Assembly (NCBI RefSeq): GCF_014635665.1 | Contig: NZ_BMDG01000004.1 | Span: 62,001 to 126,000 of the forward strand | Direction: 5' to 3' | DNA length: 64,000 bases | Source of the DNA: Isoptericola cucumis | GTDB taxonomy: Bacteria > Actinomycetota > Actinomycetes > Actinomycetales > Cellulomonadaceae | Part shown: positions 1 to 64,000 of the stretch, one piece after another | How the letters are laid out: each line of letters begins with the position of its first letter | How positions within the stretch are numbered: the first letter of the stretch is position 1 | Notes under the pieces: model-generated | Databases searched by the model: none | What the model was told of the DNA's origin: nothing | What the model saw: only the letters and a program-made list of their open reading frames with translations | Position numbers and translations under genes: made by a program

Positions 1-618
1 GCCGACCTGCTGGGGGAGCGGCTGGGCCGCGTCGACGTCTTCGAGCTGCGCCCGCGCATCGGGTTCTCCTCGGCGGCGCTCGCCGACCGTATCCCCGGCC
101 ACGAGCGGGTACGCGACGTCGTCCTCACGGCGGCGTACGGCGTGACCGGCCGGTGGCAGGAGGACTACGAGGAGTTCGACGAGCAGCGCGCCACGGACCT
201 GCTCGCGGCCTTCGACGTCGCCGACCTGTCGGAGCGGCACTACGGCACCCTGTCCGAGGGCGAGCGCAAGCGGGTGCAGATCGCGCGGGCCCTCATGACC
301 GACCCCGAGATGCTGCTGCTCGACGAGCCGGCCGCCGGTCTCGACCTGGCGGGCCGCGAGGAGCTGGTGGGCGCGCTCTCCGAGCTCGCGACCGACGAGG
401 CGTCGCCGGTCCTGGTGCTGGTGACCCACCACGTCGAGGAGATCCCGCCCGGTTTCACCCATCTGCTGCTGCTCGGGCAGGGCACCGTCCAGGCCGCCGG
501 CCCGATCGCGGAGGTGCTCACCGCCGACAACCTGTCGGCGGCCTTCGGGATCCCGCTGATGGTCGCGCACGGCGGCGGGCGCTGGCTCGCCCGGGCGGCC
601 CGGCCCGCCGCGCGCTGA
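1..618 (+). CDS. ABC transporter ATP-binding protein, 5' partial
   Basis: The reading frame is open from base 1, so the N-terminus with Walker A lies outside the window; 205 residues are visible. They include the ABC signature LSEGERKRVQIARAL (about visible residue 84), Walker B with catalytic Glu (MLLLDEPAAGLD) and the switch His (VLVTHHVEEIP). The protein would hydrolyse ATP at the cytoplasmic face. No permease gene is in view, so the substrate is unknown; stand-alone ATPases with this signature are often labelled iron-type, which is weak evidence. It ends just before a hairpin at 621-639 and is followed by nfeD/SPFH genes. Confidence 0.85.
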   Translation, partial: ADLLGERLGRVDVFELRPRIGFSSAALADRIPGHERVRDVVLTAAYGVTGRWQEDYEEFDEQRATDLLAAFDVADLSERHYGTLSEGERKRVQIARALMTDPEMLLLDEPAAGLDLAGREELVGALSELATDEASPVLVLVTHHVEEIPPGFTHLLLLGQGTVQAAGPIAEVLTADNLSAAFGIPLMVAHGGGRWLARAARPAAR

Positions 619-620
619 GT

Positions 621-639
621 GTTCCCCGAGCCGGGGAAT
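621..639 (+). terminator. Short stem-loop after the partial ABC ATPase gene
   Basis: TTCCCCG, a 3-nt loop AGC, then CGGGGAA form a 7-bp perfect stem just after the stop codon. There is no clear T-run, as is common in GC-rich actinobacteria. A TAAAGT box at 645-650 downstream could be the -10 of the nfeD promoter, which would make this a terminator/promoter junction. Confidence 0.5.
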
Positions 640-712
640 ACTTGGTAAAGTCTGTGCAAAACCCTGTGGCTGCGGCATCCGGCCCGGCGGCAGGGGCCAG
701 GCGGAGGTGACC

Positions 713-1192
713 ATGGATTCGTGGCTGTGGTGGGTCGGCGCGGCGCTGGTGCTGGGCGCCGTCGAGATGCTGTCGCTCGACCTCGTGTTCATCATGCTGG
801 CCGGTGGCGCCCTCGGGGGCGCCGTGACGGCAGCCGCTGGCGGCGAGCTGTGGCTGCAGTTCGTCGTGGCCTGCGCCGTCGCCCTGCTCCTCATCTTCGT
901 GCTGCGGCCCTGGGTGCTGCAGCACCTGCGCCAGCGCGTACCCCTCGTCGAGACGAACGCCGCCGCCCACGTGGGGCGTCCGGTCGTGGCGCTCACGGAG
1001 GTCACCGAGACCGGGGGCCGGGTGAAGCTGGCCGGCGAGGTCTGGAGCGCCCGCCTCGAGGACGACGGGATCCCGAACTCCTCGCCGCGGGTCCCCGAGG
1101 GAACCGAGATGCGCGTGCTGCGCATCGACGGCGCGACCGCCGTCGTCGAGCCCGTCGGCTCGTCGCACTCCCAGCACGAGCCCAGCGCGTGA
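713..1192 (+). CDS. NfeD family membrane protein
   Basis: 159 residues. Two to three hydrophobic helices fill the N-terminal half (WLWWVGAALVLGAVEML, LVFIMLAGGALGG, FVVACAVALLLIFVL), followed by a soluble beta-rich segment (about 75-155) of the OB-fold NfeD C-terminal type. NfeD proteins are encoded beside SPFH/stomatin genes and are thought to act with them in membrane microdomain organisation; that pairing is present here (SPFH gene 113 bp downstream). ATG at 713 is preferred because GGAGG at 703-707 is correctly spaced for it; the in-frame GTG at 707 lies inside that ribosome-binding site. Confidence 0.85.
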   Translation: MDSWLWWVGAALVLGAVEMLSLDLVFIMLAGGALGGAVTAAAGGELWLQFVVACAVALLLIFVLRPWVLQHLRQRVPLVETNAAAHVGRPVVALTEVTETGGRVKLAGEVWSARLEDDGIPNSSPRVPEGTEMRVLRIDGATAVVEPVGSSHSQHEPSA

Positions 1193-1305
1193 CCGTCGCC
1201 CGGACCGCCCCGAGGCGGCCGGGCGGCGCGTCGCCGTGCACCACCCGCCGGTCCGCCGGCAGAACCTGATCGACTCCCGAACGACATCGACAGAAAGGGA
1301 CCATC

Positions 1306-2511
1306 GTGTCCGACCCCTCTGCCGGGACCATCGTGCTGTGGATCGTGATCCTCGCGCTCGTCATCTTCGTGGTCGTGGCGCTGTTCAAGATGGTGCAGGT
1401 CGTCCCGCAGGCCACCGCGCAGGTCATCGAACGGCTCGGTCGCTACAGCAAGACGTTCGAGCCCGGCCTGCACTGGCTGGTGCCCTTCATCGACAAGGTG
1501 CGGGCCAAGGTGGACCTGCGCGAGCAGGTCGTCTCGTTCCCGCCGCAGCCGGTGATCACGTCGGACAACCTCGTGGTGAGCATCGACACCGTCATCTACT
1601 TCCAGGTCACCGAGCCCAAGTCCGCCGTCTACGAGATCGCGAACTACATCACCGGTATCGAGCAGCTCACCGTCACCACGCTGCGTAACGTCGTCGGGTC
1701 CATGGACCTCGAGCAGACGCTGACGAGCCGCGACCAGATCAACGGTCAGCTCCGGGGCGTCCTGGACGAGGCGACCGGGCGCTGGGGGGTGCGCGTCAAC
1801 CGCGTCGAGCTCAAGTCGATCGACCCGCCGCAGAGCGTGCAGGGCGCGATGGAGCAGCAGATGCGCGCCGAGCGCGACCGCCGTGCCACCATCCTGACCG
1901 CCGAGGGTGTCAAGCAGTCGCAGATCCTCACCGCCGAGGGCGAGAAGCAGTCCCAGATCCTGCGGGCCGAGGGTGACGCCCAGGCGCAGATCCTCACCGC
2001 GGAGGGCGAGGCGCGCGCGATCCTCCAAGTCTTCGACGCCATCCACACCGGTGACGCCGACCCCAAGCTGCTGGCCTACCAGTACCTGCAGATGCTGCCC
2101 CAGATCGCCAACGGCACCGCCTCGAAGCTGTGGGTCGTGCCGACGGAGTTCACAGCCGCGCTCGGCTCGATCGCGCAGGGCTTCGGCGGCGTGCCGGGGA
2201 CCCCCGGGATCCCGACGCCGCCGTCCGCCGACGACGAGGGTGAGGGGTCGGCGGCCCAGCGTGCCCGGTCGTCGATGCTGGGATCGTCCGGTCTCACCGA
2301 CCCGGGCGAGGCGCTCGCCGAGGCCCGCCGCCAGGCCGAGGCGGCCACCGCCGAGGCCACCAGTGCGGGGACCCGCTCGGGTGCCCCGTTCGACCCGAGC
2401 GAGACCCGCGGGCAGCGCCCGTCGGGCGCCGGGCCCACGCCGCCGGCGACCGGCCCCGAGCCGCGCACGCTCGGCGGCGAGCCGGACGAGCCGGAGGCGC
2501 CGCAGCAGTGA
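1306..2511 (+). CDS. SPFH/Band 7 (stomatin/QmcA-like) membrane protein
   Basis: 401 residues. There is an N-terminal membrane helix (about residues 7-28), then a Band 7 domain (about 30-200; VPQATAQVIERLGRYSKTFEPGLHWLVPFIDKV is the family's characteristic opening). A short coiled-coil of near-repeats follows (ILTAEGEKQSQ, four copies, about 190-235) with the conserved QYLQMLPQIA element. The last about 100 residues are Ala/Pro/Glu-rich and look disordered. Such proteins oligomerise at the membrane and scaffold microdomains, usually with NfeD (gene upstream). The GTG start follows GAAAGGGA. A hairpin (2522-2550) lies just after the stop. Confidence 0.92.
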   Translation: MSDPSAGTIVLWIVILALVIFVVVALFKMVQVVPQATAQVIERLGRYSKTFEPGLHWLVPFIDKVRAKVDLREQVVSFPPQPVITSDNLVVSIDTVIYFQVTEPKSAVYEIANYITGIEQLTVTTLRNVVGSMDLEQTLTSRDQINGQLRGVLDEATGRWGVRVNRVELKSIDPPQSVQGAMEQQMRAERDRRATILTAEGVKQSQILTAEGEKQSQILRAEGDAQAQILTAEGEARAILQVFDAIHTGDADPKLLAYQYLQMLPQIANGTASKLWVVPTEFTAALGSIAQGFGGVPGTPGIPTPPSADDEGEGSAAQRARSSMLGSSGLTDPGEALAEARRQAEAATAEATSAGTRSGAPFDPSETRGQRPSGAGPTPPATGPEPRTLGGEPDEPEAPQQ

Positions 2512-2521
2512 CCGGTCAGCC

Positions 2522-2550
2522 GTGACCGTCCGGTGGCCGGGCACGGTCAC
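2522..2550 (+). terminator. Candidate terminator stem-loop after the SPFH gene
   Basis: GTGACCGT and ACGGTCAC pair as an 8-bp perfect stem with a 13-nt GC-rich loop, 10 nt after the SPFH stop codon and before the next promoter. There is no U-tract, so this is a structural guess. Confidence 0.45.
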
Positions 2551-2626
2551 CACGCGACGAGGGTCGTCATCCGGGCGGATGGCGGCCCTCTCGTCGTGCG
2601 TGGCCCGGCCCGGCCGGCCGCACGCC

Positions 2627-2656
2627 TTGCGGAGTGAGTGCTCACTCAGTTAGGGT
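2627..2656 (+). promoter_or_regulatory. Promoter with embedded TetR-type operator for the exporter operon
   Basis: TTGCGG (2627-2632) and TAGGGT (2651-2656) are 18 bp apart and form a -35/-10 pair. The spacer holds an inverted repeat, GAGTGAG-TG-CTCACTC (2632-2647), the kind of operator bound by TetR regulators of drug exporters. TSS would fall at or next to the GTG at 2664, so the mRNA is probably leaderless. A repressor bound here would block RNA polymerase directly; inferred autoregulation by the TetR gene that follows. Confidence 0.8.
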
Positions 2657-2663
2657 CCGAGGC

Positions 2664-3407
2664 GTGCCCCCGCCTCCCGCAGCCCCCGACCCCGCCGGCC
2701 GCGCCGCCCCCATGTCGCCCGACGACCGGCGGGCCGCGATCGCGGCCGCGGTGCTCCCGCTCGTGGGGGAGCGCGGCGTCGACGTGACGTCGCGCGAGCT
2801 CGCCGAGGCCGCGGGCGTCGCGGAGGGCACCCTGTTCCGGGCGTTCGGCGACAAGCACACCCTGATCGGGGCGGTGGCGGTCGAAGGGCTGCACCGCGCG
2901 TCCGGCCCCGAGGAGACACGGGCCGAGCTCGCCGCGATCGACCTCGGGCTGCCGCTCGAGGAGCGGCTCGCCCAGGTGATCGGCCTGGGCCGGCGCCGCA
3001 TGGCGGACGTGGTGCGCTGGATGGGCGTGCTGCGGCTGCTGCACCACCGCACCGGTGCCCGCGACGAGGCCGCCCCCGAGCACGTGCTCAAGTTCCGCGT
3101 CGAGCTGGCCGAGCAGCGCGAGCGGCAGCGGGCCGCCACGGTGGAGGGGCTGACCGCCGTCCTGACGCCCGACGCCCACCGGCTGCGCGTGCCGGTCGAC
3201 GTCGCGGTCGCCCTCCTGGAGGCGAGCATCGCGGGCACGCACGGCCGGGTCGACCGGCTCGTGCCCGCGCCGCCGCCCGAGGTCGTCGCCGACGCGCTCG
3301 TGCACGGCATCGTGGACGACCGAGAAAAAGAACGGGACCACGAGCCCTCGGCACCCGAGAATCTCCCCGGGGCGACGCCCCCGACCCCCCACCACCAGGA
3401 GCCCTGA
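2664..3407 (+). CDS. TetR/AcrR family repressor of the adjacent ABC exporter
   Basis: 247 residues. The N-terminal helix-turn-helix (about residues 17-65: RRAAIAAAVLPLVGERGVDVTSRELAEAAGVAEGTLFRAFGDKHTL) is the canonical TetR DNA-binding domain; the C-terminal part is the ligand/dimer domain. Start GTG 2664 is chosen because it lies 7 nt after a TAGGGT -10 box, with a TetR-type palindrome in the same promoter. Its stop overlaps the next gene's start (TGATG), so it is co-transcribed with two ABC half-transporters; by family analogy it senses a substrate of that exporter. An internal ATG at 2712 is an alternative start. Confidence 0.9.
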   Translation: MPPPPAAPDPAGRAAPMSPDDRRAAIAAAVLPLVGERGVDVTSRELAEAAGVAEGTLFRAFGDKHTLIGAVAVEGLHRASGPEETRAELAAIDLGLPLEERLAQVIGLGRRRMADVVRWMGVLRLLHHRTGARDEAAPEHVLKFRVELAEQRERQRAATVEGLTAVLTPDAHRLRVPVDVAVALLEASIAGTHGRVDRLVPAPPPEVVADALVHGIVDDREKERDHEPSAPENLPGATPPTPHHQEP

Positions 3408-5158
3408 TGCTCGTCTCCCTGGCGCGGACCTACCTGCGCCCGTACTCCGGCGCCGTGGGCCTGCTGCTGGTGCTGCAGCTGCTCGCGACGCTCGCCTCGC
3501 TGTACCTGCCGTCCCTCAACGCCGACATCGTCGACAACGGGGTGACCCTGGGCGACACGGCCTACATCATGCGCGTCGGCGGCTGGATGCTCGTCGTGAG
3601 CCTCGTCCAGGTCGCGTGCGCGATCGGCGCGGTGTTCCTGGGGGCGCGGGCCGCGACCGCGCTCGGTCGCGACGTGCGCCGGGACCTGTTCGACTCCGTC
3701 CAGGGCTTCTCGGCGCGCGAGCTCGGCCAGTTCGGCGCCCCGTCGCTCATCACCCGCACGACCAACGACGTGCAGCAGGTGATGATGGTCGTGCTGATGA
3801 CCTTCACCATCATGGTGATGGCGCCGATCATGATGGTCGGCGGGGTCATCATGGCGCTGCAGGAGGACGTGGAGCTCTCCGCGCTCCTGCTCGTGGTGGT
3901 GCCGGTGCTGGGCATCGCGGTCGGGCTGCTGATGTGGCGGATGGTGCCGTACTTCAAGGCGATGCAGAAGCGGATCGACGCGATCAACGGGGTGCTGCGC
4001 GAGCAGATCTCCGGCCTGCGCGTGGTCCGGGCCTTCGTCCGCGAGCGTCGTGAGCTGGAGCGGTTCGGCGCCACCAACGAGGCGCTGTACGACACGTCGC
4101 TGAACGCCGGCAAGCTCATGGCCCTGGCGTTCCCGATGGTCATGCTCATCATGAACGCCTCGAGCGTCGCGGTCCTGTGGTTCGGGGCGCAGCGCATCGA
4201 GAACGGCGAGATGCAGGTGGGGGCGCTCATGGCGTTCCTCAGCTACATCATGTACATCCTCATGGCCGTCATGATGTCGACGATGATGGTGATGATGGTC
4301 CCACGCGCCTCCGTGGCGGCGGGCCGCATCAGCGAGGTCCTGTCCACCGAGACCTCCGTGACCGAACCGGCCGCGCCGGTGGACCTCGGGTCCCTCGCGG
4401 ACGGGGCGGGCCCCCGGGGCGAGGTCCGGTTCGAGGGGGTCGGCTTCCACTACCCGGGCGCCGACGAGCCCGTGCTGCACGACCTGACGTTCACGGCGTC
4501 GCCGGGCCGGGTCACGGCGATCATCGGCTCCACGGGCGCCGGGAAGACGACGCTGCTGGGCCTGGTGCCGCGGCTGTTCGACGCCACCGAGGGGCGCGTG
4601 CTGGTGGACGGCGTCGACGTGCGCGACCTCGCGACCGGTGACCTCGGTTCGCTGCTCGGCCTGGTGCCGCAGAAGGCGTTCCTGTTCAGCGGCACGGTGG
4701 CCGACAACCTGCGCTACGGCAAGGGCGACGCGACCGAGGAGGAGATGTGGGCGGCGCTCGAGATCGCGCAGGCGCGCGACTTCGTCGAGGCGCTCCCCGA
4801 GGGCCTCGAGGCGCCGGTGGCCCAGGGCGGCACGACGTTCTCCGGCGGGCAGCGGCAACGGCTCGCGATCGCGCGCGCCGTGGTGCGGCGGCCCCGGGTG
4901 TACCTGTTCGACGACTCGTTCTCCGCGCTCGACTACAGCACCGACGCGCGGCTCCGGTCCGCGCTGCGGCCCCGCACGCAGGACGCGACCGTCCTCGTCG
5001 TCGCCCAGCGGGTGGCGACCATCCGTGACGCCGACCAGATCCTCGTGCTCGACCACGGGCGCGTCGTCGGGCGGGGGACGCACACCGAGCTGCTCGCCGA
5101 CAACGAGACCTACCAGGAGATCGTCACGTCCCAGATGTCCCTCGAGGAGGCAGCATGA
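3407..5158 (+). CDS. ABC multidrug exporter subunit with degenerate ATPase site
   Basis: 583 residues: six-helix transmembrane domain (about 1-320) plus ATPase domain (about 340-580). Walker A GSTGAGKTT, signature FSGGQRQR and Walker B YLFDDSFSALD are all visible. The residue after the Walker B Asp is Asp instead of the catalytic Glu, the mark of the non-consensus site of heterodimeric exporters such as TM287/288. It is translationally coupled to the TetR upstream (1-bp overlap) and to the second half-transporter downstream (ATGA). Expected to sit in the cytoplasmic membrane as one half of a lipid or drug exporter; the substrate is not readable. Confidence 0.93.
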   Translation: MLVSLARTYLRPYSGAVGLLLVLQLLATLASLYLPSLNADIVDNGVTLGDTAYIMRVGGWMLVVSLVQVACAIGAVFLGARAATALGRDVRRDLFDSVQGFSARELGQFGAPSLITRTTNDVQQVMMVVLMTFTIMVMAPIMMVGGVIMALQEDVELSALLLVVVPVLGIAVGLLMWRMVPYFKAMQKRIDAINGVLREQISGLRVVRAFVRERRELERFGATNEALYDTSLNAGKLMALAFPMVMLIMNASSVAVLWFGAQRIENGEMQVGALMAFLSYIMYILMAVMMSTMMVMMVPRASVAAGRISEVLSTETSVTEPAAPVDLGSLADGAGPRGEVRFEGVGFHYPGADEPVLHDLTFTASPGRVTAIIGSTGAGKTTLLGLVPRLFDATEGRVLVDGVDVRDLATGDLGSLLGLVPQKAFLFSGTVADNLRYGKGDATEEEMWAALEIAQARDFVEALPEGLEAPVAQGGTTFSGGQRQRLAIARAVVRRPRVYLFDDSFSALDYSTDARLRSALRPRTQDATVLVVAQRVATIRDADQILVLDHGRVVGRGTHTELLADNETYQEIVTSQMSLEEAA

Positions 5159-7101
5159 GCGCCGACCGTGTGGCGCCCGGCGCCAAGCCGATGAACTTCG
5201 TCGGGTCGCTCAAGCGGTTCGCGGGGGTGATGCGGCCCGAGCGGGCGCGCGTCGTCCTGCTCACCCTGTGCGGCGTGGTCTCGGTGGCCCTGACCGTGGT
5301 CGGGCCGAAGATCCTCGGCGACGCGACGAACGTCATCTTCGCCGGCGTGGTCGGGGCCGGCCTCCCGGCCGGCGCCACCGTGGACCATGTGGTCGCCGGG
5401 CTGCGCGAGTCGGGCAACGACACGCAGGCCAGCCTGCTCGAGTCCATGCCCGGCCTGGTGCCGGGTCAGGGCGTCGACTTCGAGCGGCTCGCGCAGATCC
5501 TGATGGTGGTGCTCGCGATCTACGTCGGGGCGTTCCTCTTCGGCTGGTTGCAGGCGCGCATCATGACGATCGCCGTGCAGAACACGATGCGGCGCCTGCG
5601 CGACGACGTCGAGGCCAAGCTGCACCGGATCCCGCTGAGTTACGCGGACAAGCAGGCCAAGGGCGAGATCCTCTCGCGGGTCACCAACGACATCGACAAC
5701 GTCGCGCAGACGACGACGCAGACGCTCGCCCAGCTCGTCACCTCCGTGCTCACGGTGGTCGGCGTGCTCGGGATGATGTTCTGGATCTCGTGGGTGCTGG
5801 CGCTGGTCGCCCTCGTCACCGTGCCGCTGTCCGTGATCCTCACCATGCAGATCGCGAAGCGCTCGCAGCCGCAGTTCGTGGCGCAGTGGGCGGCCACCGG
5901 CCGTCTCAACGCGCACGTCGAGGAGATGTTCACCGGCCACTCGCTGGTCAAGGTGTACGGGCGGCAGGACGCGGCGGCCGCGACGTTCGCCGAGGAGAAC
6001 GAGGCGTTGTACGACGCGTCGCGCAGGTCGCAGTTCATCTCGGGCACGATGCAGCCCTCGATGGGCTTCCTGTCCAACCTCAACTACGTGGTCGTCGCCG
6101 TCGTCGGCGGCCTGCGGGTGGCGTCCGGCCAGCTCTCGCTGGGCGACGTGCAGGCGTTCATCCAGTACTCGCGGCAGTTCACCCAGCCCCTGACGCAGAT
6201 CGCGTCGATGATGAACCTGCTGCAGTCCGGCGTCGCGTCGGCCGAGCGGGTCTTCGAGCTGCTGGACGCGCCGGAGCAGGACCCGGACCCGGACGAGCCG
6301 CAGCGGCTCGCGCACGTGCAGGGCCGGGTCGCGTTCGAGGACGTGTCGTTCTCCTACGACCCCGAGGCGCCGCTCATCTCCCGCCTCGACCTCGTGGCGG
6401 AGCCCGGCCAGACGATCGCGATCGTCGGGCCCACGGGCGCCGGCAAGACGACGATGGTCAACCTGCTCATGCGCTTCTACGAGGTGGACGACGGGCGGAT
6501 CACGCTGGACGGCGTGGACACGCGGGCCATGACGCGCGACGATCTGCGCTCGCGGATCGGCATGGTGCTGCAGGACACCTGGCTGTTCAAGGGCACCATC
6601 GCCGAGAACCTCCGGTACGGGGTGCGCGACGGGTCGACGGTGAGCGACGAGGAGTTCCTCGCCGCCACCGAAGCCACGCACGTCGACCCGTTCGTGCGCA
6701 CCCTGCCCGACGGCTACGACACGGTGCTGGACGACGAGGCGACGGCCCTGTCGGCCGGCGAGAAGCAGCTGCTGACGATCGCGCGGGCGTTCCTCGCGGA
6801 CCCGGAGATCCTCGTGCTCGACGAGGCGACGAGCTCCGTCGACACCCGCACCGAGGTGCTGGTGCAGCAGGCGATGAACGCGCTCCGGGCGAACCGCACC
6901 TCGTTCGTCATCGCGCACCGGCTGTCGACGATCCGCGACGCCGACACGATCGTCGTCATGGAGCACGGGCAGATCGTGGAGCAGGGCGACCACGAGACGC
7001 TGCTCGCCGCGGGCGGCGCCTACGCGCGGCTGTACGCCTCGCAGTTCAGTGCGCCGGCGGTGGATGAGGAGGACGTGGTGGCGGGCCCGGCCGGCGTCTG
7101 A
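5155..7101 (+). CDS. ABC multidrug exporter subunit with consensus ATPase site
   Basis: 648 residues. The transmembrane domain (about 1-370) carries an extracellular-loop insertion (about 60-115) and is followed by an ATPase domain with Walker A GPTGAGKTT, Walker B ILVLDEATSSVD with intact catalytic Glu, and the H-loop IAHRLST. Its signature is LSAGEKQ rather than LSGGQ. In the heterodimer that altered signature would face the partner's Asp-for-Glu Walker B, giving one degenerate and one active site. ATGA overlap with the partner gene. A hairpin at 7116-7136 closes the operon. Confidence 0.93.
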   Translation: MSADRVAPGAKPMNFVGSLKRFAGVMRPERARVVLLTLCGVVSVALTVVGPKILGDATNVIFAGVVGAGLPAGATVDHVVAGLRESGNDTQASLLESMPGLVPGQGVDFERLAQILMVVLAIYVGAFLFGWLQARIMTIAVQNTMRRLRDDVEAKLHRIPLSYADKQAKGEILSRVTNDIDNVAQTTTQTLAQLVTSVLTVVGVLGMMFWISWVLALVALVTVPLSVILTMQIAKRSQPQFVAQWAATGRLNAHVEEMFTGHSLVKVYGRQDAAAATFAEENEALYDASRRSQFISGTMQPSMGFLSNLNYVVVAVVGGLRVASGQLSLGDVQAFIQYSRQFTQPLTQIASMMNLLQSGVASAERVFELLDAPEQDPDPDEPQRLAHVQGRVAFEDVSFSYDPEAPLISRLDLVAEPGQTIAIVGPTGAGKTTMVNLLMRFYEVDDGRITLDGVDTRAMTRDDLRSRIGMVLQDTWLFKGTIAENLRYGVRDGSTVSDEEFLAATEATHVDPFVRTLPDGYDTVLDDEATALSAGEKQLLTIARAFLADPEILVLDEATSSVDTRTEVLVQQAMNALRANRTSFVIAHRLSTIRDADTIVVMEHGQIVEQGDHETLLAAGGAYARLYASQFSAPAVDEEDVVAGPAGV

Positions 7102-7115
7102 CCCTGACGGGGGCA

Positions 7116-7136
7116 GGGCCCGGTCCGGCCGGGCCC
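7116..7136. terminator. Bidirectional terminator between exporter operon and GNAT gene
   Basis: GGGCCCGG and CCGGGCCC form an 8-bp perfect stem with loop TCCGG, midway between two convergent genes (stops at 7101 and 7151). Confidence 0.65.
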
Positions 7137-7150
7137 GTCGGAACCGCGCG

Positions 7151-7669
7151 TCAGGTGAGAGCGAGCAGGCGCGCGGGCGGCGTGCCCTCGCCCTGCCAGT
7201 GGAACCGGGCCTCCCCGACGACGCGCCAGCCCCGGTGGAGGTACACGGCGTGCGCCACGCCGTCCCGGTCGTCGACGTCGAGCACCGGCGTGCGGCCCGC
7301 GTCGCGCAGGTAGGCGGTCGCGGTGTCGAGCAGTAGGCCGCCGACGCCGGTGCCCCGGACGTCGGCGGCGACGAACAGCACGGACACGCACCCGAGCTCG
7401 GTGACCGGGCGACCGGTGCCGGCCGACCAGATCGCGCCGTGCTCGTCGTCGTGCACCGTCGTCACGCTGACGTGCCCGACGATCCGCTCGTCACGGAGCG
7501 CGACCCAGGCCGCCTCCTCGTCCGGGCGGACGAGGAAGTCACGGACACCGACCATCGGGGGCCAGGTCCTCGGGTAGCCGCTGGTGGGCTGCTGCTCGGC
7601 GGCGACCCTGGCGAGGACCGGCACGTCGTCGTGCTCGCGGGGACGGACGTCGGTGGTCGTCGTGTTCAC
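7151..7669 (-). CDS. GNAT family N-acetyltransferase
   Basis: 172 residues with the GNAT fold: acetyl-CoA-binding motif A region VSVLFVAADVRGTGVGGLLLDTATAYL (about residues 100-126) and the late motif AVYLHRGWRVVGEARFHW (about 142-160). It would transfer an acetyl group to an unknown amine. GTG 7669 is chosen because TATCCT lies 7 nt upstream on the minus strand (7677-7682 area), matching the leaderless pattern of this genome; upstream codons in the frame are Arg-rich non-coding-like. Confidence 0.8.
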   Translation of the reverse strand: MNTTTTDVRPREHDDVPVLARVAAEQQPTSGYPRTWPPMVGVRDFLVRPDEEAAWVALRDERIVGHVSVTTVHDDEHGAIWSAGTGRPVTELGCVSVLFVAADVRGTGVGGLLLDTATAYLRDAGRTPVLDVDDRDGVAHAVYLHRGWRVVGEARFHWQGEGTPPARLLALT

Positions 7670-7718
7670 GTCCGCGAGGATAGGCCGGGCCGCTGACACC
7701 CGCCGCCGTGGGCGGGCG

Positions 7719-8384
7719 TCACGACGACACGCTGAGCGTGGCGCCCGCCGTGCGGGGGTCGGCGAGCGCGTCGACGACCGCACGGGCGACCTGCCCGCGC
7801 GAGACCGTCATCCCGCGCACGTCGCTGTCGGTGCTCACGTGCGCGCCGTCGTCGGCCGGCTGGTCGGTGAGCGACACCGGGCGCACCAGCGTCCAGTCCG
7901 TGCCGCTCGCGCGGACGAGGTCCTCCTGTCGCGCGGAGTCGGCGAGCTGGCGGCCGATGACGAACCGGAACGTGAGCTTCCACGTCAGGCTCAGGTGCCG
8001 CCAGGAGTCGCCCAGCCCGTAGGTGGTCTGGACGACGAGGCGCCGGACGCCGGCGTCGCGCATCGCGGCCAGCACCGCGGCGGTGCCGGCCGAGCGCACG
8101 TCGAGCGCCGTGCTCGCCCGCCGCAGCCACTGGACCGCGAGCGGGTTGTCGGAGATGCCGAGCGTGACGACGACGGCGTCCTGCCCGACGACCGCCTTGG
8201 AGACGGCCTCCGGGTCGAGCACGTCGCCGTCGACGGGCCGCACCGAACCGGGGCCCGGCAGCGGCGCGGCGAACGCGGCGCTCGCCGTCCGGCCGAACGC
8301 GGTCACCCGGTGTCCCTCGGCGACGAGCCGGCGCGTCACCGCGAGGCCGCTGCCCCGCGTCGCGCCCACCACGAGAACGTCCAT
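7719..8384 (-). CDS. NAD(P)-binding (NmrA/SDR-atypical) oxidoreductase
   Basis: 221 residues with a Rossmann N-terminus MDVLVVGATRGSGLAVTRRLVAEGHRVTAFGRT (glycine motif GATRGSG) and the NAD(P)H-binding domain layout (ALDVRSAGTAAVLAAMRDAGVRRLVVQTTYG). It lacks a classical YxxxK reductase motif, so it may be an atypical SDR with sensor or reductase role. ATG 8384 has an AGGAGGG site. It is transcribed away from an AraC-type activator, a common arrangement in which the regulator controls the enzyme. Confidence 0.82.
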   Translation of the reverse strand: MDVLVVGATRGSGLAVTRRLVAEGHRVTAFGRTASAAFAAPLPGPGSVRPVDGDVLDPEAVSKAVVGQDAVVVTLGISDNPLAVQWLRRASTALDVRSAGTAAVLAAMRDAGVRRLVVQTTYGLGDSWRHLSLTWKLTFRFVIGRQLADSARQEDLVRASGTDWTLVRPVSLTDQPADDGAHVSTDSDVRGMTVSRGQVARAVVDALADPRTAGATLSVSS

Positions 8385-8469
8385 GATCGATCTCCCTCCT
8401 GGTGCGAGGCCCCTCGTGGGCTCCGCGAACACCCTCAGCCTGTCGGGCGCCGGTCGGACGGACAATGAA

Positions 8470-8514
8470 CGATCCGCCGAAGGTGTTGACCGATCGTCCG
8501 GTGCCGTCGACGAT
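8470..8514 (+). promoter_or_regulatory. AraC-gene promoter with two direct half-sites
   Basis: TTGACC (8486-8491) and GACGAT (8509-8514) are 17 bp apart; the ATG at 8521 is 6 nt after the -10, so the transcript is probably leaderless. Two direct repeats, CGATCCGCC (8470-8478) and CGATCGTCC (8491-8499), start exactly 21 bp apart, two helical turns, as expected for AraC-family binding; the second touches the -35. Confidence 0.55.
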
Positions 8515-8520
8515 GGGGCG

Positions 8521-9549
8521 ATGACGCAGACCGCGGCCCCGGTTACGGCGCGGGAGCTCGTCCCGGACGTGACGACGCTGACCGAGCCCGGCGCGGGCCG
8601 CGACGACCCATGGGGCGGCGTGCTGGGCGCGCTCGAGATGACGGGCGTCTTCTGCTCGACCGGCCGGTTCAGCGAGCCGTGGGGCCTCGAGCTGCCGCCG
8701 CTGCCGAGCGTCCTGATGTACCACCTGCTGCTGGCCGGGCGCGCCGTGGTCGACGTCGAGGGGACCGCGCACGAGCTGGTGCCCGGCGACGTCGTGCTGG
8801 TGCCGCACGGCACGGGCCACCGCATCACGGGCGGCGCGGACGACCCGGCGGTCGGCCTGTGGGAGGTCGAGCGCACCGTCGTGGCGGAGCGCTACGAGCA
8901 GCTGCGGATCGACGGCGGCGGGCGCACGGCGACCCTGGTGTGCGGCGCAGTGGGCTTCGCGGAGCCCGGCGTCGGCCGCCTGCTGGCGAGCCTGCCGCCG
9001 GTGCTGAGCGCGCCGCGCGAGGGCCACGCGGGCGCCGGCGGAGTGCGCGCCGTCGTCGAGGCGATCGCACAGGAGGCCCTCCACCCGCGGCCCGGCACGG
9101 ACGTCGTGACGGCGCGCCTGGCGGACGTCGTGCTGGTGCACGCGATCCGCGGGTGGCTGGAGGCGGACGAGCCAGCGTCGGGGTGGCTGGGGGCGCTGCG
9201 CGACCCGGCGCTGGGCCCCGTCCTGCGCGCGGTGCACGCCGCGCCAGGCGAGCCGTGGACGCTGGGGTCGCTCGCCGCCGAGGCGCGGCTGTCGCGCTCG
9301 GCCTTCGCCGAGCGGTTCGCCCGGACCGTGGGGGAGCCGCCCATGGCGTACGTCGCCGGGCACCGGATGGACGTGGCCGCCCGCCTCCTGCGCGAGTCCG
9401 ACGCCTCGGTGGCCGCCGTCGCGCGGCGGGTCGGGTACGACTCGGGGCCGGGCTTCCACCGGGCCTTCGTGCGCCGCCACGGCTCCACACCGGGAGCATG
9501 GCGCACCGCGACCGGGCCGCAGAGCCTCGAGGACGTGCTCGGCGCGTGA
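8521..9549 (+). CDS. AraC family transcriptional regulator with cupin sensor domain
   Basis: 342 residues. The N-terminal part is a cupin-like AraC ligand domain (about 25-190; PSVLMYHLLLAGRAVVDVEGTAHELVPGDVVLVPHGTGHRI). The C-terminal AraC helix-turn-helix pair (about 235-335) includes WTLGSLAAEARLSRSAFAERF and the family signature VAAVARRVGYDSGPGFHRAFVRRHGSTPGAWR. It is divergent from the NAD(P)-binding oxidoreductase, which is the likely target. ATG 8521 is the first start after the promoter and sits 6 nt from the -10. Confidence 0.9.
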   Translation: MTQTAAPVTARELVPDVTTLTEPGAGRDDPWGGVLGALEMTGVFCSTGRFSEPWGLELPPLPSVLMYHLLLAGRAVVDVEGTAHELVPGDVVLVPHGTGHRITGGADDPAVGLWEVERTVVAERYEQLRIDGGGRTATLVCGAVGFAEPGVGRLLASLPPVLSAPREGHAGAGGVRAVVEAIAQEALHPRPGTDVVTARLADVVLVHAIRGWLEADEPASGWLGALRDPALGPVLRAVHAAPGEPWTLGSLAAEARLSRSAFAERFARTVGEPPMAYVAGHRMDVAARLLRESDASVAAVARRVGYDSGPGFHRAFVRRHGSTPGAWRTATGPQSLEDVLGA

Positions 9550-9571
9550 GCCGCCGGGGGAGAATGCCACG

Positions 9572-10420
9572 GTGAGCACCACCGAGCCCGACCGCCTCGC
9601 CCAGGTCACCGCGATCACCGACCCCGCCGACCCGCGCCTGCGCGACTACACGGACCTCAAGGACGTGAAGCTGCGCACCGTGCGCGAGCCCGCCGAGGGG
9701 CTGTACATGGCCGAGTCGTCGTCCGTGATCCGCCGTGCGCTCGAGGCGGGGCACCGGCCCCGGTCGTTCCTCATGGCGGAGAAGTGGCTGGACTCCATGG
9801 CGGACGTGCTCGTCGCGCACCCCGACGCGCCCGTGTACGTCGGCCCGGACGACGTCGTGCAGCAGATCACCGGGTTCCACCTGCACCGCGGGGCGCTCGC
9901 GGCCATGCACCGGCCCGTCCTGCCGGGCGTGCACGAGCTGCTCGCCGCCGCCCGCGGTGGGGCGGGTGCGCGCCGCGTCGCGGTGCTGGAGGACATCGTC
10001 GACCACACCAACGTCGGCGCGATCTTCCGCAGCGCCGCGGCGCTCGGGGTCGACGCCGTGCTGGTCTCGCCGCGCTGCGCGGACCCGCTGTACCGCCGGT
10101 CGGTGCGCGTGTCGATGGGCACCGTGTTCCAGGTGCCGTGGACGCGGCTGCCCTCGTGGCCCGGCGGGCTGCACGCGCTGGCCGACGACGGGTTCACCGT
10201 CGCGGCGCTGGCGCTCGCCGACGACTCCGTCTCCCTCGACGACCTGGTCGCGGAGCCGCCCGAGCGGCTCGCGACGGTGCTCGGGACCGAGGGCGACGGC
10301 CTGTCCCGCGGCGCGGTGGAGGCCGCCGACGTCGTGGTGCGGATCCCGATGGCCGGGGGAGTGGACTCGCTCAACGTGGCCGCGGCGTCCGCCGTCGCGT
10401 TCTGGGCGACCCGCATCTGA
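9572..10420 (+). CDS. TrmH/SpoU-family RNA 2'-O-methyltransferase
   Basis: 282 residues. The N-terminal substrate-binding domain (about 1-110) is followed by the SPOUT knot domain with the three SpoU motifs: VDHTNVGAIFRSAAALGVDAVLVSP (motif 1), ATVLGTEGDGLS (motif 2) and VRIPMAGGVDSLNVAAASAVAFW (motif 3, AdoMet-binding knot). It uses AdoMet to methylate a ribose 2'-OH in rRNA or tRNA; the exact target cannot be read. GTG 9572 follows GGGGGAGA. Confidence 0.9.
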   Translation: MSTTEPDRLAQVTAITDPADPRLRDYTDLKDVKLRTVREPAEGLYMAESSSVIRRALEAGHRPRSFLMAEKWLDSMADVLVAHPDAPVYVGPDDVVQQITGFHLHRGALAAMHRPVLPGVHELLAAARGGAGARRVAVLEDIVDHTNVGAIFRSAAALGVDAVLVSPRCADPLYRRSVRVSMGTVFQVPWTRLPSWPGGLHALADDGFTVAALALADDSVSLDDLVAEPPERLATVLGTEGDGLSRGAVEAADVVVRIPMAGGVDSLNVAAASAVAFWATRI

Positions 10421-10493
10421 CCTGACCGTGTTCGTCCTGTTCTTCGGCGATCGCGTTGCCGGTGTCGGTCGCACGGAACTCCAGGGCCGCCGT

Positions 10494-10499
10494 AGTTTG
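10494..10499 (+). promoter_or_regulatory. -10 box for DUF488-DUF2945 pair
   Basis: TAGTTT lies 5 nt before the ATG at 10505 with no Shine-Dalgarno between, so a leaderless transcript is likely. No convincing -35 was found. Confidence 0.45.
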
Positions 10500-10504
10500 G
10501 ACGC

Positions 10505-11122
10505 ATGATTCCGAGGCCGGTTGGCGACGTCGAGACGGACAGAGTCGTCGCCACTGCCGGGACGCCGGGCACGGTGTGGACGGTCGGGCACTGGACGTGC
10601 CCGCCTTCCGTCGTGCTCGACACGCTCGCGTCCGCGGACATCGACCTGCTCGTCGACGTGCGCAAGATGCCGGGCTCGCGCCGCAGCCCGCAGTTCGACG
10701 CTGACGAGATGCCGACATGGCTGGAAGCGGCCGGGATCGACTATCTGCACGTGAGCGAGCTCGGCGGACGACGCCCGAAGCAGAAAGACGTCGACCCGAC
10801 CCTCAACGCCGGCTGGCAGAACGCGAGCTTCAAGAACTACGCCGACTACACCCTGACGCCGGAGTTCGAGACCGGACTGAACCGGCTCACCGGCATGGCG
10901 GTCGACCGGCGGGTCGTGATGATGTGCGGCGAGCCGATGCCGTGGCGGTGCCACCGTCTGCTCATCTCGAACACGCTCACGGCCCGCGGATGGGCCGTCG
11001 TGCACCTGCTGAACGACGCGGAGCCGACTCAGCACGTTCTGGGACGGTGGGGCGCGCCGCCCGTCGTCGCCGAGGACGGCGTGGTGACCTACCCCGACGA
11101 GACACCAGGAGACGCATCATGA
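10505..11122 (+). CDS. DUF488 family protein
   Basis: 205 residues with DUF488 landmarks: TVGHWTCPPSVVLDTL, DVRKMPGSRRSPQF, LHVSELGGRR, NYADYTLTPEFETGL and the Cys/His element MMCGEPMPWRCHRLLI. The biochemical function of DUF488 is unknown; the conserved Cys-x(7)-Cys-His looks like a reactive or metal site (inference). The N-terminus is about 20 residues longer than the domain. The stop overlaps the next start (ATGA), so it is coupled to a DUF2945 gene. Confidence 0.85.
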   Translation: MIPRPVGDVETDRVVATAGTPGTVWTVGHWTCPPSVVLDTLASADIDLLVDVRKMPGSRRSPQFDADEMPTWLEAAGIDYLHVSELGGRRPKQKDVDPTLNAGWQNASFKNYADYTLTPEFETGLNRLTGMAVDRRVVMMCGEPMPWRCHRLLISNTLTARGWAVVHLLNDAEPTQHVLGRWGAPPVVAEDGVVTYPDETPGDAS

Positions 11123-11334
11123 GCGAGAGGTACTCGGTCGGTGACCACGTCGGCTGGAACTCCGAGGCGGGCCGGGTCTCCGGCACGATCACGAGGGTTC
11201 ACACCCGAGACTTCGAATACAAGGGACACCGCCGTCGTGCGAGCGAGGCCGAGCCCCAGTACGAGATCAAGAGCGACAGGACCGACCACGTCGCCGCTCA
11301 CAAGGGATCGGCTCTCACCAGGCTCGAGGGCTGA
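11119..11334 (+). CDS. DUF2945 (HVA1/Tudor-like) small protein
   Basis: 71 residues; almost the whole protein is the DUF2945 domain: YSVGDHVGWNSEAGRVSGTI, VHTRDFEYKGHRRRASEAEP, QYEIKSDRTDHVAAHKGSAL. The fold resembles SH3/Tudor-type barrels and occurs in small stress-associated proteins of unknown role. ATG 11119 overlaps the DUF488 stop by 4 bp (ATGA), so the two are made together. A terminator-like hairpin follows at 11375-11408. Confidence 0.85.
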   Translation: MSERYSVGDHVGWNSEAGRVSGTITRVHTRDFEYKGHRRRASEAEPQYEIKSDRTDHVAAHKGSALTRLEG

Positions 11335-11374
11335 TGCGCTCGAGCGTCACGGACGCGCCCGAGCTGTGGTGCGG

Positions 11375-11408
11375 GCGAGGGGCCGACGCGCGTGCACCGG
11401 CCCCTCGC
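11375..11408. terminator. Bidirectional terminator between DUF2945 and GH84 genes
   Basis: GCGAGGGGCC (11375-11384) pairs perfectly with GGCCCCTCGC (11399-11408) around a 14-nt loop, in the gap between two convergent genes. Confidence 0.7.
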
Positions 11409-11437
11409 TGTCGTCACGCCTTGTACTCAGCGGCCGC

Positions 11438-13408
11438 TCAGCCCCGCATCGTGCTGGCCAGGTCCTCGAGGAACACGTCGAGCACGCCGTCGCCGAGCTT
11501 CACCGGTGCCGCGCCCCACCGGTTGTCCGGCGGGTCGACGATCACCTCGGCCGCGGCGTCGGCGGACTCCTGCGCCTCGGCGAGGAGGTCGTCGCGGGCG
11601 TCCGTGTCGCCGTCGAGGTCGGCCTGCGCCGCGTCGAGCGTCGCCAGGAACGCGTCCCCCCACAGCTCGTTCGCGTCGAGCCAGGGCGCGGCGTCCGCGA
11701 GGAACTCGGGGTCGACGTCGGAGTCGCGCAGCGTCGCGGGGATCGAGTCGATCAGCTCGGCGCGCTCGCGCAGGCCGTCGAGGGCCGCCTGCCGGTCGCC
11801 CGACTCCCAGTGCCCCCAGAAGTCCTCGAGGTCGGCCGCGAGCGCGGGTGCCTGCGGCTGCCACGGGTCGCCGAAGCTCGGCGCCAGGTGGTTGAGGTCG
11901 CCGAAGGCGAGCAGGGCCTCCACCGCCTCGGGGTCGTCGCCGGAGAGGTAGCGCATCGCCTCCGTCCAGCTGCGGTCGGCGTCGTAGGCGCGGTCGTTCC
12001 AGGCGAAGTCGAGCATGCCGAAGACGGCGACCTTGCTCGCCGACGCCTGGTTCATCGGGTTGGACACGAGGCCCGCGAGGTGGTCCGACAGACCCGCCTC
12101 GCGCTTGTCGTACGGCGCCAGGAGCAGGCGGCCGCTGGACTGCCCGAAGTCGTTGACCGGGTAGTTGTCCCACAGGAAGGTCGGGCCGCCGAAAACGGTG
12201 TCGGCCTCGATCGCCTGGTCGACCGAGATGGACTGGGGCACCACGTCGTTGCCGGTCCACATCACCACGACGTCCTCGTCCATCTCGCGCAGCGCGGCCT
12301 TGTAGGGCGACTCCGTGGTGTTGTAGTACTCGGTCGGGACCATCTGCAGCGGCTGGGCGCCCTCGTGCGTCTCGATCCACTCCTGCTGCACACGGGTGAG
12401 GAAGTCGGCCTGCGCCTTGCCGGCGCTCGCCGGGGTGGGGTCGCCGTACGCCTCCTGGTCCGAGTCGCAGGCCCAGCTGGTGTAGTCGATGTCGTCGAGC
12501 GGGATGCTGAAGGCCCGCACGCCGACGTCGTAGAGCGCCTGGAACTTCGCCTCCAGGGCGGCCATGTCGGCGTTGCTCGAGTAGCAGATGCTGTTGCCGG
12601 GCGAGAGGGCGAACGTGAACCGGACGTGGTTCGCGGTGGCGGCGTCGACGAGCTCGGTCAGCTGCGCGAACGTGTCGGCCGGGTAGGGCTCGCGCCACTT
12701 CTCGCGGTGATAGGGGTCGTCCTTCGGGGCGTACACGTACGTGTTCGCCTTGACGTCGCCGTAGAACGACAGCTGGTCGAGCCGTTCCGCGTGGGTCCAC
12801 GGCTCGCCGTAGAAGCCCTCGATCGAGCCGCGCAGCGGCATCGCGGGGAAGTCGCGGACCGTGGCCCCGGCGACGGACGTGCCGCCGCGGGCGTCCGTGA
12901 GCAGCTGCTCGAGCGTCTGGACCGCGTAGAACTGGCCGGCGGCGTCCGCGCCGGCCAGCGCGACCGTGCCGAGCCGGCCCGCCCCGCGGTCGACGTGGAC
13001 CGCGTAGGCCTCGTCGTGGTCCGGCACGGTGACGCCGTCGAGCGCGTCCTGCACGTCCGCGCGCGCCTCGTCGCCCAGCACGATCTGCACGGGCGCGCGC
13101 CCGGGCCGGGGGTCCTTGCCGGCGTCGCGGCTGCTGATCGACCGGACCCCGTGGCCGAGCAGGGTCTCCTCGAGCGCGGTGCGGGCGGCGGGGTCGGTGT
13201 CGTCGCCGACGACGAGCTCGACCCGCGCCGGGAGGGGCACGTCGCGCCCCGTGCGCGTCATCTCCTGCGGGGCGGGGCTGACGACGGGCAGGTCGCCGGG
13301 TCCGGGCGGCTCGGCGGCGGCGGGCGCCACCGCCGCCCCGGTGCCGAGCAGCGTCGCGGCGGCGATCAGGCCCGCGCCGATGCGGCGTCTTCCGATGGTC
13401 GTGGTCAT
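11438..13408 (-). CDS. Secreted beta-N-acetylglucosaminidase, GH84
   Basis: 656 residues. A Sec signal peptide (about 1-31; RRR, hydrophobic core, cleavage near APAAAE) is followed by an N-terminal GH20b/GH84-like accessory domain (about 35-165). The GH84 barrel (about 170-460) includes RGSIEGFYGEPWTHAERL and the adjacent catalytic Asp pair in SIPLDDIDYTSW (substrate-assisted mechanism through the 2-acetamido group); a helical C-terminal domain completes it. It would remove terminal GlcNAc from chitin-, glycan- or peptidoglycan-derived sugars outside the cell. ATG 13408 has GGAGG 5 nt upstream. A perfect DasR-type box 12 nt before the ATG suggests induction by amino-sugar signals. Confidence 0.92.
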   Translation of the reverse strand: MTTTIGRRRIGAGLIAAATLLGTGAAVAPAAAEPPGPGDLPVVSPAPQEMTRTGRDVPLPARVELVVGDDTDPAARTALEETLLGHGVRSISSRDAGKDPRPGRAPVQIVLGDEARADVQDALDGVTVPDHDEAYAVHVDRGAGRLGTVALAGADAAGQFYAVQTLEQLLTDARGGTSVAGATVRDFPAMPLRGSIEGFYGEPWTHAERLDQLSFYGDVKANTYVYAPKDDPYHREKWREPYPADTFAQLTELVDAATANHVRFTFALSPGNSICYSSNADMAALEAKFQALYDVGVRAFSIPLDDIDYTSWACDSDQEAYGDPTPASAGKAQADFLTRVQQEWIETHEGAQPLQMVPTEYYNTTESPYKAALREMDEDVVVMWTGNDVVPQSISVDQAIEADTVFGGPTFLWDNYPVNDFGQSSGRLLLAPYDKREAGLSDHLAGLVSNPMNQASASKVAVFGMLDFAWNDRAYDADRSWTEAMRYLSGDDPEAVEALLAFGDLNHLAPSFGDPWQPQAPALAADLEDFWGHWESGDRQAALDGLRERAELIDSIPATLRDSDVDPEFLADAAPWLDANELWGDAFLATLDAAQADLDGDTDARDDLLAEAQESADAAAEVIVDPPDNRWGAAPVKLGDGVLDVFLEDLASTMRG

Positions 13409-13420
13409 GCGTACCTCCAT

Positions 13421-13432
13421 TGGTCTAGACCA
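13421..13432. promoter_or_regulatory. DasR-responsive element (dre) upstream of GH84 gene
   Basis: TGGTCTAGACCA is a perfect 12-bp palindrome and equals the core of the streptomycete DasR consensus (known: A-C/G-TGGTCTAGACCA-C/G-T). It lies only 12 bp before the start codon of a GlcNAc-releasing enzyme, a position suited to repression. DasR releases DNA on binding glucosamine-6-phosphate in Streptomyces; the regulator here is not in the window. Confidence 0.85.
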
Positions 13433-13544
13433 GGAGTCGACAACGCTGTCAATCGAGGGCGGCGCTGTCAACGACGCCGCGCGGGCGTGGCGCACCCTCG
13501 GTCGCCCGGCCCGGTGCTCGTGACCTGGATCACGGACCGGGGGG

Positions 13545-13580
13545 TTTTCAGGTCGAGCGATGAAGGTTAGCCTCACCTAC
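13545..13580 (+). promoter_or_regulatory. Iron-box (IdeR/DmdR-type) promoter of siderophore-uptake operon
   Basis: GAAGGTTAGCCTCACCTAC (13562-13580) matches the 19-bp IdeR/DtxR consensus TTAGGTTAGCCTAACCTAA at 15 positions. A -10 box TAGCCT (13568-13573) lies inside it, TTTTCA (13545-13550) is 17 bp upstream, and GTG 13581 follows directly, so the box covers the promoter of a leaderless message. Fe-loaded repressor would shut it off. Confidence 0.8.
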
Positions 13581-14480
13581 GTGAGTCAGACCTTGGTTGA
13601 GCCGACGCAGGCCCGTGTCGCGCACGGACAGGTCGCGCTGTCCGGACGCGACCTGCGGCTGTCGTACGACAAGCGCACCGTGGTGGACGGCGCGGCCATC
13701 GAGCTGCGCCAGGGCGCGGTCACCGCGCTCCTCGGCCCGAACGGCTCCGGCAAGTCGACCCTGCTGCGCTCGCTGGCCCGCCTGCACCGGCCCGACGCCG
13801 GCACCGTCCGGCTCGACCGTGCCGACGGTTCCGGCGGTTCCGGCGAGGTGGCGGACGGCGAGGACGCCCTCGCCCTGCACCCCAAGGAGTTCGCGCGGCG
13901 GGTCACGCTGCTCTCGCAGAGCCGGCCCACGCCCAGCGGCGTGACGGTGCGCGACGTCGTCGCCTACGGCCGCCACCCGTACCGCGGACGCTTCCGCACC
14001 GCCGACCCGGACGGGCCGCGCGCCGTCGCGCACGCCATGGAGGTCACCGGCGTGGCGACGATGGCGGACCGCGGCGTCGACGAGCTCTCCGGCGGCGAGC
14101 TGCAGCGCGTATGGCTCGCCACCTGCCTCGCGCAGGACACCGGCGTGCTGCTGCTCGACGAGCCCACCACCTACCTCGACCTGCGCTACCAGGTCGAGCT
14201 CCTCGACCTGGTGCGCGACCTCGCGCGCGTGCACGGCGTCGCCGTGGGCGTGGTCCTGCACGACCTCGACCAGGCCGCCGCCGTGGCGGACCACGTCGTG
14301 GTGCTGCACCAGGGGGTCGTCCGGGCGTCCGGACCGGCCGCCGAGGTGCTCACCGGCGAGCTGCTGACCGAGGTCTACGGCATCCACGTCGACGTGTACA
14401 CCCACCCGATCACCGGCCGGACCTGCTGCGAGGCCGTCAGCCGGCACGACGTCCGGCGCGCCGCCGCAGCCGCCGTCTGA
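13581..14480 (+). CDS. Iron-siderophore ABC transporter ATPase (FecE/FhuC-like)
   Basis: 299 residues. Walker A LLGPNGSGKST (about 54-64), signature LSGGELQRVWLATCL, Walker B GVLLLDEPTTYLD and H-loop VVLHDLDQA are complete. ATTYLDLRYQVELL is typical of FecE/FhuC proteins. It would power import of a ferric siderophore with the lipoprotein and the fused permease downstream. GTG 13581 is chosen over ATG 13560 because the promoter and iron box overlap the latter. The C-terminus has two Cys (TCCEAV), common in this group. Confidence 0.92.
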   Translation: MSQTLVEPTQARVAHGQVALSGRDLRLSYDKRTVVDGAAIELRQGAVTALLGPNGSGKSTLLRSLARLHRPDAGTVRLDRADGSGGSGEVADGEDALALHPKEFARRVTLLSQSRPTPSGVTVRDVVAYGRHPYRGRFRTADPDGPRAVAHAMEVTGVATMADRGVDELSGGELQRVWLATCLAQDTGVLLLDEPTTYLDLRYQVELLDLVRDLARVHGVAVGVVLHDLDQAAAVADHVVVLHQGVVRASGPAAEVLTGELLTEVYGIHVDVYTHPITGRTCCEAVSRHDVRRAAAAAV

Positions 14481-14600
14481 CCGACGCGACGGCGCCGAGA
14501 CCACGTCGCCGTGCGCTCACCCGCTTCCCCCCTGGCACGCCCCGCGCCCCACACGTGCGCCGCCGCAGTCCGGCGGCGCGCACCGACCCGAAGGACACCC

Positions 14601-15593
14601 ATGCGCTCCCGCCCCGCCACCCGCCCCCTGCTCGCCGGCGCGACCGCCGCGCTCGCGGCGCTCGCGCTCGCCGCCTGCGGCACCACCGAGGAGCCCGAGG
14701 CCGACGCGGCCGCCGAGGCCCCGGCCGCCTCCGGCCCCGTGACGTACACCGACGAGCGCGGCGAGCACACCCTCGACGCGCCCGCGACCGACGTCGTCTC
14801 CCTCGAGTGGGGCCTCACGGAGAACCTCGTCGCGCTCGGGGTCGACCCGATCGGCCAGGCCGACGTCGAGGGCTACAACACCTGGGACACCGCGGCCCCG
14901 ATCGACGCCGAGACGCCGGACGTCGGTACGCGCGGCGAGCCGAGCCTCGACGCGATCTCCGCGCTCGAGCCCGACCTCGTGGTCACGACCACCGACCTGC
15001 CGGCGAACGTCATCGCGCAGATCGAGGAGGTCGCCCCGGTGCTCACCCTGCGCGGCTCCGACGGCGAGGACCCGCTGGGGTACATGCGCGAGACCGTCAC
15101 GACGCTGGGCGAGGTCACCGGCATGCAGGACGCCGCCACGAGCGTGCTCGAGGAGTTCGACGCCAAGGTCGCGGAGGCCAGCACGGCCATCGACGACGCC
15201 GGCCTCGCCGGCGCCGAGTTCGCCATGGCGGACGGCTGGATCGCCAACGGCACCGTGTCCGTGCGCATGTTCACCCCGGGCTCCTTCTTCGGGGCGCTCG
15301 GCGAGGAGATCGGGCTCAAGAACGCCTGGACGAAGGGCGGCGACCCGGACTACGGCCTCGCGCAGACCGACGTCGAGGGCCTCACCGCGCTCGGCGACGT
15401 GCAGTTCGTCTACGTCGCCAACGACTCCGAGGCCGACCCGTACGCCGACGGGCTCAAGGGCAACAAGGTCTGGGAGCAGCTGCCGTTCGTCGCCGCGGGC
15501 GACGTGCACCGCCTCCCCGACGGCCTGTGGATGTTCGGCGGCCCGCTGTCCGGCGAGGCGTACATCGACGCCCTCGTCGACGCTCTCGCCTGA
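14601..15593 (+). CDS. Iron-siderophore ABC transporter substrate-binding lipoprotein
   Basis: 330 residues. The signal peptide ends in lipobox LAAC (Cys about 24), so the mature protein is lipid-anchored outside the membrane. The body is a FecB/FepB-like bilobed binding protein (VTYTDERGEHTLDAPATDVVSLEWGLTENLVALGVDPIG; ALEPDLVVTTTDLPANVIAQIEEVAPVLTL). It would capture the ferric siderophore and hand it to the permease 6 bp downstream. ATG follows GAAGGA. Confidence 0.93.
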   Translation: MRSRPATRPLLAGATAALAALALAACGTTEEPEADAAAEAPAASGPVTYTDERGEHTLDAPATDVVSLEWGLTENLVALGVDPIGQADVEGYNTWDTAAPIDAETPDVGTRGEPSLDAISALEPDLVVTTTDLPANVIAQIEEVAPVLTLRGSDGEDPLGYMRETVTTLGEVTGMQDAATSVLEEFDAKVAEASTAIDDAGLAGAEFAMADGWIANGTVSVRMFTPGSFFGALGEEIGLKNAWTKGGDPDYGLAQTDVEGLTALGDVQFVYVANDSEADPYADGLKGNKVWEQLPFVAAGDVHRLPDGLWMFGGPLSGEAYIDALVDALA

Positions 15594-15598
15594 CCGGC

Positions 15599-17683
15599 GT
15601 GCCGGAGACCCTGACGGCGAAGGCCGCCACCGCGCCCCGGCGCGTGGTGGCGGCCTTCGCCGGCGCCGCGCTCGCGGCCCTGCTCCTCGGCCTCGTGCAC
15701 CTCACGCAGGGCACGGCCGACGTCGGACCGCTCGACGTGCTGCGGACGCTCGTGGGCACGGGCGACGGCGCGGCCGACCAGACCGTCGCCGTGCTCGTGT
15801 CCTCCCGCCTGCCCCGGCTGCTGGCGGGGATCCTCGTCGGCGTCGCGCTGGGCGTGGCCGGGGCGGTGCTGCAGTCCGTCGCCCGCAACCCGCTCGCCTC
15901 GCCCGACACCCTCGCCGTCAACGCCGGGGCCTACGTCACCGTCGTCGCCGTGGCGGCCCTGGGCGTCTCGGTGCCGTTCTACCTTCAGGGCGGGCTCGCG
16001 TTCTTCGGTGGCCTGGCCGCCGCCGGCCTCGTCCTCGTGATCTCGCGCGCGGGGGCCGACGGCCCCACCCGGCTGGTGCTGGCGGGCTCCGCCATCATGC
16101 TCGCCCTGCACGCGCTGACGATGGTGCTGCTGGTGCTGTTCGAGCAGGAGACCACGGGCATGTTCGCCTGGGGGAGCGGCAGCATCGTGCAGTCCGGGAC
16201 GCGGACGGTCGCGCTCGCCACCCCGGTCGTGCTGGCCGGGCTCGCGGCGTGCGTGCTCGTGGTCCGCCGGCTCGACCTGCTCGCCCTGGGCGACGACGCC
16301 GCCAGCGTGCTCGGCATCGACGTGCGCCGCACCCGGGCCTTCTCGGTGCTGGTGGCGGTGCTGCTCGCCGCGGTCGCGGTGACCGTCGCCGGGCCGGTCG
16401 GTTTCGTCGGGCTCGCCGCCCCGGTCATCGCCCGGCTCGTGGGCCGGCGGGTGCCGGGGCTCGGGCGGCACGCCCTGCTGCTGCCGTTCGCCGCGCTGGT
16501 GGGCGTCGTCGTCGTCATCGGCGCCGACGTCCTGCTGCGTGCGCTGCTGCCCGGCCAGGCATCGGTCGTCGTGCCGACCGGCGTGGTCACGACCGTCCTC
16601 GGCGCGGTGATCCTCGTGTGGCTGGCCCGCCGGCTGCGGGACTCCGGGGCCGGCGCCCGCGGCGCAGGCGGGGCGCTCGGGCGGCCCCGCAGCCGCGCCC
16701 GCGTCGTGGTGGTGCTCGTCGTGCTGGGGGTCGCGCTCGTCGCGGCCGTCGTCGCGGGCCTGCTCCTGGGCGACCGGATCGTGCTCCTGGGCGACGTGGC
16801 GAACTGGGCCCAGGGCGTCGCCGGGCGCCAGGTGGGCTTCGTGCTCGACCAGCGGGTCCCGCGCGTGCTGGCGGCCCTCCTGGCGGGGGCGGCGCTCGCG
16901 CTCGCGGGCACGATCGTGCAGGCGGTGTGCCGCAACTCGCTGGCGGAGCCGAGCCTGCTCGGGGTGACGTCGGGCGCCGGGCTGGGCGCCGTCACGATGA
17001 TCCTCCTGGTGCCCGGGGTGGGCATCTGGGCCATGTCGGCGGCCGCGGGGGTCGGGGCGCTGGTCGTGTTCGGGCTCGTGTACGCGCTGTCGGCGAAGGG
17101 CGGCCTCGGCTCGGAGCGGCTGGTGCTGGTCGGCATCGGCGCCCAGGCCGGGACCACGGCGCTCATCTCGCTCGTGGTGCTGGTCGTCGCTCCGTGGGAC
17201 GTCAACCTCGCGCTGACGTGGCTGTCGGGCTCGACGTACGGGCGGTCGATGAGCCAGCTGCTGCCGGTGGCCCTGGCGCTGCTCGTGGTGGTGCCGCTCG
17301 CGGCGACGTACCGGCGCGAGCTCGACGTGCTCACCCTGGACGAGGACACGCCGCGGGTCCTCGGCCTCGCCGTGGACCGCTCGCGCCTCGTCCTGCTGGC
17401 GGCCGCCGCGCTCACGACGGCGGCCGCCGTCTGCGCCGTCGGCGTCATCGCGTTCGTCGGGCTCGTCGCCCCGCACGCGGCGCGCGCCCTCGTCGGCGCC
17501 CGGCACGGCCGGGTGCTGCCCGTGGCGATGCTCCTGGGAGCGTTGCTGGTCTCCGTGGCCGACACGCTCGGGCGCGTGGTCATCGCCCCCGGGCAGATCC
17601 CGGCGGGGCTGGGGACGGCGCTGCTCGGCGCCCCGTACTTCGTGTGGCTGCTGTGGCGCAGCCGGGGGCGCGCGGCGGCCTGA
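15599..17683 (+). CDS. Double-length FecCD siderophore permease (FhuB-like fusion)
   Basis: 694 residues, twice a normal FecCD permease. Two homologous halves (about 15-345 and 365-690) each contain the FecCD repeats: RLPRLLAGILVGVALGVAGAVLQSVARNPLASPDTLAV in the first and RVPRVLAALLAGAALALAGTIVQAVCRNSLAEPSLLGV in the second. Each half has about ten membrane helices, and both have the cytoplasmic coupling helix (GFVGLAAPVIARLVG; AFVGLVAPHAARALVG). Such fusions replace the usual permease dimer, as in E. coli FhuB. GTG 15599 begins 5 nt after the lipoprotein stop, so the two are co-translated. Confidence 0.92.
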   Translation: MPETLTAKAATAPRRVVAAFAGAALAALLLGLVHLTQGTADVGPLDVLRTLVGTGDGAADQTVAVLVSSRLPRLLAGILVGVALGVAGAVLQSVARNPLASPDTLAVNAGAYVTVVAVAALGVSVPFYLQGGLAFFGGLAAAGLVLVISRAGADGPTRLVLAGSAIMLALHALTMVLLVLFEQETTGMFAWGSGSIVQSGTRTVALATPVVLAGLAACVLVVRRLDLLALGDDAASVLGIDVRRTRAFSVLVAVLLAAVAVTVAGPVGFVGLAAPVIARLVGRRVPGLGRHALLLPFAALVGVVVVIGADVLLRALLPGQASVVVPTGVVTTVLGAVILVWLARRLRDSGAGARGAGGALGRPRSRARVVVVLVVLGVALVAAVVAGLLLGDRIVLLGDVANWAQGVAGRQVGFVLDQRVPRVLAALLAGAALALAGTIVQAVCRNSLAEPSLLGVTSGAGLGAVTMILLVPGVGIWAMSAAAGVGALVVFGLVYALSAKGGLGSERLVLVGIGAQAGTTALISLVVLVVAPWDVNLALTWLSGSTYGRSMSQLLPVALALLVVVPLAATYRRELDVLTLDEDTPRVLGLAVDRSRLVLLAAAALTTAAAVCAVGVIAFVGLVAPHAARALVGARHGRVLPVAMLLGALLVSVADTLGRVVIAPGQIPAGLGTALLGAPYFVWLLWRSRGRAAA

Positions 17684-17800
17684 CCGTCGGCCGTACCTGG
17701 CGCGCGGCCGCTGAGCCAGGCCGCCGGCCCCGGTCACCGACCCGGCCTCGCCCGGCGGCCCGGACTTTCGAGCGGCGGCGACCCGAGAGACGATGGCGCC

Positions 17801-18709
17801 ATGGTGGACGCACCGGTCGTCGTCGGGTACGACGCCTCCGAGCCGGCGAGCGCCGCCCTCGTCTGGGCGGCCCGCGAGGCGCGGGCGCTCGGAGCGACGC
17901 TGCGCGTCGTGTACGTGCGCGACGCGCACGACCTCGACGTCGCGGCACATCCGCACGGCGCCGACCTCGGGGAGCGCGGCGACGCCGGCGCCTGGCCGGT
18001 CGTCGAGGAGGCGGCCGCGCTCGCGCGCGACACCGTGCCCGGCCTCAGCACCGAGACCACCGTCGAGTACGCGTCGCCGGCGGGTGCGCTCGTCGCCGAG
18101 TCGGGCGGCGCCCGGGCGCTGGTCCTCGGCGCGACCCGCCACGGCGGCCTGTACGAGGCCATGCGCGGCACGGTGGTGCTGCAGGTGACCGCGCACGCGC
18201 ACTGCCCGGTGATCGTGGTGCCCGCCGCGGGCCCGCCTCCGTCCCTGGCGCCCGACGCGCCCGTCGTGGTGGGGTACGACGGCTCGCAGTCCGCGCGCGC
18301 GGCGCTCGACACCGCCACGCGGTCGGCGTGGTGGCTCGGGCGGCCGATGCGCGTCGTGGTGGTGTGGCGCCCCGGCGTCACCGAGTGGGTGGTCTCGCGC
18401 GGGCCGACCGAGCACGAGGCCCACGACGTCACCGAGGCCGACGCGGGACCGGTCCTCGAGGGCGCGATGGTGCGCGTGGAGGAGCTCCTGCGCGAGCTGG
18501 GTGCGTCGGAGGGGGCCGTCGAGGTGACGGGCACCGTCCACGAGGGCCAGGTCGTGCGGGTGCTGCACCACGAGGCGGAGACGGCCGAGCGGCTGGTGCT
18601 CGGCACCCGCGGACGGGGCGGGTTCACCTCGCTCCTCCTGGGCTCGGCGACGCACACCCTGGTGCGCACCGCCGCCTGCCCCGTCGTCGTGGCCCGCGCG
18701 CCGGCCTGA
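17801..18709 (+). CDS. Universal stress protein with two tandem Usp domains
   Basis: 302 residues in two Usp repeats (about 4-145 and 155-300). Both open with VVVGYD and close on the ATP-binding loop: [11 protein letters not shown] in the first and [35 protein letters not shown] in the second. The second repeat has the full G-x2-G-x9-G-S/T nucleotide motif; the first is less canonical. Cytoplasmic stress role; specific function unknown. Start ATG 17801 lies 6 nt after GACGAT, a possible -10. Confidence 0.9.
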
Positions 18710-18771
18710 GCCGGTCCTCGGCCGGCGCCCTTGGCCAGACGCCCCGGCGGGTGTGACTCCGGTCACCAGGG

Positions 18772-18809
18772 TTGCGCCGAGCGGGCGAAGTGAGGTTAGG
18801 CTAACCACC
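18772..18809 (+). promoter_or_regulatory. Iron-box (IdeR/DmdR-type) promoter of the SIP gene
   Basis: TGAGGTTAGGCTAACCACC (18791-18809) matches the 19-bp iron-box consensus at 15 positions and contains the -10 TAGGCT (18797-18802). TTGCGC at 18772 is a weak -35 with a 19-bp spacer. GTG 18810 follows immediately, the same layout as the iron box at 13562-13580. Confidence 0.82.
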
Positions 18810-19844
18810 GTGACTGAGACCGTCGACGCGCCCGCCGCGCACACCAGCGAGCCCGCCGGCATGGACACCGTTCCCGTCCAGCCGTTCCGCATGTTCGACG
18901 TCACCGTCTCCCGGGTGACCCGGCTGTGCCCGTCGTTCATCCGGATCACCTTCACCGGGGACGACCTCGACCAGTTCGCCGACAACGGGCGCGACCAGCG
19001 GATCAAGTTCCTGCTGCCGGCGCCGTGCGGCGGCTGGGAGTACCTCGACCGCCAGAACCCCGACTGGTTCAGCTCGTGGCGGGCGCTGCCCGAGGAGCGT
19101 CGTAACCCGCTGCGCACCTACACCGTGCGCACCGTGCGCCAGGACCTGCGCGAGGTGGACGTCGACATCGTGCTGCACGGCGACACCGGCCCCGCGTCGC
19201 GGTGGGCCAACGGGGCCCGTCCCGGCGCCCCCCTCGTGATCATGGGCCCCAACGCCGCGTACACCGGCGGGTCGCACGGCGGGCTGGAGTTCAACCCGCC
19301 CGAGCGCAGCCACGCCCTGCTGCTGGCGGGCGACGAGACCGCCGTCCCGGCGATCGCCGCGATCTGCGAGTCGCTCCCGGACGACGCCGTCGGCGAGGTC
19401 TTCCTCGAGGTGCCGCACCGCGAGGACCGCTGGACCCTGGCCGCCCCGGCGGGCGTGCGGGTCACCTGGCTGCCCCGCGAGGAGCGCGAGCACGGCGAGG
19501 TGCTGGTCCCGGCGGTGCAGGACGCCGCCGACCGGCTGCTCGCCATGGGCGTCCAGCCGTCGCAGGACGGTCTGCCCCCGTCGCCGACCCCGGCCGTGAC
19601 CGCCGCCGGCATCGACCTGGACGGCGAGCTGAGCGACGTCGACATCGACGCGGAGACCCTCTGGGAGGTCCCCGTCGACGACTCCGGGCGCCCGCTCGCC
19701 CAGGACACCGTGCTCTACGCGTGGCTCGCCGGTGAGGCCGGCTCGATCAAGACCCTGCGCCGCTACCTGGTCTCCACCAAGGGCGTGGACCGCAAGGCGG
19801 TCGCGTTCATGGGGTACTGGCGCCGCGGCCGCGCGGAGATCTGA
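18810..19844 (+). CDS. Siderophore-interacting protein (FAD-dependent ferric reductase)
   Basis: 344 residues. The FAD-binding domain opens with [28 protein letters not shown] and contains the flavin motif [10 protein letters not shown] (R-x-Y-T/S). It is followed by a SIP C-terminal domain ([57 protein letters not shown]). An insert of about 55 residues (about 240-290) interrupts the C-terminal domain. The enzyme would reduce ferric siderophores in the cytoplasm and release iron after import by the transporter upstream. GTG 18810 is fixed by the iron-box promoter. Converges on the YbaK gene with a strong terminator. Confidence 0.93.
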
Positions 19845-19883
19845 CGCGCGGAGCGCTGATCTGAGCCGCGACCGCTGAGCGAC

Positions 19884-19912
19884 GGCTGAGCGGCCGCACC
19901 GGCCGCTCAGCC
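19884..19912. terminator. Bidirectional terminator between SIP and YbaK genes
   Basis: GGCTGAGCGGCC and GGCCGCTCAGCC form a 12-bp perfect stem with loop GCACC. It overlaps the stop codon of the minus-strand YbaK gene and follows the SIP gene by 40 bp. Confidence 0.8.
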
Positions 19913-20488
19913 CCGGGCCACGCCCAGGTCGTCGACCACCTCGACCCCGGGCATCGCGCACAGCAGCTCGCCGGACATGAGCAGCTTCGACCGGCGCAGG
20001 CCCGACCCCATCAGCGCCATGGCGCCCGGCGCGGCGAACCGCGCGTCCACCAGCACGCGCCACGCGGCCGGGAGCCCCACGGGCGTGATGCCCCCGTACT
20101 CCATGCCGGTCTCCGCGGTCGCGCGGTCCATCGGCAGGAACGACGCCTTGCGGGCGTCCAGGAGCTTGCGGACCCGCGTGTTGACGTCCGCGTACGTGGT
20201 CGCGGTGACGACGCACGCGGCGACGCGCTCGACGTCGCCCCGACGGCCGGCGACCACGACGCAGTTGGCCGAGGCCTCGGGCGGCAGGCCGTGCACCTCG
20301 TTCAGCGTCGCGGTGTCCGCGTGGTCGGGATCGATCTCTGCGACGGCCACGAGGCCGGCCACCCGGTCGTCGTGCGCGGCCCACTCCTGCAGAGCGTCGG
20401 CGACGGACGGCGCCAGGAGGTCGCGGTGGTCGAGGGCCGCGGCCCACCGCAGGTCGCCGAGCGTCGGCAGCCCGGTCGGCCCGCTCAT
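19907..20488 (-). CDS. YbaK/aminoacyl-tRNA deacylase-associated protein
   Basis: 193 residues. The YbaK/ProX-type editing fold spans about 45-190: ASANCVVVAGRRGDVERVAACVV, RKLLDARKASFLPMDRATAETGMEYGGITPVGLP (with the conserved Lys and Gly-Gly-Ile-x-Pro element) and GSGLRRSKLLMSGELL. Family members hydrolyse mischarged tRNAs in trans; the amino acid is unknown. It overlaps the PEBP stop by 4 bp (ATGA) and is its co-transcribed partner. Confidence 0.85.
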   Translation of the reverse strand: MSGPTGLPTLGDLRWAAALDHRDLLAPSVADALQEWAAHDDRVAGLVAVAEIDPDHADTATLNEVHGLPPEASANCVVVAGRRGDVERVAACVVTATTYADVNTRVRKLLDARKASFLPMDRATAETGMEYGGITPVGLPAAWRVLVDARFAAPGAMALMGSGLRRSKLLMSGELLCAMPGVEVVDDLGVARG

Positions 20489-21012
20489 CGGCGGTACGTC
20501 CCGGTGAGCGTGGCGCGTGCGAGGGTGTGGAAGTAGGCGTTGAACGCCACGTGGACGCTCGTGTTGTCGGGCGACAGCCCCAGGGTGGGCACGTCGAGGG
20601 CGTGCACCGCGAACACGTACCGGTGCGCGTGGTCGCCGGGCGGCGGGCCCGCGCCCTCGAAGCCGGTCCGCCCGCCGTCGGTGGCGACGTGGAAGGCCCC
20701 GGCGGGCAGGCCGGAACCGTCGGCGGCACCGGCGCCCCGGGCCAGCGAGGTGACGGTGGCGGGCACGTCGACGAGCGTCCAGTGCCAGTAGCCCGAGGGC
20801 GTCGGGGCGTCCGGGTCGAAGCAGCTCACGACGAAGGACTCGGTGCCGTCGGGGAAGCCGCTCCAGGTCAGCTGCGGGGACACGTCCGCACCGTCGACGC
20901 TGAAGTCGCGGTGCAGGGCCTGGCCGTCGGCGACGTCCTCGCTCGCGAGCGTGAAGCCCGGGGCGGGGAGCAGGGAGTACGGGTCGGGGGGCAGGGGCCG
21001 CTCGAAGTCCAT
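20485..21012 (-). CDS. PEBP (YbhB/YbcL) family protein
   Basis: 175 residues; phosphatidylethanolamine-binding-protein fold with the signature SPQLTWSGFPDGTESFVVSCFDPDAPTPSGYWHWTLVDVP, GPPPGDHAHRYVFAVHALDV and the end FNAYFHTLARATLTGTY. It is cytoplasmic (no signal). Bacterial members have no settled function. First gene of a two-gene unit with YbaK. Confidence 0.9.
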   Translation of the reverse strand: MDFERPLPPDPYSLLPAPGFTLASEDVADGQALHRDFSVDGADVSPQLTWSGFPDGTESFVVSCFDPDAPTPSGYWHWTLVDVPATVTSLARGAGAADGSGLPAGAFHVATDGGRTGFEGAGPPPGDHAHRYVFAVHALDVPTLGLSPDNTSVHVAFNAYFHTLARATLTGTYRR

Positions 21013-21075
21013 GCCGCCATCGTGCACGAGGTGTCCCCGCGCTGGCCAGGGTGCCGCGCCGTGGTACGGTCGGCG

Positions 21076-21095
21076 CAAACCGACTGGACGGTACG
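21076..21095. promoter_or_regulatory. Candidate catabolic-regulon operator D
   Basis: The 20 bp here read CAAACCGACTGGACGGTACG and match operator C (41472-41491) at 15 of 20 positions, including both ACCG/CGGT half-sites. It lies 39 bp before the SDR start of the operon that encodes a TetR regulator, so that TetR is the simplest candidate for the factor that binds all four related sites. Confidence 0.6.
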
Positions 21096-21133
21096 CCAGG
21101 CGACGGCGCCATGGCGGGAGCGAGGAGCCGAGG

Positions 21134-21874
21134 GTGCGAAGGTTCGAGGGCAGGGTCGCCCTGATCACGGGCGGCAGCCGGGGCATCGGGCTGGCCGTGG
21201 CGCGGCGGCTCGTCGACGAGGGGGGCTCGGTCGTGCTCACCGGCCGCAGGCCCGACGCCCTGGAGGCGGCCGTCGCCGAGCTCGGCGAGGAGCACGCCTC
21301 CGCCGTGGCCGGGAAGGTCGACGACCCGGCGCACCGCGCGGAGGTGTTCGACCACCTCGCCCGCCGCCATGGGCGCCTCGACCACCTGGTGAACAACGCC
21401 GGGACGAACCCCGCCTGGGGCCCGGCGCTCGAGGTCGACGCCGGCGTCGTGCGCAAGATCCTCGAGGTGAACGTGGTGGCCGCGCTCGACTGGACCCGGG
21501 ACGCCGTCACCGCCGGCCTGGGCCGCTCCGTGGTGAACGTCGCGTCGATCTCGGGGACGTCGTCGAGCCCGAACATCGCCTTCTACGGCGTCTCCAAGGC
21601 GGCCCTGATCAACCTCACCCAGCAGCTCGCCCAGGAGCTCGCGCCCGCGCTGCGTGTCAACGCGGTCGCGCCGGCGGTCGTGAAGACCCGGTTCTCCCGG
21701 GCGCTCTACGAGGGGCACGAGGAGCAGGCGGTCGCGGCCTACCCGCTGGCCCGGCTCGGCGCGCCCGCGGACGTCGCCGGGCCGGTCGCGTTCCTCCTGT
21801 CCGACGACGCGGGCTGGGTCACCGGCCAGACCCTCAAGATCGACGGCGGCGCGAGCATCGCGCCGGTCGGGTGA
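21134..21874 (+). CDS. SDR family oxidoreductase (FabG-like)
   Basis: 246 residues. The classical SDR pattern is complete: TGGSRGIGLAVAR (cofactor loop, about 12-24), NNAG, catalytic Ser in VASISG and Tyr/Lys in YGVSK, and a C-terminal DGGASIAPVG. TGRRP after beta-2 favours NADP(H). A 3-oxoacyl or hydroxyacyl-CoA reductase role fits the catabolic neighbourhood but is inferred. GTG 21134 follows GAGGAG. The next gene, a TetR, begins 11 bp downstream in the same transcript. Confidence 0.88.
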   Translation: MRRFEGRVALITGGSRGIGLAVARRLVDEGGSVVLTGRRPDALEAAVAELGEEHASAVAGKVDDPAHRAEVFDHLARRHGRLDHLVNNAGTNPAWGPALEVDAGVVRKILEVNVVAALDWTRDAVTAGLGRSVVNVASISGTSSSPNIAFYGVSKAALINLTQQLAQELAPALRVNAVAPAVVKTRFSRALYEGHEEQAVAAYPLARLGAPADVAGPVAFLLSDDAGWVTGQTLKIDGGASIAPVG

Positions 21875-21885
21875 AGGATGAGCAC

Positions 21886-22497
21886 ATGAAGACCACGAAC
21901 GTCGCCGACCAGGTCACGCGCGCCGCCCTCGAGCTGTTCGCCTCCCAGGGGTACGCCACCACGAGCGTCCAGCAGATCGTCGAGGCCGCCGGCGTCACCA
22001 AGGGCGCCATGTACCACTACTTCCAGTCCAAGGACGACCTGCTGTTCGCCATCTACGACCGCATGCTGTCGCTGCAGAAGGCGCACCTCGACGGGATCGT
22101 CGCCGCGGGCGGGCCGGTGGCGGACGTCGTGCGGGCCGTGTGCGTGGACGTCGTCGAGACGTCGATCGACTTCCTGCCGGAGGGCACCGTCTTCTTCCGC
22201 AGCATGCACATGCTCCCGGAGCCGCGTCTCAAGGAGGTGACGCAGCGGCGGCGCGAGTACCACGACGAGTTCGCGGCGCTGCTGCGGCGGGGGCAGGACG
22301 AGGGCCTCTTCCGCACCGACGTGCCCCGCTCGCTGCTGGTGGCGCACTTCTTCAGCGACGTGCACTACCTGTCGCACTGGTACTCGCCGGAGGGCCCGGA
22401 GACCAAGTCGCAGGTGGCGCAGCAGCTCACGGAGCTGTTCCTGCGCAGCATCACCGAACAAGGACGAGGAGCCGATGACCGAGCGGACCAGCACTGA
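21886..22497 (+). CDS. TetR family regulator (candidate master regulator of the catabolic block)
   Basis: 203 residues. The TetR helix-turn-helix is ideal (VTRAALELFASQGYATTSVQQIVEAAGVTKGAMYHYFQSKDDLLFAIYDRML, about 10-60). The C-terminal ligand domain resembles regulators of acyl-CoA metabolism (inference from context). It sits in an operon with SDR and MDR enzymes behind operator D, which is related to palindromes at three other catabolic promoters. ATG 21886 has AAGGATG upstream. Its last 8 codons overlap the next gene by 23 bp, within a 15-bp tandem repeat that supplies its TGA stop. Confidence 0.9.
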   Translation: MKTTNVADQVTRAALELFASQGYATTSVQQIVEAAGVTKGAMYHYFQSKDDLLFAIYDRMLSLQKAHLDGIVAAGGPVADVVRAVCVDVVETSIDFLPEGTVFFRSMHMLPEPRLKEVTQRRREYHDEFAALLRRGQDEGLFRTDVPRSLLVAHFFSDVHYLSHWYSPEGPETKSQVAQQLTELFLRSITEQGRGADDRADQH

Positions 22498-23557
22498 GCA
22501 GACCAGCACTGAGCAGACCAGCACCGAGCAGACCAGGATCGCCGTCCCGGGCGCCATGCGCGCGTGGCACGTGGTGCGCCACGGGGAGCCGGCCGACGTG
22601 CTGGAGCCCGCCGAGGTGCCCGTGCCGGCGCCCGGCCCCGGGGAGGTGCTCCTCGCGGTGCGGGCCGTCGCGGTGAACTTCCCGGACGCGCTGCTGGCGC
22701 GCGGGCAGTACCAGGTGCGGCCGGAGCTCCCGTTCGTGCCGGGCATCGAGCTCTGCGGCGAGGTGGTGGCCGTGGGCGACGACGCCGGCGGCCGCCTCGC
22801 GGTCGGCGACCGGGTGGTGGGCTCGAAGATCGGCGTGCTGTCGCAGTACGCCACCGTGCCGGCGGACGCCGTGCGGCCCGCACCGCCCGAGCTCGACGAC
22901 GCGCAGGCCGCGGCGCTCACCATCGCCTACCAGACGGCGTGGTTCGGCCTGCACCGGCGCGCCGCGCTGCAGGCGGGGGAGACCCTGCTGGTGCACGCCG
23001 CCGCGGGCGGGGTGGGGACGGCCGCGTGCCAGCTGGGCGCGGCCGCGGGCGCCCGTGTCGTCGGCGTCGTGGGCAGCGAGGCGAAGGCGGACGCGGCCCG
23101 GGCCGCGGGCGCGGCGCACGTGCTCGTGCGCGACGCCGACGGCGGGAACGTCGCCGCCGCGGTCAAGGAGCTGACCGGGGGCGCGGGGGCGGACGTCGTC
23201 TTCGACCCGGTCGGCGGGTCGTCCTTCGAGCAGTCGACGCGCTGCATCGCCTTCGAAGGGCGGATCGTCGTGGTGGGCTTCGCCAGTGGCGAGATCCCCC
23301 CGGTGCGCGCCAACCACGCGCTCGTGAAGAACTACTCCGTGCTCGGCCTGCACTGGGCGCTCTACCAGCAGCGGCGTCCCGAGCTCGTCGACGCCGCCCA
23401 CGCGGACCTGACGCGCCTCGTCGCGTCGGGGGCGCTGCGGCCCCTGGTCGAGGACGTCGTGGCGTTCGACGACGCGCCCCGTGCGGTGCAGCGGCTCGCC
23501 GACGGCCGGACCACCGGCCGGCTCGTCGTCCGCGTCGCGGACGAGGGCGTGTCGTGA
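22475..23557 (+). CDS. Zinc-independent MDR / NADPH:quinone oxidoreductase-like enzyme
   Basis: 360 residues. The GroES-like N-terminal domain (MRAWHVVRHGEPADVLEPAEVPVPAPGPGEVLLAV) and Rossmann domain (LVHAAAGGVGTAACQLGAAAGARVVGVVGS) are typical of quinone-reductase/enoyl-reductase MDR proteins; the zinc-site Cys residues are absent. Homology begins at Met28; the first 27 residues are a low-complexity STEQT triplet repeat. ATG 22475 is kept because AGGACGAGGAG precedes it, whereas Met28 has no ribosome-binding site. It may reduce an enoyl thioester or quinone in this pathway. Confidence 0.85.
   Translation: MTERTSTEQTSTEQTSTEQTRIAVPGAMRAWHVVRHGEPADVLEPAEVPVPAPGPGEVLLAVRAVAVNFPDALLARGQYQVRPELPFVPGIELCGEVVAVGDDAGGRLAVGDRVVGSKIGVLSQYATVPADAVRPAPPELDDAQAAALTIAYQTAWFGLHRRAALQAGETLLVHAAAGGVGTAACQLGAAAGARVVGVVGSEAKADAARAAGAAHVLVRDADGGNVAAAVKELTGGAGADVVFDPVGGSSFEQSTRCIAFEGRIVVVGFASGEIPPVRANHALVKNYSVLGLHWALYQQRRPELVDAAHADLTRLVASGALRPLVEDVVAFDDAPRAVQRLADGRTTGRLVVRVADEGVS
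22487..22531 (+). repeat. 15-bp in-frame tandem repeat at the TetR stop/MDR start
   Basis: Three copies of ACCAGCACTGAGCAG (the third with one C for T) encode Ser-Thr-Glu-Gln-Thr units near the N-terminus of the MDR protein. In the other frame the first copy supplies the TGA of the TetR gene. Confidence 0.9.
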
Positions 23558-24294
23558 CGCCGGGACGGCTGGACGGCCGCGTCGTCATCGTGACGGGCGG
23601 GGCCCGGGGCATCGGGGCGGCGTACGTCCGCGCCCTGCACGCCGAGGGGGCTCGCGTCGTCGTCGCCGACCTGCTCGAGGCCGAGGGGCGGGCGCTCGCC
23701 GCGGGGCTCGGCGAGCGCGCGCGGTTCGAGGCGCTCGACGTCACCGACGCCGAGGCGTGGGAGCGCGTCGTGTCCGCGACCGTGCAGGGCTGGGGCGGGG
23801 TGGACGTGCTCGTCAACAACGCGGGGATCGCGAACGCCGGGCCGCTCGAGCACTACACGCGCGCCAAGTGGGACGCGGTCATCGCCGTGAACCTCACCGG
23901 CACCTTCCTCGGGTGCCAGGCGGTGGCGCCGGTCATGCGAGCCGCCGGGGGCGGGTCGATCGTCAACGTCTCCTCGGTCGAGGGCCTGCGGGGGAGCGAG
24001 GGGCTGCACGGATACGTGGCGGCCAAGTTCGGCGTCCGCGGGCTGACCAAGTCGGTCGCGGTCGAGCTGGGCTCCGCCGGGATCCGCGCGAACTCGGTGC
24101 ACCCGGGCTGGATCGACACGGCGATGACGGCGCGGATCGACCCGTCCCGCCTGCCGATCCCCCTGGGGCGCGGTGGCGTGCCCGACGACCTCACGGGCAC
24201 CGTCGTCTTCCTCGCGAGCGACGACTCTGCGTACATGACGGGCGCCGAGCTCGTCGTCGACGGCGGCATGACCTCCGGCGTCGGCCACCGCTGA
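23554..24294 (+). CDS. SDR family oxidoreductase (3-oxoacyl/hydroxysteroid dehydrogenase-like)
   Basis: 246 residues. TGGARGIGAAYVR cofactor loop, VVADLLEAEG (Asp after beta-2, which favours NAD), NNAG, catalytic Ser in VSSVEG and Tyr/Lys in YVAAK, and C-terminal VDGGMTSG. GTG 23554 overlaps the MDR stop (GTGA), so it is the fourth gene of the SDR-TetR-MDR-SDR operon. Likely oxidises a hydroxyacyl-CoA or alcohol; the substrate is not readable. Confidence 0.88.
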   Translation: MTPGRLDGRVVIVTGGARGIGAAYVRALHAEGARVVVADLLEAEGRALAAGLGERARFEALDVTDAEAWERVVSATVQGWGGVDVLVNNAGIANAGPLEHYTRAKWDAVIAVNLTGTFLGCQAVAPVMRAAGGGSIVNVSSVEGLRGSEGLHGYVAAKFGVRGLTKSVAVELGSAGIRANSVHPGWIDTAMTARIDPSRLPIPLGRGGVPDDLTGTVVFLASDDSAYMTGAELVVDGGMTSGVGHR

Positions 24295-24337
24295 CCCGGG
24301 CGGGCCGAGGGGTTCCGGCGGCCCGCGACGGGTCGAG

Positions 24338-24857
24338 CCCCCACCAGCACCGGGTCGACCACCAGCCAGGGCGCACGAGAGCCGGCCAGGACCTGGCCGT
24401 GGTGCAGGTCGCCGTCCACGGCGGACGGCGAGGCGGGGGCGGCGGCGCGGTCGGCCGCGAGCGAGCGCGACGTCGAGCCGGGCCCGGGGCACGGGCTTCC
24501 CGAGCGTGTCCCAGTCCCGCTCCGCCGAGCTCTCCAGGCCGGCCGCGACGCCGGCCGTGGACGGCGCGTCGTCCGGCGCGGGCACGACGAGCGTGCGGGT
24601 GAGGTCCGCGAGCACCTCGATCGCCTTGTCGAACGGTTCGTGCGTCAGCGTGCGGTCGCCGTCCAGCCGTTCCAGGAGCATCGCCGGACCGGGACCACCA
24701 GCGCGTTGGACCCGTGCCAGGGCCGGCCGTCCAGGTCCAGCCCCCAGGCCGCACAGCGATCGGCCACGCGGGCCGGCAGCTCGTCCAGCCAGGACCGGCC
24801 GGCGTCGTCGTGCCACCACCGCGGCATCGCACGGGACGACGGCGGTGTGGTGATCAC
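24338..24857 (-). pseudogene. Decayed aminoglycoside phosphotransferase (APH(6)-type kinase) remnant
   Basis: Pieces of one kinase appear in three minus-strand frames. Residues RWWHDDAGRSWLDELPARVADRCAAW and GSNALVVPV (24857 to about 24675) are the usual N-terminus. AMLLERLDGDRTLTHEPFDKAIEVL through WDTLGKPVPRARLDVAL (about 24685-24470) is the middle, and MDGDLHHGQVLAGSRAPWLVVDPVLVG (24419-24338) holds the catalytic HGD-type loop (here Asp-Gly-Asp) and the metal-site Asp. About 40 codons after NALVVPV and everything after the VVDP motif are missing, and at least two frameshifts separate the pieces. Family enzymes are about 290 residues. No intact frame remains, so it is non-functional. Confidence 0.75.
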
Positions 24858-24917
24858 CTCGCCAACCTCGACGCCAGGGCGGCCTCAGGGCTCCTCGTGC
24901 AACGTTCTGGGAAATGA

Positions 24918-24937
24918 CATACCGGCCGGTCGGTTTT
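24918..24937. promoter_or_regulatory. Catabolic-regulon operator A, upstream of the Liv-type importer operon
   Basis: CATACCGGCCGGTCGGTTTT matches operator B (33977-33996) at 15 or more of 20 positions; the left arm and central CGGTCGGT are kept and the right arm is weakened. It is 40 bp before the livG-like start, next to a TATCGT box (24943-24948) that could be the -10. Confidence 0.7.
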
Positions 24938-24976
24938 TCGGCTATCGTGGGGCGTACCCGACACGAAGAGGTGCCG

Positions 24977-25774
24977 ATGTCCCGCTCGACGACCCCCCCG
25001 ACCGCAGGCTCGAGACCGAGCGCGGGGTCACGCCCCAGCCCGGGTGCGACCGGCCGGCCGCCGCGGCTGGAGGTGGACGCGCTCACCGTCGAGTTCGGCG
25101 GCCTGACCGCGCTCGACGACGTCGGCCTCACGGTCGGCGACGGCGAGGTCGTCGCCCTCATCGGGCCGAACGGCGCGGGCAAGACGACCGTCTTCAACGT
25201 CGTGTGCGGGCTCGTGCGGCCTCGCTCGGGCAGCGTGCGGATCGACGGCCGGCCGGCCCCGGCGACGTCGCGGCTCGCGGACCGGGGCGTGTCGCGCACC
25301 CTCCAGGGGCTCGGCCTGTTCGGCGGCATGACGGCGGCGGAGAACGTCCTGGTCCCGCTGACGGGCCGCCCCCGGCGCTCCGCGGACGGCGAGCGCGCCG
25401 TCGTGGCCGTGCTGCAGCGGCTCGACCTGCTCGACCTGGCGGACACCGCGGTCGATGCGCTGCCCTACCCCGAGCGCAAGCGGGTCGCGCTCGCCCGCGC
25501 GCTCGTGACCGACCCCCGCCTGCTCCTGCTCGACGAGCCGGCAGGTGGCCTCGGGGCCGACGACATCGCCGCCCTCGCCGACGTCGTGCGCGGCATCGCC
25601 GCCGCGGGCACGTCCGTGCTCCTGGTGGAGCACCACGTCGACTTCGTCATGGCGGTCGCCGACCGGGTGGTCGTGCTGGACTTCGGGCGCGTCGTCGCCT
25701 GCGGCACCCCGGACGAGGTGCGGTCCGACGCCGCCGTCGAGGCCGCGTACCTCGGGCTGGAGGCCGCCCGATGA
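24977..25774 (+). CDS. HAAT-family ABC importer ATPase, LivG-like
   Basis: 265 residues with an extra about 28-residue Ser/Pro-rich N-terminus. Walker A GPNGAGKTTVFN, Walker B LLLLDEPAGGLG and H-loop LLVEHHVDFVMAVADRVVVLDFG are canonical for LivG. The signature region reads LPYPERKRVALARAL, where HAAT ATPases usually have LPYG-x-Q/R; the key Gly is replaced by Pro. It energises import of a branched-chain amino acid or another small carboxylate. First gene of a five-gene operon; overlaps the next by ATGA. ATG 24977 follows AAGAGG. Confidence 0.9.
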   Translation: MSRSTTPPTAGSRPSAGSRPSPGATGRPPRLEVDALTVEFGGLTALDDVGLTVGDGEVVALIGPNGAGKTTVFNVVCGLVRPRSGSVRIDGRPAPATSRLADRGVSRTLQGLGLFGGMTAAENVLVPLTGRPRRSADGERAVVAVLQRLDLLDLADTAVDALPYPERKRVALARALVTDPRLLLLDEPAGGLGADDIAALADVVRGIAAAGTSVLLVEHHVDFVMAVADRVVVLDFGRVVACGTPDEVRSDAAVEAAYLGLEAAR

Positions 25775-26574
25775 GCGCCCCCGCCGCCCGGTCCGCGAGC
25801 ACGGCTCGGGGCGGGGACACGGGCGGTGGTGCGGTCAGGGGCGGGGGTGCGGGTACGGCCGCCGCGCTCGCCGTCGAGGGCCTCGTCGTCGGGTACGCGG
25901 GCGCGCCGGTCGTCGACGGCCTGACGCTGGAGGTCGCGCCGGGCTCCGTCGTCGCCCTGCTCGGCGCGAACGGCGCGGGCAAGACGACGGTGCTGCGCAC
26001 CCTGTCCGGCCTGCTGACCCCGCGGGGAGGGCGGGTGCTGCTCGACGGCGACGACCTCGCCGCCGTGCGCGTCGAGGACCGCGTGCGCCGCGGCCTCGTG
26101 CAGGTGCCCGAGGGGCGCAGCGTCGTCACCGAGCTGACCGTGGAGGAGAACCTGCAGCTCGGGGCGCTGTGGCGCAGCGCCGGACGGGCCGCACGACGCA
26201 CCGCCGTCGACGAGATGTACGACCTGTTCGAGCCGCTCGCGCGCCGGCGCGCCAGCGCCGGGCACCAGCTCTCCGGCGGCGAGCGCCAGATGCTCGCGCT
26301 GGCCCGGGCGCTCATCTCCCGTCCCCGGGTGCTGCTGCTCGACGAGCCGTCGCTCGGCCTCGCGCCCCGGGTCGTCGCGCAGCTCTTCGCCGTGCTGCGG
26401 GAGCGGGCCGACGCGACCGGGCTCACCGTGCTGCTCGCCGAGCAGAACGTCACCAGCGCGCTGTCGATCGCCGACCGCGGCGTGGTGCTCGCCCTCGGGG
26501 AGGTCGTCGCCGACGCCGGCGCGGCGGACCTCGCCGCGGACCCCGCCCTCCGCCACGCCTACCTCGGCTTCTGA
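25771..26574 (+). CDS. HAAT-family ABC importer ATPase, LivF-like
   Basis: 267 residues. After a Gly-rich about 30-residue N-terminus come Walker A LLGANGAGKTT, the LivF element LVQVPEGRSVVTELTVEENLQLGA, signature LSGGERQMLALARAL, Walker B VLLLDEPSLGLAP and LLAEQNVTSALSIADRGVVLALG. All nucleotide-binding residues are intact. Pairs with the LivG-like subunit on the cytoplasmic face of the two permeases. Confidence 0.92.
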   Translation: MSAPAARSASTARGGDTGGGAVRGGGAGTAAALAVEGLVVGYAGAPVVDGLTLEVAPGSVVALLGANGAGKTTVLRTLSGLLTPRGGRVLLDGDDLAAVRVEDRVRRGLVQVPEGRSVVTELTVEENLQLGALWRSAGRAARRTAVDEMYDLFEPLARRRASAGHQLSGGERQMLALARALISRPRVLLLDEPSLGLAPRVVAQLFAVLRERADATGLTVLLAEQNVTSALSIADRGVVLALGEVVADAGAADLAADPALRHAYLGF

Positions 26575-26583
26575 GAGGAACTC

Positions 26584-27462
26584 ATGGACCGGCTCGTCCT
26601 GCTCGTCTCGACCGGCGTCGCCCGCGGCCTCGTGATCGCGCTCTTCGCCCTGTCGCTCGTCATCATCTGGCGTGCCGCGCGCATCGTGAACTTCGGACAG
26701 GCCGCGATGGCCGTGGTGGCCGTCTACGTCGCCTTCGCGGTGCACGCGGCCACCGGCTCGTACGTGCTGGCGGTGCTCGGTGCGCTCGTGACCGGGGCCC
26801 TGCTGGGGCTCGCCGTCGAGCGCGGCCTGATGCGCCGCGTCCCCGGCGCCACCCCGATGCCAGGGATGATCGTGGCGATCGGGCTGGTCATGGTGCTGCA
26901 GTCGCTGCTGGGCGTCCTGTTCGGCCCCCGGCACCGACCCATGAGCCCGGTCTTCTCGCAGAGCCCGCTGTACGTCGGGGACGTCCCGGTCCTGTCGCGC
27001 TACGACCTGTTCGTGCTCGTCGTGGCGCTCGTGGTCGTCGTCGGGCTCGGCCTGCTGTTCAACCGCTCGACCCTCGGCCTGCAGCTGCGGGCGGCGGCCG
27101 TCGCGCCCGAGGTCTCGCGGCTGCTGGGGGTGCGCGTGCCCCGCATGGTCACGATCGGCTGGATGCTGTCGTCCGCGGTGGCGGCGCTCGCGGTGCTCCT
27201 GCTGGTGCCCACCGAGCTCGGGCTCAACGCGCACTCCGCGGACGTGCTCTTCGTGCACGCGTTCACGGTGGCCGTGCTCGGCGGGCTCGACTCGCCCGCG
27301 GGCGCCCTGGTCGGCGGGCTCGTCGTCGGCGTCCTCATCAGCCTCGTGACGGGGTACGCGTCGGCGGGCCTGGCGCCGCTGGCCGTGCTCGGGTTGCTGA
27401 CCACCGTGCTGCTCGTCCGCCCGGGCGGCATCTTCGCGACGAAGGAGGCCCGGACGGCATGA
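26584..27462 (+). CDS. HAAT-family ABC importer permease, LivH-like
   Basis: 292 residues, about eight membrane helices. LVIIWRAARIVNFGQAAMAVVAVYVAF is the LivH-type N-terminal motif (normally NFAQG) and VAVLGGLDSPAGALVGGLVVGVL is the conserved coupling region. Membrane-embedded half of the channel with LivM. RBS GAGAGGA precedes ATG; the stop overlaps the livM start by ATGA. Confidence 0.92.
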   Translation: MDRLVLLVSTGVARGLVIALFALSLVIIWRAARIVNFGQAAMAVVAVYVAFAVHAATGSYVLAVLGALVTGALLGLAVERGLMRRVPGATPMPGMIVAIGLVMVLQSLLGVLFGPRHRPMSPVFSQSPLYVGDVPVLSRYDLFVLVVALVVVVGLGLLFNRSTLGLQLRAAAVAPEVSRLLGVRVPRMVTIGWMLSSAVAALAVLLLVPTELGLNAHSADVLFVHAFTVAVLGGLDSPAGALVGGLVVGVLISLVTGYASAGLAPLAVLGLLTTVLLVRPGGIFATKEARTA

Positions 27463-28589
27463 CTCGGACCACCGCGCGGAACGGCGCACGGAGCAGCACC
27501 CGGACCATCGTCCTGCGCGCCATCATGCTCACGGTGCTCGCGCTCGCGGCGACGTTCGCCCTGGACCCGTTCCGCAACTACCAGCTCGCCGTCGTCGCGG
27601 CGACGTTCTGCGCGACGGCGGGCCTGACGCTCCTCGTCGGGCTCACGGGCCAGCTCTCGCTCGGCCACGGCGTGCTCATGGCGGCGGGCGGCTACGGGTA
27701 CGCCCTCGTCGCGGGCCCCGCCGCGGACGCGGGGCTCGGCGGCGTCGGTCGGTTCGCCCTCGGCATCGCCGGGGCGCTGGTCCTGTCGGCGGTCGTCGGC
27801 GGGCTGCTCGGCCTGGCGGGGGCGCGACTGCGCGGCCCCTACCTGGCCGGGCTGACGCTCGCGCTCGTCATCGCGCTGCCCGCCGTGGCGACCCAGGTCC
27901 CCGGGCTCGGCAAGGACCAGGGCCTAGGCGTCCCGTTCGAGGCGGTGCCGGCGCCGCTGGCGGGCGTGATGGTCGTCGAGCAGTGGCACGCGTGGATCGC
28001 GATCGTCGTGGCCGCCGTCGCCGTCACCCCGCTGGTCGTGCTGCGTTCGGGGCCCGCGGGCCTGCGCATGCGCGCGACCCACGGGGACGAGGTCGCGGCC
28101 CGGCTCGCCGGGATCTCGCCGGCGCGCGTCAAGGTGACGGCGTTCGTCGCCAGCTCCGTCTCGGCGGGGCTCGGCGGGGCGGTGCTGGCGGTCGTGGCGC
28201 AGAACGTCGGCCCGGGACGCTACTCGCTCGCGTTCTCGCTGCTGCTCCTGGTCGCCGTCGTGGTCGGCGGCCTCGGGAGTGTCGGGGGAGCGGCGGTCGG
28301 CGCCGCGCTCGTCGTCCTGCTGCCGTGGCTCGTCGACACCGTCGTGTCGGGCGCCGGCATGCCCGCCGACCTCGAGCAGCGGCTGTCCGGCAACCTCGCC
28401 GTCGCCGTCTTCGGCGCGCTGCTCGTCGCCGTGACCGTGGCCTGGCCGGGCGGCCTCGCCGGCGCCACCGCCGGGCCGCGCGCCCGCCTGGCCCGCCGAC
28501 GGCGCCCGGCCCCCGCCCCTGTCCTCGACCCGGATACCGACCCGGCCCAAGAGCCCACGTCCGACCCGCAACCGCTCACAGAGAGGTGA
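27459..28589 (+). CDS. HAAT-family ABC importer permease, LivM-like
   Basis: 376 residues. The first about 20 residues are basic and hydrophilic; then about ten membrane helices with the LivM motif TGQLSLGHGVLMAAGGYGYA and the region VGGLGSVGGAAVGAALVVLLPWLVD. The last about 40 residues are Pro/Asp-rich and probably cytoplasmic. Partner of the LivH-like subunit. Confidence 0.92.
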   Translation: MTRTTARNGARSSTRTIVLRAIMLTVLALAATFALDPFRNYQLAVVAATFCATAGLTLLVGLTGQLSLGHGVLMAAGGYGYALVAGPAADAGLGGVGRFALGIAGALVLSAVVGGLLGLAGARLRGPYLAGLTLALVIALPAVATQVPGLGKDQGLGVPFEAVPAPLAGVMVVEQWHAWIAIVVAAVAVTPLVVLRSGPAGLRMRATHGDEVAARLAGISPARVKVTAFVASSVSAGLGGAVLAVVAQNVGPGRYSLAFSLLLLVAVVVGGLGSVGGAAVGAALVVLLPWLVDTVVSGAGMPADLEQRLSGNLAVAVFGALLVAVTVAWPGGLAGATAGPRARLARRRRPAPAPVLDPDTDPAQEPTSDPQPLTER

Positions 28590-28594
28590 CTCCG

Positions 28595-29908
28595 ATGCGG
28601 AATCACGCCACCACCCCCACGCCCCGACGCGCCCCCGGGCGCGCGCCCCGACCACCCGCCGTGCGGGCGGCGGCCGCGGCCTCCGCCGGCGTCGTCGGGC
28701 TGGCCCTGACCGCGTGCAGCAGCCCCGCGGCCGCCACCCCCGGCATCGACGACGAGACCGTGACGGTCGGGACGCACCAGCCCCTGACCGGCCCGGCGGC
28801 CGCCGGGTTCGCGTCGATCTCGGCCGCGACGTCGGCGTACTTCGAGCACGTCAACGCGAACGGCGGGATCAACGGCCGCACCATCGAGTACGTCGTCAAG
28901 GACGACGGCTACAACCCCGCCACCACGCAGACCGTGGTGCGCGAGCTCGTGCAGGAGGACGAGGTCTTCGCGATGCTCAACGGGCTGGGCACGCCCACCC
29001 ACTCGTCGGTGCTCGACTACCTCGACCAGAACGGGGTGCCCGACCTGTTCGTCGCCTCCGGCAGCACCACCTGGAACCAGCCCGAGGAGTACCCGAACAC
29101 CTTCGGCTTCAACGTGGACTACGTGGTCGAGGGCGCCGCCCTGGGGCAGTACGCGGCCGACCAGGACCCGGGTGCGGTCGTCTGCGTGCTCGGCCAGGAC
29201 GACGACTTCGGCGAGACGTTCCTCCAGGGCGTCGAGCTCGCGCTCGGGGCGGACGGCGTGGCGACGTACCAGACGTACTCGACGTCGAACGAGGACGTCA
29301 CCGCGCAGATCGGCGCCATGCGCAAGGCCGGCTGCGAGATCAACCTGCTGGCCACGATCAACGGCTTCACGGCGATGTCCCTCGGCACGGCCGCGAAGAT
29401 GGGCTGGTTCCCGCAGTGGTACGCCTCGTCGTCCGGCGGCGACTACCCGACCTTGGTCGAGTTCCTGGGCGAGGACGTCGGCCCGAAGCTCCTGGACGGC
29501 TTCGTGAGCGCGAACTACCTGCCCAACAGCCCCGGCAGCGACTGGTACGAGCTGTTCCAGCAGATCAACGACGAGCACAACGCCGGCGCGCCGTTCGACG
29601 GCAACACGGTCTACGGCATGAGCGTCGGCTACCTGTTCGCCGAGGCGCTGGCGAAGGCGGGCGAGGACCCGACGCGCGAGTCGCTGGTCGAGGCCGTCGA
29701 GTCGGGTGAGCTCGCGGGCAACGGGATCCTGCCGCTGTCGTTCGGCCCGGACGACCACGCCGCGTACGACGGCGTCGGCATCGCCGTCGTGTCCGGCGGT
29801 GTGCAGGACTTCGTGGACGCGACCTACCGGGTGGACGGCGACACCGTCGAGGCGGTGGAGCCCGAGCCCGTGCCGCTGGAGGACGACGGCGTCCCCACCT
29901 CGGACTGA
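28595..29908 (+). CDS. HAAT-family substrate-binding lipoprotein, LivK-like
   Basis: 437 residues. A long basic N-region and hydrophobic stretch end in lipobox LTAC (Cys about 46), so it is a membrane-anchored lipoprotein. The body is a type I periplasmic-binding fold: VTVGTHQPLTGPAAAGFASISAATSAYFEHVNANGGINGRTIEYVVKDDGYNPATT is the Peripla_BP_6 opening. Ligand class in this family covers branched-chain amino acids, amides, short acids and aromatic acids. Its place beside acyl-CoA catabolic genes suggests a carboxylate (inference). ATG 28595 follows GAGAGG. A very strong terminator follows. Confidence 0.93.
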   Translation: MRNHATTPTPRRAPGRAPRPPAVRAAAAASAGVVGLALTACSSPAAATPGIDDETVTVGTHQPLTGPAAAGFASISAATSAYFEHVNANGGINGRTIEYVVKDDGYNPATTQTVVRELVQEDEVFAMLNGLGTPTHSSVLDYLDQNGVPDLFVASGSTTWNQPEEYPNTFGFNVDYVVEGAALGQYAADQDPGAVVCVLGQDDDFGETFLQGVELALGADGVATYQTYSTSNEDVTAQIGAMRKAGCEINLLATINGFTAMSLGTAAKMGWFPQWYASSSGGDYPTLVEFLGEDVGPKLLDGFVSANYLPNSPGSDWYELFQQINDEHNAGAPFDGNTVYGMSVGYLFAEALAKAGEDPTRESLVEAVESGELAGNGILPLSFGPDDHAAYDGVGIAVVSGGVQDFVDATYRVDGDTVEAVEPEPVPLEDDGVPTSD

Positions 29909-29920
29909 CCGTCAGAGCGT

Positions 29921-29977
29921 GGTGGGGACGACGTCGACGGGAGGCCGGACCGGACTCCCGCCGACGTCGTCCCCACC
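29921..29977. terminator. Very strong bidirectional terminator
   Basis: GGTGGGGACGACGTCG (29921-29936) pairs perfectly over 16 bp with CGACGTCGTCCCCACC (29962-29977); an inner GGGAG/CTCCC extends the stem. It separates the convergent importer operon and acyl-CoA ligase gene. Confidence 0.9.
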
Positions 29978-29992
29978 GGGCTGCAGGACGGT

Positions 29993-31582
29993 TCAGAGGA
30001 CGGGGGCGAACTGGTCCTGCAGCGCGCGCTTGAGGATCTTGCCGCTCGGCCCGACCGGCAGCTGGTCGACCACGTGCACGACGCGCGGGTACTTGAAGGC
30101 GGCGACCCGCTCGCGCACGTGCTCGCGCAGCGCCTCGGCGTCGACGGTGTGGCCGTCCTTCGCCACGACGGCCGCGTGGATCTCCTGGCCGTGCACGGCG
30201 TCGTCGAGCCCGAACACGGCCGCCATCGCGACGTCGGGATGGTCGACCAGCACCGACTCGACCTCCGTCGGATACACGTTGTAGCCGTTGCGGATGATCA
30301 TGTCCTTCTTGCGGTCGACGATCGTGATGATGCCGTCGGCGTCGACGGTGCCCAGGTCGCCGGTGCGGAACCAGCCGTCGGCGACGACCGCCGCCGACGC
30401 GTCCGGACGGCCGAGGTAGCCCTTCATGAGGTTGTGCCCCCGCACCACGAGCTCCCCGAGCACGCCCGGCTCGGTCAGCAGGTCGACCCGGTCCTCGACG
30501 AGCGGGTCGGCCGCGGCGACGTCCACGCCCCACATCGAGCGGCCGACCGTGCCCGGCCGGATCGGCTCGTAGATCGTGTTGAAGGACACCGACGGCGACG
30601 TCTCGGTGAGGCCGTAGCCCTCGTGCACCTCGGCGCCGTACGCCCGGGCGAAGCCCTCGAGCACCGCCGTCGGCAGGGCGGCCCCGCCGGAGACGGCGTA
30701 CCGGAGCGGCGGGCGGTCGGCGTTGCGGCCGGCCGCCTCGATCATGCCGACGAACATCGTCGGCACCGCCGTGAACACCGTGGCGCCGTGCGCCACCAGC
30801 AGCTCCAGCGCGGCGTCGGGGTCGAACTGGGGCAGCAGGACGATCGAGGCGCCCACGCGGAACGCCATGTTCATCACCGCCATCTGGCCGAACGCGTGGA
30901 ACAGCGGCAGGCCGCCGAAGACGACGTCGTCGGCCCGCAGGTCGAAGGAGTCGATGAGCGAGCAGTGCACCTGCTCGACCGCCGCCAGGTGCGACCCCAC
31001 GGCCCCCTTCGGGGTGCCGGTCGTGCCGCTGGTGTACAGGATCGTGGCGGCGTCGGTCGGGTGCACGGGCGTGTGCCGGGCCACGGGCACGGCGGCGGCC
31101 GCCTCGTCCTCCAGGCGCGGCAGGTCGGGGCCGCCGGCGCTCGCGGGCGGGGCCAGCACCGTGACCAGCGGGACGCCCGCGGCCCGGGCCGCGGGCAGGG
31201 CCTCGCCGAGCAGCGGGGCGGCGGCCACGACCAGGTCGGCGCCGCTGTCGCGCAGCACGAACTCGATCTCGCGCGCCTTGAACAGCAGGTGCACGGGCAC
31301 GGCGACCGCGCCCAGCACCTGGGCCGCGTAGAACGCCCGGGGGAAGTCGGGGACGTTGGGCACGACGATCGCCACCCGGTCGCCGCGGCCGATGCCCCTG
31401 GCCGCGAGCGCGCCCGCGTAGGCGAGGGTCTGGGACCACAGCTCGCCGTACCGGGTGGTCGTGCCCATGAAGTGCAGGGCGGCGCGCCCGGGGGAGCGGG
31501 TCGCCGTCTCGGCCAGGATGCTGGCCAGGGACAGGGTGCCGAAGCCGGGGCCGTCGACCGCCTCGTCGGGGGTGTGCGTCAT
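29993..31582 (-). CDS. Acyl-CoA ligase (FadD-like, ANL superfamily)
   Basis: 529 residues. AMP-forming motifs are in order: P-loop ILYTSGTTGTPKGAV (about 172-186), YAVSGGAALP, GYGLTETSPSVSF (A5), WFRTGDLGTVDADGIITIVDRKKDMIIRNGYNVYP (A7-A8) and the adenylation Lys in PSGKILKR near the C-terminus. It activates a carboxylic acid to its CoA thioester with ATP. It is the last gene of the kinase-dehydrogenase-ligase operon driven from operator B, corresponding in role to LvaE of the levulinate pathway. ATG 31582 has a GAGAGGA site; 59 bp separate it from the upstream dehydrogenase. Confidence 0.92.
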   Translation of the reverse strand: MTHTPDEAVDGPGFGTLSLASILAETATRSPGRAALHFMGTTTRYGELWSQTLAYAGALAARGIGRGDRVAIVVPNVPDFPRAFYAAQVLGAVAVPVHLLFKAREIEFVLRDSGADLVVAAAPLLGEALPAARAAGVPLVTVLAPPASAGGPDLPRLEDEAAAAVPVARHTPVHPTDAATILYTSGTTGTPKGAVGSHLAAVEQVHCSLIDSFDLRADDVVFGGLPLFHAFGQMAVMNMAFRVGASIVLLPQFDPDAALELLVAHGATVFTAVPTMFVGMIEAAGRNADRPPLRYAVSGGAALPTAVLEGFARAYGAEVHEGYGLTETSPSVSFNTIYEPIRPGTVGRSMWGVDVAAADPLVEDRVDLLTEPGVLGELVVRGHNLMKGYLGRPDASAAVVADGWFRTGDLGTVDADGIITIVDRKKDMIIRNGYNVYPTEVESVLVDHPDVAMAAVFGLDDAVHGQEIHAAVVAKDGHTVDAEALREHVRERVAAFKYPRVVHVVDQLPVGPSGKILKRALQDQFAPVL

Positions 31583-31641
31583 GTCCGGTCCTCTCGTCGT
31601 CGTTGATCGTGGACTGGTGGGTCGTGAGCGGGTGCGGTGCG

Positions 31642-32859
31642 CTACGGGCGGAGCTCCGCCCTGCCGAGCGCGCTCAGGTGCACCTCGTCGGGCCCGTCGG
31701 CCAGGCGCAGCGCCCGCGCCCCGGCGAACATCTCGGCCAGGGGCTGGTCGCCGGACAGCCCGGCGGCGCCGAAGAGCTGCATGACGTGGTCGAGGATCGC
31801 CTGCACGGCCCGCGGCACGGCGATCTTGATCGCCTGGATCTCCGTCATCGCCTGCTTGTTGCCGACGGTGTCCATGAGCCAGGCGGTCTTGAGCACCAGC
31901 AGCCGCAACGCCTCGACCTCGATGCGCGCGTTCGCGACCCACTCGCGGACCACGCCCTGGTCGGCCAGCGGGCGGCCGAACGCCATGCGCTCGCGGGCGC
32001 GGTCGGCGGCGAGGGCCAGGGCGCGCTCCGCCGTGCCGAGCGCCCGCATGCAGTGGTGGATCCGGCCGGGCCCCAGCCGGGCCTGGGCGGCGGCGAAGCC
32101 CTCGCCCTCGCCGCCCAGCAGGTGCGAGGCCGGGACGCGGACGTCGTCGAAGACGATCTCGGCGTGCCCGCCGTGGTCGCGGTCGTCGTAGCCGAGCACG
32201 GTCAGGGGCCGCACGATCGTCACGCCCGGCGTGTCGCGGGGCACGAGCACCATCGACTGCTGGCGGTGCCGCGGGGCGTCGGGGTCGGTCTTGCCCATGA
32301 CGATCAGCAGCGCGGCGTCCGGGTTCATCGCGCCGGTGGACCACCACTTGCGCCCGGTGACGACGAGCTCGTCGCCGTCGCGGCGGATCCGCGTGCCGAT
32401 CTGCGTGGCGTCGGACGACGCGACGTCGGGCTCCGTCATGCAGAAGGCCGAGCGGATGCGGGCGTCCAGCAGGGGCTCGAGCCAGCGCTCGCGCTGCTCG
32501 GGGGTGCCGAAGTGGGCCAGGAGCTCCATGTTCCCGGTGTCCGGGGCGGCGCAGTTGAGCGCGACGGGCGCCAGGCGCGGGCTCCACCCGGTGAGCTCCG
32601 CGAGCGGGGCGTACTGGAGGTTGGTGAGGCCGGCGCCGTACGGCCCGGTCGCCCCGCCGGCGGGCAGGAAGAGGTTCCACAGCCCGTGGGCGCGGGCGGC
32701 GTCCTGCAGCTCGCGCACCACGGGGCGCAGCGACCACTCGCCCGGGGTGGCGTCGAGCTGGGCGTCGAGCACGGGCTCCGCGGGCAGCACCCGGTCGTGC
32801 AGGAACGCGCGCACCTGCGCGGTGAGCTCGGCGGTGCGGTCGTCGGGGGCGAAGTCCAC
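31642..32859 (-). CDS. ACAD10/11-type acyl-CoA dehydrogenase family protein (LvaC-like)
   Basis: 405 residues, acyl-CoA dehydrogenase fold with FAD/substrate motifs AFCMTEPDVASSDATQI and VTGRKWWSTGAMNPDAALLIVMGKTDPDA. LGPGRIHHCMRALG and LRLADGPDEVH are hallmarks of the ACAD10/ACAD11 subgroup; at the position of the canonical catalytic Glu (YEGT in MCAD) this protein has ADGP with Asp. Members paired with the kinase eliminate phosphate from a 4-phosphoacyl-CoA rather than desaturate an acyl-CoA (known for LvaC and ACAD10/11). The GTG start is 1 nt past the kinase stop, so the two are co-translated. Confidence 0.9.
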   Translation of the reverse strand: MDFAPDDRTAELTAQVRAFLHDRVLPAEPVLDAQLDATPGEWSLRPVVRELQDAARAHGLWNLFLPAGGATGPYGAGLTNLQYAPLAELTGWSPRLAPVALNCAAPDTGNMELLAHFGTPEQRERWLEPLLDARIRSAFCMTEPDVASSDATQIGTRIRRDGDELVVTGRKWWSTGAMNPDAALLIVMGKTDPDAPRHRQQSMVLVPRDTPGVTIVRPLTVLGYDDRDHGGHAEIVFDDVRVPASHLLGGEGEGFAAAQARLGPGRIHHCMRALGTAERALALAADRARERMAFGRPLADQGVVREWVANARIEVEALRLLVLKTAWLMDTVGNKQAMTEIQAIKIAVPRAVQAILDHVMQLFGAAGLSGDQPLAEMFAGARALRLADGPDEVHLSALGRAELRP

Positions 32860-32860
32860 G

Positions 32861-33934
32861 TCAGGCCACCGTCCCGTCCGTCGCCCCGGTCGTGGTCCGG
32901 GCCGTGTGGGCCAGGCCGTCGGCCGCCAGCGGGGCCACGAGGTCGCCGATGACCGCGAAGCCGTCCCCGACGGTGTCCCCGGCGCGGTAGCGGTAGTGGA
33001 TCCCCTCGAGGATCACCGCGAGCTTGTACGCCGCGAAGGCGCGGTACCAGCCCAGCTGCGGCAGCGACGTGCCGGACCGCGCCGCGTACGTGTCGACGAG
33101 CTCGTCGAACTCCGGATACCCGGCCCCCGCGGTGACGGCGCTGGTGGCGCCGTGCCCGTCGCTGACGGCGTTGATGTCCCAGTACAGGCCGAGCATCCCG
33201 AGGTCGACGAGCGGGTCGCCGAGGGTGGCCATCTCCCAGTCGAGGACGGCGGCGAGGCGCGGGGCGTGGGCCGGGCCGGCGACGATCGCGTTGTCGAGGC
33301 GGTAGTCCCCGTGCACGATGCCGGTACGCCCGTGGTCGGCCGGCAGCCGGGTGGCGAGCGCGTCCTGCAGGTCGTCGAGGACGGGCAGCTCGCGCGACCG
33401 GGAGGCGTCGTACTGGCGCCGCCACGTGGCCAGCTGACGCTCGAGGTAGCCGGCCGGGCGCCCGAAGTCCGCGAGCCCGACGGCCGCCGGGTCGACGGCG
33501 TGCAGGTCGGCGAGCGTCTCGGCCAGCGCCAGGCCGAGGCCGTGCAGCCCGTCGGGGGTGTACGCGGCGTTCTGCTCGGGGCGCGCGAGGACGGTGCCGT
33601 CGACGCGTTCCATCACGAAGAACACGGTGCCGGTGACCGCCTGGTCGGCCGTGTCGTCGACGACGTCGATCGTGCGCGGCACCGGGACGCGGCTGCCGGC
33701 GAGCGCCGAGATGACGCGGTGCTCCCGGCGCATGTCGTGCGCGCTGGACAGCACGTGCCCCAGCGGAGGGCGGCGCAGCACGAGGGGGAGGCGTGCGCCG
33801 TCGACCCGGTAGGTGAGGTTGCTCCGGCCGCCGGTGATCACCTCGGCGGTGAGCGGGCCGTCCGCGAGGTCCGGGTGGGCGTCGGCCAGCCATCGGGTGA
33901 GGCCGGCGTGGTCCAGGCCGGGCACTTCGGTCAT
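32861..33934 (-). CDS. ACAD10/11-type phosphotransferase (4-hydroxyacyl-CoA kinase candidate, LvaA-like)
   Basis: 357 residues of the APH/choline-kinase fold: ITGGRSNLTYRVDGARLPLVLRRPP (nucleotide loop and Lys/Arg), FVMERVDG (hinge), TGIVHGDYRLDNAIV (catalytic Asp and Asn) and VLDWEMATLGDPLVDLG (metal Asp). GLADFGRPAGYLERQLATWRRQYDAS is characteristic of the kinase domain fused to ACADs in mammalian ACAD10/11 and of bacterial LvaA. Predicted to phosphorylate the 4-hydroxyl of a 4-hydroxyacyl-CoA. First gene of the operon; ATG 33934 has GGAGGG upstream and operator B lies 43 bp further up. Not an antibiotic kinase on motif grounds. Confidence 0.88.
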   Translation of the reverse strand: MTEVPGLDHAGLTRWLADAHPDLADGPLTAEVITGGRSNLTYRVDGARLPLVLRRPPLGHVLSSAHDMRREHRVISALAGSRVPVPRTIDVVDDTADQAVTGTVFFVMERVDGTVLARPEQNAAYTPDGLHGLGLALAETLADLHAVDPAAVGLADFGRPAGYLERQLATWRRQYDASRSRELPVLDDLQDALATRLPADHGRTGIVHGDYRLDNAIVAGPAHAPRLAAVLDWEMATLGDPLVDLGMLGLYWDINAVSDGHGATSAVTAGAGYPEFDELVDTYAARSGTSLPQLGWYRAFAAYKLAVILEGIHYRYRAGDTVGDGFAVIGDLVAPLAADGLAHTARTTTGATDGTVA

Positions 33935-33973
33935 CGTCGACCCTCCTTCCGTCGTTCGTCGTCGGGACCTGGC

Positions 33974-33996
33974 GAGCATACCGCGCGGTCGGTATG
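33974..33996 (-). promoter_or_regulatory. Catabolic-regulon operator B with -10, kinase-dehydrogenase-ligase operon
   Basis: CATACCGCGCGGTCGGTATG (33977-33996) has perfect 7-bp arms CATACCG/CGGTATG. It is the exact reverse complement of operator C at 41472-41491. On the minus strand the palindrome runs into TATGCT (33974-33979), a probable -10, so a bound regulator would block initiation. Confidence 0.88.
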
Positions 33997-34033
33997 AAGG
34001 GCGACTACGTCGCCTCTTGGGTGCCGGTCTCGC

Positions 34034-34483
34034 TCAGTCCGTGAGCGCGGCGACGGCCGTGCGCAGCAGGTCCGGCACCGGGACCGGCCGCCGCGTCGCG
34101 GCGTCGACGAAGACGTGGGTGAAGCGGCCGACGGCGATCGGGCCGGCGGCGTCGTCGGCTCCGTCGGCCCCGTCGGCTCCGTCGGCCCCCTCAGTGGCCC
34201 CGGCCCGCAGGATGTGCAGGTCCCAGGTGAGGCTGGTGCGGCCGACCTTCTCCACGCCGATCGCGACCGCGAGCTCCTCGGGGTACGACGCCGACGCGCG
34301 GAACTCGCACGACGAGGCGACGCACAACCCGATGACGTCGCCCGCGGGGTCGAGGCCACCGCGCGCGATCATCCAGGCGTTGACCGCCGTGTCCATCGCC
34401 TCGTAGTAGACGGTGTTGTTGGCGTGGCCGTACTGGTCGTTGTCGTTCCAGCGCAGCGGGAACGGGTGGCGGGCGCGGGGCAT
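34034..34483 (-). CDS. Acyl-CoA thioesterase, 4-hydroxybenzoyl-CoA thioesterase (hotdog) family
   Basis: 149 residues. The N-terminal motif RWNDNDQYGHANNTVYYEAMDTA contains the catalytic Asp and the GHxNN element of YbgC/4HBT hotdog thioesterases. A Gly-Ala-Asp repeat insertion (GADGADGADGAD, about 98-110) lies in a surface loop. It could recycle CoA from dead-end thioesters of this pathway. Lies between the QsdR-family regulator and the kinase operon on the same strand. Confidence 0.87.
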   Translation of the reverse strand: MPRARHPFPLRWNDNDQYGHANNTVYYEAMDTAVNAWMIARGGLDPAGDVIGLCVASSCEFRASASYPEELAVAIGVEKVGRTSLTWDLHILRAGATEGADGADGADGADDAAGPIAVGRFTHVFVDAATRRPVPVPDLLRTAVAALTD

Positions 34484-34549
34484 CGGTCTCCTTCGACGCG
34501 GGGTGATGGCGGGGGCTGTGGCGGGGTGCCCGCCGGTGGCGGGCGGGCG

Positions 34550-35245
34550 TCAGGCGACGCGCAGCAGGTGCCGGAAGGCCGTGCGGGCGGCGGCCGGGCT
34601 CGGCTCGTCGCCGGCGATGAGGTCGGCGTACGTGAAGGACTCCGAGACCCGCACGAGCAGGTAGGCGAGCGTCGGCGGGTCGATCGCGCCGTCGAACGGC
34701 GTGTCGCCGAGGTGGGTGCGCACGAGGCGCTCTGCCGTGGCCGTGTAGCGGCGCTGGATCGGGCTCGCCTTGGTGGTCAGCAGGCGCAGCGCCCGGGCCG
34801 GCTCGCGCCGCAGGAAGTCGCGGAAGTAGTCGGCGGCGATGAGGTCCGTCGCGAAGTGCGTCAGCAGCGCGGCCACGCGCTCCGCACCGTCCAGGTCGGC
34901 CGTCGCCCGGTCGGCCTGGCCCAGGGTCGGCACGGCGAGGGACCACAGCACCTCGGTGAGCAGGGCGTCGCGATTGCCGACCCACCGGAACACCGAGGTG
35001 CGGTCGACGCCGAGCGTCGTCGCCATCCCGCCCATGTCGATCCGGCCGCCGGCGACGAAGATCTCGCGCGCCAGGTCGAACGCCCGCCGTGCGTCGGGGT
35101 GCGCCTCGTCGGCCAGCCGTGCGGAGAGCCGGGTGGGCGCGGCGAGCAGCCCGACCGTGCTGATCGAGGGGCTGATCGAAGGGCTGGTCGAGGAGCCGGT
35201 CGAGGTGGCGGGCGGCGGGCTGCTCGGAGAATCCGGCGACGGCAT
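34550..35245 (-). CDS. QsdR-family (TetR-type) transcriptional regulator
   Basis: 231 residues. A Ser/Pro-rich about 30-residue N-terminus precedes a TetR-like DNA-binding domain (AFDLAREIFVAGGRIDMGGMATTLGVDRTSVFRWVGNRDALLTEVLWSL). The QsdR-type C-terminal domain follows (FLRREPARALRLLTTKAS; TLAYLLVRVSESFTYADLIAGDEPS). QsdR in Rhodococcus represses a gamma-lactone (AHL lactonase) catabolic operon, so its presence beside a putative 4-hydroxyacid pathway is suggestive. Probable leaderless start: TAGGCT lies 6 nt before ATG 35245. Divergent from an acyl-CoA dehydrogenase gene, with an inverted repeat in between. Confidence 0.87.
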   Translation of the reverse strand: MPSPDSPSSPPPATSTGSSTSPSISPSISTVGLLAAPTRLSARLADEAHPDARRAFDLAREIFVAGGRIDMGGMATTLGVDRTSVFRWVGNRDALLTEVLWSLAVPTLGQADRATADLDGAERVAALLTHFATDLIAADYFRDFLRREPARALRLLTTKASPIQRRYTATAERLVRTHLGDTPFDGAIDPPTLAYLLVRVSESFTYADLIAGDEPSPAAARTAFRHLLRVA

Positions 35246-35276
35246 GCCCGCAGCCTAGCGCCGGGACGACCGAAGG

Positions 35277-35302
35277 GTGCAACATAATCAAAGATGATGC
35301 AC
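35277..35302. promoter_or_regulatory. Inverted repeat between QsdR-family gene and acyl-CoA dehydrogenase
   Basis: GTGCAACAT-N8-ATGATGCAC: 8 of 9 arm positions are complementary. It overlaps CATAAT (35283-35288), a good -10 for the rightward operon. AT-rich compared with its surroundings. Candidate operator of the divergent QsdR-family regulator (inference). Confidence 0.6.
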
Positions 35303-35368
35303 ACTGACCGGCAGCCAGCGCACCGCAGCGCACGAGCGGCGCGCGATCGACGACGATCGGAGCACAGC

Positions 35369-36637
35369 ATGACCGCGACACCCGCCACCACGACCCCGAC
35401 CCCGGCCACAGCCACGACCACGGCCACAGCCACGGACGCAGCGCCGGGCGCCGGCGCCCCGGCGGCGTCCGTCCTGGACGCCGACTTCTACGGCTTCCAG
35501 AACCTGCTGTCGGCCCGCGAGCAGGAGACCGTCCTCGCCGTGCGCGAGTTCATGGAGCGCGAGGTGCGGCCCATCGCGGACGACTACTGGGAGCGGTCGG
35601 ACTGCCCGGTGCACCTGTTCAAGCCGTTCGCCGCGCTCGGCACGGTGGGGGCGGCGTGGTCCGAGACCGCCGGGTTCGCGAGCTCCGCGGTGTTCCGCGG
35701 CTGGATCGGCATGGAGCTGGCCCGGGTGGACTCCTCGTTCTGCACGTTCATCGGCGTCTCCAGCGGCCTGGCGATGAGCTCCATCGGCCTGGGCGGCTCG
35801 GCCGCCCAGCGCGAGCAGTGGCTGCCGCCCATGGCGCGCGGCGACGTCATCGGCGCGTTCGGCCTCACCGAGCCGCTGTCCGGCTCCGACACGGCCAAGG
35901 GGCTGCGGACCACCGCCACGCGCCACGGCGACACGTGGGTGCTGCACGGCGCCAAGCGCTGGATCGGCAACGCGACCTTCGCCGACGTCGTCGTCGTCTG
36001 GGCCAAGGACACCGCCGACGACCAGGTGAAGGGGTTCCTGGTGCGTCGGGGCACGCCCGGGTTCACCGCCACCAAGATCGAGCGCAAGCAGTCCCTGCGC
36101 ATCGTGCAGAACGCGGACATCGTGCTCGACGGCGTCGAGGTCGCCGAGAGCGACCGGCTGCAGGGGATCGACTCGTTCCGCGACCTGGCGAACGTGCTGC
36201 GCGTGACCCGCGACGGCGTCGCCTGGCAGTCCCTGGGCACGATGATCGGCGCCTACGAGGCCGCCGTGGCGTACACGGCGCAGCGCGAGCAGTTCGGCCA
36301 CCCGATCGCCAGCTACCAGCTGGTCCAGGACAAGCTCGCCACGTGCCTGGGCAACATCACCGCGAGCCTCGCCGTCTGCGTGCGGGTGTCCCAGCTGCAG
36401 GACGACGGCACGCAGCGTGACGCGCACGCGGCGATGGCGAAGTCTTTCGTCACCACCCGGATGCGCGAGACCGTCGCGCTGTGCCGCGAGGCGTGCGGCG
36501 GCAACGGCATCACCCTCGATGCCGGCGTCGCGCGGTTCTTCGCGGACGCGGAGGCCGTGTACACGTTCGAGGGCACCCGCGACATGAACAACCTCATCGT
36601 CGGCCGCGAGATCACCGGCCACGCGGCGTTCGCCTGA
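35369..36637 (+). CDS. Acyl-CoA dehydrogenase, glutaryl-CoA-dehydrogenase/ACX4-like
   Basis: 422 residues. The first about 30 are an Ala/Thr/Pro run. The ACAD body follows with FGLTEPLSGSDTAKGLRTTA, GAKRWIGNATFADVVVVWAKD, a region with EACGGNGITLD, and the catalytic Glu intact in YTFEGTRDMNNLIVGREITG, the ending seen in glutaryl-CoA dehydrogenases and plant ACX4. FAD-dependent oxidation of an acyl-CoA, either alpha,beta-desaturation or with decarboxylation. ATG 35369 has CGGAG upstream; ATG 35294, 5 nt after CATAAT, is an alternative leaderless start that adds 25 basic residues. A thiolase gene follows. Confidence 0.88.
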   Translation: MTATPATTTPTPATATTTATATDAAPGAGAPAASVLDADFYGFQNLLSAREQETVLAVREFMEREVRPIADDYWERSDCPVHLFKPFAALGTVGAAWSETAGFASSAVFRGWIGMELARVDSSFCTFIGVSSGLAMSSIGLGGSAAQREQWLPPMARGDVIGAFGLTEPLSGSDTAKGLRTTATRHGDTWVLHGAKRWIGNATFADVVVVWAKDTADDQVKGFLVRRGTPGFTATKIERKQSLRIVQNADIVLDGVEVAESDRLQGIDSFRDLANVLRVTRDGVAWQSLGTMIGAYEAAVAYTAQREQFGHPIASYQLVQDKLATCLGNITASLAVCVRVSQLQDDGTQRDAHAAMAKSFVTTRMRETVALCREACGGNGITLDAGVARFFADAEAVYTFEGTRDMNNLIVGREITGHAAFA

Positions 36638-36690
36638 GCCCGCGGCCACCTCGCACCACCCCGACCTCGCACCGACCCGAAGGAGACACC

Positions 36691-37926
36691 ATGACCGAGG
36701 CCTACATCGTCGCCACCGCGCGATCGCCGATCGGCCGCGCGTACAAGGGGGCGCTGGCCACCGCGCGGGCCGACGACCTCGCCGTCCAGATGGTGCAGGC
36801 CGCCGTCGGCCGGGTACCCGGGCTCGACCCGGCCCGCATCGACGACCTGATGCTGGGCTGCGGCCTGCCAGGCGGCCGCCAGGGCATGAACATGGCCCGG
36901 ATCGTGGCCGTGCTGGCCGGCTGGGACACCGTCCCGGGCACCACCGTCACCCGCTACTGCTCGTCCAGCCTGCAGACCACGCGCATGGCGTTCCACGCCA
37001 TCAAGGCGGGGGAGGGGGACGTGTTCGTCTCGGCGGGCGCGGAGTCCGTGAGCGGCATGGCCGTCGGGTCGAGCGACGACATCCCCGGCGCGACCCTCAC
37101 CAACCCACGGTTCGCCGGCGCGGCGGAGCGCACCGCCGAGCGCGCCGAGGGCGGCGCGCCGGCGTGGCGGGACCCGCGCGCCGACGGCCTGCTGCCCGAC
37201 CCGTACATCGCGATGGGCCAGACGGCCGAGAACGTCGCCGCCCTGCACGGGGTCTCGCGCGCCGAGCAGGACGAGTTCGCCGCCCGCAGCCAGCAGCGCG
37301 CCGCCAAGGCGATCGCCGACGGCTTCTGGGAGCGCGACATCACCCCCGTGCGGCTCGACGACGGCACGGTCGTGCGCGCCGACGACGGCCCGCGGCCCGG
37401 CACCACCGTGGAGAAGCTGGCCACCCTCGAGCCGGTGTTCCGGCCGGACGGCACGGTCACCGCGGGCAACGCCTGCCCGCTCAACGACGGCGCCGCCGCC
37501 GTCGTCGTGGTCTCCGACCGGGTCGTGGACGAGCTGGGCCTGACCCCGCTCGCCCGCATCGTGTCCACCGGGGTGACCGGCCTGTCGCCGGAGGTCATGG
37601 GCCTCGGCCCGGTCGAGGCCAGCCGGCAGGCGCTCGCCCGCGCCGGGCTGGGTGTCGAGGACATGGGGCTCGTCGAGATCAACGAGGCGTTCGCCGCGCA
37701 GGTGATCCCCTCGGCCCGCGAGCTCGGCGTCGACCCCGAGCGGCTCAACACCCGCGGCGGCGCCATCGCCGTCGGGCACCCGTTCGGCATGACCGGCGCC
37801 CGCATCACCTCCACCCTGATCAACGGGCTCGAGGCCACCGACAGCCGCTACGGCCTGGCGACCATGTGCGTCGGCGGCGGGCAGGGGATGGCGATGGTGC
37901 TGGAGCGGCCTGCCTCGCGGTACTGA
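36691..37926 (+). CDS. Acetyl-CoA C-acyltransferase (thiolase)
   Basis: 411 residues, the normal thiolase length. The nucleophilic Cys is in RYCSSSLQT (about residue 90), with INEAFAAQ, GGAIAVGHPFGMTGAR (catalytic His) and CVGGGQGMAM (second Cys). It would split a 3-oxoacyl-CoA into acetyl-CoA and a shortened acyl-CoA, the last step of the pathway encoded around it. AAGGAG precedes ATG 36691; 53 bp separate it from the dehydrogenase, so an operon is likely. Confidence 0.93.
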   Translation: MTEAYIVATARSPIGRAYKGALATARADDLAVQMVQAAVGRVPGLDPARIDDLMLGCGLPGGRQGMNMARIVAVLAGWDTVPGTTVTRYCSSSLQTTRMAFHAIKAGEGDVFVSAGAESVSGMAVGSSDDIPGATLTNPRFAGAAERTAERAEGGAPAWRDPRADGLLPDPYIAMGQTAENVAALHGVSRAEQDEFAARSQQRAAKAIADGFWERDITPVRLDDGTVVRADDGPRPGTTVEKLATLEPVFRPDGTVTAGNACPLNDGAAAVVVVSDRVVDELGLTPLARIVSTGVTGLSPEVMGLGPVEASRQALARAGLGVEDMGLVEINEAFAAQVIPSARELGVDPERLNTRGGAIAVGHPFGMTGARITSTLINGLEATDSRYGLATMCVGGGQGMAMVLERPASRY

Positions 37927-37954
37927 CCCCGGGACCGCACGCCGGGTGCGCCGA

Positions 37955-38797
37955 TCACCCCACGAGCGTCTGCGTGCCCAGCACGACGGCGAGCGCGAGG
38001 CGGTCGGCGTCCTCGGAGCCCGGTTCGGCGCTGTAGACCATGATCCGCAGGTCGTCGCCGGCGACGACGAGCGTGTCGCAGTCGACGGCGATCCGGCCGA
38101 CCGTCGGGTGGTCGACGACCTTGTGCCGTGACGGGTCCGCGCGACCGGGGACCCCGGCCGCCTCCCACAGGTCGGCGAACCGCGGGCTCCGGGTGGCCAG
38201 CTCGTCGACGAGACGTCGCACCCTCGGGTCCGCGGGGTAGCGCGCCGCCGTCATGCGCAGGTCGCCGACGAGCCCGGCGACCAGGTCGGCGTGCTCCTCG
38301 GCGGTCTGGACGACCCGGGAGCCGGCGTCGACGACGTGGCGCCAGATCGCGTTGCGCTCGATGCCGCGCCAGCTGGTCGTCGTGCCCAGGAGCGCGTCGT
38401 ACGGCGGGTTGGCCCGCACGAGGTTCCACATCGCGTCGTAGACGGCGACCGGGTTGCCGTCCAACCGGTCGAGGAGCCGCTGCACGCTCGGCGGGATCCG
38501 TGCCGGGACCGCCCCGGCGCCGGGCAGGGCGAGGTTCGCGAGCCGGAACAGGAGCTCCCGCTCGCGGTCCGAGAGCCGCAGCGCCCGGGCGAGCGCCTCG
38601 GTGACCTGGGCCGACGGTGCCGTCGCGCGACCCTGCTCGAGGCGGGTGAGGTAGTCCATGGAGATGCCCGCGAGGTCCGCGAGCTCCTCCCGGCGCAGCC
38701 CCTTCGCCCGGCGTCGCGTGCCGACTCTGGCACCGACGGCCTCGGGGGCGACGCGGTCGCGCCACCGTCGCACCGCCTGACCGAGCTCGTTGGACAC
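37955..38797 (-). CDS. XRE-family regulator with MmyB-like ligand domain
   Basis: 280 residues. The N-terminal XRE helix-turn-helix (about 20-85: VGTRRRAKGLRREELADLAGISMDYLTRLEQGRATAPSAQVTEALARALRL) is followed by an MmyB-type PAS-like domain (ANPPYDALLG; WRHVVDAG; DLVAGLVGDLRMTAARYPADPRVRRLV; VVDHPTVGRIAVDCDTLVVAGDDLRIMVYSAEPGSEDADRLALL-type ending). This family commonly represses a divergent SDR gene, as arranged here. GTG 38797 and GTG 38800 are both possible starts. Confidence 0.9.
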   Translation of the reverse strand: MSNELGQAVRRWRDRVAPEAVGARVGTRRRAKGLRREELADLAGISMDYLTRLEQGRATAPSAQVTEALARALRLSDRERELLFRLANLALPGAGAVPARIPPSVQRLLDRLDGNPVAVYDAMWNLVRANPPYDALLGTTTSWRGIERNAIWRHVVDAGSRVVQTAEEHADLVAGLVGDLRMTAARYPADPRVRRLVDELATRSPRFADLWEAAGVPGRADPSRHKVVDHPTVGRIAVDCDTLVVAGDDLRIMVYSAEPGSEDADRLALAVVLGTQTLVG

Positions 38798-38866
38798 CAC
38801 CCTCCGAGTGTGCGACGCGGACGACGTCCTGTCCTGGCCCTGGGAGTCCTACGACAACGGGACGAC

Positions 38867-38895
38867 TGTCAGCGACACCGCCGCGGGGCGACGCT
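38867..38895 (+). promoter_or_regulatory. Promoter of the divergent SDR gene
   Basis: TGTCAG (38867-38872) and GACGCT (38890-38895) are 17 bp apart; ATG 38902 is 6 nt after the -10, fitting the leaderless pattern. The XRE regulator is expected to act here, but no clear palindrome was found. Confidence 0.5.
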
Positions 38896-38901
38896 CGAGA
38901 C

Positions 38902-39609
38902 ATGACGACCACACTCATCACAGGAGCGACCAGGGGACTCGGCCAGGAGACGGCCCGCCGGCTGAGCGATGCCGGGCACGCGGTCTGGGTCGCGGCGCGC
39001 GACGAGGCCCGCGGGCGCGCCGTCGCGCAGGAGATCGGGGTGCGCTTCGTGCACCTCGACGTGCTCGACGACGCGTCGGTCGAGGCGGCCGCCGCCCGCG
39101 TCGAGGCCGAGGGCGGGCTGGACATCCTCGTCAACAACGCGGGGATCGAGCCGCGGATGGCGGAGAACGTGATCCCGGCGGCGTCGGACGAGATGGCCCA
39201 GGATGTCCGCCGGACGTTCGAGACCAACGTGCTCGGCACGGTCCGCGTCACGCACGCCTTCTGGCCGTTGCTGCAGCGCTCGTCCGCCCCGGTGATCGTC
39301 AACCTGTCCAGCGGGCTCGCGTCGCTGACCCTCCTGAGCGACCCGGACGGCCCGACCCACTTCTACGCGGGCCTGAGCTATCCGGCCTCCAAGGCCGCGG
39401 TGAACGCGCTCACGATCCAGTACGCGAAAGCCTTCCCGGCGGCACGGATCAACGCCGTCGAGCCCGGGTTCACGAGCACCGCCCTCAACGGCTTCACCGG
39501 CACGCAGACCGTCGCCGAGGGCGCCGCGACCGTCGTCCGGATGGCTCAGGTCGGCCCCGACGGGCCGACGGGCACCTTCGTCTCCCCACGCGGTGAGCTG
39601 CCGTGGTGA
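38902..39609 (+). CDS. SDR family NAD(P)-dependent oxidoreductase
   Basis: 235 residues. TGATRGLGQETAR cofactor loop, AARDEARGR after beta-2 (basic, NADP-type), NNAG, catalytic Ser in LSSGLAS and Tyr/Lys in YPASK. It resembles the SDR proteins regularly found opposite MmyB-type XRE regulators. Substrate unknown; it may not belong to the neighbouring acyl-CoA pathway. Confidence 0.87.
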   Translation: MTTTLITGATRGLGQETARRLSDAGHAVWVAARDEARGRAVAQEIGVRFVHLDVLDDASVEAAAARVEAEGGLDILVNNAGIEPRMAENVIPAASDEMAQDVRRTFETNVLGTVRVTHAFWPLLQRSSAPVIVNLSSGLASLTLLSDPDGPTHFYAGLSYPASKAAVNALTIQYAKAFPAARINAVEPGFTSTALNGFTGTQTVAEGAATVVRMAQVGPDGPTGTFVSPRGELPW

Positions 39610-39619
39610 CGAGGGACGC

Positions 39620-40102
39620 TCAGACCCACTCGCCGTCGCGCATCAGGACGCGTCCGGCGATCTCGTCCACCTCTCGCCACGCCTGGACGCGCTGCGGCCG
39701 CAGCACCAGGTAGACGTCGTCGGCGCCGCCCGGGCGCGGGTCCCAGTCCGCCTGGGCGGCGTAGCCCTCGGCAAGGTCCGCCGGCGCCTCGGCGACCCGG
39801 GCCGAGCGCTCGAGGACGGCGTCGATCATCACGACGTCGCGCGTCGCGCCGAGCGAGAGCCGCGCGGTGCCGGTGGCGAGCAGGTTGCGGCCGGTGCGCG
39901 ACGTCGCGTCGAGCGCGAGGACGAGCCGGTCGTCGATCCAGGCCAGCGACAGCGGGACCAGGTACGGCACGGGCGTGCCGTCGGGCGCGTTCGACGCCGT
40001 GGCGACCCAGACGTCGCGGACGGGGCTGTCCAGCATCGCCAGCGTGTCGGCCAGGCGCTGCTCACGCGTGCGGGGACCGGGGGCGACCTGCGGGTTCGTC
40101 AT
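39620..40102 (-). CDS. Pyridoxamine 5'-phosphate oxidase-like FMN/F420-binding protein
   Basis: 160 residues, split-barrel PPOX fold: VWVATASNAPDGTPVPYLVPLSLAWIDDRLVLALDATSRTGRNLLATGTARLSLG covers the flavin-binding strands and the conserved Arg/Lys-Asn-Leu element. F420-linked members of this group reduce or sense small molecules; the cofactor cannot be decided here. Start ATG 40102 lies 6 nt after CAGGAT (minus strand), at the base of the terminator of the upstream operon. Confidence 0.8.
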   Translation of the reverse strand: MTNPQVAPGPRTREQRLADTLAMLDSPVRDVWVATASNAPDGTPVPYLVPLSLAWIDDRLVLALDATSRTGRNLLATGTARLSLGATRDVVMIDAVLERSARVAEAPADLAEGYAAQADWDPRPGGADDVYLVLRPQRVQAWREVDEIAGRVLMRDGEWV

Positions 40103-40110
40103 GGCGCCAT

Positions 40111-40139
40111 CCTGCCCGACCCGGTGCGGGTCGGGCAGG
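40111..40139. terminator. Terminator after the fabG-maoC pair
   Basis: CCTGCCCGACCCG (40111-40123) and CGGGTCGGGCAGG (40127-40139) form a 13-bp perfect stem with a GTG loop, 24 bp past the MaoC stop on the minus strand. Confidence 0.8.
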
Positions 40140-40162
40140 GGCTGGGCAGAGAGCTGGGTGGT

Positions 40163-40621
40163 TCAGGCCTGCGGGACGTAGAGCGCCAGGGTCTGCGCGA
40201 CGAGGGCCGGCCTGTCGGTCCCCTCGATCTCCACGGTGACCGTGGAGGCCAGGCGCACGCCCTGGGGGACGTCCTCGGCGCCGGTGACCTCGGTGGTGGC
40301 GCGGACGCGGGACCCCGCCGGCACGGGCGTCAGGAAGCGCACCTTGTCCAGGCCGTAGTTCATCGCCATGGCGACGCCGCCCACCTCGACCAGCGACGAG
40401 GCGAGGTGCGGCAGCAGCGACAGGGTGAGGAACCCGTGCGCGATCGTCGTGCCGAAGGGCCCCGACGCGGCGCGCTGCGGGTCGACGTGGATCCACTGGT
40501 GGTCCGCGGTGGCGTCGGCGAACGCGTCGATGCGCGCCTGGTCGACCGTGAACCACTCGCCCGTGGCACGCTGCCCCACGGCGTCGGCCAGCGCGGCAGG
40601 CGAGGCCACGCGGATGCTCAT
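40163..40621 (-). CDS. MaoC-family (R)-specific enoyl-CoA hydratase
   Basis: 152 residues, one hotdog domain with the hydratase-2 motif DHQWIHVDPQRAASGPFGTTIAHGFLTLSLLP (catalytic Asp and His). It would add water to a trans-2-enoyl-CoA, giving a 3-hydroxyacyl-CoA for the dehydrogenase encoded just upstream (ATGA overlap). The pair sits behind operator C. Confidence 0.9.
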   Translation of the reverse strand: MSIRVASPAALADAVGQRATGEWFTVDQARIDAFADATADHQWIHVDPQRAASGPFGTTIAHGFLTLSLLPHLASSLVEVGGVAMAMNYGLDKVRFLTPVPAGSRVRATTEVTGAEDVPQGVRLASTVTVEIEGTDRPALVAQTLALYVPQA

Positions 40622-41379
40622 GCCTTCGGCCCGCCGGCCACGTAGAGCACCTGCCCGGAGACGAAGGACGCCTCCTCGGAGCAGAAGAACGCCGCCGCGG
40701 CAGCGATGTCCTCCGGCTGGCCGACGCGGCCGACCGGGACGTCCTTGGCCGCAGCTGCGTGGAACTCCTCGGGTGTCATGCCGATGCGCTCGGCGGTCGC
40801 GGCGATCATGTCGGTGGCGATGACGCCCGGCGCGATGGCGTTGGCCGTGACGCCGAACTTGCCGAGCTCGATCGCGAGCGTCTTGGTGAAGCCCTGCATC
40901 CCGGCCTTCGCGGCGGAGTAGTTCGCCTGGCCGCGGTTGCCCAGCGCCGAGGTGCTGGACAGGTTGACGACCCGTCCCCAGCCGGCGTCGACCATGTGCT
41001 TCTGCACGGCCCGCGTCACGAGGAAGGCCCCGCGCAGGTGGACCCGCAGGACGTCGTCCCAGTCGTCCTCCGTCATCTTGAACAGCAGGTTGTCGCGCAG
41101 GATGCCGGCGTTGTTGACCAGGATGGTGGGTGCGCCGAGCTCGTCGGTCACGCGGGCGACCGCGGCGGTGACGGCGTCGGCGTCGGTGACGTCCACGCCG
41201 ACGCCGATCGCGCGCCCGCCGCCCGTCGTGATGGCCTCGGCGGTCTCGGCGGCCTGCTCGGCGAGGAGGTCCAGGACGGCGACGGCGTGCCCGTCGGCGG
41301 CGAGCCGGCGGGCCGTCGCGGCGCCGATGCCGCGCGCCCCTCCGGTGACGATCGCGGTGCGGGGCTGGTCGGTGGGCAT
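40618..41379 (-). CDS. FabG-type 3-hydroxyacyl-CoA/3-oxoacyl-ACP dehydrogenase (SDR)
   Basis: 253 residues. TGGARGIGAATAR, VLDLLAEQ (Asp after beta-2), NNAGILRDNLLFKMTEDDWD, VNLSSTSALGNRGQANYSAAKAGM (Ser, Tyr, Lys) and ITVTANAIAPGVIATDM-type FabG signatures. Acting on CoA esters it would oxidise the MaoC product to a 3-oxoacyl-CoA for the thiolase (inference). ATG 41379 has GAGAGGA upstream; operator C lies 93 bp before it. Confidence 0.9.
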   Translation of the reverse strand: MPTDQPRTAIVTGGARGIGAATARRLAADGHAVAVLDLLAEQAAETAEAITTGGGRAIGVGVDVTDADAVTAAVARVTDELGAPTILVNNAGILRDNLLFKMTEDDWDDVLRVHLRGAFLVTRAVQKHMVDAGWGRVVNLSSTSALGNRGQANYSAAKAGMQGFTKTLAIELGKFGVTANAIAPGVIATDMIAATAERIGMTPEEFHAAAAKDVPVGRVGQPEDIAAAAAFFCSEEASFVSGQVLYVAGGPKA

Positions 41380-41468
41380 GCAGTGTCCTCTCGTCGATGA
41401 TGATGCTGGCGCAGCGGTCCGGCGGGCGCGAGTCGAGGCGTGGGCGAGACGTCGTCGTCCGCGAAGGT

Positions 41469-41491
41469 CAGCATACCGACCGCGCGGTATG
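41469..41491 (-). promoter_or_regulatory. Catabolic-regulon operator C with -10, fabG-maoC operon
   Basis: CATACCGACCGCGCGGTATG (41472-41491) is the exact reverse complement of operator B (33977-33996). As at operator B, reading on the transcribed minus strand the palindrome runs into TATGCT (41469-41474). Confidence 0.88.
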
Positions 41492-41620
41492 TTGCAAGGG
41501 AGGTCGGCCTTCCTGAGGGTAGAGGGTCGTGACGCGCGGCGGCCGCGGGGCGGGGCGAGGGCGGGGTGAGGGCCCCCGGCGGGGCGGTGGCGGCCGTCCG
41601 CGAGGGGCTGACCTGCCCGG

Positions 41621-41675
41621 TTGACAGGGTGGTCGTCCCGGACGAAGACTGAGGTTCTTCGAACAGATGTTCGAA
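41621..41675 (+). promoter_or_regulatory. SOS promoter with perfect LexA box for the mutasome operon
   Basis: TTCGAACAGATGTTCGAA (41658-41675) has perfect TTCGAAC/GTTCGAA arms and fits the actinobacterial/Gram-positive LexA consensus (CGAAC-N4-GTTCG). TTGACA (41621-41626) with AAGACT (41645-41650, 18-bp spacer) is a plausible promoter just upstream, so LexA would sit at the start of transcription. Confidence 0.9.
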
Positions 41676-41709
41676 GGCTGACGTCTCAGGTGACCGTCGG
41701 CGCGAGACC

Positions 41710-41734
41710 CACCTCCGGTCCGTGACCGGAGGTG
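41710..41734 (+). other. Strong hairpin in the imuA' 5' leader
   Basis: CACCTCCGGTC and GACCGGAGGTG form an 11-bp perfect stem with loop CGT, between the LexA box and the ATG at 41759. It contains an internal GGAGGTG that would be sequestered. No T-run follows; role unknown. Confidence 0.7.
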
Positions 41735-41758
41735 ACCGGGCACTGCGGGGGGGAGCGT

Positions 41759-42685
41759 ATGACCGTCGTCGTCCCCGACCGTGCGGGCAGCACGACCAGC
41801 ACCGCCGCCCGGCACTCCCGGGCGCTGGCCGCGCTGCGGGCCGCGGAGCTGCGCACGGGCGCCGTGCCGGCCGTCGCGCCGGCCGGCACCACGCCCGTCC
41901 GGGTGCCGGCGGTCCGCGTCCCGGTCGTCCCGGGCCCTGAGGCCCCGCCGACGTCCGGCGCTCCCGGGCGCCCGGGACGGCCGGTCCACCCGGACCTCGC
42001 CGTGCTCCTGCCGGGCGGTGTGCTGCGCGGCGGGTCCACCCTCGCCGTCCGGGGATCGACCACCCTGCTGCTGGCCCTGCTCGCCGGGCCGTCCGCGGAC
42101 GGCGCCTGGGTGGCGTTCGTCGGTGCTCCGACGGTCGGGATGCTCGCGGCCGCCGAGGCGGGGATCGACCTGACCCGCACGGCGCTCGTCCCGCGCCCCG
42201 GGCCGGACTCCCCCCTCGTCCTCGCCGCCCTGCTGGACGGCATGGACGTGGTGGTCGTCGGGCCGCAGGCGGCCCTGTCCGCCGCCGACCGGCGCCGGCT
42301 GACGGCCCGCGCCCGGGAGCGCGACGCCGTCCTGGTGTCCCAGACGCCGTGGCCGGGGGCGCACGTCACCCTGGACGCCCGCGGCGGGTCCTGGTCCGGG
42401 GTCGACCACGGCGGCGGCTGGCTGCGCCGGCGCACCCTGAGCGTGCTGCGCACCGGCCGCGGGGCGGTGGCACGCCCGGTCGAGATCGACGTCGAGGTGC
42501 CGGTACGGGCGGAGGCCGTGGTCCCGGCAGAGACCGCCGCCCAGGAGGTCGCCCAGGACGTCGTTCAGCACGTCGCTCAGGACACCGGGCCTCTCACGGC
42601 CCGCGAGACCCTCGGCGCGGACGGGGCACCCGAGGCGGACGGGCCACGGCCCCCCGGCGGCCGCCCACGGCTGCGGGTGGCCTGA
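41759..42685 (+). CDS. imuA': ImuA'-like protein of the SOS mutasome
   Basis: 308 residues. A low-complexity Ala/Pro/Val N-terminus (about 1-75) precedes a RecA-like degenerate core (HPDLAVLLPGGVLRGGSTLAVRGSTTLLLALLAG; WVAFVGAPTVGMLAAAEAGIDLTRTALVPRPG; VVVVGPQAALSAADRRRLTARARERDAVLV). No Walker A is preserved, as in mycobacterial ImuA'. It acts with ImuB and DnaE2 in damage-induced mutagenic synthesis. ATG 41759 follows a GGGGGGGAG site. Stop overlaps imuB by 1 nt. Confidence 0.82.
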   Translation: MTVVVPDRAGSTTSTAARHSRALAALRAAELRTGAVPAVAPAGTTPVRVPAVRVPVVPGPEAPPTSGAPGRPGRPVHPDLAVLLPGGVLRGGSTLAVRGSTTLLLALLAGPSADGAWVAFVGAPTVGMLAAAEAGIDLTRTALVPRPGPDSPLVLAALLDGMDVVVVGPQAALSAADRRRLTARARERDAVLVSQTPWPGAHVTLDARGGSWSGVDHGGGWLRRRTLSVLRTGRGAVARPVEIDVEVPVRAEAVVPAETAAQEVAQDVVQHVAQDTGPLTARETLGADGAPEADGPRPPGGRPRLRVA

Positions 42686-44358
42686 TGCGCACCGCCGTGC
42701 TCTGGGTGCCGGACTGGCCCGTGGTCGCGGCGCTCGCCGTCGCGGGCCTGGACGCGCACGTCCCGGCCGCGGTGCTGGGCGCACGCTCGCGCGGGGGGTC
42801 GACGGCGGGGCACAGCGTGGTGGCGGTGTCCGCCGTCGCCCGTGCCCAGGGGGTGCGCCGGGGCATGCGCCGCCGGCAGGCGCAGGAGCGCTGCCCCGAG
42901 CTCGCCCTCCTCGACGTCGACGACGCCCGCGACGCCCGGGAGTTCGAGCCGGTCGCCGCGGCGGCCGAGACGGTCGTGGCGGGCCTCGAGGTGGCGCGCC
43001 CGGGGCTGCTGCTGCTGCCTGCCGACGGCGCGGCCCGCTACCACGGCTCGGAGCGGGCGCTCGCCCGCGAGCTCGCGGGCGCCGTGGCGGAGCACACCGG
43101 CTACGAGTGCCAGGTCGGCGTGGCCGACGGGCTGCTCACGGCGGTGCTCGCGGCGCGCCAGGACGCCGTCGTCCCCGCCGGCGAGGCCCGCGCGTTCCTG
43201 GCCGGCCGCCCGGTGGGGGACCTGGTGCACGCGGTCACCGACCCGTCCGGGATCACCGCCGTGCGGGAGGCCGCGAGCCTGTGGTGGCGGCTGGGGCTGC
43301 AGACCCTGGGCGACCTGGCGGCGCTGCCCGCGGCCCAGGTGCGCTCGCGGTTCGGGGACCTCGGCCTCTGGGCGCACCGCCTGGCCTCGGGCCAGGACGT
43401 GCGCCCGCCCGCCCGGCGACGGGTCGAGCCGGAGCTCGTCGTCGCCGAGGAGCTGGACCCGCCCGCGCTGCGCGTCGACGTCGCCACGTTCGCGGCCCGC
43501 CGCCTCGCGGAGCGGCTGCACGGGCTGCTGGCCGCGCGAGGCCTGGCCTGCGGCCGGCTGCGCATCACCGCTCGCACCGAGGACGAGGAGCTCGAGCGGG
43601 TCTGGCGCACGGACGCTGCGGCCGGCGGGATGAGCGCCGCCCGCATCACCGACCGGGTGCGGTGGCAGCTCGAGGGCTGGCTCACGGCGTCGGCGGCCGG
43701 GCGGGGACGCCCCGGTGGGCCGGGCGCCGGGAGCGCCGTCCCCGTCGTCGCGCCGATCGCGCACCTGGCGCTCGCCGCCGAGGAGGTGGCGCCCGCCGGG
43801 GCGCTCCAGCCCCGGCTGTGGGGGCCCGACGCCGGCGAGGACGACCGGGCCCGCCGGGCGCTGGGCCGGGTCCAGGGACTGCTCGGCGGGGACTCCGTCC
43901 TCACGGTCGCGCTGCAGGGCGGCCGGGCCGCGCACGAGCGGGTGCACCTGGTGCCGTTCGGCGAGGACGCCGCCCCCGCCCGCGACCCGGCGCTGCCGTG
44001 GCCCGGGGCGCTGCCCAGCCCGGCCCCCGCCGACCTGCTGCCCGACCCCGCCCCGGCCCGGGTGCTGGACGACGCCGGTCGTGACGTCCTCGTCGACGTC
44101 CGGCTCGCGATGAGCGGCGAGCCGGACGTGGTGACGTGGCTGCCCGGGCTGCCCGGGCAGCCCGGGCAGCCCGGCGCGACGGAGGCCGTGGCACGCCGGG
44201 TCGTGGGCTGGGCGGGGCCGTGGCCGCTCGCCGAGCGGTGGTGGTCCGCCGGCGACGGGAAGCGCCGCGTCTACCTGCAGGTGGTGCTCGACGACGGCCG
44301 CGGGCTCCTGGTCGCGCAGTCCGGCGGCGACTGGCACGTGGAGGCGGTCTATGACTAG
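42685..44358 (+). CDS. imuB: ImuB, catalytically inactive Y-family polymerase
   Basis: 557 residues. The Y-family palm/little-finger layout is present: opening RTAVLWVPDWPVVAALAVAGL, VVAVSAVARAQGVRRGMRRRQAQERCPEL, then GLQTLGDLAALPAAQVRSRFG and a long C-terminal region. The acidic metal ligands of active DinB (opening Asp, then Asp-Glu) are replaced (LWVPDWP; LLPADGAARY), as expected for ImuB, which is an adaptor linking the clamp, ImuA' and DnaE2. A QPGQPG repeat lies near the C-terminus. Overlaps dnaE2 by 8 bp. Confidence 0.9.
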   Translation: MRTAVLWVPDWPVVAALAVAGLDAHVPAAVLGARSRGGSTAGHSVVAVSAVARAQGVRRGMRRRQAQERCPELALLDVDDARDAREFEPVAAAAETVVAGLEVARPGLLLLPADGAARYHGSERALARELAGAVAEHTGYECQVGVADGLLTAVLAARQDAVVPAGEARAFLAGRPVGDLVHAVTDPSGITAVREAASLWWRLGLQTLGDLAALPAAQVRSRFGDLGLWAHRLASGQDVRPPARRRVEPELVVAEELDPPALRVDVATFAARRLAERLHGLLAARGLACGRLRITARTEDEELERVWRTDAAAGGMSAARITDRVRWQLEGWLTASAAGRGRPGGPGAGSAVPVVAPIAHLALAAEEVAPAGALQPRLWGPDAGEDDRARRALGRVQGLLGGDSVLTVALQGGRAAHERVHLVPFGEDAAPARDPALPWPGALPSPAPADLLPDPAPARVLDDAGRDVLVDVRLAMSGEPDVVTWLPGLPGQPGQPGATEAVARRVVGWAGPWPLAERWWSAGDGKRRVYLQVVLDDGRGLLVAQSGGDWHVEAVYD

Positions 44359-47300
44359 CGCCGGCCGGTACGCCGAGCTGCACGCCCACTCGGCGTTCAG
44401 CTTCCTCGACGGGGCGTCCCACCCGGAGGAGCTCGCGGCGGAGGGCGCCCGGCTCGGGCTGGAGGCGCTCGCCCTGACCGACCACGACGGGCTCTACGGC
44501 GTCGTGCGCTTCGCCGAGGCCGCCAGGAAGGTGGGGCTGCCCACGGTCTTCGGCGCCGAGCTGCACCTGCACGCCCCGCAGACGCCGGGCGCCGCCCCGG
44601 GGACGGCCGGCAGCCGGCCCGTGCTGGACCCGCCGACCGGCGTCCCCGACCCGCGGGCCACCCACCTGCTGGTCCTGGCCCGCGGCGCCCAGGGGTACCG
44701 CAACCTGTCCCGGGCGATCGCCACCGCGCACCTGGACGCGGGGGTCAAGGGCAAGGCGCGGTACTCCCACGAGCAGCTCGGCGCCGAGGCGGACGGCGGG
44801 TGGCTGGTGCTCACCGGCTGCCGCAAGGGCGCGGTGCGTCAGGCGCTGACGGCGACCGGCCCGGGCGGGGGCGTGCGGGCGGCGCGGCGCGAGCTCGACC
44901 GGCTCACGGCCGCCTTCGGGCGGGACAACGTCGCCGTCGAGATCACCGCCACCGGCGACCCGCGCGACGCCGACCTGCACGACGCGCTCGCCGACCTGGC
45001 CGCCGCCGCCCGCCTCCCGCTGGTCGCGACGACGAACGCCCACTACGCGCGCCCCCGCGACGCCGACCTCGCCGGGGCGCTCGCCGCGGTGCGGGCGCGC
45101 TCGTCGCTGGACGTCATGGACGGCTGGCTGCCCGGCGGGCCCGTCGCCCACCTGCGCTCCGCCGCCGAGATGCGTGCGCTGCACCGGCGCCACCCGGCGG
45201 CCGTGGAGACGGCGGCGGCGCTCGCGGCCGAGTGCGCCTTCGACCTGCACCTCGTGGCTCCGCGGCTGCCGCCCTACCCGGTGCCGGCGGGCCACGACGA
45301 GGCGTCCTGGCTGCGCGAGCTGGTGCGCCGCGGGGCCACCGAGCGCTACGGGCCCCGGCCCGGCCCGCGAGGGGCGGGGAGCAACGGGGTGGCGAACAAC
45401 GGGACGGGGAACGGCGAGGCGGGCAACGCCGGGGCGTGGGAGCAGATCGACCACGAGCTGCAGGTGATCACCGACCTCGAGTTCCCCGGCTACTTCCTCG
45501 TGGTCTACGACCTCGTGGAGTTCTGCCGGCAGCAGGGGATCCTGTGCCAGGGGCGGGGGAGCGCCGCCAACTCGGCCGTCTGCTACGCGCTCGGCATCAC
45601 CGCGGTCGACGCCGTGAAGCACGGCCTGCTGTTCGAGCGGTTCCTCGCCCCCGAGCGGGACGGGCCGCCGGACATCGACGTCGACATCGAGTCCGGGCGC
45701 CGCGAGGAGGTCATCCAGCACGTCTACGCGAAGTTCGGCCGCAGGCACGCCGCGCAGGTGGCGAACGTCATCTCCTACCGCCCGCGCTCGGCCGTGCGCG
45801 ACGCCGCCCGCGCGCTCGGGTACGACGCCGGCCAGCAGGACGCGTGGAGCAAGTCGATCGAGCGCTGGGGGTCGCTGCGGGGGCCGGACCCGGTCAGCCC
45901 GTCGGCCGACCGGAGGACCAGGGACGCCCGGGCTGCGGCCGGCGCGCCGCCCAGCCGGACGGAGGAGAAGGACGCCCGTCTCGCCGCGCTGTGGGGGCAG
46001 GCCGAGGCGCTGCCCGCTCCGGGGCCACGGGTGACCGACCCCCTCGCGCAGGACGAGGGCGAGGTCCGGCGGGCCGACGACGCCCACGACGTCGTGCCCG
46101 CCCGGCGGCCGCCCTCGGCCGAGGAGGAGGGGCAGATCCCCGACGCCGTGCTCGACCTGGCGGACCGGATGCTGCGCCTGCCCCGCCACCTCGGCATCCA
46201 CTCGGGCGGCATGGTCATGTGCGACCGGCCGGTGGTCGAGGTCTGCCCCGTGGAGTGGGCCCGCATGGAGGGGCGCACCGTGCTGCAGTGGGACAAGGAG
46301 GACTGCGCCGACGCCGGCCTGGTGAAGTTCGACCTGCTCGGGCTCGGGATGCTCACCGCCATCCGGTACGCGTTCGACTCGATCGCCGAGCACACGGGGG
46401 AGCGGCTCACGCTGCACGGCCTGCCGGACGACGACCCGGCGGTGTACGACCTGCTGTGCGCGGCCGACACGGTCGGGGTGTTCCAGGTGGAGTCGCGCGC
46501 GCAGATGGCGACGCTGCCGCGCCTGCGCCCGCGGACGTTCTACGACATCGTCATCGAGGTCGCGCTCATCCGGCCCGGGCCCATCCAGGGCGGGTCCGTG
46601 CACCCGTACATCGAGCGGGCGCGGGGCCGCGAGCCGGTGACCTACCTGCACCCGCTGCTGGAGAGCTCCCTCGGCAAGACCAAGGGTGTGCCGCTGTTCC
46701 AGGAGCAGCTCATGCAGATGGCGATCGACGTCGCGGGGTTCACCGCCAAGGAGTCCGACCAGCTGCGCCGGGCGATGGGTTCCAAGCGGTCGGTCGAGCG
46801 GATGGAGGAGCTGCGCGGCCGGCTCCTGGAGGGGATGCGCAAGAGGGGGGTCGACGATGCCGACGTGCGCGAGCAGATCTACGACAAGCTCAAGGCGTTC
46901 GCGGACTTCGGCTTCCCCGAGTCGCACGCGTACTCGTTCGCCTACCTCGTGTACGCGAGCTCGTGGCTCAAGGTGCACCACCCGGCCGCGTTCTACGCCG
47001 GCCTGCTCGCCGCGCAGCCGATGGGGTTCTACTCGCCGCAGTCGCTGGCCGCCGACGCCCGCCGGCACGGCGTCACCGTGCTGGGCCCGGACGTCAACGC
47101 CTCGGCGGCCCTGGCGCGCGTGGAGCGGGACGAGGGAGCGCCGGCCCCGGGTGCGACCCTCGCCGGCGGGGACCAGGGGTTCGGCCCGGAGCCGGACCCG
47201 GCCCTCGCGGTGCGCCTGGGCCTCGGCGCGGTGCGGGGGATCGGCGCGGAGCTGGCGGAGCGGATCGTCGCCGAGCGGGACACCGACGGCCGGTTCCGCG

Positions 47301-47908
47301 ACCTGCGCGACCTCGCCCGCCGGGTCGGGCTGTCCACGGCCCAGCTCGAGGCGTTGGCCACCGGCGGGGCGACGACGTGCCTCGGCGTCTCGCGGCGCGA
47401 GGCGCTGTGGGCCGCGGGCGCGCTCGGCCAGGAGGGGCCGGGCACGCTGCCGGGCGTGAGCGTCGGGGTGGACGCCCCGGCGCTGCCGGGCATGACGCCG
47501 CTCGAGATCGACGTCGCCGACGCGTGGGCGACGGGGATCACCCCCGGCTCGACCTCCCCGCTCGAGCACGTGCGCGACGGGCTCGAGCAGGCCGGGGTGC
47601 TGACCGTGGCCCAGGTCGTGGCGACCGAGCAGGGGCGCCGGGTCGCGGTCGGCGGGGTGGTCACCCACCGGCAGCGCCCCGGCACCGCCGGCGGCGTCAC
47701 CTTCCTGTCCCTGGAGGACGAGACCGGGCTGCTCAACGTCATCTGCACCGCCGGGCTGTGGCGCCGGTTCACGACCGTCGCCCGCGGTGCCCCGGCGATG
47801 GTCGTGCGGGGACGCGTGGAGAGCGCCGACGGCGCGGTCAACCTGCTCGCCGAGCACCTCGCCCCGTTGCGCCTGCCCGTGGCGACCCGCTCGCGGGACT
47901 TCCGGTGA
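44351..47908 (+). CDS. dnaE2: Error-prone DNA polymerase III alpha subunit DnaE2
   Basis: 1185 residues. The PHP domain is N-terminal (AELHAHSAFSFLDGASHPEELA, LALTDHDGLYGVVRF). The polymerase core has GRGSAANSAVCYALGIT and the catalytic triad PPDIDVDIE (about residue 435), RHAAQVANVISYRPRSAVRDAARALGYDAGQQDAWSK and FQVESRAQMATLPRLRPRTFYDIVIEVALIRPGPIQGG. FPESHAYSFAYLVYASSWLKVHHPAAFYAGLL and a C-terminal OB fold (RVAVGGVVTHRQRPGTAGGVTFLSLEDETGLLNVI) complete it. Translesion synthesis under SOS control with ImuA'/ImuB. Confidence 0.96.
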   Translation: MTSAGRYAELHAHSAFSFLDGASHPEELAAEGARLGLEALALTDHDGLYGVVRFAEAARKVGLPTVFGAELHLHAPQTPGAAPGTAGSRPVLDPPTGVPDPRATHLLVLARGAQGYRNLSRAIATAHLDAGVKGKARYSHEQLGAEADGGWLVLTGCRKGAVRQALTATGPGGGVRAARRELDRLTAAFGRDNVAVEITATGDPRDADLHDALADLAAAARLPLVATTNAHYARPRDADLAGALAAVRARSSLDVMDGWLPGGPVAHLRSAAEMRALHRRHPAAVETAAALAAECAFDLHLVAPRLPPYPVPAGHDEASWLRELVRRGATERYGPRPGPRGAGSNGVANNGTGNGEAGNAGAWEQIDHELQVITDLEFPGYFLVVYDLVEFCRQQGILCQGRGSAANSAVCYALGITAVDAVKHGLLFERFLAPERDGPPDIDVDIESGRREEVIQHVYAKFGRRHAAQVANVISYRPRSAVRDAARALGYDAGQQDAWSKSIERWGSLRGPDPVSPSADRRTRDARAAAGAPPSRTEEKDARLAALWGQAEALPAPGPRVTDPLAQDEGEVRRADDAHDVVPARRPPSAEEEGQIPDAVLDLADRMLRLPRHLGIHSGGMVMCDRPVVEVCPVEWARMEGRTVLQWDKEDCADAGLVKFDLLGLGMLTAIRYAFDSIAEHTGERLTLHGLPDDDPAVYDLLCAADTVGVFQVESRAQMATLPRLRPRTFYDIVIEVALIRPGPIQGGSVHPYIERARGREPVTYLHPLLESSLGKTKGVPLFQEQLMQMAIDVAGFTAKESDQLRRAMGSKRSVERMEELRGRLLEGMRKRGVDDADVREQIYDKLKAFADFGFPESHAYSFAYLVYASSWLKVHHPAAFYAGLLAAQPMGFYSPQSLAADARRHGVTVLGPDVNASAALARVERDEGAPAPGATLAGGDQGFGPEPDPALAVRLGLGAVRGIGAELAERIVAERDTDGRFRDLRDLARRVGLSTAQLEALATGGATTCLGVSRREALWAAGALGQEGPGTLPGVSVGVDAPALPGMTPLEIDVADAWATGITPGSTSPLEHVRDGLEQAGVLTVAQVVATEQGRRVAVGGVVTHRQRPGTAGGVTFLSLEDETGLLNVICTAGLWRRFTTVARGAPAMVVRGRVESADGAVNLLAEHLAPLRLPVATRSRDFR

Positions 47909-47946
47909 GCAAGCCTCGTGTCCGTCCCCCGGCGTACGTTCGCACC

Positions 47947-48657
47947 ATGACCGACCTCCGGGTCGAGCCGGCCACCGCCGACCGGTTCGACGACGTGGCC
48001 GCGCTGCTCAACCCGCGCGGGCGCGACCAGGCGTGCTGGTGCCTGCACTGGCGCCAGCCGGGCGGGTTGCCGCTCGGCCGGCGCGAGGACCATCTGCGCG
48101 AGCTCTGCGGGCGCGCACCCGCTCCGGGCCTCCTCGCCTACCTCGACGAACCGGGCCCCGACGAACCGGGCCCCGACGAACCGGGCCCCGACGAACCGGG
48201 CCCCGACGAACCGGGCCCCGACGAACCGGGCCCCGACGAACCGGGCCCCGACGGCCCCAGCGCCCGCGAGGGCACGCCGGTCGGGTGGGTCGGGTGCGCC
48301 CCGCGCACGGGGGCGCTGAGCCTGCAGCGGTCCCGCGTGCTGCCGCGCGGCGACCCGGGCGAGTGGCCGACGTCGTGGGTGGTGATGTGCTTCGTCGTCC
48401 GGCCCGGGTACCGCCGTCGTGGTGTGGCGCGGGCTCTGCTGCGCGGCGCCGTCGAGTACGCGCGGTCGCAGGGCGGCCGGGTGATCGAGGGGTTCCCGGT
48501 CGAGCCGGAGCCGGGCCGGCGGGTGCCGGTCAGCGCCGCGTTCGTCGGGACGGTGCCGTTGTTCGAGTCGGTCGGCTTCGACCGGGTCGGGGACACCGCC
48601 GCCACCAGCGGCAGGCTGCCCCGGTGGGTGCTGCGGCGCGACCTCACGGACGCCTGA
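47947..48657 (+). CDS. GNAT N-acetyltransferase with DEPGP repeat insertion
   Basis: 236 residues. The opening (LRVEPATADRFDDVAALLNPRGRDQACWCLHWR) and the acetyl-CoA motif VVMCFVVRPGYRRRGVARALLRGAVEYARSQGGRVIEGFPVEPE define a GNAT of the CxxCHW subgroup. An insert of seven perfect DEPGP units (about residues 67-101) lies between the N-terminal strand region and the core sheet and is probably a flexible acidic spacer. TACGTT 6 nt before ATG 47947 indicates a leaderless message. Substrate unknown. Confidence 0.87.
   Translation: MTDLRVEPATADRFDDVAALLNPRGRDQACWCLHWRQPGGLPLGRREDHLRELCGRAPAPGLLAYLDEPGPDEPGPDEPGPDEPGPDEPGPDEPGPDEPGPDGPSAREGTPVGWVGCAPRTGALSLQRSRVLPRGDPGEWPTSWVVMCFVVRPGYRRRGVARALLRGAVEYARSQGGRVIEGFPVEPEPGRRVPVSAAFVGTVPLFESVGFDRVGDTAATSGRLPRWVLRRDLTDA
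48145..48249 (+). repeat. 15-bp minisatellite, seven perfect copies (DEPGP)
   Basis: GACGAACCGGGCCCC is repeated seven times without a mismatch, in frame inside the GNAT gene. Perfect DNA identity, including synonymous positions, points to recent expansion. Confidence 0.95.
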
Positions 48658-48763
48658 CCCCACCCGGCCGGACGGGAGGGTCGTCGACCGCGTTCACCCG
48701 CCCGTCGCCTGCCGGCCGGCGTGGCGCCACGCCGTCGCAAGGCCGCCCGGCGAGGCTCGAGGC

Positions 48764-49855
48764 ATGCAGCCACGCCGCACCGTCGCCACCGCCGCTCTCG
48801 TGACCGCCGCCCTCGCCGTGGGGGTCGCGACCGCCGCGCCGGCGGCCTCGGCCCCGGGCAACGGCGGCCGGGACTTCGACCTCCAGGCGCACCGGGGCGG
48901 GGTCGCGCTCACGGTGGAGAACACGCTGCCGGCGTTCACGAACGCCCTCGAGCTCGGGGTCAGCACCCTCGAGCTCGACGTGCAGATCACCGCCGACGGC
49001 CACGCCGTCGTCACCCACGACCGCGACCCGAACCCGGCCAAGTGCGTCGACACCGCCCCCGCGTTCCCCGGCGACCCCGAGTTCCCGTACGTCCCCGGCG
49101 CCACGTACATCAAGGACCTCACGCTGGCCCAGGTGCGCACCATCGACTGCGGCTCGCTGCGCCAGCCCCAGTTCGGTGGCCAGGAGCTGCACCCCGGCGA
49201 GCGCATGCCCCTGCTGTCGGAGGTCTTCGACCTGGTGAACGACTACCGGGCGCGACAGGTCACCCTGAACGTCGAGACGAAGGTCGAGGCGGGCGCACCG
49301 GAGCAGACCGCGCCCCGCGAGCAGTTCGTGCAGGTCGTCGCCCGGGAGGTCCGCGACGCACGCCTCGGCGGTCAGGTGACGATCCAGAGCTTCGACTGGG
49401 GATCGCTCATGCGGATGCGCGAGGTGGCGCCGCGGCTCCCGGTCGTCGCGCTGACCAACGGCCCGCAGTTCCTCCAGCAGGGGCAGGACGGCGCCTCGCC
49501 GTGGCTGGGCGGGCTGGACATCGACGACTTCGAGGGCTCGCTGCAGCAGCGGTTCGTCGCGGCGGCGGCGTCGTTCGGCGCCGACGCCGTGTCGCCGGTG
49601 CACGGCGACCCGCAGGACGGCGCCGTCGACGACCCCGGCTACGTCCCCTTCACGACCCGCGAGCTCGTGGACGCCGCCCACGCCGAGGACATGCGGGTGA
49701 TCCCGTGGACGGTCGACGACCGGGCCACGCTCGAGTCGCTCATGGACCTCGGGGTCGACGGCATCATCACCGACCGGCCCGACCTGCTGCGCACGGTCAT
49801 GGCCGAGCGCGGCCTGCGGCTCCCGAAGGCGTACCCGGCGCCCCGGGGGCGGTAG
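48764..49855 (+). CDS. Secreted glycerophosphodiester phosphodiesterase
   Basis: 363 residues. A signal peptide (about 1-30, cleavage near AASA-PG) is followed by the GDPD barrel: LQAHRGGVALTVENTLPAFTNALELGVSTLELDVQITADGHAVVTHDRDPN holds the catalytic His pair and the Glu-x-Asp metal ligands. The end VIPWTVDDRATLESLMDLGVDGIITDRPDLL is the conserved C-terminal strand. It hydrolyses glycerophosphodiesters outside the cell to glycerol-3-phosphate, a phosphate or carbon source. No Pho box was identified. Confidence 0.93.
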   Translation: MQPRRTVATAALVTAALAVGVATAAPAASAPGNGGRDFDLQAHRGGVALTVENTLPAFTNALELGVSTLELDVQITADGHAVVTHDRDPNPAKCVDTAPAFPGDPEFPYVPGATYIKDLTLAQVRTIDCGSLRQPQFGGQELHPGERMPLLSEVFDLVNDYRARQVTLNVETKVEAGAPEQTAPREQFVQVVAREVRDARLGGQVTIQSFDWGSLMRMREVAPRLPVVALTNGPQFLQQGQDGASPWLGGLDIDDFEGSLQQRFVAAAASFGADAVSPVHGDPQDGAVDDPGYVPFTTRELVDAAHAEDMRVIPWTVDDRATLESLMDLGVDGIITDRPDLLRTVMAERGLRLPKAYPAPRGR

Positions 49856-49911
49856 GGCCCGGCGGCGGCTCCGCCCCCGGCACGGGAGGCCGGCCACCGG
49901 ACATGGTCGCC

Positions 49912-49947
49912 GGTCAGTCGCCTGGTCAGTCGCCTGGTCAGTCGCCG
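49912..49947. repeat. 12-bp direct repeat, three copies
   Basis: GGTCAGTCGCCT is repeated three times (last copy ends in G) in the 243-bp intergenic region, flanked on both sides by ATGGTCGCCGG. An inverted repeat ATGACA-CA-TGTCAT lies at 49964-49977. No gene was seen here. Confidence 0.85.
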
Positions 49948-50098
49948 GTCATGGTCGCCGGCGATGACACATGTCATGGACGTGGCGTGCGGAGGACACG
50001 AAAAGCGGTGACGGCTCGGCACTACTGCGCGGCGCTCGCGGCCGGTGGACTGGTCCCACGACCACACACCCCGACGTCCGCCCCGACAGGAGCACACC

Positions 50099-50680
50099 AT
50101 GTCCCTCATCGACACCATCCAGGACCTCGTCGCGCAGGTGCCCGATCTCGTCCAGCCGCTCGTCGTCGCGGCGGCGGGCGCGATCCCGTTCGTGGAGGGC
50201 GAGGGTGCCGTGGCGATCGGCATCATCGGCGGCATCCACCCGGCGCTCGCGGCCGTCGCCGCGATGGTCGGGAACTTCCTGTGCGTGGCCGCGCTCGTGC
50301 TGCTCAGCTCCGGGGCGCGCAACGCCGTCGTGACCCGGCACCGCGCCAACGTCCGAGCGCGGGAGGCCGTGACGGTCGGCGGCGGGGCGGGCGCGGGGTC
50401 GCGGCCGGCCGAGGGATCCGGGACGGCGGCCGGCGAGACGGCCGGCGAGGGCCGAGGGGTCGAGCGCCGGGCGAAGTTCCAGCGCGCCTACGAGCGCTAC
50501 GGCGTGCCCGGCGTGAGCCTGCTCGGCCCGCTGCTGCTCCCCACGCACTTCACGGCCACCATGCTCGCTGCCTCCGGCGTCGGCAAGGCCCGCATCCTGG
50601 TCTGGCAGGCGGTCGCGATCGTCGGGTGGACCACGCTGACCGCGCTCGTCGTCAGCGGGGTCCTCTCCGCCGTCGGATGA
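50099..50680 (+). CDS. Small multidrug export (SMEX-type) membrane protein
   Basis: 193 residues, four hydrophobic segments: LVVAAAGAIPFVEGEGAVAIGIIGGI, ALAAVAAMVGNFLCVAALVLLS, GVPGVSLLGPLLLPTHFTATMLAA and ILVWQAVAIVGWTTLTALVVSG. A hydrophilic, Gly/Ala/Glu-rich loop (about 75-120) lies in the middle. The pattern IPFVEG-E near the N-terminus and GPLLLPTHF fit the small multidrug export protein family; transport substrates are unproven. ATG 50099 follows GACAGGAG. Confidence 0.78.
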   Translation: MSLIDTIQDLVAQVPDLVQPLVVAAAGAIPFVEGEGAVAIGIIGGIHPALAAVAAMVGNFLCVAALVLLSSGARNAVVTRHRANVRAREAVTVGGGAGAGSRPAEGSGTAAGETAGEGRGVERRAKFQRAYERYGVPGVSLLGPLLLPTHFTATMLAASGVGKARILVWQAVAIVGWTTLTALVVSGVLSAVG

Positions 50681-50731
50681 CGAGGGCTGACGTGACCCCG
50701 GCTGACGAGGGGCGAGCGGCCCCGGTCGTCG

Positions 50732-51490
50732 TCAGTCGCGGGTCGCGGTGGCCCACACCGTGCCGGCCGGGTCGACGAGGCGCACGGCGCGCACGTCGTG
50801 TGCCGCGCCGTCCAGCACCCCGCCCGTCGAGCACGACCCCGACGTCACGACGCAGCGCCCGAGCGCGACGTCCCGGCCGGCCGCGCCGCCCTCGGGCCGG
50901 TCGTCCTCGGCCCCGTCGTCCTCGGCCCCGACCGTGACGACGACGTCGTAGGCCGCCGCCGCGCCGGGGTCGCGGACCAGCACGAACACCCACGACGGCT
51001 CGCCGTCGTAGAGGAAGACCGTGCCGACCGACCTGCCCGGGCCCGTCGACGCGTCCCCGGCGACGAGGTCCGCCGCGGCGAAGTAGTGGCCGTCCGCGAC
51101 GTCGAGCGTCTCGCGGTACGACGCGGCCAGCTCCCGGTCCGGTGCCGTGGCCCACCACGTGCCGACGCCCCCGGCGACGACCAGGGCGGCGGCCGTGGCC
51201 GCGACGAGGACACGCCGGGTGCGGTGCCGCCGGACCGAGGCGGGCCGGGCCGGGCCCGCCGCGTGCAGCCGGGCCAGCACCCGCCCCTCGAAGTCGGCGG
51301 AGGGGTCGCGCTCGGGGGCCAGCAGCAGCAGCTCGTCGGCGGTCTCGGCGAGCGACGACAGCTCGTCGCGGCAGCGCCCGCAGCCGGCGAGGTGGGCGGA
51401 CACGGTGGCGCGGGTGGCGCCGTCGGCGACCCCGGTCGCGACGTCGGTGAGGGCGTCCCGCAGCTCGCCGCACCTCGTGGAGCCGGTCAT
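50732..51490 (-). CDS. Anti-sigma factor (RskA-like, zinc-finger type)
   Basis: 252 residues. The N-terminal anti-sigma domain has a His-x3-Cys-x2-Cys ZAS motif (HLAGCGRC, about residues 32-39). A single membrane helix follows (about 90-112: VLVAATAAALVVAGGVGTWW), then an extracytoplasmic RskA-type domain (about 115-252) with two Cys residues (GRCVVTSGSC) that could form a disulfide. It would hold the ECF sigma factor at the membrane until a signal triggers release. ATG 51490 overlaps the sigma stop by 4 bp. Confidence 0.9.
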   Translation of the reverse strand: MTGSTRCGELRDALTDVATGVADGATRATVSAHLAGCGRCRDELSSLAETADELLLLAPERDPSADFEGRVLARLHAAGPARPASVRRHRTRRVLVAATAAALVVAGGVGTWWATAPDRELAASYRETLDVADGHYFAAADLVAGDASTGPGRSVGTVFLYDGEPSWVFVLVRDPGAAAAYDVVVTVGAEDDGAEDDRPEGGAAGRDVALGRCVVTSGSCSTGGVLDGAAHDVRAVRLVDPAGTVWATATRD

Positions 51491-52035
51491 GGTGCGCCCA
51501 CCTCCCGCATGGTGGCCAGCTCGTCCCGCAGGTGCCGCAGCCCGAGCCGGACGCGGGTCTTCGCGGTGCCCAGGGGGACGCCGGTCCGCTCGGCGATCTC
51601 GACGCCCGTCAGCCCGAACACCGCCGCGAGCACCACCGCCGTCGCCTGCTCGGCCGGAACGCGCGCGAGGGCGGCGTCGAGGGTGGCGCCGTCCGCGACC
51701 CGTTCCGCGAGCCGGTCGGGGCTCGCGATCGTCTCGGCCATGACCGCCGGGTCCACGGGCAGGTCCCGGCGCACGCGCAGGACGTCGATCGCCGCGTTCC
51801 GGGCGATCGCCAGCAGCCACGTCGTCGCGCGACCGCGCCGGGCGTCGAAGGCGTCGGCGTGCCGCCACGCCCGGACGAAGGCCTCCTGCGCGACCTCCTC
51901 GGCGACGGCGGGAACGCCGACCAGCAGGAGGGCGAGCCCGTACACCTTCCCCTGGTGCCGGCGCACGAAGACGGCGGCCGCGTCCGGGTCGTCCGCGGCC
52001 ATCCCGGCGAGGAGCGTCTCGTCCGACACCGCCAT
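51487..52035 (-). CDS. ECF RNA polymerase sigma factor (SigK-like)
   Basis: 182 residues. Region 2 (about 20-90: AAVFVRRHQGKVYGLALLLVGVPAVAEEVAQEAFVRAWRHADAFDARRGRATTWLLAIARNAAIDVLR) and region 4 (about 118-175: ALARVPAEQATAVVLAAVFGLTGVEIAERTGVPLGTAKTRVRLGLRHLRDEL) are complete. Shares a transcript with its anti-sigma. A GATCC-N17-CGTAG motif upstream also occurs before the divergent lipoprotein-cytochrome operon, suggesting autoregulation plus control of that operon. Confidence 0.93.
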   Translation of the reverse strand: MAVSDETLLAGMAADDPDAAAVFVRRHQGKVYGLALLLVGVPAVAEEVAQEAFVRAWRHADAFDARRGRATTWLLAIARNAAIDVLRVRRDLPVDPAVMAETIASPDRLAERVADGATLDAALARVPAEQATAVVLAAVFGLTGVEIAERTGVPLGTAKTRVRLGLRHLRDELATMREVGAP

Positions 52036-52043
52036 GTCCTCGT

Positions 52044-52070
52044 CTACGTGCCGACACCCCCTCCTGGATC
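52044..52070 (-). promoter_or_regulatory. Putative ECF-type promoter of the sigma/anti-sigma operon
   Basis: On the minus strand GATCC (52070-52066), 17 nt, CGTAG (52048-52044). The -10 ends 8 nt before ATG 52035. The identical arrangement occurs on the plus strand at 52120-52146. Confidence 0.65.
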
Positions 52071-52083
52071 TCCACGTCCCGGA

Positions 52084-52096
52084 ATCCGTGACGGAT
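52084..52096. promoter_or_regulatory. Palindrome between divergent ECF-type promoters
   Basis: ATCCGT-G-ACGGAT: perfect 6-bp arms around one base, centred between the two promoters. Possible binding site for a further regulator; unknown. Confidence 0.4.
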
Positions 52097-52119
52097 GCGC
52101 CTCGAGTCGTCGCGGGAGA

Positions 52120-52146
52120 GATCCGTCGGGCGGTCCGGGCCCGTAG
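52120..52146 (+). promoter_or_regulatory. Putative ECF-type promoter of the lipoprotein-cytochrome b operon
   Basis: GATCC (52120-52124), 17 nt, CGTAG (52142-52146), the same elements and spacing as before the ECF sigma gene on the other strand. About 66 nt separate it from ATG 52213, which has its own GAGGAGGG site. Confidence 0.65.
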
Positions 52147-52212
52147 GTACGGGAGAGGGCGGCGGGTGCACGGCCCGCCGTCGGGTCGGGACCGACCCCA
52201 CGAGGAGGGACC

Positions 52213-52683
52213 ATGTCCAGGCTACGAGGAACCGGGCGACGAGGGGCGAGGACTGCCGCCGCCGTGGCGCTCGTCGCGATGTTCGCCGCGGGATGCGGCG
52301 ACGACGGCGGAGGCGGCGGCGAGCAGGCGGGTGGCGAGGCCGTCGGCTCCGGCGGCATGACGCTCGAGATCACCGCCCCGGAGGACGGGGCCGAGGTGGA
52401 GGTGCCGTTCACGGTCGAGCTGGCGTCGAGCGAGGAGCTCGGGCCGACCGACACCGGCGCGCACCACGTGCACGTCTTCTTCGACGGCGACGACGCGGAG
52501 TACATGGTCGTCGAGGGCGACAGCGCCGAGGTGACCGACCTCCCGGACGGGGAGCACGTGGTGAACGCGTCGCTGCGCAACGCCGACCACTCGCCCGCGG
52601 GCGTCGAGACCGAGATCTCCGTGACCGTCGGCGGGGGCGGCACCGACGACACCGGGGACGACGGCGGCCTCCCGGGGTACTGA
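52213..52683 (+). CDS. Lipoprotein with immunoglobulin-like beta domain
   Basis: 156 residues. Signal peptide with lipobox AAGC (Cys about 24), a Gly-rich linker and a single about 90-residue beta domain (MTLEITAPEDGAEVEVPFTVELASSEELGPTDTGAHHVHVFFDGDDAEYMVVEGDSAEVTDLPDGEHVVNASLRNADHSPA). The HHVHV-x-FDG and ASLRNADHSP stretches resemble DUF4399-like domains and carry several His that could bind metal. Surface-anchored; function unknown. One nt separates it from the cytochrome b gene. Confidence 0.82.
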   Translation: MSRLRGTGRRGARTAAAVALVAMFAAGCGDDGGGGGEQAGGEAVGSGGMTLEITAPEDGAEVEVPFTVELASSEELGPTDTGAHHVHVFFDGDDAEYMVVEGDSAEVTDLPDGEHVVNASLRNADHSPAGVETEISVTVGGGGTDDTGDDGGLPGY

Positions 52684-52684
52684 C

Positions 52685-53389
52685 GTGCCTGACGACCAGG
52701 TTGCCGACCCGGGTGCCGATACCGACCCGGAGGCCGGCGCCCACGGCACCCTCGAGCGCAACCCGCGGCCGGCCCGCTGGTTCCACGCGGGCGTGTACGT
52801 GACCGTCCTCGTCCTGGGGGCCACGGGATGGTGGCTCCTGCTGGGCCGCGAGGGCAGCCCGAGCGCGCTGGCGCGTGCGACGGGCGTCTCGGACGCCGAC
52901 CTGCACACCGTGACGGGCTGGGTGCTGGCGGCGCTGGTGGCGGTCGGCGCGGTCGCCGGCGCCCGGGGGTGGCGCACCTTCTGGCGCGAGTCGGTGCGCT
53001 TCCGCCGCGGCGACGGGGCGTGGTTCCGGCGCTGGCCCGCCGCCGTGCTCACCGGGCGCTTCGGCCGGCACGAGGGGCGCTTCGACCCGGGGCAGCGGGT
53101 GGCGAACCTGGTGCTGGTCGCCACGCTGCTCGCGCTGGTCGTCACGGGGGTCGGGCTGGCCCTCGTGAGCGGCGGGCCGGCGTTCGTCTGGCTGGTCCGC
53201 GTGCACCGCTGGTCGACGTACGCCCTGACGCCCGTCGTCGTCGGGCACGTGATCATCGCCGCCGGGGTGCTGCCGGGGTACCGCGGGGTCTGGCGGGCGA
53301 TGCACCTGGGCGGCCGGCTCCGCACGACGGACGCGCAGCGGGTCTGGCCCGGGTGGACGGAGCGGCAGGAGCGTCGTCGACGGCGGTGA
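52685..53389 (+). CDS. Cytochrome b/b6-domain membrane protein
   Basis: 234 residues, four to five membrane helices with His residues placed as b-heme ligands: PARWFHAGVYVTVLVLGATGWWLLL, DADLHTVTGWVLAALVAVGAV, VANLVLVATLLALVVTGVGLAL and VRVHRWSTYALTPVVVGHVIIAAG. The layout matches the formate dehydrogenase-gamma/Ni-hydrogenase cytochrome b type. It would pass electrons between the quinone pool and an extracytoplasmic partner; the co-transcribed lipoprotein is a candidate partner, with the ECF system as regulator. Predicted topology places both ends in the cytoplasm. Confidence 0.85.
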   Translation: MPDDQVADPGADTDPEAGAHGTLERNPRPARWFHAGVYVTVLVLGATGWWLLLGREGSPSALARATGVSDADLHTVTGWVLAALVAVGAVAGARGWRTFWRESVRFRRGDGAWFRRWPAAVLTGRFGRHEGRFDPGQRVANLVLVATLLALVVTGVGLALVSGGPAFVWLVRVHRWSTYALTPVVVGHVIIAAGVLPGYRGVWRAMHLGGRLRTTDAQRVWPGWTERQERRRRR

Positions 53390-53395
53390 GGCCGG

Positions 53396-53800
53396 TCATC
53401 TCGGCAGCGGGACCAGCGCGCAGATCTCGAAGGTGTCCCGCCCGCGGCGCAGCAGGTAGCGGCAGCGCTCGCTCGTGAGCTCGGCCGCGAGCTCGTCGAC
53501 GTACGACCACCGCACGTCGACCCACAGCAGCGCCCAGCCGACCTCCTCGAGGGACACGACCTCCGGGACCGCGGCGACGGCGTCGCGCGCGTCCGTGGCG
53601 GCCGGTCGGCCGTGGTCGAGCTCCCGCACCTGCTCCGGCGACTCCAGCAGCGTCGTGCGGTCCTGCTCGACGAGCAGGGCCGGGAGGTCGAACCGGTCGG
53701 AGATGCCCTCGAGGTCACCGGCGTCGAGCACCGCGCGGTGCTGGGCGAGGTACGCGCGCAGGGCGTCGCCGTCGTACCCCGCGACCGGCCGGACCGTCAT
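53396..53800 (-). CDS. NTF2-like (SnoaL-type) hypothetical protein
   Basis: 134 residues, no signal or membrane segment. YLAQHRAVLDAGDLEGISDRFDLPALLVEQDRTTLLESPEQVRE is the cone-shaped NTF2-like opening, and the beta-rich end (VGWALLWVDVRWSYVDE; RCRYLLRRGRDTFEICALVPL) fits the fold. No catalytic residues can be assigned. TACCGT 7 nt before ATG 53800 indicates a leaderless transcript, which is preferred over the upstream ATG at 53836. Confidence 0.7.
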   Translation of the reverse strand: MTVRPVAGYDGDALRAYLAQHRAVLDAGDLEGISDRFDLPALLVEQDRTTLLESPEQVRELDHGRPAATDARDAVAAVPEVVSLEEVGWALLWVDVRWSYVDELAAELTSERCRYLLRRGRDTFEICALVPLPR

Positions 53801-53890
53801 GCGGACCACGGTAGGCGCGGCCGGGGTGCCCGGCACCCCGGCCGGGGCCTCACCAGGCCCTCACCGGTCCTCACCGGTCCTCACCGGCCA

Positions 53891-54766
53891 TCACCAGGCC
53901 TGGGCGAACACGTCGGCGAAGAGCTCGTCGGGGTCGGCGTCGAGCCCGCGGGCGGCGAACCAGGCGCAGACGTTGCGGCAGTCGCGGTGCAGGAGGTCGG
54001 CCCCGAACGGGTTCGCCACCAGGTCCACCACCTGCGGCAGGTCGATGATCACCAGGCGCTCGCCGTCGGCGGGGTCGACGAGGATGTTGTAGGGCGACAG
54101 GTCGCCGTGCGCCCAGCCGAGCCGGGCGACGACGCCCATGGCGCGACGGAGCTGGTCGAACCAGTCGGCGAGCAGGTCCGGCGCCGGTCTCGCGCGCGCC
54201 AGGCGAGGCGCCGCCTCGTACCCGCCGCCGTCGGCCGGGCCGCCCACGAACTCCATGAGGAGCTCCGTCCCGTCGATCTGCACGGGGTAGGGGACCGGCG
54301 CGCCGGCGTCCCAGAGCGTCGCGAGGGCGCCGAACTCGGCGTCCGCCCACTGGGTCGCCGCGACCGCCCGGCCCCAGGAGGACTTGCGGTCCTCGACGGC
54401 CCGCTGGTCGCGGGTGCGCCGCACGCGCCGGCCGTCGGTGTACTGGCCGTCGCGGTGGAACTGGCGGTGGTCGCGGCCGCGGTACCGCTTGGCGGCGAGC
54501 AGGCTGTGCCGCGTCGGGTCGCCGGGCACGGCGCGCTCGACGAGGTGGACGTCGGCCTCCTTGCCGGTCTTGAGGACCCCGAGCTCGGTGTCGAGCGCCG
54601 CGTCGGCGACGACGACCCAGTCGGGGCGGGGCTCCGGGCCGCGCTGGCCCTTGGTCACGGACGTCCAGGTCGACCAGCGCTGGCCGGGGCCGGGCTCGGT
54701 GACGGTCGTGTCGGTGAGGTCGCCGAGGTGGTCGGCGAAGCGGTCGTGAAGGTGGTGCTCGGGCAC
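53891..54766 (-). CDS. RIO-type serine protein kinase
   Basis: 291 residues. RIO1-like motifs: GVLKTGKEADVHLVE (flexible glycine loop, about 66-80), LAAKRYRGRDHRQFHRDGQYTDGRRVRRTRDQRAVEDRKSSWGRAVAATQWADAEF (Lys and the RIO-specific linker), LLMEFVG hinge, WAHGDLSPYNILVD (catalytic Asp/Asn) and IIDLPQVVDL (metal Asp). Eukaryotic and archaeal RIO kinases act in ribosome maturation; the bacterial role is unknown. GTG 54766 follows GAGGAGA. Confidence 0.9.
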   Translation of the reverse strand: MPEHHLHDRFADHLGDLTDTTVTEPGPGQRWSTWTSVTKGQRGPEPRPDWVVVADAALDTELGVLKTGKEADVHLVERAVPGDPTRHSLLAAKRYRGRDHRQFHRDGQYTDGRRVRRTRDQRAVEDRKSSWGRAVAATQWADAEFGALATLWDAGAPVPYPVQIDGTELLMEFVGGPADGGGYEAAPRLARARPAPDLLADWFDQLRRAMGVVARLGWAHGDLSPYNILVDPADGERLVIIDLPQVVDLVANPFGADLLHRDCRNVCAWFAARGLDADPDELFADVFAQAW

Positions 54767-54945
54767 GTGAGGTCTCCTCGGTGGGCGAGGAGCCGTACGA
54801 GGCTCCTCAGCAGGGGGTGCTGTCCGCCCGCCGGGCCGGTGCCGGGAGGGCGCGGATGACGACGTCGTCCATCGGTCTGCCCTCCTTCTCACGCGTGCTC
54901 GCGTGTTCTTGCTCGAATGTTCCCGTGTGCGCTGGCGCGGCCGGT

Positions 54946-54993
54946 GCTCGCGTGCCGCCACGCTCGCGTGCCGCCACGCTCGCGTGCCGCCAC
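54946..54993. repeat. 16-bp tandem repeat, three perfect copies
   Basis: GCTCGCGTGCCGCCAC occurs three times head to tail, 58 bp before the MBL hydrolase gene and upstream of the divergent RIO kinase gene. A looser CTCGCGTG-like copy lies at about 54897. The 285-bp region has no other recognisable element apart from TACCGT at 55040-55045. Confidence 0.9.
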
Positions 54994-55051
54994 GGAAGAC
55001 CCTGACAGGCCGGCCGCGCGCGCGTCGAGGGAATTTCCGTACCGTGCGGGG

Positions 55052-55978
55052 ATGGGAGCTCCTGGGGAGGGACGGGCCCGCGGCGGGTTCGTGCCGGTGG
55101 CCGACGACGTGCTGGTGCGCACCAGCCGCCGGGCGAGCACGACGACGACGCTGGTGCTCGGTCGCCTGCCCGCTCCGCAGGGCCCGGCCCCCGGACCTGC
55201 GGCCCGGCCGGCGCTCCTGGTCGACCCGGCGTGGGCCGCCGACGAGCTCGCGGCGATCGCCGACGAGGTCCGGGCGGGCGGTGTGCGCGTCGTGGCGGGC
55301 TTCGCCACCCACGCGCACCACGACCACCTCCTGTGGCATCCGCGGCTCGGGGACGTGCCGCGGTGGGCGACGGCGACCGCGGCGGCCGTCGCGCGGCGGG
55401 AGCGCCACCGCCTGCTCGCCGAGGTGCGGCGGGACGAGGAACGCGACGCCGGTCCGCCCGGTCCGCCCGGTCCGCCCGGTCCGCCCGAGCCGCTCCGCGA
55501 GGTCCTCGACCTCGTCGCGCGCGTGCGCGCCGTGCCCGCCGGCGCCCCTGGTGAGGACCCGCCGGTGCTCCCCGGTCTCGACGGGCTGCCGGCCGTCCAC
55601 GTGGTCGAGCACGACGGGCACGCGCCCGGCCATGCCGCGCTGTGGCTGCCGGGGAGCCGCGTGCTGGTCGCGGGGGACATGCTCAGCGACCTCGAGCTGC
55701 CGCTGCCGTGCGACGAGATCACCGGGCGGGCGGACGTGGGCGCCTACCTCGCCGGCCTGGACCGGCTCGCGCCGTACGTGGTGAGGGCGCGGGTGCTGGT
55801 GCCGGGGCACGGCACCCCGACCGACCGGCCGGGCGAGCGTCTCGACGCCGACCGGCGCTACCTCGACGCCGTGCTCGCCGGGCGGGCCGTGGACGACCCG
55901 CGCCTGTCGCACGACGGGATGGCGGCCGAGCACGAGCGCCTGCGGCGCGTCGTGGCAGGCCGGGCGCCGGGCGCCTGA
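55052..55978 (+). CDS. Metallo-beta-lactamase-fold hydrolase
   Basis: 308 residues. Metal motif THAHHDHLLWHP (H-x-H-x-D-H, about 87-98), second His in EHDGHAPGHAALWLPGSRVLVAGDML (metal Asp) and PGHGTP at the end give the full binuclear metal set. The insert from about 133 carries four Pro-Gly-Pro-type units encoded by a 9-bp repeat (55451-55486, GGTCCGCCC). Substrate unknown. Start ATG 55052 lies 6 nt after TACCGT, so it is probably leaderless. Confidence 0.87.
   Translation: MGAPGEGRARGGFVPVADDVLVRTSRRASTTTTLVLGRLPAPQGPAPGPAARPALLVDPAWAADELAAIADEVRAGGVRVVAGFATHAHHDHLLWHPRLGDVPRWATATAAAVARRERHRLLAEVRRDEERDAGPPGPPGPPGPPEPLREVLDLVARVRAVPAGAPGEDPPVLPGLDGLPAVHVVEHDGHAPGHAALWLPGSRVLVAGDMLSDLELPLPCDEITGRADVGAYLAGLDRLAPYVVRARVLVPGHGTPTDRPGERLDADRRYLDAVLAGRAVDDPRLSHDGMAAEHERLRRVVAGRAPGA
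55451..55486 (+). repeat. 9-bp repeat, four copies, in the MBL gene
   Basis: GGTCCGCCC repeated four times in frame encodes Gly-Pro-Pro units in a loop. Confidence 0.9.
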
Positions 55979-55997
55979 CGGCCGGCCGTCAGACGCC
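55970..55997. terminator. Bidirectional terminator overlapping two stop codons
   Basis: CTGACGGCC-GGCCGTCAG (55975-55992) is a perfect 18-bp palindrome, extended by GGCG/CGCC. It contains the TGA of the MBL gene and the stop of the minus-strand YdjM-like gene. Confidence 0.65.
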
Positions 55998-56828
55998 GAG
56001 CAGCGACTCGCTCGTGGCGAGCGTCCACGCGGTGGCCGACTCCCACACGGCGGCCGTGTCGAAGCCCATCTGGTCGAGCGCGGCCCACCCCACGCCGAGC
56101 AGCGCGTACGCGCTGACCGGCGTCATGACCAGCCACTCGCGCCACGACCCGGCGTCGCCGAGGACCGGCAGGGAGATGTTGCCGCCGTCGCGCCACACGT
56201 CGTCGAAGGGCATCCACCGGTACCGGCGCACCCAGGTGGGGGAGCGGAACTTCAGCGGCCACAGCAGCGGCACGCCGCGCGTGGTGAGCATGTCGCCGAG
56301 GATGTGGACGGCGCAGCCGAGCCCCACGCAGAACGGCATCCAGTACCACTCCTCCGGCGCGAAGACGGCGACGGCCGCGGCGAGCGAGAGGGACAGGGTC
56401 CACGTCCACCAGCGGCGCTGGCCGGTGAGCTTGAGCGCGCGCACGGCGAACGCGACGAGCAGCACCGCCATGATGCCGGGGCCGACGAGCACGTCGCCGA
56501 ACGCCTCGGTGCGCACCGAGACCAGGCCCATGACCCACGCGATCGCGGTGAAGACGGCGATCCCGAGCAGCGAGTGGGTGCCGTTGCGGTGCCCGCCCGA
56601 GACGGTCGCGACCAGCTTCGTGACGCCCTCGGACACGGGCGGCAGCGAGTGGGCGATGGTGCCGTTGTGGTGGTCGGCGTCGGGCAGGAGCGCCGCGCCG
56701 GCGCACACGAGAGCGCCCGTCATGACCCCGACCTCGGACACGGGGTACCACCCGAAGGCGATCGGTGTCGTCGAGGTCACCGCCACCCAGGCGGCGGCTC
56801 CCGATGCGGCGTGGTGCCCACCCATCAT
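55989..56828 (-). CDS. YdjM-like membrane-bound metal-dependent hydrolase
   Basis: 279 residues. The pattern MGGHHAASGAAAW, GALLPDADHHNGTIAHSLPP and GGHRNGTHSLLGI is typical of the YdjM family (metal-site His/Asp followed by membrane helices). Helices cover about 20-50, 85-110, 120-135 and 145-180; VGLGCAVHILGDMLTTRGVPLLWP is the conserved C-terminal motif. The E. coli homologue is LexA-regulated, but no LexA box was seen here. Activity is unproven. Confidence 0.83.
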   Translation of the reverse strand: MMGGHHAASGAAAWVAVTSTTPIAFGWYPVSEVGVMTGALVCAGAALLPDADHHNGTIAHSLPPVSEGVTKLVATVSGGHRNGTHSLLGIAVFTAIAWVMGLVSVRTEAFGDVLVGPGIMAVLLVAFAVRALKLTGQRRWWTWTLSLSLAAAVAVFAPEEWYWMPFCVGLGCAVHILGDMLTTRGVPLLWPLKFRSPTWVRRYRWMPFDDVWRDGGNISLPVLGDAGSWREWLVMTPVSAYALLGVGWAALDQMGFDTAAVWESATAWTLATSESLLGV

Positions 56829-56939
56829 GTCGAGGGCGCTCCTTCGTCCAGAACCTCACCCTTGACCGATTGGTCCGGGCCGGAGGTGACCGTACACGAG
56901 GGGGCCGACAGCGGGCGGCGGGTGTCGCAGGCCGGGTCG

Positions 56940-58751
56940 TCACGCCTCGCCGGAGGGCAGGGTCCAGTCGTCGGACAGCATCCCGCCGCTCAGCACGCGC
57001 GCGGTGTTGACCAGCCCGACGTGGCTGAACGCCTGGGGGAAGTTCCCCAGCTGGCGGCCCGCCGCGACGTCGTACTCCTCGCTGAGCAGCCCGAGGTCGT
57101 TGCGCAGGGACAGCAGGCGCTCGAACAGCGCCACCGCCTCGTCGTGCCGGCCGATGCCCTCCAGGGCGCCGGACAGCCAGAAGCTGCACACCAGGAACGT
57201 GCCCTCCGTGCCGCCCAGGCCGTCGACGTCGTCGGCGTCGCTGCGGTACCGCAGCAGGAGGCCGTCCTGCGTCAGCTCGCGCTGCACCGCCTCGACCGTG
57301 CCGACCACCCTCGGGTCGTCCCAGGGCAGGAACCCGACCCGGGGCAGCAGCAGCAGCGAGGCGTCGAGCCCCGACGACCCGTAGAACTGGGTGAACGTGC
57401 CGCGGCGCGCGTCGTAGCCGTGGGTGAGGACGTCCTCGCGGATCGTGGCGCGCAGGGCGCGCCACGCGTCGACCGGGCCGTCGAGGCCGAAGCGTTCGAC
57501 CCCGCGCACGGCGCGGTCGACCCCGGCCCAGGCCATCACCCGGGAGTGGACGAAGGCCCGCTGCGGCCCCCGGACCTCCCACAGCCCGTTGTCGAGGTCG
57601 TCCCAGTGCCCCTCGAGGAAGTCCATGAGCCCCTGCTCGAGGCGCCAGGTGTCGCCGTGCGGCCCGAGCCGCGCGCTGCGGGCCAGGTCGAGGCACAGGA
57701 GGACCTCGCCCCACACGTCGAGCTGGAGCTGGTCGGCGGCGCCGTTGCCGACCCGCACCGGCCGCGAGCCCTCGTAGCCCGGCAGCCAGCCGAGCTCGCC
57801 CTCGGGGAGCCGGCGACGCCCGTCGAGGCCGTACATGATCTGCAGGTCCGCCGGGCTGCCGGCCACCGCCCTCAGGAGCCACTCCCGCCACGCGCGCGCC
57901 TCGGTGACGTGCCCGGTGCCGAGCAGCGCGAGGAGCGTGAACGCGGCGTCGCGCAGCCAGCAGTAGCGGTAGTCCCAGTTGCGCTCGCCTCCGAGCTCCT
58001 CGGGCAAGGAGGTGGTGGCCGCGGCGGCGATCCCGCCGGTGGGGGCGAAGGTGAGGGCCTTGAGAGTGACGAGGGAGCGTTCCACGGCGTCCGGCCAGCG
58101 TCCGTCGTAGCGGGTGCCGGCGCGCCAGGCGCGCCAGAAGGCCAGGGTGCTCGCGAGGGCGTCCTCCGCCCGCGCGGGCTCGGGCGGCGGGTGCCAGGAG
58201 TCGTGGTGGGTGAGGACGAACGGGACCCGGTCTCCCGCGGCCACCTCGAACCGCGAGCGCACGTCGCCGGTGGGCCCCTCCTCGACCTCCACGGCCACGG
58301 GGGTGCTCAGCGTGACGGCGTGCGGTCCGGCGACGGCGCCCACGGCGCCGCGCGAGCGGGTCACCCACGGCACGGAGCGGCCGTAGTCCAGCCGCAGGCG
58401 CAGGTCGGAGACGACCGGCACCCGGCCCGACAGCCCTTCGACGATCCGCACCATCCCGGGGGAGCTCTCGCGCGGGGGCATGAGGTCGGTCACCCGGACG
58501 CGACCGTCGGGCGTCTCCCACTCGGTGTCCAGGACGAGGGTGCCCTCGCGGTAGGCGCGGGTGGTGCACGGGCCCCCCGACGCGGGGGCCAGCCGCCACG
58601 AGCCGTGACTCTCGTCACCCAGCAGGGCCGCGAAGCACGCGGGGGAGTCCATGTTCGGCAGGCACAGCCAGTCGACCGAGCCGTCGCGACCCACCAGCGC
58701 AGCGGTGTGGAGATCGCCGACGATGCCGTAGTCCTCGATGCGCTGGGGCAC
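56940..58751 (-). CDS. Glycoside hydrolase family 15 (trehalase/glucoamylase-like)
   Basis: 603 residues, the usual length for actinobacterial GH15. The N-terminal beta-sandwich (about 1-230; IEDYGIVGDLHTAALVGRDGSVDWLCLPNMDSPACFAALLG) is followed by the (alpha/alpha)6 barrel. GGERNWDYRYCWLRDAAFTLLAL and LSEEYDVAAGRQLGNFPQAFSHVGLVNTA carry the substrate-binding and catalytic acids. No signal peptide, so it is cytoplasmic; a trehalase role is likely by family but not proven. The GTG start is leaderless in style, with TAGCGT 6 nt upstream (58758-58763 on the plus strand). Confidence 0.92.
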   Translation of the reverse strand: MPQRIEDYGIVGDLHTAALVGRDGSVDWLCLPNMDSPACFAALLGDESHGSWRLAPASGGPCTTRAYREGTLVLDTEWETPDGRVRVTDLMPPRESSPGMVRIVEGLSGRVPVVSDLRLRLDYGRSVPWVTRSRGAVGAVAGPHAVTLSTPVAVEVEEGPTGDVRSRFEVAAGDRVPFVLTHHDSWHPPPEPARAEDALASTLAFWRAWRAGTRYDGRWPDAVERSLVTLKALTFAPTGGIAAAATTSLPEELGGERNWDYRYCWLRDAAFTLLALLGTGHVTEARAWREWLLRAVAGSPADLQIMYGLDGRRRLPEGELGWLPGYEGSRPVRVGNGAADQLQLDVWGEVLLCLDLARSARLGPHGDTWRLEQGLMDFLEGHWDDLDNGLWEVRGPQRAFVHSRVMAWAGVDRAVRGVERFGLDGPVDAWRALRATIREDVLTHGYDARRGTFTQFYGSSGLDASLLLLPRVGFLPWDDPRVVGTVEAVQRELTQDGLLLRYRSDADDVDGLGGTEGTFLVCSFWLSGALEGIGRHDEAVALFERLLSLRNDLGLLSEEYDVAAGRQLGNFPQAFSHVGLVNTARVLSGGMLSDDWTLPSGEA

Positions 58752-58891
58752 GTCGCCACGCTAGGGCGCGCGAGGGCGGCGCGCGATCGCGCGCGGACGT
58801 GACCCCGGCGCGGCGTCTGAGAGGTGCGACGACGCAGGTCGGGCGAGCCCTGCCGCTCCTCGCTCCGGGCGTGCGCGCGGACGGTCGCGGT

Positions 58892-58922
58892 TTGCGGGCC
58901 ACCGCCCGTCTCGTGCTATGTT
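58892..58922 (+). promoter_or_regulatory. Promoter of tRNA-Leu
   Basis: TTGCGG (58892-58897) and TATGTT (58917-58922), spacer 19 bp, followed by the rare T-run TTTTTCCCC and the tRNA 45 bp downstream. Confidence 0.6.
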
Positions 58923-58966
58923 TTTCCCCGCACCGGAACGGCGCAAGGCGCTGGTTCGGTCCACTC

Positions 58967-59051
58967 GTCCGGGTGGCGGAATGGCAGACGCGCTAGCTTG
59001 AGGTGCTAGTGCCCTTTATCGGGCGTGGGGGTTCAAGTCCCCCTCCGGACA
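58967..59051 (+). tRNA. tRNA-Leu (anticodon GAG)
   Basis: 85 nt with a full type II cloverleaf. The acceptor pair is GTCCGGG/TCCGGAC with one G-T, the D-loop has GGCGGAATGGCAGACGC, and the anticodon stem-loop CTAGC-TTGAGGT-GCTAG gives anticodon GAG (reads CTC). A long variable arm (about TGCCCTTTATCGGGCGT) and T-arm GGGGGTTCAAGTCCCCC follow. The 3' CCA is not encoded (A then CTC). Confidence 0.97.
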
Positions 59052-59072
59052 CTCGTTGAGACAGCGACGACG

Positions 59073-59102
59073 AAGGCCTCCCGGTCCACAACGGGGGGCC
59101 TT
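59073..59102 (+). terminator. Intrinsic terminator of tRNA-Leu
   Basis: AAGGCCTCCCG and CGGGGGGCCTT form an 11-bp stem (one G-T) with an 8-nt loop, followed by TTCTGTCGTT, 22 nt after the tRNA. Confidence 0.85.
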
Positions 59103-59236
59103 CTGTCGTTCTCGCACCGTCACCGTCGACGCAGGTCGCGGCGGCTCGGGCGACACGGCCCCGGCCTGCCGCACCCCGGGCGCCGGGGTACGGCAGACTG
59201 GACGGACGGTCGGTCGGTGACGAAGGAGGCCTCGCA

Positions 59237-60412
59237 GTGGCGCACAGCTCGAGCGAGAACGTCCCCGCCTGGCTGCGGACCTCCGCCGGGTGGTCGTGGC
59301 GCCTGATCGCGCTCACCGCCGCCGTCGCGCTGGTGTTCTGGGCGACCGCTCAGGTGCAGCTGGTCTTCGTCGCGGTCTTCCTCGGCCTGGTGTTCGCCTC
59401 CGTGCTCAGCCCGGTCGCCGACGTCTACAGCAAGGTGATGCCGCGCCCGCTCGCGACGGCTCTCGCGATCCTCAGCGCCTTCCTCGTGCTCGGGGGGATG
59501 CTCACGTATGTCGTGGCGTCGGTCGCGGGTCAGTGGGAGCAGCTCGCCGGGCAGTTCGACACGGGCCTGCAGCAGATCGTGGACTACCTGGAGAGCGGAC
59601 CGTTCGGGCTGACGGTCACCCTCGACCAGATCAACGAGTGGATCGACCAGGGCCGTCGATGGGTCGGGGAGAACGCGGACGCCCTGGTGGGCCAGGCCGC
59701 ACAGGGCGCCGGCTCGGTGGCCGAGGGCTTCGCCATCCTGGCGCTGTCGATCTTCTGCACCGTCTTCTTCGTGGCGTCCGGCGCGAAGATGTGGCACTGG
59801 TTCCTGGACCAGCTGCCCGAGCGCTACCGCGGCCGCTGGGACGTCGCGGCGGGCGCCGGCTGGTACAGCTTCTCCGGATACGCCCGGGGCACCGTGATCA
59901 TCGCGTTCATCGACGGCGTGCTGTCGTTCGTGCTGCTGACGATCCTCGGCGTGCCGCTCGCCGCCCCCCTCGCCGTGCTCGTCTTCATCGGCGCCTTCAT
60001 CCCGCTCATCGGCGCCCCGCTCGCGATGATCATCGCGGCCGTGGTCGCGCTCGCGGCGAACGGCATCGTGACGGCCCTCATCGTGACCGTCGGCATCGCG
60101 CTCATCGGGCAGCTCGAGGGACACGTGCTCCAGCCGTGGATCATGGGCCGCCAGGTGGCGCTGCACCCCGTGGTGATCGGTGTCGGCGTCACGACCGGCA
60201 CGGTCCTCGCCGGGATCCTCGGGGCGATCATCGCCGTGCCGCTGATGGCGGTGGCCTGGACGGTCTTCTCCACCCTGCGCGGCGACCGGCCGCACCCCGA
60301 GCTCGAGGAGCTGACGGCACGACTGGGGCCGGGTGACTCCGCGCCGCCGGACGGCCCGGACGGGCCTGACGACCCCGACGGGGCGGGCCGCGACGCCGAG
60401 CAAAGAGCGTGA
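59237..60412 (+). CDS. AI-2E family (TqsA/PerM-like) transporter
   Basis: 391 residues, about eight membrane helices: WRLIALTAAVALVFWATAQV, LVFVAVFLGLVFASVLSPVA, ALAILSAFLVLGGMLTYVV, FAILALSIFCTVFFVASGAKM, VIIAFIDGVLSFVLLTILGVPLAAPLAVLVFIGAFIPLIGAPLAMIIAAVVAL, and others. The characteristic GVPLAAPLAVLVFIGAFIPLIGAP block and the GHVLQPWIMGRQVALHP element of the AI-2E family are present. The C-terminus is a short Asp/Pro-rich cytoplasmic tail. Substrate unknown. GTG 59237 has AAGGAGG 8 nt upstream. Confidence 0.9.
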   Translation: MAHSSSENVPAWLRTSAGWSWRLIALTAAVALVFWATAQVQLVFVAVFLGLVFASVLSPVADVYSKVMPRPLATALAILSAFLVLGGMLTYVVASVAGQWEQLAGQFDTGLQQIVDYLESGPFGLTVTLDQINEWIDQGRRWVGENADALVGQAAQGAGSVAEGFAILALSIFCTVFFVASGAKMWHWFLDQLPERYRGRWDVAAGAGWYSFSGYARGTVIIAFIDGVLSFVLLTILGVPLAAPLAVLVFIGAFIPLIGAPLAMIIAAVVALAANGIVTALIVTVGIALIGQLEGHVLQPWIMGRQVALHPVVIGVGVTTGTVLAGILGAIIAVPLMAVAWTVFSTLRGDRPHPELEELTARLGPGDSAPPDGPDGPDDPDGAGRDAEQRA

Positions 60413-60443
60413 TGCGCGCGGCCGGTCGTGCCACCATGCGCGG

Positions 60444-61043
60444 ATGGAGCCGTTCGTCCTCGCCACCGACCGTGTCCGCCTGTCCGTCCCGACCGCGGCG
60501 GACGTCGAGCGCGTCGCGGAGGTCTGCGCCGATCCGGAGGTCGCACGGTGGACCACCGTGCCCTCCCCGTACACGCGCGGCGACGCCGAGGCCTTCGTCG
60601 AGCGCTTCGTGCCCGACGGGTGGCGGGACGAGACGGCCTTCACCTGGGCGGTGCGCGCCCCCGCCGCGAGCGACGGCCCGGTGCTGGGCATGGTCGGCAT
60701 GACGCGCGAGGGCGCACCGGGGACCGACCTGTCGGGCGAGCTCGGGTACTGGTGCGCCCCGGACGCGCGCGGCCGCGGCCTGATCACCGAGGCGGCGCGG
60801 CTCGTCGTCGACTGGGCGGTCGACCCCGAAGGGCTGGGCCTGGCGGTGGTGCGGTGGCGGGCGAACGTGGGCAACTGGCCGTCGCGGCGCGTGGCGTGGA
60901 AGCTCGGCTTCCGGTACGAGGGCTCGCTGCGCCGCTTCGGCCAGCAGCGCGGCGTCCTCGTGGACTCGTGGGTGGGCTCCTACGTCCCGCACGACCCGCG
61001 GGTGCCGAACGAGCCGTGGCCGGTCGAGGCGCCGGCGGCCTGA
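60444..61043 (+). CDS. GNAT (RimJ/RimL-type) N-acetyltransferase
   Basis: 199 residues. LATDRVRLSVPTAADVERVAEVCADPEVARWTTVPSPYTRGDAEAFV is the RimJ/L-type start; GELGYWCAPDARGRGLITEAARLVVDWA and GLAVVRWRANVGNWPSRRVAWKLGFRYEGSLRRF complete the acetyl-CoA-binding core. Likely N-terminal protein or small-amine acetyltransferase. CACCAT 6 nt before ATG 60444 could be a leaderless -10. Confidence 0.88.
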   Translation: MEPFVLATDRVRLSVPTAADVERVAEVCADPEVARWTTVPSPYTRGDAEAFVERFVPDGWRDETAFTWAVRAPAASDGPVLGMVGMTREGAPGTDLSGELGYWCAPDARGRGLITEAARLVVDWAVDPEGLGLAVVRWRANVGNWPSRRVAWKLGFRYEGSLRRFGQQRGVLVDSWVGSYVPHDPRVPNEPWPVEAPAA

Positions 61044-61083
61044 CGCCGGGACCGGATTTGCGGTTGCGGAGCGCCGGGGACGG

Positions 61084-61185
61084 ATGGCATGGTCGTCGCC
61101 GTCCCCGCGGCCACCGCCGCGCGTGAGAGGGGACGGCCCCCGAGCAGAACGCGAGACGATGACGGACACCACGGCGACCGCCTGA
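61084..61185 (+). CDS. Putative leader ORF upstream of the ABC-F gene
   Basis: A 33-codon frame from ATG 61084 to TGA 61185, with an internal ATG 61159 giving an 8-residue product MTDTTATA. It is followed by a hairpin at 61204-61237 (GCTCCCGG/CCCGGAGC around CCTC-GCC-GAGG) and then the ABC-F start at 61277. Leader ORFs with attenuator hairpins regulate several antibiotic-resistance ABC-F genes; coding here is unproven. Confidence 0.3.
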   Translation: MAWSSPSPRPPPRVRGDGPRAERETMTDTTATA

Positions 61186-61276
61186 CCGCGCGCCCGCACC
61201 CCGGCTCCCGGCCCGGCACCTCGCCGAGGCCCGGAGCGGTGTCGGCGCACCCCGCCGTCACCCCTGGAGCCGTCCC

Positions 61277-62953
61277 GTGCCCGTCACCCCTCCCTCCGTC
61301 GTCCTGCGCGACCTCACCTTCTCCTGGCCCGACGGGGCCACCCCGATCGCCGGTGTGTCCGGCGCGTTCTCCCGCGGCCGCACCGGCCTGGTCGGCCTCA
61401 ACGGTGCCGGCAAGTCCACGCTGCTGCGCCTCGTCGCCGGCCGGCTGCGCCCGACGGCGGGGTCGGTCGCCGTCTCCGGCGTCGCCGACTACCTGCCGCA
61501 GCGGCTCACCCTCGACACCCACGCCACCGTGGCCGACCTGCTCGGCGTGCGCGACGTCGTCGACGCCGTGCGCGCCATCACGGACGGCACCGCGCCCGCG
61601 GACCGGCTCGAGGAGCTCTTCGAGGTGGTCGGCGACGGCTGGGACGTCGAGGAGCGCGCCGTCGCGGCCCTGGCGGCCACCGGCCTGCCTGCGGCGGGCG
61701 ATGTCCTCGACCGCCGGGTCGGCACCCTGTCCGGCGGCGAGGCGATGCTCGTCGCCGTCACGGGCGTCCGTCTGCGCGGGGCCGACGTGGCGCTGCTCGA
61801 CGAGCCGACCAACAACCTCGACGGCGACGCCCGCGAGCGTCTGCACGAGATCGTGCGGACCTGGCGCGGCGCGCTCGTCGTCGTCTCGCACGACCGCGCC
61901 CTGCTGGAGCTCGTGGACGACACGGCCGAGCTGCGCACCGGGTCCCTGACGACGTTCGGCGGCACCTACGCGCAGTACGAGGAGCACCTGGCCACCCAGC
62001 AGGAGGCCGCGCGCGCCGCCCTGCGGGACGCCGAGCAGGTGCTGCGCCGCGAGAAGCGGGAGCGGATCAAGGCGGAGGAGCGCATCGCGCACTCCGAGCG
62101 CCGCGGCCGCAAGGACGTCGCGGAGCGCCGGTATGTCAAGGCGCAGATCAACGACCGGCGCAACTCGGCCGAGAAGTCCCAGGCCGCCCGGCGGGGCCAG
62201 GCCGCCGACAAGGAGGCCGAGGCCCGCGCGGCGGTCGAGGCGGCGGAGCGCTCCGTGCGCGACGACGACCGCATCGTCGTCGACCTGCCCGACCCCGACG
62301 TGCCCGCGGGCCGCCGCCTGGCCGTGCTGCGCGGCACGGACGGGCGCGAGGTCCTGCTCGCCGGGCCCGAGCGCGTGGCCCTCACCGGACCCAACGGCGT
62401 CGGCAAGACGACGCTGCTGGAGCACCTCGTGGCCGACGCGGGTCCCGGCCCGGGCACCGACGGCGCGCACGTCCCCGCCGCCGACGTCGGCGGGGCGACG
62501 GCGGGGGCGCTCACCGACCGCGTCGGCTACCTGCCGCAGCGGCTCGACGTGCTCGACGACGACGCGACCGTCCTCGACGCGGTGCGCGCCGGTGCGCCGC
62601 ACGTGCCGCCCGGGGAGCTGCGGGGCCGCCTGGCGCGGTTCCTCGTCCGGGGGGACCAGGTGGACCGGCCGGTGCGCACGCTCTCCGGGGGCGAGCGGTT
62701 CCGGGTGAGCCTCGCGCGGCTGCTGCTCGCCGACCCGCCGGCGCAGCTGCTCGTGCTCGACGAGCCGACCAACAACCTGGACCTCGCGAGCACCGACCAG
62801 CTCGTGGGCGCGCTCGCGGCCTACCGCGGCGGGCTGCTCGTGGTGAGCCACGACGCGGCCTTCCTCGCCCGGATCGGGCTGGACGCGAGGGTGGAGCTGC
62901 GCAGGGACGGCACCCTGCACCACGAGCGCGAGACGTCGACCCTGCCGGGCTGA
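61277..62953 (+). CDS. ABC-F family ATPase
   Basis: 558 residues with two ATPase domains and no membrane segment. Domain 1 has Walker A GLNGAGKSTLL, signature LSGGEAMLVAV and Walker B VALLDEPTNNLD. A basic inter-domain linker (about 225-345, Arg/Lys/Glu/Ala) is the ABC-F P-site tRNA-interaction motif region. Domain 2 has GPNGVGKTTLL, LSGGERFRVSLARLL and LLVLDEPTNNLD. ABC-F proteins bind the ribosomal E site; some protect ribosomes from antibiotics, others are housekeeping. This one has an unusually degenerate first signature end (EAMLVAV). GTG 61277 has GGAG upstream. Confidence 0.9.
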   Translation: MPVTPPSVVLRDLTFSWPDGATPIAGVSGAFSRGRTGLVGLNGAGKSTLLRLVAGRLRPTAGSVAVSGVADYLPQRLTLDTHATVADLLGVRDVVDAVRAITDGTAPADRLEELFEVVGDGWDVEERAVAALAATGLPAAGDVLDRRVGTLSGGEAMLVAVTGVRLRGADVALLDEPTNNLDGDARERLHEIVRTWRGALVVVSHDRALLELVDDTAELRTGSLTTFGGTYAQYEEHLATQQEAARAALRDAEQVLRREKRERIKAEERIAHSERRGRKDVAERRYVKAQINDRRNSAEKSQAARRGQAADKEAEARAAVEAAERSVRDDDRIVVDLPDPDVPAGRRLAVLRGTDGREVLLAGPERVALTGPNGVGKTTLLEHLVADAGPGPGTDGAHVPAADVGGATAGALTDRVGYLPQRLDVLDDDATVLDAVRAGAPHVPPGELRGRLARFLVRGDQVDRPVRTLSGGERFRVSLARLLLADPPAQLLVLDEPTNNLDLASTDQLVGALAAYRGGLLVVSHDAAFLARIGLDARVELRRDGTLHHERETSTLPG

Positions 62954-63002
62954 CGGCGCCACCGGTCCCGCCGGGGGCCGGGCGGGTCGGTACGGTGGGC
63001 GC

Positions 63003-64000
63003 GTGACGTCCCAGCCGATCGCCTCCACCCCGCCCGTGCCCACCGCCGCCGACGAGGTCGTCGGCATCTGCCAGGACCTGCTGCGCATCGACACCTCGAA
63101 CTACGCCACCGACGACGGGCCGGGGGAGCGGCTCGCCGCCGAGCACGTCGCCGGGCTCCTCACGGAGGTGGGGCTCGACGTCGAGATGTTCGAGCCGTTC
63201 CCGCGGCGGACGTCGGTCGTGACGCGGATCGCCGGCACCGACCCCAGCCGGCCGGCGCTGGTGCTGCACGGGCACACCGACGTGGTGCCCGCCGCGGCGG
63301 AGGACTGGTCCGTCGACCCGTTCGCCGGCGAGGAGATCGACGGCCTGCTGTGGGGCCGCGGCGCCGTCGACATGAAGGACATGGACGCGATGATCCTGTC
63401 GGTGGTGCGCCAGATGGTCCGCGAGGGCCGGCGGCCGGCCCGGGACGTGGTGGTCGCCTTCTTCGCGGACGAGGAGGCGGGCGGCGTCAAGGGCGCGCAG
63501 TGGGCGGTGCGGAACCGGCCGGAGCTCTTCGAGGGCGCGACGGAGGCGATCAGCGAGGTCGGGGGCTTCTCCGTCGAGGTCGGCGGACGTCGCGCCTACC
63601 TGCTGCAGACGGCGGAGAAGGGCCTGGCCTGGCTGCGGCTCGTCGCCGAGGGGCGGGCGGGACACGGGTCGCAGGTGAACCACGACAACGCGGTCACGGA
63701 GCTCGCGGCGGCCGTCGCGCGCATCGGGCAGCACCGCTGGCCGTACACGCTGACCCCGACCGTCGAGCGGCTGCTGCGCGGCGTCGCCGACCTCACGGGG
63801 CTGCCGCTCGACCTCGACCCGGGCGCCGGCGACCGGCCCGGGGTGGTCGACCGCGAGCAGGTGGACGCCCTGGTGGCGGCGCTGGGCCCGGCGGCGCGGT
63901 TCGTCGGGGCGACGGTGCGGCACACGTCCAACCCCACCCAGCTCGACGCCGGGTACAAGTCGAACGTCATCCCCGGGCGGGCGCAGGCCGCCGTGGACGT
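63003..64000 (+). CDS. M20 family metallopeptidase (ArgE/DapE-like), 3' partial
   Basis: 332 residues are visible before the window ends. Metal motifs: LVLHGHTDVVPA (first His/Asp), WGRGAVDMKDMDAM (bridging Asp), FADEEAGG (catalytic and metal Glu) and the dimerisation-domain GRAGHGSQVNHDNAV. Acts on an N-acyl or peptide bond of a small amino-acid derivative in the cytoplasm; the substrate cannot be read. TACGGT (62991-62996) 6 nt before GTG 63003 fits a leaderless start. Confidence 0.92.
   Translation, partial: MTSQPIASTPPVPTAADEVVGICQDLLRIDTSNYATDDGPGERLAAEHVAGLLTEVGLDVEMFEPFPRRTSVVTRIAGTDPSRPALVLHGHTDVVPAAAEDWSVDPFAGEEIDGLLWGRGAVDMKDMDAMILSVVRQMVREGRRPARDVVVAFFADEEAGGVKGAQWAVRNRPELFEGATEAISEVGGFSVEVGGRRAYLLQTAEKGLAWLRLVAEGRAGHGSQVNHDNAVTELAAAVARIGQHRWPYTLTPTVERLLRGVADLTGLPLDLDPGAGDRPGVVDREQVDALVAALGPAARFVGATVRHTSNPTQLDAGYKSNVIPGRAQAAVD

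Follow-up and report, generated by a model that had tools for sequence, protein, structure and literature searches.

Gene organization of the island

The window, a 64,000-nt stretch of the Isoptericola cucumis contig NZ_BMDG01000004.1, contains a kinase gene and an acyl-CoA dehydrogenase gene that lie among genes for a transporter, an acyl-CoA ligase, regulators and further enzymes of acyl-CoA metabolism. The genes are listed below with their window coordinates and strands.

21134–21874, + strand: SDR oxidoreductase (38% to Thermus TTHB016), candidate for the 4-oxo/4-hydroxy redox step in a putative LvaD-like role
21886–22497, + strand: TetR regulator (TetR_C_24), PfmR-like (32% over 198 aligned positions to Thermus TTHB023)
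22475–23557, + strand: MDR/quinone-oxidoreductase-like reductase, also present in island loci
23554–24294, + strand: SDR oxidoreductase (40% to Thermus TTHB016), another candidate for the redox step at position 4
24977–29908, + strand: five-gene branched-chain-type ABC transporter, with ATPases (24977–25774, start ATG at 24977, and 25771–26574), permeases (26584–27462 and 27459–28589) and binding protein (28661–29908)
29993–31582, - strand: AMP-forming acyl-CoA ligase (AMP-binding, 282 bits)
31642–32859, - strand: ACAD10/11-type acyl-CoA dehydrogenase, putatively eliminating phosphate from 4-phosphoacyl-CoA
32861–33934, - strand: ACAD10/11-type kinase with an APH fold, putative 4-hydroxyacyl-CoA kinase
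34034–34483, - strand: 4HBT thioesterase-like protein, in 15/15 loci L081–L095
34550–35245, - strand: second TetR regulator (TetR_C_36), divergent from FadE
35369–36637, + strand: FadE, an ordinary acyl-CoA dehydrogenase without the ACAD11 signature
36691–37926, + strand: thiolase (NF005890/PRK07851 equivalog, 703.7 bits, cut-off 580)
40163–40621, - strand: MaoC-type hydratase
40618–41379, - strand: FabG-type reductase/dehydrogenase, overlapping MaoC by 4 nt

The kinase, dehydrogenase and ligase genes were recovered by independent script-based gene calling. The ligase call spans 29993–31582 within an over-long open frame (29993–32737), and its AMP-binding match confirms the acyl-CoA ligase that an earlier reading, made from the sequence only, had placed beside the pair. 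The kinase start at 33934 is preceded by a strong AAGGAGG site. The kinase–dehydrogenase junction reads TGA-C-GTG, with a 1-nt gap, and translational coupling of the two genes is plausible. FadE, the thioesterase-like protein, the two TetR regulators, the two further SDRs, the MDR reductase and the five-gene ABC transporter went unmentioned in the sequence-only reading, and the MaoC and FabG genes fall outside the interval that it covered (29993–37926).

The kinase and dehydrogenase are of the ACAD10/11 type

The kinase and dehydrogenase match the Pfam families APH (169 bits) and Acyl-CoA_dh_1 (123 bits), respectively. In a PDB search, the dehydrogenase scored 426 bits with human ACAD11 and 132 bits with the best ordinary acyl-CoA dehydrogenase, and its next match within its own genome reaches just 34%. 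In mouse ACAD11, the phosphate site comprises R626, H634 and R637, D753 is catalytic, and R631 has also been mapped (PMC12440821). All five residues are kept in the window dehydrogenase, in which R261, H269, R272 and D388 correspond to the phosphate-binding arginine, histidine and arginine and the catalytic aspartate. Of the five, FadE keeps R631 alone and is missing the four signature residues, all of which are also absent from Thermus TTHB022. The signature is present in 49 of 50 ACAD11-like matches from loci that were not selected by it, and in 81 of 82 matches from a scan whose search pattern included part of it. ACAD11-like proteins occur in 122 of the 296 sampled Actinomycetota.

The HGDYRLDN and GYLERQ segments of the kinase align with HGDFKLDN and GYCKRQ, and the positions of the catalytic D220 and N225 and the substrate arginine R176 are kept. 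Counting along the printed alignment does not place the published R86 on an arginine; an arginine adjoins the αC glutamate in both proteins. The kinase scored 164 bits with mouse ACAD11 and 195 bits with 9o56, compared with 35 bits for capreomycin phosphotransferase, and its gene adjoins that of an ACAD11-type dehydrogenase in several phyla. Phylogeny, which had been proposed as a check on the assignment, groups the kinase with ACAD11-linked kinases and apart from DUF6285-linked ones (support 100/99 in a tree of 79 rows and 100/100 in one of 41 rows). P. putida LvaA and LvaC are not among the rows, APH paralogues of the same genome contributed none, and the 80 loci retained from the genome-contig scan include none from Pseudomonas. 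The nodes joining mouse ACAD11 itself have only moderate support. Scores, residues and tree bear out the ACAD10/11 type proposed for the kinase and dehydrogenase, and the dehydrogenase 31642–32859 is assigned to this type.

Absence of an LvaB-like partner

The sequence-only reading saw no LvaB-like partner and took its absence to make a variant pathway possible. The absence itself stands, with no match in the I. cucumis assembly to DUF6285, which we take to be the LvaB family. DUF6285 is present in 25 of the 296 Actinomycetota genomes, and the absence of LvaB is not unusual because 98 of the 122 that bear an ACAD11-like dehydrogenase are also without DUF6285. The open-licence PMC papers searched do not mention DUF6285. 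Moreover, the lva region analysed in P. citronellolis showed no lvaB (PMC6692424), and the missing partner was rejected as a variant mark on both grounds. In vitro, mammalian ACAD10 and ACAD11 need no LvaB-like partner (PMC12440821, PMC11342911).

The pair lies in a conserved island

At 14 of 19 dehydrogenase loci from relatives, the five transporter genes, kinase, thioesterase, FadE, thiolase, MaoC and FabG lie within ~20 kb. The island is absent from four more distant dehydrogenase-bearing relatives (G036, G039, G041 and G057), and G033 (locus L095) shows only part of it within the 20 kb seen. Of 36 genomes of the family, 15 have all three of the binding protein, FadE and ACAD11-type dehydrogenase, and the other 21 have none of them; these counts, like the operator counts below, come from related genomes that are not independent, and L095 and L139 are near-copies. 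The kinase–dehydrogenase pair is placed by these comparisons in a conserved ~20-kb island, usually with a ligase. The MaoC, FabG and thiolase genes that the sequence-only reading had assigned to the pair's route belong to the same island, and the kinase and FabG–MaoC operons share an operator.

The ligase, at most a candidate equivalent of LvaE, could not be located in 6 of the 15 close relatives. At five of these six loci (all except L090), inspection by eye of the kinase–thioesterase interval for a replacement activating enzyme yielded no obvious ligase. Two genes at these five loci appear alpha/beta hydrolase-like and four represent one unidentified protein, as judged by eye and with no family search. 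The FadE gene of one relative (G019) reads with one stop. The island was rejected as the sole β-oxidation set of the genus, given other copies elsewhere: eight same-genus genomes (three with and five without the dehydrogenase) encode thiolase, 3-hydroxyacyl-CoA dehydrogenase and ACAD domains outside the island. No description of the island was found in the open-licence PMC literature, examined mostly at the level of listings.

Four island promoters share a PfmR-like operator

The operator CATACCGnnCGGTCGGTATG is common to four island promoters. It has seven matches at ≤3 mismatches, compared with 0.07 expected, and none of 100 shuffles reached seven. The four promoter sites and a different palindrome are as follows.

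21076–21095: PfmR-like operator with 3 mismatches (the weakest of the four), 38 nt upstream of SDR 21134
24918–24937: PfmR-like operator with 2 mismatches, 39 nt upstream of the ABC transporter operon
33977–33996: PfmR-like operator with 0 mismatches, 42 nt upstream of the kinase start
41472–41491: PfmR-like operator with 0 mismatches, 92 nt upstream of FabG
35277–35302: different palindrome between the second TetR gene and FadE, with 9-nt arms, one mismatch and an 8-nt gap

The shared operator was not found at FadE–thiolase in the window. Among island loci, 17 of 18 have the operator in the 300 nt preceding the kinase, as do 27 of 76 other loci, whereas the remaining 49 of the 76 have none there; loci with the site before the kinase include some from Streptomyces, Amycolatopsis and Microbispora. 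The counts upstream of ACAD11 are 0 of 18 and 1 of 108. The operator was found within 300 nt of FabG at 3 of 15 island loci only and before the SDR corresponding to 21134 at 5 of 13. Of 40 permuted control motifs, one matched 16 of 18 island loci; judged by distance, this outlier almost surely kept the true CATACCG arms by chance, so it is not an independent control.

The TetR protein 21886–22497 is 32% identical to TTHB023, and its second-best PDB chain is 3vpr, presumably PfmR. The four island sites differ from the PfmR consensus operator TACCGACCGNTNGGTN (PMC7022988) by 1, 1, 1 and 2 mismatches. The same operator core serves phenylacetate genes linked to PaaR in Burkholderia cenocepacia (PMC2770484). 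The PfmR-like TetR regulator probably switches the four operons through the shared operator.

Proposed route and alternative substrates

Family placement, active-site residues, island conservation, co-occurrence and operator conservation are direct observations on the sequences. Quite likely, the island is devoted to breaking down 4-hydroxy (or 4-oxo) carboxylic acids, probably fatty-acid-like compounds, by a route in which the hydroxyl is probably phosphorylated for removal and the rest degraded, by the same chemistry as that recently found in mice. The branched-chain-type ABC transporter would import the acid, which the island ligase, or a different one, would convert to its acyl-CoA, and an SDR would reduce the 4-oxo group, if present. 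The kinase would then phosphorylate the 4-hydroxyl of the acyl-CoA, and the ACAD11-type dehydrogenase, using FAD with no net oxidation, would eliminate phosphate to give a 2-enoyl-CoA. Hydration by MaoC, oxidation by FabG and cleavage by thiolase would follow. With FadE, additional rounds would be possible, a hint that the acids are longer than levulinate. The activities, their order and the substrate, as well as the identity of the regulator and its inducer, are predictions from sequence, and the pathway envisaged in the sequence-only reading is partly supported.

Levulinate is one candidate substrate, and the island may serve some other hydroxyacyl-CoA. That the island serves levulinate (C5) specifically, as a direct equivalent of lvaABCDE, seems unlikely. 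The same functional set of ligase, SDR, kinase and ACAD11-type dehydrogenase is present, and P. citronellolis offers a precedent for the absence of lvaB (PMC6692424), but FadE would be superfluous for a C5 acid because one round yields acetyl-CoA and propionyl-CoA. In addition, the TetR-type regulators and ABC importer of the island differ from the sigma54-type LvaR and ActP-type LvaG. Degradation of some other compound, such as a branched, cyclic or aromatic-derived acid whose hydroxyl is removed by the same kinase/dehydrogenase chemistry, is similarly doubtful. The best NCBIfam match of SDR 23554, to trans-4-hydroxycyclohexanecarboxylate dehydrogenase (246 bits, below the cut-off of 400), would suit such a compound, as would the branched-chain type of the transporter and the operator core shared with Burkholderia phenylacetate genes (PMC2770484). 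However, the phosphate-binding and catalytic residues of a 4-phosphoacyl-CoA enzyme are kept, and phenylacetate genes were not seen among the island proteins scanned.

It is very improbable that the pair turns over gamma-butyrolactone-type signals instead of a nutrient. Gamma-lactones hydrolyse to 4-hydroxy acids, and on a Streptomyces plasmid an AfsA-like gene and ketoacyl synthases accompany the pair, MaoC and FabG, but no AfsA-like gene was found among the island proteins scanned, and the importer, ligase, FadE and thiolase of the island fit feeding. That the kinase is an antibiotic phosphotransferase with a chance ACAD neighbour would agree with the shared superfamily and with weak NCBIfam matches to such enzymes (44.5 bits, cut-off 390). 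This explanation has a negligible probability and was rejected on the higher ACAD11 and 9o56 scores; the recurrence of the gene with an ACAD11-type dehydrogenase in several phyla also argues against it.

Comparison with known systems

The enzyme chemistry is already of a known kind, and little was found in the open-licence PMC literature on bacterial pathways around such enzymes outside Pseudomonas. The conserved ~20-kb island and the operator common to four of its promoters go beyond the sequence-only reading; with its importer and complete β-oxidation set, the island would constitute a testable regulon. Mammalian ACAD10 and ACAD11 have the same catalytic and phosphate-binding residues in kinase and dehydrogenase (PMC12440821, PMC11342911) but join the two in one polypeptide, whereas I. 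cucumis has two separate genes within an island that includes a transporter and a full β-oxidation set. The Pseudomonas lva systems (P. putida lvaABCDE and that of P. citronellolis, PMC6692424), in the portion of their description available, likewise combine kinase, ACAD10/11-type dehydrogenase, ligase and SDR. Within the same limits, the island differs from them in having its own MaoC, FabG, FadE and thiolase, a TetR-type rather than sigma54-type regulator and an ABC importer rather than an ActP-type permease; the Isoptericola genome is without DUF6285 and the island genes are without a histidine phosphatase. LvaB-free kinase/dehydrogenase pairs may be of use in work on levulinate and gamma-lactones.

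The Thermus thermophilus PfmR (TTHB023) operon TTHB014–TTHB023 on pTT27 (PMC7022988; locus L218) likewise has a TetR regulator, with the operator core TACCGACCGGTCGG. The PfmR papers listed in open-licence PMC do not mention LvaA, ACAD11 or 4-hydroxyacyl-CoA. The Thermus locus differs from the island: genes for DUF6285 and a histidine phosphatase are present, the kinase belongs to the DUF6285-linked clade, and the stretch seen shows no importer. As in the island, the operon combines an ACAD, FabG, MaoC, a thioesterase, an AMP-binding gene, an SDR, an ACAD11-signature dehydrogenase and a kinase, and the comparison suggests a function for the operon of this studied regulator.

Gene layout

The window (G000:C4:62001-126000; 71-81% GC along its length) belongs to a 4.46 Mb assembly of 29 contigs. 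Gene calling with a purpose-written script placed the kinase, dehydrogenase and ligase on the minus strand in the order proposed by the sequence-only reading.

28661-29908, plus: transporter binding protein (SBP)
29993-31582, minus: ligase
31642-32859, minus: ACAD11-type dehydrogenase
32861-33934, minus: kinase
34550-35245, minus: second TetR (TetR36)
35369-36637, plus: ordinary ACAD (FadE)

The kinase-dehydrogenase junction is TGA-C-GTG. MaoC, FabG and thiolase, which the sequence-only reading placed near the pair, are all present; MaoC and FabG lie outside the assigned interval (29993-37926). An MmyB-like regulator and an SDR (37955-39609) separate the thiolase from the MaoC-FabG operon; neither has a match in the tblastn maps of the relatives' loci L081-L095. 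A long inverted repeat at 29915-29980, with no T run in its sequence, separates the convergent binding-protein and ligase genes and is perhaps a two-way terminator. Upstream of the ABC operon, frame-broken remains on the minus strand (24295-24976) resemble by eye a small-molecule phosphotransferase (GDLHHG-type stretch).

The kinase-dehydrogenase pair

The dehydrogenase is of the ACAD10/11 type, as had been proposed. A PDB search gave 426 bits to human ACAD11 and 420-422 bits to mouse ACAD11 (two entries) and 4hr3 ('putative acyl-CoA dehydrogenase'), versus 132 bits to the best ordinary ACAD. In mouse ACAD11, R626, H634 and R637 are reported to bind phosphate, D753 to be catalytic and R631 to be conserved across ACADs (PMC12440821). 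R626, H634, R637, D753 and R631 correspond to R261, H269, R272, D388 and R266 of the window dehydrogenase; the window FadE has the R631 equivalent only, the other four being missing. Of the 132 ACAD11-like matches in the loci retrieved, 130 carry the signature R-GPGR-HH-MR; 82 of the 132 came from a scan with GPGRIHHC among its search patterns, and the fair count is therefore 49/50, from the remaining loci. No second copy was found in the own genome, where the next match is 34% identical.

The best matches of solved structure to the kinase are 9o56 (195 bits), 3dxp (176-178) and mouse ACAD11 (164); capreomycin phosphotransferase scores 35 bits. The window kinase retains the catalytic HGD...DN and the arginine of ERQ. 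For a first tree, 119 kinases were extracted and a subset picked by hand; with the window kinase and four fragments from the PDB added, it had 79 rows. Rows under 230 residues were excluded, and own-genome paralogues contributed none. The window kinase clusters there with ACAD11-linked actinobacterial kinases (support 99/90), which bears out its assignment to the ACAD10/11 type, and the 23 rows of DUF6285-linked kinases come together in a single clade (100/99); the tree program flagged long branches meeting at 9fsg. A second tree (41 rows, without 9fsg, with Thermus TTHB014) gave the same split (100/100) and placed TTHB014 in the DUF6285-linked clade. The actinobacterial group is less supported in this tree (87/85), and joins to mouse ACAD11 and Bacillus kinases are moderately supported.

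In the published ACAD10/11 mechanism, the kinase transfers a phosphate to the acyl-CoA's 4-hydroxyl, and the dehydrogenase is proposed to take a proton from C2 and expel the phosphate, with FAD taking part transiently (PMC12440821, PMC11342911). MaoC, FabG and thiolase would then complete a beta-oxidation round. FadE in the island suggests substrates requiring more than one round, and levulinate as sole substrate therefore seems less likely.

Absence of an LvaB-like partner

DUF6285 (PF19802), which we take to be the LvaB family, gave no match in the own genome. The partner is thus missing, as noted from the sequence, but its absence is not unusual. Among 296 sampled Actinomycetota genomes, DUF6285 occurs in 25 (E up to 0.001) and an ACAD11-like dehydrogenase in 122 (E up to 1e-60); 24 of the 25 belong to the 122, so 98/122 are without DUF6285. 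PMC6692424 likewise reports no lvaB homologue in the P. citronellolis region analysed. In 24 of 29 DUF6285 loci a kinase match lies within the ~1.5 kb of flank covered.

Conservation of the island

The dehydrogenase is present in 19 of 57 relatives searched (loci L081-L099). Fourteen of these loci hold five transporter genes, kinase, dehydrogenase, thioesterase, FadE, thiolase, MaoC and FabG inside ~20 kb; in L093 the order is rearranged with the genes still together. The stretch examined of L095 (genome G033) has no transporter, MaoC or FabG, the binding protein lying ~17 kb away; its kinase is nearly identical to that of Cellulomonas cellasea (L139), and as G033 shares the window's family, that family is probably Cellulomonadaceae. 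The island was not found in the four more distant L096-L099, two of which retain SDR, MDR reductase and kinase nearby. Two Microbacterium genomes (L138 and L140) have the island too, with no thioesterase match in L138. Virgisporangium, Winogradskya and Nocardioides terrae retain transporter, SDR, kinase and dehydrogenase.

Kinase, checked in genomes with the dehydrogenase, adjoins it in every locus L081-L095, and nine of these have the ligase. In two ligase-less relatives (L085, L091), an alpha/beta hydrolase-like gene, a possible lactonase, is seen by eye between kinase and thioesterase. At the thresholds used, the same 15 of 36 family genomes have ACAD11-type protein, binding protein and FadE, and the other 21 have none (binding protein versus ACAD11, Fisher p 2e-10, kinship uncorrected). 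Co-occurrence is looser outside the family: the binding protein is elsewhere in the genome in G039, and G042 and G048 lack the dehydrogenase but have a FadE relative. The island looks accessory, because thiolase, 3-hydroxyacyl-CoA dehydrogenase and ACAD domains exist elsewhere in eight genomes of the same genus, both in those that have the dehydrogenase and in those that lack it.

On a Streptomyces sp. NBC_00388 plasmid (L104, 5658-17508), kinase, ACAD11-type dehydrogenase, MaoC and FabG adjoin an AfsA-like gene and ketoacyl synthases, which suggests a link of the pair to gamma-butyrolactone metabolism.

A putative operator

A look for palindromes in front of the operons yielded the pattern CATACCGnnCGGTCGGTATG, derived from two of the window sites. 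At up to 3 mismatches the window has seven matches in four places, counting both strands (0.07 expected; reached in 0/100 shuffles).

Putative operator sites
38 nt before the SDR starting at 21134 (SDR21134)
39 nt before the ABC operon (first ATPase gene, ABC1, at 24977)
42 nt before the kinase
92 nt before FabG

In 18 island loci (L081-L095, L138-L140), the 300 nt upstream of the kinase contain a site in 17/18; the corresponding figures are 13/16 for ABC1, 5/13 for SDR21134, 3/15 for FabG (several loci have one on the FabG side beyond 300 nt) and 2/18 for FadE. TetR36, thiolase, ligase, ACAD11, 4HBT, ADH22475, SBP and MaoC pooled gave 2/122. The remaining loci gave 27/76 for the kinase versus 1/108 for ACAD11. 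Forty permuted control motifs gave no match (35), 1/76 (three), 1/18 (one) and 16/18 (one, presumably a permuted motif retaining the true arms). Another comparison took the 73 non-island loci whose kinase reaches 150 bits or more, many from Streptomyces and hence non-independent. Here the site occurs in 24/28 loci that have a TetR sharing 40% or more identity with the PfmR-like TetR at 21886, and in 3/45 that lack one (p 4e-12).

Comparison with known systems

Judged by sequence, the pair is of an enzyme kind already known; the LvaB-free island, fed by a transporter and with a PfmR-like putative operator, would be a new arrangement, with no published description found in an open-licence literature search. 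For the Thermus PfmR (TTHB023) sites, PMC7022988 follows Agari et al. in giving TACCGACCGNTNGGTN and adds a broader consensus of its own; compared with TACCGACCGNTNGGTN, the four window sites have 2, 1, 1 and 1 mismatches. PaaR-linked control of the Burkholderia cenocepacia phenylacetic acid genes also depends on the core ACCGACCGGTCGGT (PMC2770484), and the pathway can therefore not be identified from the operator alone.

The PfmR operon is described as TetR, ACAD, hypothetical, 3-oxoacyl reductase, MaoC, hypothetical, ligase-related, gluconate 5-dehydrogenase (SDR), ACAD and phosphotransferase (PMC7022988).

The operon on pTT27 (L218, NC_006462, 3545-12247)
First half: TetR, ACAD, serine hydrolase, SDR, MaoC, PaaI thioesterase
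Second half: AMP-binding, SDR, ACAD, kinase, DUF6285, histidine phosphatase

The AMP-binding gene appears truncated. TTHB015 is 39% identical to its window counterpart, TTHB014 28%, TTHB016 40% (to the SDR at 23554), MaoC 38%, FabG 35% and TetR 32%. Going by annotation, D. radiodurans (L219) and Cytobacillus (L220) have a similar enzyme set. TTHB015 carries four of the four ACAD11 residues, as does the window dehydrogenase, whereas TTHB022 has none. Because the Thermus operon combines this ACAD11-signature dehydrogenase with a kinase, DUF6285 and a histidine phosphatase, its role may be 4-hydroxyacyl-CoA degradation.
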